DNA of 21,324 nucleotides from Clostridia bacterium. GTDB lineage: Bacteria; Bacillota; Clostridia; Christensenellales; Aristaeellaceae. The position numbers and the translations under genes are program-made. The stretch is from assembly GCA_900754755.1 (NCBI GenBank), contig CAAEEC010000288.1, positions 1 to 21,324 on the forward strand. The letters are read 5' to 3'. Positions 1-21,324 of the stretch are shown one piece after another. The notes below the pieces were generated by a model. That model saw nothing but the letters and a program-made list of their open reading frames with translations, had not been told where the DNA came from and did not search any database. Positions within the stretch are counted from its first letter, which is position 1, and every line of letters starts with the position of its first letter.

Positions 1-1635
1 TGCAAAGACTGCTACAAGTGCATCCGCCATTGCCCCGTGAAGGCCATCAGCTTCGCGGAAAACCGGGCGGAGATCATTCCGGACGAATGCATCCTGTGCG
101 GCCAGTGCTACGTGGTCTGCCCGCAAAACGCCAAGCAGATTCGCTCGGATGTAGACAAAGTGAAGGCCGCCATCCGCGCGGGCAAGCGCGTGGTTGCCTC
201 CGTCGCGCCGTCCTTCATTGCCGATTTCCAGATGGGCGGCATTGAGGACATGGAAGAAACGCTGAAGCGGTTGGGCTTTGCCGCCGCGGAGGAAACCGCG
301 CTGGGCGCGGAACTGGTTTCGCGCGAATACGAGCGGATGGTGCGCGAGGGCAAGCAGAGCGTGATCATCTCCAGCTGCTGCCCCTCGGTGAACAGCCTGA
401 TCCAGAAATATTATCCGGAAATGCTGCGCTACCTGGCGCATGTGCTGTCGCCCATGCAGGCGCACTGCAAGCGCATCCGGGAAAAGGATCCGGGCGCGTA
501 CACGGTGTTCATCGGCCCGTGCATCGCCAAAAAAGGCGAGGCGGACGAATCGAAATACACCGATGTGGCGCTCACCTTCAACGAGCTGCAACAGTGGATG
601 ACGGACGAGGGCATCGAGCCCGTGCGCAAGGAGCGCGAAGCCAAAGAGGGCGTGCGCGCGCGCTTCTACCCCACCACGGGCGGCATTCTCAAGAGCATGC
701 AGGAAGAAACCGGCTACCGCTACATGGCCGTGGACGGCACGGAAAACTGCATGGCCATGCTGGAAGAGCTGCAAACCGGCGAATTTGGCAAGGTGTTTAT
801 CGAAATGAGCGCCTGCGAGGGCAGCTGCATCAATGGCCCGAGCATCCGCGAACACCGCCAGTCGCGCCTGAAGGGCAATCTGCGCGTGGACGCTTACGCG
901 GGCGGGGCCGATTTCGGCGTGGAGCCGCTCAAGGACATCAGCCAGCAATTCGCCTTCCGCAGCACGCACAGCGTGCAGCCGGGCCGCGAGGCCATCCAGG
1001 CCGTGCTCAACCAGATGGGCAAGACCACGCCCGACAAGGAGCTCAACTGCGGCTGCTGCGGCTATCCCACCTGCCGCGACAAGGCCATCGCCGTGTGCCA
1101 GGGCAAGGCCGTGGTGGAAATGTGCCTGCCGTTCCTCAAGGAAAAGGCGGAATCCTTCTCCGACAAGATCATCGGCAACACGCCCAACGCCATCATGGTG
1201 CTCAACGAGGATCTGATCGTGGAGCAGATCAACAAGGCCGCGCTCAACATGTTCAAGTTGCGCAGCGCGGACGACATTCTGCACGGCCCGGTCGTGCGCA
1301 TGCTCGATCCCACGGACTACCTCAATGTGGTCACCACCGGCCGCAACATCTACAACAAGTGCCATTACGTGGCCGAGTACAAGATCTTCGTGGAGGAGAC
1401 CATCCTGTACGACAAGCAGTATCGGATTTTGATCAGCATCATGCGCGACGTGACCGACCGCGAAGAAATGCGCAAGAGCGATCTCGAACTGCGCCGGCAG
1501 ACCGCTGAAATCACCGATAAGGTGATCGACAAACAGATGCGCGTGGTGCAGGAAATCGCCTCGCTGCTGGGCGAAACCACCGCGGAAACCAAAATCGCGC
1601 TCACAAAGCTGAAGGATGCGATCCAGCATGAATAA
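1..1635 (+). CDS. [FeFe] hydrogenase with C-terminal PAS domain, H2-sensor type (5'-truncated)
   Basis: The frame is open from base 1, so the true start lies outside the window; 544 residues are visible (numbered from base 1). The order is two ferredoxin-type [4Fe-4S] motifs (C1/C4/C7/C11, then CILCGQCYVVCP near residue 30), the H-cluster domain, a small Fe-S domain, a PAS domain and a coiled-coil-like tail. H-cluster ligands are all present: SSCCPS (C126/C127), GPCIAKKGE (C174) and ACEGSC (C272, C276). The Fe-S domain is CGCCGYPTC (C350-C358). PAS covers about residues 385-490 and ends in the typical DVTDRE. Hydrogenases with PAS domains (group C/HydS-like) are thought to sense H2 rather than carry bulk flux. 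The gene overlaps the downstream phosphatase by 8 bases, which fits a sensor-output pair. The sensory role is inferred; a catalytic role is not excluded. Confidence 0.9.
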   Translation, partial: CKDCYKCIRHCPVKAISFAENRAEIIPDECILCGQCYVVCPQNAKQIRSDVDKVKAAIRAGKRVVASVAPSFIADFQMGGIEDMEETLKRLGFAAAEETALGAELVSREYERMVREGKQSVIISSCCPSVNSLIQKYYPEMLRYLAHVLSPMQAHCKRIREKDPGAYTVFIGPCIAKKGEADESKYTDVALTFNELQQWMTDEGIEPVRKEREAKEGVRARFYPTTGGILKSMQEETGYRYMAVDGTENCMAMLEELQTGEFGKVFIEMSACEGSCINGPSIREHRQSRLKGNLRVDAYAGGADFGVEPLKDISQQFAFRSTHSVQPGREAIQAVLNQMGKTTPDKELNCGCCGYPTCRDKAIAVCQGKAVVEMCLPFLKEKAESFSDKIIGNTPNAIMVLNEDLIVEQINKAALNMFKLRSADDILHGPVVRMLDPTDYLNVVTTGRNIYNKCHYVAEYKIFVEETILYDKQYRILISIMRDVTDREEMRKSDLELRRQTAEITDKVIDKQMRVVQEIASLLGETTAETKIALTKLKDAIQHE

Positions 1636-2803
1636 TCTGTGGACGGAAACGGGCTATGTGAGCCTGAACAAAACCGGCGAGCAGTTGTGCGGCGACCGGG
1701 TGGAAGTCACCGGCGGCGGCGAAGCCAACCACACCACGCTCGTGCTCGCGGACGGCCTTGGCAGCGGCGTCAAAGCGAACATTCTTTCCACCCTGACTTC
1801 CAAAATCCTGTGCACGATGATCTCCGGCGGCATGCCGATTGAAAGCTGCGTGGAAACCATCGCCGAAACGCTGCCCGTGTGCAGCGTGCGCAAAGTGGCC
1901 TACTCCACGTTCTCGATCATCAGCGTCACGGACAACGAAATCGCCGAGCTGATCCAGTTCGACAACCCGGAGATCATCGTGCTGCGCGGCGGCGTGCGCT
2001 ACGATTATCCCATGACCACGCGGCAGATCGCCGGCAAAACGATCCACGAGAGCCGCTTCCCCGTGGAAGAAAACGACGTGTTCATCGCCATGAGCGACGG
2101 CGCGACCTACGCGGGCGTGGGCCACGCGCTCAACCACGGCTGGCAGCGCGAAAACATCATCGATTTCGCGGAGGCCAACTATCTGCCGGGCAATTCCGCC
2201 AAGTACATCGCGGGCAACATCGTGGACGAGTGCAACCGCCTGTATGAAGGCGAACCCGGCGACGATACCACCGTGGCCGTGGTGCGCATCCGCGCGCGCC
2301 ATCCGGTGAACCTGATGATCGGCCCGCCCTCCACCAAGGACCAGGACATCAAGATGATGAACCTGTTCTTCGCCAAGCAGGGCGAAAAGATCATCTGCGG
2401 CGGCACCACGGCGACCATCGCCTCGCGCTACCTGCACCGGGAACTCAAGCCCACGCTGGACTATCCCGATCCGGAAATCCCGCCCATCAGCCAGCTAGAC
2501 GGCGTGGACCTGGTGACGGAAGGCGTGGTCACCATCTCGCGCGTACTCAAATACGCGGAGGATTTCCTCAACGGCACCGATCTTTCGGCCAGCTGGTCCA
2601 CGCGGCGCGACGGCGCCTCGCTCATCGCGCGCGAGCTGTTCGAAAAGGCGACGGACATCAACTTCTTCGTGGGCCGTGCCATCAACCCAGCGCACCAGAA
2701 CCCGGATTTGCCGATCACCTTCGGCATCAAAATCCAGCTCATCGAAAACCTGGCCAAATGCCTGGAAAAGATGGGCAAACAAATCAAGGTAAGTTACTTC
2801 TAG
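1628..2803 (+). CDS. SpoIIE-family PP2C-type serine/threonine phosphatase
   Basis: A 391-residue soluble protein. Residues about 20-225 form a PP2C/SpoIIE domain with the metal-binding aspartates: LADGLGSG (D42), AMSDGAT (D157) and GDDTTVAV (D212/D213). Enzymes of this family dephosphorylate phosphoserine or phosphothreonine on partners such as anti-anti-sigma factors. The last ~165 residues are outside the phosphatase core, begin with VNLMIGPPS, and I cannot assign them. I chose ATG 1628 (MNNLWTE) over an in-frame ATG at 1616 because GAAGGA at 1611-1616 is correctly spaced only for 1628. The 8-base overlap with the PAS-hydrogenase suggests translational coupling and that this is the output enzyme of the H2 sensor. 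Its target is not visible; no anti-sigma gene or kinase lies nearby. Confidence 0.88.
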   Translation: MNNLWTETGYVSLNKTGEQLCGDRVEVTGGGEANHTTLVLADGLGSGVKANILSTLTSKILCTMISGGMPIESCVETIAETLPVCSVRKVAYSTFSIISVTDNEIAELIQFDNPEIIVLRGGVRYDYPMTTRQIAGKTIHESRFPVEENDVFIAMSDGATYAGVGHALNHGWQRENIIDFAEANYLPGNSAKYIAGNIVDECNRLYEGEPGDDTTVAVVRIRARHPVNLMIGPPSTKDQDIKMMNLFFAKQGEKIICGGTTATIASRYLHRELKPTLDYPDPEIPPISQLDGVDLVTEGVVTISRVLKYAEDFLNGTDLSASWSTRRDGASLIARELFEKATDINFFVGRAINPAHQNPDLPITFGIKIQLIENLAKCLEKMGKQIKVSYF

Positions 2804-2807
2804 GAGG
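2802..2807 (+). promoter_or_regulatory. Ribosome binding site overlapping the phosphatase stop codon
   Basis: A full AGGAGG lies 8 bases before ATG 2816 and shares bases with the TAG stop of the phosphatase gene. It fixes the start of the second hydrogenase and is one of the strongest Shine-Dalgarno sequences in the window. Confidence 0.8.
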
Positions 2808-2815
2808 TTCGCGCC

Positions 2816-4234
2816 ATGCGCATTTTCGATACCGACGTCCAGAAGCTCAAATACGACATCCTGCGCGAAGTCGCGCGGTATGCCTATGAGGACCGGCTGC
2901 TGGACGGCCTTACGGAAATCCCCAAGATCATCGCGCCCGGCCCGAAGCCGACCATGCGCTGCTGCATTTACAAAGAGCGCGCCATCGTGTCCGAGCGGCT
3001 GAAGCTCGCCATGGGCGGCGACAAGGATAACCCCAACACCATCGAGGTCATCGGCATCGCCTGCGACGAATGTCCCGTCTCCACCTATCAGGTGACGGAC
3101 GCCTGCCGCGGCTGCCTGGCGCACCGCTGCGCCGCCGCCTGCCCGCGCGGGGCCATCAGCTTCGACGAGCACCAGAAGGCGCACATCGATCCGGACAAGT
3201 GCGTCGAATGCGGCCGCTGCGCGGAGGCCTGCCAGTACAGCGCGATTTCCAACCACAAGCGTCCCTGCGAAAAGGCGTGCAAGGTGAAGGCGATCACCGA
3301 GGGCGAAAACCACGTGGCGCACATCGACGAGAGCAAGTGCATTGAATGCGGCGCGTGCGTGTATCAGTGCCCGTTCGGCGCCATCTCGGAAAAGTCCTAT
3401 ATTCTGGACGCCATCCGCATCCTGCGCGAAAGCGAGAACGGCAAAAACTACAAGGTCTATGCCGTGGTCGCGCCCTCGATTTCCAGCCAGTTCCGCTATG
3501 CGAAGCTGGGCCAGGTGATCACGGCGCTCAAGCGCCTGGGCTTCTACAACGTGGTGGAAGCCGCGCTGGGCGCGGACATGGTCGCCTGGAGCGAAGCGCA
3601 AGAGCTGGCTGAAAAGGGTTTCCTCACCAGTTCGTGCTGCCCGGCCTTCGTATCGTATATCCACAAGCAGTTCCCCAAACTGGTGGACAAGATTTCGCAC
3701 AACCTCTCCCCCATGGCGATGATCGCCAAGTATTTGAAGGAGAGCGAGCCGGGCAGCAAGGTGATCTTCATCGGCCCGTGCACGGCGAAAAAAGGCGAGG
3801 CGCAAAAGGACAGCGTGAAGCCCTGGGTCGATTGCGTGATGACCTTCCAGGAACTGCAGGCCCTGATCGACAGCCGCGATTTTGAAGTGAGCGAGCTGGA
3901 GGAGAGCCACCTGGACAACGCATCGTATTTCGGGCGCGTTTTCGCCCGCTCGGGCGGCGTGTCCGACGCGGTGCAGGAAGCGCTCAAGGAGCAGGGCATC
4001 GATTTCACCGTCAAGCCCGCGGTGTGCGACGGCATCGAGCAATGCCGCATGGCGCTGCTCAAGGCCAGCCGCGGCGCGCTGCCGGAGAACTTTATCGAGG
4101 GCATGGCCTGCATCGGCGGCTGCATCGGCGGCGCGGGTTGCCTCACCCACGGCGCGAAGGACAAGTCCGAGGTCGATAAATACGGCATGGAAGCCTTCGA
4201 AAAAACGATTTCGGACGCCATCAAGGTGCTTTGA
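2816..4234 (+). CDS. [FeFe] hydrogenase, multi-cluster group-B type
   Basis: A 472-residue [FeFe] hydrogenase. The N-terminal third carries several ferredoxin motifs: a cysteine-rich stretch from CDEC to CAAACP, CVECGRCAEACQ, CEKAC, and CIECGACVYQCP. The H-cluster motifs are SSCCPAF (C274/C275), GPCTAKKGE (C322) and GMACIGGC (C432, C436), so all H-cluster ligands are present. No diaphorase or NADH-binding domain is fused and no HydB/HydC partner is adjacent, so ferredoxin is the likely electron partner for H2 production or uptake. The architecture resembles group-B [FeFe] hydrogenases of Clostridia, which often neighbour PAS-hydrogenase and phosphatase genes. It follows the phosphatase by 12 bases in the same operon. 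Methionine of the usual MPC motif is replaced by glycine (GPC), as in the upstream hydrogenase. Confidence 0.92.
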   Translation: MRIFDTDVQKLKYDILREVARYAYEDRLLDGLTEIPKIIAPGPKPTMRCCIYKERAIVSERLKLAMGGDKDNPNTIEVIGIACDECPVSTYQVTDACRGCLAHRCAAACPRGAISFDEHQKAHIDPDKCVECGRCAEACQYSAISNHKRPCEKACKVKAITEGENHVAHIDESKCIECGACVYQCPFGAISEKSYILDAIRILRESENGKNYKVYAVVAPSISSQFRYAKLGQVITALKRLGFYNVVEAALGADMVAWSEAQELAEKGFLTSSCCPAFVSYIHKQFPKLVDKISHNLSPMAMIAKYLKESEPGSKVIFIGPCTAKKGEAQKDSVKPWVDCVMTFQELQALIDSRDFEVSELEESHLDNASYFGRVFARSGGVSDAVQEALKEQGIDFTVKPAVCDGIEQCRMALLKASRGALPENFIEGMACIGGCIGGAGCLTHGAKDKSEVDKYGMEAFEKTISDAIKVL

Positions 4235-4276
4235 GATCCATCCCCACAGTATTTCAACAGCAAAGGAGATAAAACC

Positions 4277-5224
4277 ATGAGCAGGAAAGTTACCATTATT
4301 GGCGCGGGCAGCGTTGGCAGCACCATCGCGTACACCATGGCCGTGAACGGCCTGGCGGGCGAAGTGGTTATGATCGATATCAACACCAGCAAGGCGCTGG
4401 GCGAGGCCATGGACATCCGCCAGGGCACGCCGTTCTGCGCGCCGATCCAGATCTACGCCGGCACCTATGCCGACGCGGAAGGCTCCGACGTGGTGATCGT
4501 CACCTCCGGCGTGGCGCGCAAGCCCGGCCAGACGCGCATCGACCTGGCGCAGACCAACGTGAACATCATCAAGAGCCTTACGCCGGAAATCGTGAAGTAC
4601 GCGCCCAACGCCATTTACGTCTTTGTGGCGAACCCCGTGGACATCCTGACCTATGTGTTCAACAAGATTTCCGGCATTCCGGAAAACCGCATCATCGGTT
4701 CCGGCACCATCCTGGACACCGCGCGCCTGCGCTCCCGCCTGGCCGAGTATATGTCCATCAGCCAGAAGAACGTGCACGCCTACGTGCTCGGCGAGCACGG
4801 CGACAGCTCGTTTGTGCCGTGGAGCTGCGCGCAGATCGCCAGCGTGAAGCTGGAAGATTACCGCAAGGGCCTCAACTACCGCGACCATGTGTATCCCGAA
4901 TTCAGCTACGATGAAATCGAGCAGTATATGCGCACCTCGGGCGCGAAGATCATCGGCCGCAAGGGCGCCACGTTCTACGCCATCGCCATTTCCGTGTGCC
5001 ACATCGTGGAAGTGCTCTTCGGCAGCACGAATACGGTGATGACCGTCTCCTCCATGATGCATGGCGAATACGGCCTGGACGACGTGTGCCTGTCCATCCC
5101 CTTCATCGTGGGGCCGGAAGGCATCTGCGGCAACATTCTCCCGCCGCTCACCGATGAAGAACTGGTGAAGATGCGCCACTCTGGCGACGTGCTCAAGGGC
5201 GTTATCGCGCAGCTGGACATTTAA
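4277..5224 (+). CDS. mdh: LDH-fold NAD-dependent dehydrogenase, predicted malate dehydrogenase
   Basis: A 315-residue member of the LDH/MDH superfamily. The NAD motif is GAGSVGST (9-16), and an aspartate after beta-2 (MIDIN) favours NAD over NADP. Catalytic residues are present: D147 and R150 (LDH 168/171) and H174 in GEHGDS (LDH His195). By homology most pipelines would call it L-lactate dehydrogenase. However, the substrate-specificity loop reads GVARKPGQTR, placing Arg81 where LDH has Gln102. Arg at this site selects oxaloacetate/malate, and E. coli Mdh has the same VARKPG. T232 (GATFY, near LDH Thr246) is still LDH-like, so some pyruvate activity is possible. Fumarase starts 15 bases downstream, supporting the malate assignment. 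AAGGAG at 4263-4268 precedes the ATG. The 42-base gap before it shows no terminator or clear promoter. Confidence 0.82.
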   Translation: MSRKVTIIGAGSVGSTIAYTMAVNGLAGEVVMIDINTSKALGEAMDIRQGTPFCAPIQIYAGTYADAEGSDVVIVTSGVARKPGQTRIDLAQTNVNIIKSLTPEIVKYAPNAIYVFVANPVDILTYVFNKISGIPENRIIGSGTILDTARLRSRLAEYMSISQKNVHAYVLGEHGDSSFVPWSCAQIASVKLEDYRKGLNYRDHVYPEFSYDEIEQYMRTSGAKIIGRKGATFYAIAISVCHIVEVLFGSTNTVMTVSSMMHGEYGLDDVCLSIPFIVGPEGICGNILPPLTDEELVKMRHSGDVLKGVIAQLDI

Positions 5225-5239
5225 GGAGCGAAACAGGCA

Positions 5240-6604
5240 ATGGAATACAGAATTGAACGCGACTCCATGGGCGAAATGCAGGTGCCCGCGGACAAATACT
5301 GGGGCGCACAGACGCAGCGCAGCAAGCAGAACTTCCAGATCGGCGGCGAAATCATGCCGCGCGAAATCACGCACGCCTTCGGCATCCTCAAAAAGGCCGC
5401 CGCCATGGCGAACTACAAGCTGGGCAAGCTGGATGAGCGCCGCCGCGACCTGATCCTGCAGGCGTGCGACGAGGTGATTTCCGGCCAACTGAACGACCAC
5501 TTCCCGCTGGTGGTGTGGCAAACGGGCAGCGGCACGCAGTCCAACATGAACGCCAACGAGGTCATCGCCAACCGCGGCAACGCCATCGCGGGCGAGCGGC
5601 TTCTGCACCCCAACGACCATGTGAACATGTCGCAGTCCTCCAACGATACCTTCCCCACCGCCATGCACATCGCGGCGGTGCTGGGCATCGAGGATCAGCT
5701 GATCCCGGAAATGGATCGCCTGATTGCAACCTTCAAGCGCCTGGAAGCGGAAAACGAGGGCGTGGTGAAGAGCGGCCGCACGCATTTGCAGGACGCGACG
5801 CCCATCGCCTTCTCGCAGGAAATCAGCGGCTGGCGCAACATGATTGAAAAGACCCGCGCCCAGCTCAAGCTGGCGCTCTCCGGCCTGCACGAGCTGGCCC
5901 TGGGCGGCACCGCCGTGGGCACCGGACTGAACGCGCCCAAGGAGTTCGGCAAGGAAGTGGCCGCCGCCTGCTCGGAACTGACGGGCAAGCCCTTCGTCAC
6001 CGCGGAAAACAAGTTCCACGCGCTCACCAGCAAGGACGATCTGGTATTCGCGCACGGCGCGCTCAAGGCCCTGGCCGCGAACCTGATGAAAATCGCCAAC
6101 GACGTCCGCTGGCTGGCCAGCGGCCCGCGCGACGGCCTGGGCGAGATCTTCATCCCGGAAAACGAGCCGGGCAGTTCCATCATGCCGGGCAAGGTCAACC
6201 CCACGCAGTGCGAAGCCATGACGATGGTGGCCGTGCAGGTCATCGCCAACGACGTGGCCGTGGGCTTCGCCGCCTCGCAGGGCAATTTCGAACTGAACGT
6301 GTTCATGCCCGTGTGCATCTACAACTTCCTGCAGTCGGTGCGCCTGCTGGCGGACGGCATCCGCTCCTTCAACAACAATTGCGTGTCCGGCATCAAGGCC
6401 AACCGCGAGAAGATGGCGCACAACCTGCACAACTCGCTCATGCTCGTGACCGCGCTCAACCCCTATATCGGCTACCACAACGCGGCCAAAACGGCCAAGA
6501 AGGCCTATAAGGAAAACATCTCGCTGAAGGAAGCGTGCGTGCAGCTGGGCTTCCTCACGGCGGAAAAATTCGATTCGGTGTTCCATCCCGAGCAGATGGT
6601 GTAA
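5240..6604 (+). CDS. fumC: Class II fumarate hydratase
   Basis: A 454-residue homotetramer-type, iron-free fumarase that interconverts malate and fumarate in the cytoplasm. The family signature [16 protein letters not shown] is intact at residues 311-326 and includes the catalytic serine. Other conserved blocks are [31 protein letters not shown] and the [11 protein letters not shown] histidine region. Length matches bacterial FumC. The Shine-Dalgarno AAGGAG (5223-5228) overlaps the mdh stop codon, so the two genes are co-transcribed. With mdh upstream and a fumarate reductase pair downstream, the reaction is expected to run towards fumarate. Aspartase shares the fold, but the first residues ([16 protein letters not shown]) and overall sequence fit fumarase. 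Confidence 0.95.
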
Positions 6605-6620
6605 GGGGGAAATCGCAAGC

Positions 6621-7412
6621 ATGGTTTACAGTTATTTCCCGGGCTGCACGCTCAAAACCAAGGCCAAGGACCTGGACGCGTACGCCCGCCGGTCGGCCGA
6701 GGCGCTGGGCGTGACGCTCGAAGAGCTGCCCGAGTGGCAGTGCTGCGGCGCGGTGTATCCCATCGCGCAGGATGAAATCGCCACGCGGCTTTCGTCGGTG
6801 CGCGCGCTCAACAGCGCGAAGGAACTGGGGCGCCCGCTCCTCACGCTGTGCTCCGCATGCCACCACGTGATCAAGCGCGTGAACGAGGACATGCGCGCAA
6901 ACGAAGACATCCGCGGCAAGGCCAACCGCTATCTGGAGCTTGCCGAGCCCTACGCGGGCGAAACCCGCGTGGTGCATTATCTGGAAATGCTGCGCGACGA
7001 CGTGGGGTTTGTCGAGCTGAAAAAGAAGGTCGTAAACCCGCTCAAGGGCCGCAAAATCGCCGCCTATTACGGCTGCCTGCTGCTGCGCCCCAACGACGTG
7101 ATGCAGTTCGACAACCCGGAAAATCCCACGATTCTGGAAGACTTTATCCGCGCCATCGGCGCGGAACCGGTGGTTTCCGCGCTGCGCAACGAGTGCTGCG
7201 GCGCGTATGTGGCACTGGAAGACAAATCCGTGCCCGAAAAGCTCGCCGGCCGCATCCTGGATTCCATGCGGGATCTGGGCGCGGACAGCGTGATCACCGC
7301 GTGCCCGCTGTGCCGGTACAACCTGTACACCAACCGCAAGGAAGGCCATCCGCCGGTGTACTATTTCACCGAGCTGCTGGCGGAAGCGCTCGGCGTGAAG
7401 GAGGCGAATTGA
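6621..7412 (+). CDS. hdrB: Heterodisulfide reductase subunit B-like protein (two CCG domains)
   Basis: A 263-residue protein with two complete CCG cysteine-rich domains, the ligand sets that bind non-cubane [4Fe-4S] clusters in methanogen HdrB. Set 1 is C9, C41-C42 and C77/C80. Set 2 is C152, C192-C193 and C228/C231. No membrane segment is seen. In HdrABC, HdrB receives electrons from HdrC and reduces the high-potential acceptor, a disulfide in methanogens. Here no heterodisulfide chemistry or DsrC is visible, and the operon ends with fumarate reductase genes, so the acceptor may be the FrdAB-like pair or an unknown disulfide. The RBS AAGGGGGA lies at 6603-6610, 16 bases after fumC. hdrC begins 2 bases after the stop. 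Confidence 0.93.
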   Translation: MVYSYFPGCTLKTKAKDLDAYARRSAEALGVTLEELPEWQCCGAVYPIAQDEIATRLSSVRALNSAKELGRPLLTLCSACHHVIKRVNEDMRANEDIRGKANRYLELAEPYAGETRVVHYLEMLRDDVGFVELKKKVVNPLKGRKIAAYYGCLLLRPNDVMQFDNPENPTILEDFIRAIGAEPVVSALRNECCGAYVALEDKSVPEKLAGRILDSMRDLGADSVITACPLCRYNLYTNRKEGHPPVYYFTELLAEALGVKEAN

Positions 7413-7414
7413 GC

Positions 7415-7807
7415 ATGGCCGTGAATCCGATGGAGCTGCGCGACACGGTTTTGCGCATCACGGGCGTGAACCCGCGCAAGTGCATGAAATGCGGCAAGTG
7501 CTCCGGTACCTGCCCCGCGTATGACCAGATGGAGTATCATCCGCACCAGTTTGTGGCTATGGTGGAAAAGGGCGATATCGAGCGGCTGATGGCCTCGCCC
7601 AGCGTGTTCATGTGCCTGAGCTGCTTCGCCTGCGTGGAGCGTTGCCCGCGCGGCGTGGAGCCCGCCAAGCTGATTGAGGGCATCCGCCTGGCGATGATCC
7701 GCCAGAAGGACGCCAACCACATGACCATGAATGATATTCCCGCGCTTTTGGACAGCGAAATGCCGCAGCAGGCCATTACCAGCGCCCTGCGCAAATACGC
7801 GAAATGA
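7415..7807 (+). CDS. hdrC: Heterodisulfide reductase subunit C-like ferredoxin
   Basis: A 130-residue two-cluster ferredoxin. Motif 1 is CMKCGKCSGTCP (C23-C33) and motif 2 is CLSCFACVERCP near residues 65-76. It is the expected electron wire between HdrA and HdrB. It is shorter than methanogen HdrC (about 180 residues) and stops about 50 residues after the second cluster; the stop codon is clean, so this looks like a short family member rather than a break. The frame is open far upstream inside hdrB, but ATG 7415 is the sensible start: AAGGAGG at 7398-7404 is about 10 bases before it and homologous sequence begins there. TTG 7409 is an alternative. It lies directly between hdrB and hdrA. Confidence 0.9.
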   Translation: MAVNPMELRDTVLRITGVNPRKCMKCGKCSGTCPAYDQMEYHPHQFVAMVEKGDIERLMASPSVFMCLSCFACVERCPRGVEPAKLIEGIRLAMIRQKDANHMTMNDIPALLDSEMPQQAITSALRKYAK

Positions 7808-7819
7808 CTTAGGCCATGG

Positions 7820-7846
7820 GCGCGCGGGCGGCGGATTGCCGCGCGC
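7820..7846. other. GC-rich inverted repeat in the hdrC-hdrA gap
   Basis: Perfect 8-base arms GCGCGCGG (7820-7827) and CCGCGCGC (7839-7846) flank an 11-base loop in the largest gap of the hdr-flx-frd set (74 bases). No T-run follows, so it is not an intrinsic terminator. An RNA hairpin affecting processing, stability or relative expression is possible, but short GC palindromes arise easily at this base composition. Confidence 0.3.
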
Positions 7847-7863
7847 GACGCCATTGCCATAAC

Positions 7864-7870
7864 GAGGGAG
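7864..7870 (+). promoter_or_regulatory. Ribosome binding site deciding the hdrA start
   Basis: GAGGGAG lies 11 bases before TTG 7882 and only 2 bases before GTG 7873. The spacing favours the TTG start, which also gives the usual HdrA N-terminus (KIGVFVCWCG). An ATG at 7816 would add 22 residues with no resemblance to HdrA. Confidence 0.45.
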
Positions 7871-7881
7871 AAGTGAGTTCA

Positions 7882-9870
7882 TTGCAGAAAATCGGCGTTT
7901 TTGTCTGTTGGTGCGGCAGCAATATCGCGGCCACCGTGGACGTCAAGGCTGTGGCGGAAGCGGCCAGCCATGAGCCGGGCGTCGTATTCGCGACAGACTA
8001 TCAGTATATGTGCTCCGAAGGCGGCCAGGCGCGCATCCGCGAGGCCATTCGCGAATACGGCCTCACGGGCATCGTGATCTGCTCCTGCTCGCCGCGCATG
8101 CACGAGGCGACCTTCCGCAAGACGGCGCAGGCCGCGGGCCTGAACCCGTACATGGTGGAAATCGCCAACATCCGCGAGCAGTGCTCGTGGATCCACAGGG
8201 ATATGGCGGAGGGCACCGAAAAGGCGATCATCCTCGCCAAGGCCGCCATCGCCAAATTGCATCTCAACACGCCGCTCAAGGCCGGGGAGAGCCCGGTCGT
8301 CAAGCGCGCGCTGGTCATCGGCGGCGGCATCGCGGGCATTCAGACCGCGCTGGACATTGCCGACGCGGGCTACGAGGTGGACATCGTGGAAAAGACGCCC
8401 ACCATCGGCGGCAAAATGGCGCAGCTGGATAAGACGTTCCCCACGCTGGACTGCGCGGCCTGTATCCTCACCCCCAAAATGGTGGAAGCGGCGCAGAACG
8501 AAAAGATCCACCTGTACACCTGGAGCGAAGTGCAGTCTGTGAAGGGCTTTGTGGGCAATTTCACCGTGGAAATCCGCAAAAAGGCGCGCTATGTGGACGA
8601 GACCAAGTGCACCGGCTGCGGCCTGTGCATGGAAAAGTGCCCCTCGCGCAAGACCAAGAGCGAGTTCAACCTGGGCCTTTCCAACCGCACGGCCATCTAT
8701 ATCCCCTTTGCGCAGGCCATCCCGAACGTGCCGGTGATCGACACCGAGGCCTGCCTCAAATTCAAAACCGGCAAGTGCGGCATCTGCCAGAAGAACTGCG
8801 CCGCGGGCGCGATCGACTATGAGCAGAAGGACGAGATCATCACCCAGCAGTACGGCGCCATCGTGGCGGCCACGGGCTTCAACCCCATCTCGCTGGAGCG
8901 CTACGACGAATTCGCCTACAGCCAATCGCCGGACGTGATCACCAGCCTGGAACTGGAGCGCCTGATGAACGCGGCCGGCCCCACCAAGGGCGTGCTGCTG
9001 CGCCCCAGCGACCACGAGCACCCCAAGACGATCGTGTTCGTGCAGTGCGTGGGTTCGCGCGATACCACGGATTGCGGCAAACCCTACTGCTCCAAGATCT
9101 GCTGCATGTACACCGCCAAGCACGCGATGATGATCCGCGAAAAGTATCCGGATACAGACGTACACGTGTTCTATATCGACGTGCGCACCCCGGGCAAGAA
9201 CTTCGACGAGTTCTACCGCCGCGCGGTGGAGCAATACGGCGTGGATTATATCAAGGGCATGGTCGGCAAGGTCGTGCCGCACGACGGCAAGCTGCTGGTG
9301 CAGGGCAGCGATTTGATCGGCGGCGAGCAGATCAAGATCGACGCGGACCTGGTGGTGCTGGCCGCGGCCATCGAGCCGGATAAATCCGCCCGCCCGCTGG
9401 CCACGATGCTCACCGCCAGCATGGATACCAACGATTTCTTCACCGAGGCGCACCCGAAACTGCGCCCCGTGGAAAGCCCCACGGCCGGCGTGTTCCTCTC
9501 CGGCGTGTGCCAGGGCCCCAAGGACATTCCCGAAACCGTGGCCCAGGCGGGCGCGGCGGCGTCCAAGGTCATCGGCCTGTTGGCCAAGGACAAGCTGGTG
9601 GGCAATCCCTGCGTGGCGCATTCCAATGAATTGCTGTGCAACGGCTGCTCCACCTGCGAGAACGTCTGCCCGTATGGCGCGATCGAGTATATCGATAAGG
9701 AAATCAACGACCACGGCCGGCGCGAAGTGCGGCGCATCGCCCTGGTGAACGAGGCCGTGTGCCAGGGCTGCGGCGCGTGTACCGTGGCCTGCCCGTCCGG
9801 CGCAATGGATCTGAAGGGCTTCAGCAACCAGCAAATCATGGCGGAGGTAGACGCGATATGCAAGCCGTAA
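7882..9870 (+). CDS. hdrA: HdrA-like FAD/iron-sulfur electron-bifurcating subunit
   Basis: About 662 residues, typical for HdrA. The N-terminal domain starts KIGVFVCWCGSN. The FAD-binding Rossmann motif is VIGGGIAGIQ (GGG from residue 147). An inserted ferredoxin motif CTGCGLCMEKCP lies at C243-C253, followed by further cysteines in CGICQKNC. The C-terminus has two more ferredoxin sites: CNGCSTCENVCP (C586-C596) and CQGCGACTVACP (C627-C637). In methanogen HdrABC-MvhAGD the HdrA flavin splits electron pairs between ferredoxin and HdrB. The donor here would be FlxABCD through the MvhD-like protein encoded next. The start is probably TTG 7882 (GTG 7873 and ATG 7816 also in frame). The gene overlaps flxD by 13 bases. 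Whether this copy truly bifurcates cannot be read from motifs alone. Confidence 0.92.
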   Translation: MQKIGVFVCWCGSNIAATVDVKAVAEAASHEPGVVFATDYQYMCSEGGQARIREAIREYGLTGIVICSCSPRMHEATFRKTAQAAGLNPYMVEIANIREQCSWIHRDMAEGTEKAIILAKAAIAKLHLNTPLKAGESPVVKRALVIGGGIAGIQTALDIADAGYEVDIVEKTPTIGGKMAQLDKTFPTLDCAACILTPKMVEAAQNEKIHLYTWSEVQSVKGFVGNFTVEIRKKARYVDETKCTGCGLCMEKCPSRKTKSEFNLGLSNRTAIYIPFAQAIPNVPVIDTEACLKFKTGKCGICQKNCAAGAIDYEQKDEIITQQYGAIVAATGFNPISLERYDEFAYSQSPDVITSLELERLMNAAGPTKGVLLRPSDHEHPKTIVFVQCVGSRDTTDCGKPYCSKICCMYTAKHAMMIREKYPDTDVHVFYIDVRTPGKNFDEFYRRAVEQYGVDYIKGMVGKVVPHDGKLLVQGSDLIGGEQIKIDADLVVLAAAIEPDKSARPLATMLTASMDTNDFFTEAHPKLRPVESPTAGVFLSGVCQGPKDIPETVAQAGAAASKVIGLLAKDKLVGNPCVAHSNELLCNGCSTCENVCPYGAIEYIDKEINDHGRREVRRIALVNEAVCQGCGACTVACPSGAMDLKGFSNQQIMAEVDAICKP

Positions 9871-10304
9871 CCGAGAAAAAACCCTTCACGCCGCTGATCG
9901 TGGCGTTCTGCTGCAACTGGTGCAGCTACGCGGGCGCGGATCTGGCCGGCACCAGCCGCCTGAGCTACCCCGCAAACGTGAAAATCATCCGCGTGCCGTG
10001 CTCCTGCCGCGTGAATCCGCTGTTCATCCTGCGCGCGTTCCAGCGCGGGGCCGACGGCGTGATCCTGTGCGGTTGCCACCCGGGCGACTGCCACTATTCC
10101 ACCGGCAATTACTACACGCGCCGCCGCATGACCCTCCTGTTCAGCATGCTCGATTACCTGGGCATCGAACGCGAGCGCACCCGGGTGGAGTGGGTGTCCG
10201 CGGCGGAAGGCACCAAGTTCGCGGCTACGATGAACGATTTTGTGCAGACGATTACCGAACTGGGCGAGAATGTGAAGTTGGGGGATCTGAGATGCAAGCA
10301 ATAG
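9858..10304 (+). CDS. flxD: MvhD/FlxD-like [2Fe-2S] electron-transfer subunit
   Basis: A 148-residue MvhD-family protein. Conserved cysteines are C18/C19/C22 (FCCNWCSYAGAD), C48/C50 (VPCSC), C71/C73 and C78 (LCGCHPGDCHY). In methanogens MvhD links the NiFe hydrogenase to HdrA; in bacteria lacking Mvh the homologue FlxD links the NADH-oxidising Flx proteins to HdrA. No NiFe hydrogenase genes are nearby, so the FlxD role fits. ATG 9858 lies within the last codons of hdrA (13-base overlap) with GGAGGT at 9843-9848 as RBS, indicating coupled translation. It overlaps flxC by 13 bases as well. Confidence 0.9.
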   Translation: MQAVTEKKPFTPLIVAFCCNWCSYAGADLAGTSRLSYPANVKIIRVPCSCRVNPLFILRAFQRGADGVILCGCHPGDCHYSTGNYYTRRRMTLLFSMLDYLGIERERTRVEWVSAAEGTKFAATMNDFVQTITELGENVKLGDLRCKQ

Positions 10305-11275
10305 TGGATCAAATCAAGGCCAAGGCGCAGGATCTGCTTGCCGCCGGCACGGTAGACCGCGTGCTGGGCTGGGAAGCGGGCGAGCTGGCGTACGACCGCA
10401 CCCCGGCCGTATTCGGCCCGGCGGAAGCGCTGGACGGCCTGAAATACGACCTTTTCTGCGCCGCGAACCTTTCGAAATACCTGATCGCGGAAACCAAAAA
10501 AGAAGGAAAAGTGCTCGCGCTGCTCAAGCCGTGCGACACCTACAGCTTCAACCAGTTGCTGCACGAGCACCGCATCCGCCGCGAAGGCGTGTATGTGCTG
10601 GGCATCCCCTGCCGCGGCAAGATCGACGTGCGCAAGCTCACGGCCATGGGCATGGAGGGCATCACCGGCGTGGAAGACGATGGCACAACGCTCACCGTGC
10701 ACACGCTCTATGGCGACCACACCTGCCCGCGCGAAGAAGCGCTGCTCGAGCGCTGCCTGTGCTGCAAGGGCAAGGAACACAAGGCGTTCGACGAAGTGAT
10801 CGCCGATCCCGAGCCCTATACCGAGCCGGATCGCGACCGCTTCTCCATGGTGAGCAAGCTGGAAGCCATGTCCCCGCAGGAGCGCTTCGCGTTCTGGCAG
10901 GGCGAGCTTTCCAAGTGCATCCGCTGCAACGCCTGCCGCAACGTGTGCCCCGCCTGCTCGTGCCTGAACTGCGTGTTCGACAACCCCGCCTCCGGCGTGA
11001 GCGGCAAGGCGAACGTGGACCCGTTTGAGGAGCAGCTGTTCCACATCATCCGCGCGTTCCACGTGGCAGGCCGCTGCACGGATTGCGGCGAGTGCAGCCG
11101 CGTTTGCCCGCAGGGCATCCCGCTGCATTTGCTCAACCGCAAATTTATCCAGGATATCAATCGCTTCTATGGCGAATACCAGGCGGGCGCGGATCCGGAT
11201 GCGCGCGGCCCGCTGACCAGTTACACGACCGGCGACGTGGAGCCGTCCGTCGTTTCCAAGGGAGGGGCGAAATGA
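10292..11275 (+). CDS. flxC: FlxC-like iron-sulfur protein with FrhB-like N-terminal region
   Basis: A 327-residue soluble protein. Residues 1-200 resemble the FrhB/coenzyme F420 hydrogenase beta-subunit type (LLKPCDTYSFNQLL, then VLGIPCRGKID and RCLCCKGKEH). The last third carries two ferredoxin motifs: CIRCNACRNVCP (C209-C219), followed by extra cysteines (CSCLNC), and CTDCGECSRVCP (C262-C272). In FlxABCD-HdrABC sets, FlxB and FlxC are the iron-sulfur proteins that pass electrons from the NADH-oxidising FlxA to FlxD. The label FlxC rather than FlxB is tentative. ATG 10292 overlaps flxD by 13 bases, and the stop overlaps the next start as ATGA. Confidence 0.78.
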   Translation: MQAIVDQIKAKAQDLLAAGTVDRVLGWEAGELAYDRTPAVFGPAEALDGLKYDLFCAANLSKYLIAETKKEGKVLALLKPCDTYSFNQLLHEHRIRREGVYVLGIPCRGKIDVRKLTAMGMEGITGVEDDGTTLTVHTLYGDHTCPREEALLERCLCCKGKEHKAFDEVIADPEPYTEPDRDRFSMVSKLEAMSPQERFAFWQGELSKCIRCNACRNVCPACSCLNCVFDNPASGVSGKANVDPFEEQLFHIIRAFHVAGRCTDCGECSRVCPQGIPLHLLNRKFIQDINRFYGEYQAGADPDARGPLTSYTTGDVEPSVVSKGGAK

Positions 11276-12291
11276 TGTATAAGCTGGCTATGAGCCGCGT
11301 GAGCGATCTGCTCGCCTCCTTCGGCAAAGTCATCGCGCCCATCGAGCGCGCGGAGCAGGTGAATTTCGGCGCCTGGAGCCCGGAGGAAACCCTGCGGCTG
11401 GACGTGCTGAAGACCGTGAACAGCGCCAAGGACGCGTTCTTCCCGCAATCGGAGGACATCGTACACTTCAAAATGGAAGGCAAGAACATCGCCATCGGCA
11501 TGCCGGAAAAGCCGGATGAGCCGTTCGTGCTCTTCGGCGCCCGCGCCTGCGACGTGCGCGCGCTGGACGTGCTGGATCGCGTGTTCCTTTCCGAGCCGGC
11601 CGACCCGGGCTATGCCGCGCGCCGCAAAAACGGCACCATCGTTTCCATCGCCTGCGCGCGCCCGGCGGAAACCTGCTTCTGCCACGCCTATGGCATCGAC
11701 GCGACCGCGCCGCAGGGCGACGTGGCCTGCTGGATCGACGGCGACACACTCTATTGGCAGCCGCAGAGCGAAAAGGGCCAGGCGCTGACGGAAACCGCCA
11801 AACCCTTCCTCGAAGAATGCCCCGATACCGCGGCGGACGCGGCCAAGCAGGCCATTCGCGAAATCCTCGACCGCCTGCCGCTCAAAGACCTCACGCTGGA
11901 CGGCTGGGGCGGCGACGTGCTGATGGAAAAGTTCAATTCCGAAAAGTGGGCGGATCTTTCCCGCGCCTGCCTGGGCTGCGGCGCGTGCACTTTCGTGTGC
12001 CCCACCTGCCAGTGCTACGACATCCGCGATTTCGATACCGGGCACGGCATCCAGCGCTACCGCTGCTGGGACAGCTGCATGTACAAGGACTTCACCATGA
12101 TGGCCAGCGGCACCCCGCGCCCGACGCAGCTCGAGCGCTACCGCCAGCGCTTCATGCACAAGCTGGTGTATTTCCCCGCCAACAACGACGGCATGTTCTC
12201 CTGCGTGGGCTGCGGCCGCTGCGTGGCGAAGTGCCCGGTTTCTTCCCACATCGTCAAGGTCATCAAGGCGCTTGGAGGTGACGCGAAATGA
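11272..12291 (+). CDS. flxB: FlxB-like iron-sulfur protein (AsrA-type)
   Basis: A 339-residue soluble protein resembling the anaerobic sulfite reductase subunit A type. The central block VLFGARACDVRALDVLD is typical of this group. Two ferredoxin motifs follow: CLGCGACTFVCP (C233-C243) with CQC just after, and CVGCGRCVAKCP (C311-C321). No siroheme-binding AsrC gene is present, so sulfite reduction is unlikely and the Flx assignment is preferred. The frame is open well upstream, but ATG 11272 forms an ATGA overlap with flxC, and GGGAGGGG at 11260-11267 is the RBS; ATG 11275 is an equally spaced alternative. The product should shuttle electrons between FlxA and the rest of the complex. Confidence 0.78.
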   Translation: MMYKLAMSRVSDLLASFGKVIAPIERAEQVNFGAWSPEETLRLDVLKTVNSAKDAFFPQSEDIVHFKMEGKNIAIGMPEKPDEPFVLFGARACDVRALDVLDRVFLSEPADPGYAARRKNGTIVSIACARPAETCFCHAYGIDATAPQGDVACWIDGDTLYWQPQSEKGQALTETAKPFLEECPDTAADAAKQAIREILDRLPLKDLTLDGWGGDVLMEKFNSEKWADLSRACLGCGACTFVCPTCQCYDIRDFDTGHGIQRYRCWDSCMYKDFTMMASGTPRPTQLERYRQRFMHKLVYFPANNDGMFSCVGCGRCVAKCPVSSHIVKVIKALGGDAK

Positions 12292-13115
12292 ACCAGAACG
12301 CATTGATTCCCATGCTGGGCGTCGTCACCGATATCCGACGCGACACGCCCGACGTTAAAACCTTCCGCGTGCAGGCCCTGGACGGCGGCAAGTGCTTTGA
12401 GCACATTCCCGGCCAGTGCGCCATGCTTTCCATCCCCGGGGTGGGCGAAGCCATGTTCTCCATCACTTCCTCGCCCACGGTGCGCGAATACCAGGAATTT
12501 TCCATCAAAAAGTGCGGTTGCCTCACCAGCTGGCTGCACCAGATGGACGTGGGCCAGCAGATCACCATCCGCGGCCCCTATGGCAACGGGTTCCCGGTGG
12601 AGGGCGACCTGAAGGGCAAGGATCTCATTTTCATCGCGGGCGGCATCGGCCTGGCGCCGCTGCGCTCGGTGATCAACTACGTGCGCGCCAACCGCGACAA
12701 TTATGGCACGGTGGACGTGGTGTATGGCGCGCGCTCGGCCGAAGACCTGGTGGACATCGACGAAATCCAGAACGAATGGACGAAAACGCCCGGCGTGAAC
12801 GTACACCTGACCATCGACCGCGCGCAGGAAGGCTGGGACGGGCATGTGGCCTTCGTGCCCGCCTTTGTGACGGAGCTGGGCTTCGATCCCAACAAAACGG
12901 TGCTGGTCTGCGGCCCGCCGGTTATGATCAAGTTCACGCTCAAGGCGCTGATGGAGCAGGGCTTTAAGCGCAACAACGTGTATACCACGATGGAACTGCG
13001 CATGAAGTGCGGCGTCGGCAAGTGCGGCCGCTGCAACATCGGCGACAAATACGTCTGCAAGGACGGCCCGGTATTCCGCTTTGACCAGTTGGACGAGCTG
13101 CCCAACGAATATTGA
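12288..13115 (+). CDS. flxA: FlxA-like NAD(P)H-flavin oxidoreductase (AsrB/PyrK/FNR family)
   Basis: A 275-residue ferredoxin-NADP reductase-fold protein. The N-terminal barrel for FAD is followed by the NAD-binding motif GGIGLAPLRS (from residue 118), VCGPPVM near residues 206-212, and a C-terminal [2Fe-2S] site C241/C246/C249/C257 (KCGVGKCGRC...C). This is the layout of AsrB and PyrK. In FlxABCD it is the NADH entry point. It follows flxB with an ATGA overlap and has GGAGGTGA as RBS. As the only pyridine-nucleotide enzyme in the hdr-flx set, it defines NADH (or NADPH) as the probable donor to HdrABC. Confidence 0.88.
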   Translation: MNQNALIPMLGVVTDIRRDTPDVKTFRVQALDGGKCFEHIPGQCAMLSIPGVGEAMFSITSSPTVREYQEFSIKKCGCLTSWLHQMDVGQQITIRGPYGNGFPVEGDLKGKDLIFIAGGIGLAPLRSVINYVRANRDNYGTVDVVYGARSAEDLVDIDEIQNEWTKTPGVNVHLTIDRAQEGWDGHVAFVPAFVTELGFDPNKTVLVCGPPVMIKFTLKALMEQGFKRNNVYTTMELRMKCGVGKCGRCNIGDKYVCKDGPVFRFDQLDELPNEY

Positions 13116-13130
13116 CGGGGGAGAAAAGAC

Positions 13131-13805
13131 ATGAGCGAAATGGTAAACGTATTCCTGTTCGGCAAGAAATACTCTGTGCCGTCAAACCTCACGATTATGC
13201 GCGCCATGGAATATGCCGGCTATCAGCTCGTGCGCGGCTGCGGTTGCCGGAACGGCTTCTGCGGCGCCTGCGCGACGCTATACCGCATCAAGGGCGACCG
13301 GCAGCTGAAAGTGGCGCTCGCCTGCCAGACCAAGGTGGAAAACGACATGTACGTGGCCACCCTGCCATTCTTCCCGCTGGTAAAGGAAGTGTATGACATC
13401 AACAAGGTGCGGCCGGACGAGCAGATCATGATGCAGCTGTACCCGGAAATCTACAACTGCATCGGCTGCAACGCCTGCACCAAGGCTTGCCCGCAGGGCC
13501 TGAACGTGATGCAATATATCGCCTACGCGCAGCGCGGCGAATACGCCAAGTGCGCGGAAGAATCCTTCGATTGCGTGATGTGCGGCATCTGCTCCTCGCG
13601 CTGCCCCGCGCAGATCTCCCATCCGCAGGTCGCGATGCTGGCGCGCCGCCTGAACGGCAAGTACATCGCGCCCGAGGCCAAGCACCTCACCGAGCGCGTG
13701 CGCGAGATCAGCGAGGGCGAGTTCAACCAGCTGCTCGAAGACGTGATGCAAAAGCCGGTCGAAGAGCTGAAAGAGCTGTACAACCACAGGGACATCGAAA
13801 AGTAA
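13131..13805 (+). CDS. Fumarate reductase iron-sulfur subunit (FrdB/TfrB N-terminal-like)
   Basis: A 224-residue protein built like SdhB/FrdB. The N-terminal ferredoxin fold has a [2Fe-2S] set C39, C44, C47 and C65 (plus C37). The helical C-terminal half has CIGCNACTKACP (C110-C120) and CVMCGICSSRCP (C148-C158). Both C-terminal sets have four regularly spaced cysteines, suggesting two [4Fe-4S] clusters rather than the [4Fe-4S] plus [3Fe-4S] of quinone-linked enzymes. It lacks the CCG domains fused to this module in archaeal TfrB; separate CCG domains are supplied here by HdrB. No cytochrome b or membrane anchor gene follows. It starts 15 bases after flxA with GGGGGAGA as RBS, and the flavoprotein gene follows after 12 bases. 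It should wire electrons into the FrdA-like subunit. Confidence 0.85.
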   Translation: MSEMVNVFLFGKKYSVPSNLTIMRAMEYAGYQLVRGCGCRNGFCGACATLYRIKGDRQLKVALACQTKVENDMYVATLPFFPLVKEVYDINKVRPDEQIMMQLYPEIYNCIGCNACTKACPQGLNVMQYIAYAQRGEYAKCAEESFDCVMCGICSSRCPAQISHPQVAMLARRLNGKYIAPEAKHLTERVREISEGEFNQLLEDVMQKPVEELKELYNHRDIEK

Positions 13806-13817
13806 GGGGGCGCAAGC

Positions 13818-15416
13818 ATGTTTACACCGGAAATGCTGGAATCCTTGAAGAAGGTCGAAGCCAACCGCAGCGCAAACATCGCGCTTGAGCCGCGGCGCAT
13901 GACCGCAGAAGAAAAGGACGCGCTCCTGGCGCAGTTCCATCCCGATTATAAGACCGAGAGCTTTGAGGCGCTCAAAGTCGGCCCCAACAAGGGCGATAAA
14001 GTGCCGCACGAACTGGCCGCCCTGTTGCAGGGCAACAGCCGCGTGCTGGGCCTGGATCTGGACCTCAACGCGCCGGATTACGACGTGGACGTGCTCGTGA
14101 TCGGCGGCGGCGGCGCGGGCGCTTCCGCGGCCATCGAGGCCGACGAGGCGGGCGCCAAGGTGATGATCGCCACCAAGCTGCGCCTGGGCGACGCGAACAC
14201 CATGATGGCCGAAGGCGGCATCCAGGCGGCGGACAAGCCCAACGATTCCCCTGCCATCCACTATCTGGACGCGATGGGCGGCGGGCACTATGCCAACGTG
14301 CCGGAGCTTTTGCGCAAGCTGGTGATGGACGCGCCGGGCGCGATCCAGTGGCTGAACCAGCTGGGCGTGGAATTCGATAAGGCGCCCGACGGCACCATGA
14401 TCACCACGCACGGCGGCGGCACTTCGCGCAAGCGCATGCACGCGGCGGCGGACTATTCCGGCGCGGAAATCATGCGCACCCTGCGCGACGAAGTGCTCAA
14501 CCGCGGCATCCCGGTGGTGGACTTCACCGCCGCCATCGAGCTGATTCTGGACGACGAGGGCAAGGCCGCGGGCGCGGTGCTGCTCAACATGGAAACCGGC
14601 GAGCACCTCATCGCGCGCGCCAAGACCGTGATCATCGCCACGGGCGGCGCGGGCCGGCTGCACTACCAGGGCTTCCCCACCTCGAACCACTATGGCGCGA
14701 CGGCGGACGGCCTGATCCTGGGCTACCGCGCGGGCGCGCAGCTGCTCTACGCGGACACCCTGCAGTACCATCCCACCGGCGCGGCCTATCCGGAGCAGAT
14801 CTTCGGCGCGCTGGTCACGGAGAAGGTGCGCTCCATGGGCGCGAAGCTGATCAACAAGGACGGCCAGGCCTTCATGCACCCGCTGGAGACCCGCGACGTG
14901 GCCGCCGCCTCGATCATCCGCGAATGCAAGGAGCGCGGCGAAGGCGTGTCCACCGGCGAGGGCGAGGGCGTGTGGCTCGATACCCCGATGATCGACCAGA
15001 TCCACGGCGAGGGCACGCTGGAAAAGCGCCTGCCGGGCATGCTGCGCATGTATTCGAAGTATGATATCGATATCCGCAAGGTGCCGATCGTCGTGTACCC
15101 CACGCTGCACTACCAGAACGGCGGCCTGAAGATCACGCCCGACGGCATGACGGCCGTATCCGGCCTGTTCGTGGCGGGCGAGGCCGTGGGCGGCATCCAT
15201 GGGCGCAACCGCCTGATGGGCAACTCCCTGCTGGACGTGATCGTGTTCGGCCGCAACGCGGGCCAGCACGCCGCCGCGCACGCCAAGACCGTCAAGCTCG
15301 GCGCGCCCACGCTCCAGCATGTGGAAAAATTCGCCAAGGAACTCGCGGACGCGGGCATCGATACCCACACCGCCTCCCCGCAGTTGCTGCCGGACTATCG
15401 CAACCACAAAAAATAA
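13818..15416 (+). CDS. Fumarate reductase flavoprotein subunit (soluble FrdA-like)
   Basis: A 532-residue FAD protein of the SDH/FRD family. FAD-binding GGGGAG starts at residue 96, after an N-terminal extension of about 90 residues. Residues expected for fumarate reduction are present: H318 (QYHPTG), T334-E335 (VTE), R359 (TRDVAAA), H431 (LHYQNGG) and R465 (HGRNRLMGNS). The position of the covalent-FAD histidine (E. coli His44, SHTVAAEGG) is N127 (ANTMMAEGG), so FAD should be non-covalent. The chain ends about 67 residues after R465, so most of the usual C-terminal helical domain is absent. There is no signal peptide, heme motif or membrane segment, implying a cytoplasmic enzyme. Position after hdr-flx and with fumarase and mdh upstream supports fumarate to succinate. 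Another C4 or enoate substrate is possible. Confidence 0.86.
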   Translation: MFTPEMLESLKKVEANRSANIALEPRRMTAEEKDALLAQFHPDYKTESFEALKVGPNKGDKVPHELAALLQGNSRVLGLDLDLNAPDYDVDVLVIGGGGAGASAAIEADEAGAKVMIATKLRLGDANTMMAEGGIQAADKPNDSPAIHYLDAMGGGHYANVPELLRKLVMDAPGAIQWLNQLGVEFDKAPDGTMITTHGGGTSRKRMHAAADYSGAEIMRTLRDEVLNRGIPVVDFTAAIELILDDEGKAAGAVLLNMETGEHLIARAKTVIIATGGAGRLHYQGFPTSNHYGATADGLILGYRAGAQLLYADTLQYHPTGAAYPEQIFGALVTEKVRSMGAKLINKDGQAFMHPLETRDVAAASIIRECKERGEGVSTGEGEGVWLDTPMIDQIHGEGTLEKRLPGMLRMYSKYDIDIRKVPIVVYPTLHYQNGGLKITPDGMTAVSGLFVAGEAVGGIHGRNRLMGNSLLDVIVFGRNAGQHAAAHAKTVKLGAPTLQHVEKFAKELADAGIDTHTASPQLLPDYRNHKK

Positions 15417-15446
15417 ATTTATCATTCGGCTTAGGAGAGATTTTCT

Positions 15447-16565
15447 ATGAGCGAACTGTTGGCGGTATTCGTTATCGCAACGCTGGGGTACCTGATCGGG
15501 AGAATCACCATTTGCGGCATCGATCTGGGAACCGCCGCCGTGCTGCTGGTGGCGCTGGTGTTTGGCCATTTTGGCATCACCACGCCCCCGCTGGTGCGCG
15601 ATATCGGGCTGGTGTGCTTCGTCACCGCCGTCGGCTTCATTGCCGGGCCCAAATTCTTCCGCAACTTTAAGCAGAACGCCAAATCCTACGTGCTGCTGGG
15701 CTTCATCATCATCCTCGTGGGCGCGCTTTCCTGCGCGGCCATCATCCTGCTCGCCAAACTGCCCACGGCCCTGGGCGTCGGCCTGATGACCGGCGCGCTC
15801 ACCAGCACGCCCGGCTTGGCGGCCGCCATTGAAGCTTCGGGCAACGACCCGATGGCTTCCATCGGCTATGGCATCGCCTATCCCTTTGGCGTGATCAGCG
15901 TGGTGCTGTTCGTGCAATTGATGCCCAAAATCCTGCATGTGGATGTGGCCGCGGAGCGCAAGCGCTTCGAAGCCGCCAACAGTGTCGAGCTCAAGCCCTA
16001 CACCGGCAAGCTGTTCTCGTGCGACTCGGTGGGGCTGTTCCCCTTCAGCATTGCCATCGCCCTGGGCCTTCTGCTCGCGGCCGTGACCATTCCGCTGCCC
16101 GGCGGAGCGGAATTCTCGCTGGGCACCTCGGGCGGCCCGCTGATCGTGGGCCTGATCATCGGCCATTTGGGCCACCTGGGCAGTCTCGACCTTTCCGTGA
16201 ACAAGCGCACGCTGGAATCCTTCCGCGAATTCGGCCTGATGATGTTCCTCATCGGCGCGGGCACGGACGCGGGCAGCGGTTTCGTAGCCACGCTGCAGGA
16301 GCACGGCTTCCTGCTGTTCGTATATGGCGCGATCATCGCCCTGCTGCCCATGCTGGTGGGCTATTTCGTGGCCGCGAAGCTGCTCAAACTGAGCATCTTT
16401 AACTCGCTGGGTTCCATCACCGGCGGCATGACCAGCACGCCCGCGCTCGGCACGCTGATTCGCGTGGCCGGCACGGACGACGTCGCCTCGGCCTACGCTG
16501 CCACCTACCCCATCGCGCTGGTGTGCGTGGTGCTCGCCTCACAATTCCTGGCCATTTTGCTGTAA
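15447..16565 (+). CDS. AspT/AAEX-family carrier, predicted dicarboxylate (succinate) exporter
   Basis: A 372-residue polytopic membrane protein with about 10 hydrophobic segments in two halves. Each half carries the AAEX family motif: TSTPG at 119-123 and TSTPA at 329-333. The family includes the AspT aspartate:alanine exchanger and SucE-type succinate exporters of Corynebacterium. Members are usually about 540 residues with a central cytosolic TrkA-C region; here only a short hydrophilic linker (about residues 165-190) separates the halves, so the regulatory domains are missing. It begins 30 bases after the FrdA-like gene with AGGAGA as RBS and no terminator between, pointing to export of succinate or exchange of C4 acids. 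The substrate is inferred from context. Confidence 0.82.
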   Translation: MSELLAVFVIATLGYLIGRITICGIDLGTAAVLLVALVFGHFGITTPPLVRDIGLVCFVTAVGFIAGPKFFRNFKQNAKSYVLLGFIIILVGALSCAAIILLAKLPTALGVGLMTGALTSTPGLAAAIEASGNDPMASIGYGIAYPFGVISVVLFVQLMPKILHVDVAAERKRFEAANSVELKPYTGKLFSCDSVGLFPFSIAIALGLLLAAVTIPLPGGAEFSLGTSGGPLIVGLIIGHLGHLGSLDLSVNKRTLESFREFGLMMFLIGAGTDAGSGFVATLQEHGFLLFVYGAIIALLPMLVGYFVAAKLLKLSIFNSLGSITGGMTSTPALGTLIRVAGTDDVASAYAATYPIALVCVVLASQFLAILL

Positions 16566-16592
16566 CCTATACACCCCAGGGAGGGAGAAGGT

Positions 16593-17273
16593 ATGTCGCC
16601 AAAGAGAGAGAGCGCCGCTGTACCGGTGCCGCAACGCTTGATTCTCGGCTGTGTGCTCGCCTTCACCGGCGGCTTTCTGGACATCTATACATACCTGATC
16701 CGCGGCGGCGTGTTCGCGAACGCGCAAACCAGCAACCTGATTTTTCTGGGCCTGCGCCTGATGGAAGGCGATTGGCCGCAGGCCCTGAACTACTTCGCGC
16801 AGGTGGCGTCCTATGTGGTGGGCATCCTGGTGGCCGGCGTGGTCAAGCGCCGCATCGGTACGAAAGGCAACCTGCACTGGCGGCAAATCGTCATCTTCGC
16901 GGAATTCATCCTGGTGACCATCATTGGCTACATTCCCGCTTCCTTCCCGCCGGAGCCGGTGAACGTAATCGTGGCGTTCATCTGCTCGGTGCAGGTGGCC
17001 AGCTTCGATTCGCTGGAAGGCACGTCCTTTGCCACCACCATGTGTACCGGCAACTTGCGCCAGATGGGCGAGCACATTCTCGCCTTTGTGGTGGATAAGC
17101 GGCCCGGCGCGCTGCGCGGCGTGTTCAAATACGTGGCCATCATCGTATCCTTCGTGATGGGCGCGGTCATCGGCACGTTCTTCGTGGCGGAAATGCAGGA
17201 AGAAGCCATCTGGATCTGCTGCTACACGCTATTCTTCGTGCTGAGCTACCTGCTCGTAATGGAGGACGGCTAA
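16593..17273 (+). CDS. DUF1275/YoaK-family membrane protein
   Basis: A 226-residue integral membrane protein with about six hydrophobic segments. Features typical of DUF1275 are the early segment FTGGFLDIYTYL, the FANAQTSNL motif, and the later TTMCTGNLR repeat of that motif. The biochemical function of the family is unknown; a transport-related role has been suggested. GGGAGGGAGAAGG lies just upstream of ATG 16593, 27 bases after the transporter gene. It is the last gene before the terminator at 17288, so it is probably the distal gene of the succinate operon. Nothing in the sequence ties it directly to fumarate metabolism. Confidence 0.85.
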   Translation: MSPKRESAAVPVPQRLILGCVLAFTGGFLDIYTYLIRGGVFANAQTSNLIFLGLRLMEGDWPQALNYFAQVASYVVGILVAGVVKRRIGTKGNLHWRQIVIFAEFILVTIIGYIPASFPPEPVNVIVAFICSVQVASFDSLEGTSFATTMCTGNLRQMGEHILAFVVDKRPGALRGVFKYVAIIVSFVMGAVIGTFFVAEMQEEAIWICCYTLFFVLSYLLVMEDG

Positions 17274-17287
17274 TCCCAAAAACTGCG

Positions 17288-17330
17288 TTCCCGCGGACCG
17301 AAGCGCATTTCGGCCCGCGGGAATTTTTTT
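17288..17330 (+). terminator. Intrinsic terminator ending the plus-strand gene set
   Basis: A 15-base stem (17288-17302 with 17309-17323, one A-C mismatch), a 6-base loop GCGCAT, and a run of seven Ts (17324-17330). It starts 14 bases after the DUF1275 stop and lies between convergent genes. A short A-run at 17278-17282 could help it act weakly for the opposite strand too. Confidence 0.92.
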
Positions 17331-17357
17331 GCGCGCATACCTTTATGGCAACATCCC

Positions 17358-20123
17358 CTATGGCAATATCACCCGCGCCGTGGAATCGCCGCGCGGCGTG
17401 CGCGTGACGGCGATCTGCCGCTCGATATTTTGCTTGAGTTCGCTCACGTGCGAAATCACGCCCACCAGCTTATCCCCCTCGCCCAGCGAGGAGAGCACGC
17501 GCAGGGCCTGGCGTAGAGCCTCTTCATCCAGCGAGCCGAAGCCCTCGTCGATGAACATGGCATCCAGCCGCACGCCGCCCGCGGACGCCTGAATTTCTTC
17601 CGAAAGCCCCAGCGCCAGGGAGAGAGAAGCCAAAAACGATTCCCCGCCGGAGAGCGTCTTCACGCTGCGCGGCGCGCCATTGCAATGGTCGAGCACATCC
17701 AGTTCCAGGCCGCTCTGGCTGCGGTTGTCCCCCGCGGCGGCGCGGCGGCGCAATTCGTAGCGCCCGCCGGTCATGGCGAGCAGGCGCTGATTGGCGCGCA
17801 GCAAAATGCGGTCGAAGCAGCGCATTTGTACATAGGTTTCCAACATGATCTTTTCTTGGCCGGAAAGCGCGCCATTGGCCGTGTTGGAGAGCGCGCGCAA
17901 CTGCGCGTAGCGCTTTTCCCGCGCGCGGAGCGTCTCCCAACCGCGCAAAAACCGCTCCCGCGCGGCGCAATTCCGGTCGAGCCGCACGGCTGTGGAACGG
18001 ATTTGCGCGGATATCGCCTCGCGTTCTTCCGTCGCGCGAGCCAATTGTTCCTGTGCCGCGAGGAGCGCGGCTTCCCGCTCGGGGCGCAGCCGCGCGCGCA
18101 AAACCTCCACGCGCTCCTGCGCCCTGAGCGCCTGTCCGGCGCAGGAGCGCTGCTCGTCCTGCGCTTTTTGCAGCGCCGCCTCCGCCGCCTCTGCTTGCGC
18201 GTTGAGCGCTTCCACGCGTGCGCGCGCCGCCGCCTCATCCGCATAAGGCAGTTGCGCGGACGCCGCCGCGATTCGCCCGCGCAGCGCTTCCGCGTGCGCC
18301 TCCTGCGCGGCGAGGTTCGCGCGCTCCTTGAGAAGCCGATCGCGCGCGGCGGCAATCTGCGCTTCCAGCACGGGAATGCCGTCGCTCACCTTCTTGCGGC
18401 GCTCTTCCCGCTCGCGCGCCGCCTCTTCCTGCCGCTTGGCCTCCCGAAGCTGCGCGCGCACTTCCGCCATGCGCGTTGCCAGCGCTTCCTTCGCGCGGGA
18501 AAGATCGCCGCAGGACAGCAGCGCCTCCGCGCGCTGTGCCAGCGCGTTTTGCAACGCCTCGCGCTGGCCCTTGAGCCGCCCCGCCGCTTCGCTGGCGCGC
18601 GTGGCGCGGGTGCGGGCCTCGTCCGCGGCTGCGGAGGCCGCTTCCAGTTCCGCCTCGGTGGGCGCGCATCCGGAGAGCGCGGCGGGATGGGGATGCGATC
18701 GCGCGCCGCACACCGGACAAGGTTCGCCCTCTTTGAGCGCCGCGGCCAGTACGCCCGCCTGCTCATCCAGAAACGCGCGATTCATGCGCGCAAAGATGTC
18801 CTGCTTTTCCCGTTCCGCCGCGCGCTCGTGCAAGTATTTTTGCGCCGCCTCCCGCTCCTGCCGGGCGAGTTCATCCAGCGCGCGCAAATCTTTTTCCAGC
18901 GCCTCCAACTGGCCGTCGGCTTGTGTGAGCGCGTTCGTCTGCGCCAGCGCGCGTTCCCATTCCGCGCCCGCGCCAGCAAGCTCCGCCAACTGTTTCTTGC
19001 CGTTTTCCAGATACGCTTCCCGTTCCGCCAGCTTTTGCGCGCGCTGCTGTGCGAGGGGGCGAAGCGTCTCTAGTTCCGTCTCCGCCGCTTTGAGCGCGTC
19101 CCGATCGGCGGCAAGCTGGCGGAACTGGGGCAGCAGCGCGGTCAGCGCGGCGCTTTCCCGCCGCCAATCCCCGGCGCTGCTTTGTGCCTGCCGCGCCAGG
19201 CGCAGCGCCTCTTCCGCCGCGGCGCGCTTGGGTTCGGCCTCCGCCAAATCCTGCTGCGCCGCTGCAAATTCCGCGCGCACTTTCTCCGCCTCGAGCAGCA
19301 CCGCGATTTCCGCGTTCCTTGCGGCGATTTCCCGCTCCAATTCCCCCATCCGTGCCTGCGCCCGCGCCTGACGCTCTTCATCCGCGCGAATCAGTTCGCC
19401 CAGCAATGGCTCGATCTCCTCCTCCGGCAACCGTTCCTCCTGGGCCTGCGACAAGCGCGCGGCGTTTGGCGAATCCTCCCCGCAGGAAGCGCCCTGCACG
19501 GCTTGCCGCATCTCAGCGCGCAATTCTTCACAGGCGCGTCCTTCCGCCGCCGCCGCGTCTTTCAGCGCGTTTTGCAGCGCCTGATAGCGGCTCGTATTGA
19601 AGATCTGGCGGAAAATGGCGATGCGCTGTTCCGTGGGCGCGAGCAGCAGCTTCAAAAAATCGCCCTGCGCGATCATGGCCACCTGCGCGAACTGTTCGCG
19701 ATCCACGCCCAAAATGTCGCGCACGCGCCCCGTCACTTCCTTGGTGCGCGTGACCACGTTGCCATCCGGATAGGTCAAAACCGCTTCCGCGCGCTGCACG
19801 GTTTCGCCGCCGCGCCGGGATGGGCGGCGGTATTCCGGGTTGCGGCGCACCGTATAGTCTTGGCCGCGGCAGCGAAAGGTCAGTTCCACAAAAGTGGGCG
19901 TCTCCGGCGCGGCAAAGCGGCAGCGCAGCATGGAAGGTTCGCGATTGCCGCCGCTCGGCTCGCCATAGAGCGCGAAAGAAATCGCGTCGAACAGCATGGT
20001 CTTGCCCGCGCCGGTATCACCCGCAATCAAATACAGGCCTTTTTCGCCCAGCAGGGAAAAATCCAGCCGCGTCTCGCCCGCGTAGGGGCCAAAGGCGGAT
20101 AGCACAAGCGTTATTGGCCGCAT
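17358..20123 (-). CDS. sbcC: Exonuclease SbcCD ATPase subunit
   Basis: A 921-residue SMC/Rad50-like ATPase that works with SbcD to cut hairpins and process DNA ends. Walker A is GDTGAGKT (35-42). Long coiled-coil arms rich in Ala, Glu, Arg and Gln flank a central zinc hook CPVC (C469/C472). The ABC signature LSGGE is at 824-828 and Walker B DEGFGSLD around D859/E860. It is somewhat shorter than E. coli SbcC (about 1050) mainly through shorter arms. The start is inside sbcD (13-base overlap) with GGGAGGGTGA upstream, so translation is coupled. It is convergent with, and unrelated to, the fermentation genes. Confidence 0.95.
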   Translation of the reverse strand: MRPITLVLSAFGPYAGETRLDFSLLGEKGLYLIAGDTGAGKTMLFDAISFALYGEPSGGNREPSMLRCRFAAPETPTFVELTFRCRGQDYTVRRNPEYRRPSRRGGETVQRAEAVLTYPDGNVVTRTKEVTGRVRDILGVDREQFAQVAMIAQGDFLKLLLAPTEQRIAIFRQIFNTSRYQALQNALKDAAAAEGRACEELRAEMRQAVQGASCGEDSPNAARLSQAQEERLPEEEIEPLLGELIRADEERQARAQARMGELEREIAARNAEIAVLLEAEKVRAEFAAAQQDLAEAEPKRAAAEEALRLARQAQSSAGDWRRESAALTALLPQFRQLAADRDALKAAETELETLRPLAQQRAQKLAEREAYLENGKKQLAELAGAGAEWERALAQTNALTQADGQLEALEKDLRALDELARQEREAAQKYLHERAAEREKQDIFARMNRAFLDEQAGVLAAALKEGEPCPVCGARSHPHPAALSGCAPTEAELEAASAAADEARTRATRASEAAGRLKGQREALQNALAQRAEALLSCGDLSRAKEALATRMAEVRAQLREAKRQEEAAREREERRKKVSDGIPVLEAQIAAARDRLLKERANLAAQEAHAEALRGRIAAASAQLPYADEAAARARVEALNAQAEAAEAALQKAQDEQRSCAGQALRAQERVEVLRARLRPEREAALLAAQEQLARATEEREAISAQIRSTAVRLDRNCAARERFLRGWETLRAREKRYAQLRALSNTANGALSGQEKIMLETYVQMRCFDRILLRANQRLLAMTGGRYELRRRAAAGDNRSQSGLELDVLDHCNGAPRSVKTLSGGESFLASLSLALGLSEEIQASAGGVRLDAMFIDEGFGSLDEEALRQALRVLSSLGEGDKLVGVISHVSELKQNIERQIAVTRTPRGDSTARVILP

Positions 20124-21256
20124 CCTTCACCCTCCCAAATGTCCGCGATCAGCTTTTGCAAAATGTCCTTCTGCGCGCCGGAAAGGGGCGCGCCATTGCG
20201 CCGCTCGTAAAACGCGGCAAACAATTCCAGCGGCGATTGCGCGGCCGCCTCTTCCATCGCGGGCAGTTGCCCCAGCGAACGCGCCGCCCGGTTATCGCGG
20301 GAAACGCGCAGCAAATTGGGGTAGACCGCGCGCAGCCGCGCCAGCGCGCCCGGCGCGTCCTCCTCGTCGGTGAGCACGACGTGCATATACGCCTGCGCGT
20401 CCACGCTTTCATAAAACGCGCGCGAAGTCACTTCTTCCAGCGTGCCGCGGATTTCGCACAAATCCCGCCGGGGCGTGAGCGGCCGCGTGGAAACGCGCAG
20501 CGCGCCCTTTTCGCCCAGTTCCACCACGGTGAGGGACTTTTGCTGCCGGGCCTCGGAAAATGAATATTTGAGCGGCGAGCCGCAATAGCGCACGCGCTCG
20601 CCCTGCGCGTTCTGCGCGCCGTGCAAGTGCCCGAGCGCCACATAATCGAAGGGGGCGAACGCCTCGGGCGATACGTTGTCCGCGTCGCCCACGGCGAATT
20701 CCTCCGCATCGCAAAGCTGCCCGCCCGCCACAAACTGGTGCGCCAGCAGAACGTTGCGCCGGGAAGGATCGATGGGCATGTGCGCGATGGCGCAAGCGAT
20801 GGCCGCCGAAGTGGTGGGAATGTCTTCCTCGGGGTAAAACCGCCGCACGCTGGCGGGTTTCAAAAAGGGCAAAAGAAAAAAATCCACCGCGCCAAACGCG
20901 TCTTCCAGCGTGATGGGCGCGACCGTGCCCGCATACACCGGCGAAAGATAAATGCCGCTCGCGCGCACCAGGCGGCCAGCAAAGGCCACGCGCTCGGCGC
21001 TATCGTGGTTGCCGCTGATGACGAACGTCTTTTGCCCCATCTGGCTCAGGCGCGCGAGAAAATCGTCGAGCAGGGCCACGGCCTCGGCGGAGGGCGCGCT
21101 CTTATCGTAAACGTCGCCCGCGATCAGGAGCGCATCCGGCTTTTCGCGCGCGGCGAGCGAAAGGATTTGCTCCAGAATGTACGCCTGATCCTCCAAAAAC
21201 GAACATTCATACACCCGCTTGCCCAAATGCAAATCCGATAGATGAAACAACTTCAT
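20111..21256 (-). CDS. sbcD: Exonuclease SbcCD nuclease subunit
   Basis: A 381-residue Mre11-type metallophosphoesterase. Metal-binding motifs are visible: DLH (D8, H10), GDVYD (D48), GNHD (N83/H84), a later AHQF and GHLH. I take ATG 21256 (MKLFHLSDLHLG) as the start because this matches the family N-terminus; GTG 21262 would add two residues and leave almost no 5' leader given the promoter position. It is the first gene of an sbcD-sbcC operon and overlaps sbcC by 13 bases. The product forms the endo/exonuclease half of the SbcCD complex in the cytoplasm. Confidence 0.95.
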   Translation of the reverse strand: MKLFHLSDLHLGKRVYECSFLEDQAYILEQILSLAAREKPDALLIAGDVYDKSAPSAEAVALLDDFLARLSQMGQKTFVISGNHDSAERVAFAGRLVRASGIYLSPVYAGTVAPITLEDAFGAVDFFLLPFLKPASVRRFYPEEDIPTTSAAIACAIAHMPIDPSRRNVLLAHQFVAGGQLCDAEEFAVGDADNVSPEAFAPFDYVALGHLHGAQNAQGERVRYCGSPLKYSFSEARQQKSLTVVELGEKGALRVSTRPLTPRRDLCEIRGTLEEVTSRAFYESVDAQAYMHVVLTDEEDAPGALARLRAVYPNLLRVSRDNRAARSLGQLPAMEEAAAQSPLELFAAFYERRNGAPLSGAQKDILQKLIADIWEGEGCGQ

Positions 21257-21274
21257 GCCCACACCCCCGCAAAT

Positions 21275-21303
21275 ATTATAGCGCCGCGGCGAAAAACTGT
21301 CAA
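21275..21303 (-). promoter_or_regulatory. Consensus sigma-A/sigma-70 promoter of sbcDC
   Basis: On the minus strand TTGACA (21298-21303) and TATAAT (21275-21280) are separated by exactly 17 bases, a perfect match to the vegetative consensus. Transcription would start near 21268, leaving a leader of about 12 bases with only a G-run (GGGGGTG) as a possible ribosome binding site before ATG 21256. Confidence 0.88.
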
Positions 21304-21324
21304 ATCCTGCCGCAAATTGGCGCA

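What the first reader, a model, noticed from the sequence alone, without database searches (positions are those of the whole stretch)
6621..15416. Candidate NADH-driven electron-bifurcating soluble fumarate reductase (HdrABC-FlxABCD-FrdAB-like)
Seen: nine consecutive same-strand genes encode HdrB, HdrC, HdrA, FlxD/MvhD, FlxC-like, FlxB-like, FlxA, an FrdB-like and an FrdA-like protein, mostly overlapping or within 16 bases. Known: HdrA-type flavin centres bifurcate electrons, FlxABCD supplies NADH electrons to HdrABC, and fumarate is far more oxidising than NADH. Inference: fumarate takes the heterodisulfide's place as the high-potential acceptor, giving 2 NADH + ferredoxin(ox) + fumarate to 2 NAD+ + ferredoxin(red) + succinate. 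That would let fumarate reduction conserve energy without quinone or membrane. I know of no characterised enzyme with this composition, but cannot search the literature.
Basis: partly seen in the sequence, partly recalled or inferred. Interest (0 to 1): 0.88.

Follow-up and report, generated by a model that had tools for sequence, protein, structure and literature searches.

The report
Candidate soluble electron-bifurcating fumarate reductase
A gut bacterium carries a set of genes that probably lets it turn fumarate into succinate in the cytoplasm while saving part of the energy as reduced ferredoxin; the idea was already proposed for a related thermophile, and I found no report of a bench test.

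Summary
Nine contiguous + strand genes, hdrB-hdrC-hdrA-flxD-flxC-flxB-flxA-frdB-frdA, lie at 6621-15416, with malate dehydrogenase-like and fumarase genes just upstream and an AspT-type transporter downstream. In 80 fetched loci from named records the order is complete in 55, cut by contig ends but consistent in 25, broken in 0. Among 291 genomes of the class, 39 of 40 with FrdB also have HdrA. In those 40, MenD, MqnC and SdhC_b558 reach their cut-offs in none, canonical SdhB/FrdB in 2. Ligand and catalytic residues are intact.

Added here: a distinct HdrB type that accompanies FrdBA, and FrdB + HdrC + HdrB read as a split methanogen TfrB.

The novelty claim fails: the same operon make-up and hypothesis are in print for Pseudoclostridium thermosuccinogenes (PMC7282089, citing a 2019 preprint). 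Bifurcation is unproven; a plain NADH:fumarate reductase or a thiol-linked pair is not excluded.

The parts
4277..5224 (+). LDH/MDH-family dehydrogenase, read as malate dehydrogenase (Arg in the ARKPG motif where LDHs carry Gln; recalled rule)
   Evidence: NCBIfam over cut-off for LDH models (353 of 339; 340 of 304) and marginally for MDH PRK06223 (284.3 of 283); motif; operon context
5240..6604 (+). fumC, class II fumarate hydratase
   Evidence: TIGR00979 736 bits of 665
6621..7412 (+). hdrB: two CCG domains, 10 Cys for two noncubane [4Fe-4S] clusters
   Evidence: PF02754 72 bits, two stretches; all 10 Cys kept in 50 of 50 HdrB
7415..7807 (+). hdrC: subunit with two ferredoxin-like [4Fe-4S] sites
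   Evidence: Fer4_8/Fer4_17; best NCBIfam TIGR03290 HdrC 63.9 bits, below cut-off 160
7873..9870 (+). hdrA: FAD-binding, proposed bifurcating subunit with ferredoxin-type domains
   Evidence: residues 6-662 of 665 aligned to 5odc_A, E 6.5e-203; Cys sets kept in 46 HdrA
9858..10304 (+). flxD (MvhD-type [2Fe-2S] subunit)
   Evidence: PF02662 189 bits; continues the HdrA2 profile at positions 638-773
10292..11275 (+). flxC-like iron-sulfur subunit, C-terminal part like F420-dependent formate dehydrogenase beta
   Evidence: Fer4_8; 9t1s_M E 9e-25
11272..12291 (+). flxB-like iron-sulfur subunit (sulfhydrogenase beta / AsrA type)
   Evidence: PF17179 106 bits; 9nez_B E 8e-41
12288..13115 (+). flxA: FAD- and NAD(P)-binding subunit with C-terminal [2Fe-2S]
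   Evidence: PF00175, PF00970, PF10418
13131..13805 (+). frdB: one [2Fe-2S] and two [4Fe-4S] sites, no [3Fe-4S] pattern
   Evidence: 12 ligand Cys kept in 53 of 53 FrdB; C39 only 'nearly invariant' (at least 90%) in another set of 37 close homologues; E. coli FrdB has V at the C151 equivalent
13818..15416 (+). frdA: catalytic FAD subunit with an N-terminal extension of about 85 residues and no match to the C-terminal part of complex-II flavoproteins
   Evidence: catalytic residues aligned to E. coli FrdA and kept in 53 of 53, T334 in 52 of 53; best Foldseek match 1kf6_A
15447..16565 (+). AspT/YidE-type membrane transporter, possible C4-dicarboxylate exporter
   Evidence: PF06826 243.5 bits; within 2.5 kb downstream in 44 of 68 loci with room to judge

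Best explanation
A cytoplasmic, quinone-free, NADH-dependent fumarate reductase that bifurcates electrons. FlxA oxidises NADH; electrons pass through FlxB/FlxC and FlxD to the HdrA flavin. There each pair is split: one electron goes to ferredoxin through the ferredoxin-type domains of HdrA, the other goes through HdrC and HdrB into FrdB and on to the FrdA flavin, where fumarate becomes succinate. Net: 2 NADH + ferredoxin(ox) + fumarate -> 2 NAD+ + ferredoxin(red) + succinate. FrdB, HdrC and HdrB act as a split version of TfrB, so HdrB meets FrdB. MDH and FumC feed it fumarate from oxaloacetate; the transporter may export succinate; Rnf (RnfC found in the near-identical genome G001) or a hydrogenase re-oxidises ferredoxin. 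Shown here: the genes, their order, co-occurrence, intact ligand and catalytic residues, and no MenD, MqnC or SdhC_b558 hits over cut-off in 40 carrier genomes. Inferred: complex formation, electron path, bifurcation, stoichiometry and export.
For: Order in 80 loci from named records: 55 complete, 25 cut by contig ends but consistent, 0 departures. Co-occurrence in 291 class genomes: both 39, FrdB only 1 (a 75% complete genome), HdrA only 6, neither 245; same contig and strand, 3.9-5.4 kb apart, in 34 of 39, on different contigs in the other 5. Of the 6 HdrA-only genomes, one is 62% complete, one hit is 47% identical and four are partial hits at 38-44%. Beyond that order, frdBA also stands beside hdr-flx as frdBA-hdrBCA-flxDCBA in 5 loci and hdrCBA-flxDCBA-frdBA in 1. 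In 7 genomes where frdBA stands alone, an hdrBCA-flx operon elsewhere carries HdrB and HdrA that group with the window's type (30 rows, SH-aLRT 99 in both trees). All 27 phylum genomes with a listed HdrB at least 44% identical carry FrdB, against 12 of the other 371 (compared by eye, threshold set after seeing the list). One methanogen TfrB profile is matched by window FrdB at 19-94, HdrC at 134-220 and HdrB at 265-486, and HdrB's best NCBIfam match of all (144 bits, cut-off 500) is SdhE, the CCG subunit of 8-methylmenaquinol:fumarate reductase. Residues. Over cut-off in the 40 FrdB genomes: MenD 0, MqnC 0, SdhC_b558 0, canonical dhsB 2. Energetics: -18 to -49 kJ/mol for ferredoxin at -420 to -500 mV and NADH at -280 to -320 mV (potentials recalled).
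Against: No biochemistry of this complex was seen in what I could read. HdrB keeps both noncubane clusters, so thiol/disulfide chemistry is not excluded. Some distant relatives have frdBA with only hdrCB next to it (4 loci), with a general Hdr-Flx elsewhere only (5 of 15 stand-alone loci) or with no HdrA hit (3 of 15), so the dimer can probably use other donors. RnfC is over cut-off in only 20 of 40 FrdB genomes, so the use of ferredoxin differs between species. NCBIfam equivalog cut-offs are not met. The FrdB structure model was too poor to use (pLDDT 49), and no interface was modelled.
Confidence: 0.7

Rival explanations
1. A non-bifurcating soluble NADH:fumarate reductase: Flx and Hdr subunits only relay electrons from NADH to FrdAB, as in the soluble enzyme described for Hydrogenobacter thermophilus.
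For: [quoted passage not shown] title seen only in a reference list; its five-subunit make-up is recalled). Four distant loci have hdrCB-frdBA without hdrA beside them.
Against: A full HdrA with the ferredoxin-type cysteine sets and the FAD region is kept and travels with FrdB in 39 of 40 class genomes; a plain relay would not need it.
Confidence: 0.14
2. Two separate enzymes from one operon: Flx-Hdr reduces ferredoxin plus a disulfide (small thiol or DsrC-like protein), and FrdAB is fed by that thiol or by another donor.
For: HdrB keeps both noncubane clusters. In Desulfovibrio vulgaris, FlxABCD-HdrABC interacts directly with DsrC (title in the reference list of PMC10920352). frdBA occurs without hdr in some relatives.
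Against: FrdB has no CCG domain of its own for thiol oxidation. FrdBA-associated HdrB differs from general HdrB at four positions, three of them within three residues of cluster ligands (T10, V83, Y196; 38 against 11 rows), and occurs with FrdB. The nine genes leave no room for a small thiol protein between them, apart from 65 bases before hdrA.
Confidence: 0.12
3. FrdA is not a fumarate reductase but an aspartate-oxidase-like or other unsaturated-acid reductase.
For: FAD is probably non-covalent (Asn127 at the position of the FAD-linking His, 53 of 53), as in L-aspartate oxidase (recalled); the NadB model also matches, 263 bits below a cut-off of 453.
Against: mdh-like and fumC genes lie upstream, both present in 42 of 55 full loci. 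The fumarate-site residues are kept. Foldseek's first hit is E. coli quinol:fumarate reductase. The P. thermosuccinogenes operon of like make-up is assigned to succinate formation.
Confidence: 0.03

Closest known systems
'Succinate operon' of Pseudoclostridium thermosuccinogenes (PMC7282089, passages; preprint Koendjbiharie and van Kranenburg 2019, title only)
   Same: Same make-up and order as far as the locus-tag list tells: fumarase, seven-gene Flx-Hdr, two-gene fumarate reductase, possible succinate transporter; the same coupling to ferredoxin proposed; the operon is reported about 4-fold higher under CO2 limitation, not significant for all subunits.
   Different: Thermophile; the text does not list malate dehydrogenase in the operon. 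Its proteins were not compared here.
FlxABCD-HdrABC of Desulfovibrio vulgaris (Ramos 2015, title only; cited in PMC10920352)
   Same: Same NADH-to-Hdr module.
   Different: Proposed second acceptor is DsrC (passage); no FrdAB in the operon (recalled). Not compared by sequence; the window's HdrB groups apart from general hdrCBA-flx operons of the phylum.
Thiol:fumarate reductase TfrAB of methanogens (Heim 1998, title only)
   Same: TfrA is FrdA's best NCBIfam match (344 bits); the TfrB profile holds FrdB-, HdrC- and HdrB-like parts in one chain.
   Different: Uses CoM/CoB thiols and has no Flx or HdrA (recalled); in the window the three parts are separate genes; TfrA cut-off 718 not met.
8-methylmenaquinol:fumarate reductase (SdhABE/Mfr type)
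   Same: Pairs a complex-II-like dimer with an HdrB-like CCG subunit: SdhE is HdrB's best NCBIfam match, 144 bits.
   Different: Cut-off 500 not met; quinol-linked and, as recalled, membrane-attached; no Flx or HdrA.
tfrAB interspersed with flxABCD-hdrABC in tubeworm symbionts and Thioflavicoccus mobilis (PMC6315080, PMC11636981, passages)
   Same: Hdr-Flx proposed to feed a fumarate reductase directly.
   Different: Part of a reductive TCA cluster with korABCD in Gammaproteobacteria; not compared by sequence here.
Soluble NADH-dependent fumarate reductase of Hydrogenobacter thermophilus (Miura 2008; title in a reference list)
   Same: Soluble and NADH-linked, by its title.
   Different: From an rTCA-cycle autotroph; no bifurcation claimed (recalled); the original is not held and was not compared.

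Membership tests
FlxABCD-HdrABC NADH dehydrogenase/heterodisulfide reductase | Contiguous genes for HdrA, HdrB, HdrC, MvhD-type FlxD and FlxA-C | tested here: met
FlxABCD-HdrABC NADH dehydrogenase/heterodisulfide reductase | HdrA with FAD region and Fe-S cysteine sets | tested here: met
   aligned 6-662 to 5odc_A; in 46 HdrA the ferredoxin-type sets 246-309 and 589-640 are complete except C592 (43 of 46); C392, C406, C410, C411 in 46 of 46
FlxABCD-HdrABC NADH dehydrogenase/heterodisulfide reductase | NADH oxidation with ferredoxin reduction (bifurcation) | not testable with these tools
   needs enzyme assay
Complex-II-type quinol:fumarate reductase | FrdA catalytic residues | tested here: met
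   H318, E335, R359, H431, R465 kept in 53 of 53, T334 in 52 of 53; their roles in E. coli FrdA are recalled
Complex-II-type quinol:fumarate reductase | Covalent FAD histidine | tested here: not met
   Asn127 at that position, 53 of 53
Complex-II-type quinol:fumarate reductase | [3Fe-4S] cluster in FrdB and membrane anchor | tested here: not met
   four Cys in each 4Fe site; SdhC_b558 over cut-off in 0 of 40 genomes, one weak hit in G106; no anchor gene beside frdBA in the window. Other anchor families (Sdh_cyt, Frd_C) were not searched
Thiol:fumarate reductase (TfrAB) | TfrB chain with FrdB-like and HdrB-like parts fused | tested here: not met
   parts lie on three separate genes
Thiol:fumarate reductase (TfrAB) | NCBIfam TfrA equivalog score | tested here: not met
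   343.9 bits against 718
P. thermosuccinogenes-type Flx-Hdr-linked fumarate reductase | Operon fumarase - seven Flx-Hdr genes - two Frd genes - transporter | tested here: met
   window order against the published locus-tag list; order of the genes inside the published Flx-Hdr block was not seen
P. thermosuccinogenes-type Flx-Hdr-linked fumarate reductase | Sequence relatedness of FrdAB and HdrB to that operon | not tested
   the named genome was not fetched

The most novel reading that the evidence does not exclude
FrdBA plus a dedicated HdrB/HdrC pair is a split thiol:fumarate reductase in which the two noncubane clusters of HdrB serve as an electron wire into FrdB instead of reducing a disulfide. 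Docked on HdrA-Flx, it gives gut Clostridia a membrane-free and quinone-free fumarate respiration that banks energy as reduced ferredoxin. The same FrdBA dimer is plugged into other donors in more distant members of the phylum.
Probability: 0.45. Interest if true: 0.75.

Novelty: new member of a known kind. Interest (0 to 1): 0.5.

Why it matters
If the activity is real, succinate formation in many gut Clostridia is an energy-saving step, not just an electron sink. The family is common: 40 of 291 sampled genomes of the class encode it. It would add fumarate to the acceptors of flavin-based bifurcation and change ATP budgets of succinate-forming fermenters; a recent study of the gut acetogen Blautia luti (PMC12773636, passages read) calculated ATP with a plain NADH-dependent fumarate reductase (whether B. 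luti has this FrdAB type was not checked here). It also gives a clear question about what a noncubane-cluster HdrB does when no disulfide is needed. The general idea is already in print, which limits surprise.

Tried and rejected
AlphaFold model of FrdB from 37 close homologues: mean pLDDT 49, not used. FrdA model: pLDDT 73.8, used for a fold check and the N-terminal extension. Interface modelling of HdrB/FrdB: not done, the structure tool takes one chain. Solved structures of an Hdr-Flx-Frd particle: none among the sequence matches of FrdB, FrdA, HdrA, FlxB, FlxC or HdrB (the lists for FrdB and FrdA were cut at 60 of 83 and 60 of 64); HdrC, FlxD and FlxA were not searched. A search for further HdrB-FrdB fusions was not run; the TfrB profile match was used. 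The idea that hdr-flx linkage might be an accident of close relatives was tested at phylum level. Literature: ten searches. The phrases 'electron-bifurcating fumarate reductase' and 'bifurcating fumarate reductase' gave 0 papers; two searches gave only PMC7282089, that and PMC10920352. So I found no report of measured bifurcation, within a library that lacks most subscription journals and preprints; of the papers listed I read passages of nine.

Rows dropped or not fetched: of the 40 loci fetched are phylum-level and 12 class-level (G270 among the 12); 10 of the 38 non-G001 phylum hits were not fetched with wide flanks (G377, G412, G419, G491, G538, G559, G578, G625, G645, G663). The FrdA+FrdB tree used 53 rows: those 40 loci, 12 of the 80 named loci and the window. 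The HdrB tree used 50 rows and the HdrA tree 46; of the wide loci L173 (no hdrB), L176, L181, L202 and L203 were left out, and only 9 of the 80 named loci were used. In the residue comparison L160 was left out of the FrdBA-associated set because its row grouped with general HdrB; its closer HdrB copy (46%, G564:C3:79083-79868) lies just outside the stretch I fetched. One search lists only its best matches, and its 44% threshold was chosen after seeing the list.

Full report
What is there. The window (21,324 bases, 63% G+C) carries a run of + strand genes: mdh-like 4277-5224, fumC 5240-6604, hdrB, hdrC, hdrA, flxD, flxC, flxB, flxA, frdB, frdA (6621-15416) and an AspT/YidE-type transporter at 15447-16565. 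From hdrB to frdA, neighbours overlap by 4-13 bases or are 2-15 bases apart, except 65 bases before the GTG start of hdrA. Pfam and NCBIfam support each name at family level, though no equivalog cut-off is met for HdrA, HdrB, HdrC, TfrA or TfrB. The window's own assembly is not held. The nearest genome, G001, has an identical FrdA, and the named record with 100% FrdA identity is a MAG of 'Candidatus Alectryocaccomicrobium excrementavium' (DVJN01000188, L034).

Parts in detail. FrdA keeps the fumarate-site residues: by alignment to E. coli FrdA, H318, T334, E335, R359, H431 and R465 stand where I recall H232, T244, E245, R287, H355 and R390. They are kept in 53 of 53 family members (T334 in 52 of 53). 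Asn127 replaces the FAD-linking histidine in 53 of 53, so FAD is probably bound non-covalently. FrdA starts with about 85 extra residues, modelled with three helices at fair confidence, and its match to E. coli FrdA stops near residue 421 of 602, so the C-terminal part has no match. FrdB has four cysteines for a [2Fe-2S] cluster and two complete sets of four for [4Fe-4S] clusters, all in 53 of 53; in a second set of 37 close homologues C39 is only nearly invariant. E. coli FrdB has valine at one of the positions, which I recall is why its third cluster is [3Fe-4S]. HdrB keeps ten cysteines for two noncubane clusters in 50 of 50. HdrA aligns over residues 6-662 of 665 with the HdrA of solved methanogen complexes (E 6.5e-203), and its cysteine sets are nearly invariant in 46 HdrA.

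Conservation in named relatives. In 55 all nine genes stand in the same order and strand; in 25 the contig or locus begins inside the operon and all genes from there on are present in order (6 of the 25 begin inside frdB and say little); none departs. Of the 55, 42 have both mdh and fumC upstream, 8 fumC only, 1 mdh only, 4 neither. The transporter follows within 2.5 kb in 44 of 68 loci with room to judge.

Co-occurrence. In 291 genomes of the class, FrdB (E <= 1e-20) is found in 40 and HdrA (E <= 1e-60) in 45: both 39, FrdB only 1, HdrA only 6, neither 245 (Fisher p 8e-41, without correction for kinship). The FrdB-only genome is 75% complete. Of the HdrA-only genomes, one is 62% complete, one hit is 47% identical and four are partial hits at 38-44%. 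HdrA and FrdB share contig and strand within 5.5 kb in 34 of 39; in the other 5 they are on different contigs. In this class Hdr-Flx of this type appears dedicated to FrdBA.

No quinone route found. In the 40 FrdB genomes, matches over the curated cut-off number 0 of 40 for MenD, 0 of 40 for MqnC, 0 of 40 for SdhC_b558 and 2 of 40 for the canonical SdhB/FrdB family (G106, G261). Among the 14 control genomes of each call, 7, 2, 3 and 9 are over the cut-off. Weak matches below cut-off occur in 30, 34, 1 and 40 of the 40 (in one search many lie at the operon's own loci). Other quinone genes and other anchor families were not searched. RnfC is over cut-off in 20 of 40, including G001. So half of the carriers, G014 at 100% completeness among them, probably re-oxidise ferredoxin in another way.

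Farther relatives. In 398 genomes of the phylum, FrdB (E <= 1e-10) is found in 39, one of them G001. I fetched wide flanks for 28 of the other 38, and for 12 class genomes including the divergent G270. Arrangements in the 28 plus G270: frdBA-hdrBCA-flxDCBA in 5 (one is G270); hdrCBA-flxDCBA-frdBA in 1; hdrCB-frdBA alone in 4; hdrCBA with further HdrA-like genes and flxD before frdBA in 4; no hdr-flx operon in the stretch held in 15 (up to about 20 kb; a few, such as L143 and L167, are cut by contig ends on one side). L149 and L168 among the 15 have a gene that weakly matches hdrC. In the FrdA+FrdB tree the types fall into few groups (6 changes for 6 labels, the least possible being 5). Of the 15, 7 genomes encode hdrBCA-flxDCBA elsewhere with no frdBA beside it (one cut by its contig end before flxA), 5 show only general hdrCBA-flx operons, and 3 have no HdrA hit at E <= 1e-60.

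A distinct HdrB. In the HdrB tree (50 rows) and the HdrA tree (46 rows), the window type, the frdBA-hdrBCA type and the 7 separate operons form one side of a branch (30 rows, SH-aLRT 99 in each), apart from general hdrCBA-flx operons. The HdrB of the hdrCB-frdBA loci and of L153, L155, L156 and L157 fall outside that group too, and the row for L160 groups with general HdrB; its closer copy lies just outside my stretch. All 27 phylum genomes with a listed HdrB at least 44% identical to the window's also carry FrdB, against 12 of the other 371 (compared by eye, threshold chosen afterwards). Four positions separate 38 FrdBA-associated HdrB (L160 left out) from 11 general ones: T10 (38 of 38 against 0 of 11), V83 (37 of 38 against 0), H119 (38 of 38 against 1) and Y196 (37 of 38 against 0); T10, V83 and Y196 lie within three residues of cluster ligands. 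A single methanogen TfrB profile is matched by window FrdB at 19-94, by HdrC at 134-220 and by HdrB at 265-486, and HdrB's best NCBIfam match is SdhE, the CCG subunit of 8-methylmenaquinol:fumarate reductase (144 bits, cut-off 500). FrdB + HdrC + HdrB thus look like a split TfrB, which argues that HdrB and HdrC meet FrdB.

Mechanism. The reaction is exergonic by 18 to 49 kJ/mol over plausible potentials (potentials recalled). I put 0.7 on the whole statement. The weak steps are bifurcation itself and whether HdrB passes electrons directly or by a thiol.

What is known. The operon make-up and the hypothesis are in print. PMC7282089 (passages read) describes in P. [quoted passage not shown] PMC6315080 and PMC11636981 (passages) propose a similar link of Hdr-Flx to thiol:fumarate reductase in tubeworm symbionts. 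I found no measured bifurcating fumarate reductase (searches in Tried and rejected) and no solved structure of such a complex among the matches listed. This is therefore a new member of a proposed, unproven kind. What this report adds is the breadth of conservation, near-complete co-occurrence in the class, the missing quinone-gene hits, the distinct HdrB and the split-TfrB reading. I did not search for earlier reports of the last two.

Noticed in passing
window 37-4234: Directly upstream: a [FeFe]-hydrogenase-like protein with a PAS-type C-terminal part, a SpoIIE-like phosphatase, and a monomeric group B1 [FeFe] hydrogenase (578 bits, cut-off 450). They could sense or dispose of the ferredoxin electrons that the operon would make.
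   Followed up: partly
window 4277-5224: This dehydrogenase scores best as L-lactate dehydrogenase but carries Arg in the motif position that I recall as specific for malate; automatic annotation may misname it.
   Followed up: partly
genomes G536, G559, G369, G323, G645 (best HdrA hits): The best HdrA hit in each has one in-frame TGA, which suggests selenocysteine in HdrA; the position and a SECIS element were not checked, and a few other hits (G625, G515) carry one TAA instead, which warns against reading too much into it.
   Followed up: no
L068 (CALXOI010000040.1): A contig labelled 'uncultured Treponema sp.' carries the clostridial operon with FrdA 80% identical: misbinning or gene transfer.
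   Followed up: no
L149, L162, L167, L168, L169: These distant frdBA pairs share an unidentified neighbour family (c16), and L162 also has genes that look like NapC/NrfH-type cytochromes, which hints at other electron donors (identified by eye only).
   Followed up: partly
window 2495-6622, minus strand: A 1375-residue open frame antisense to the operon, evidently a by-product of 63% G+C coding DNA.
   Followed up: no
window 15447-16565: The AspT-type transporter is short (372 residues) with two permease-repeat matches only; I recall that a family member in Corynebacterium exports succinate.
   Followed up: no
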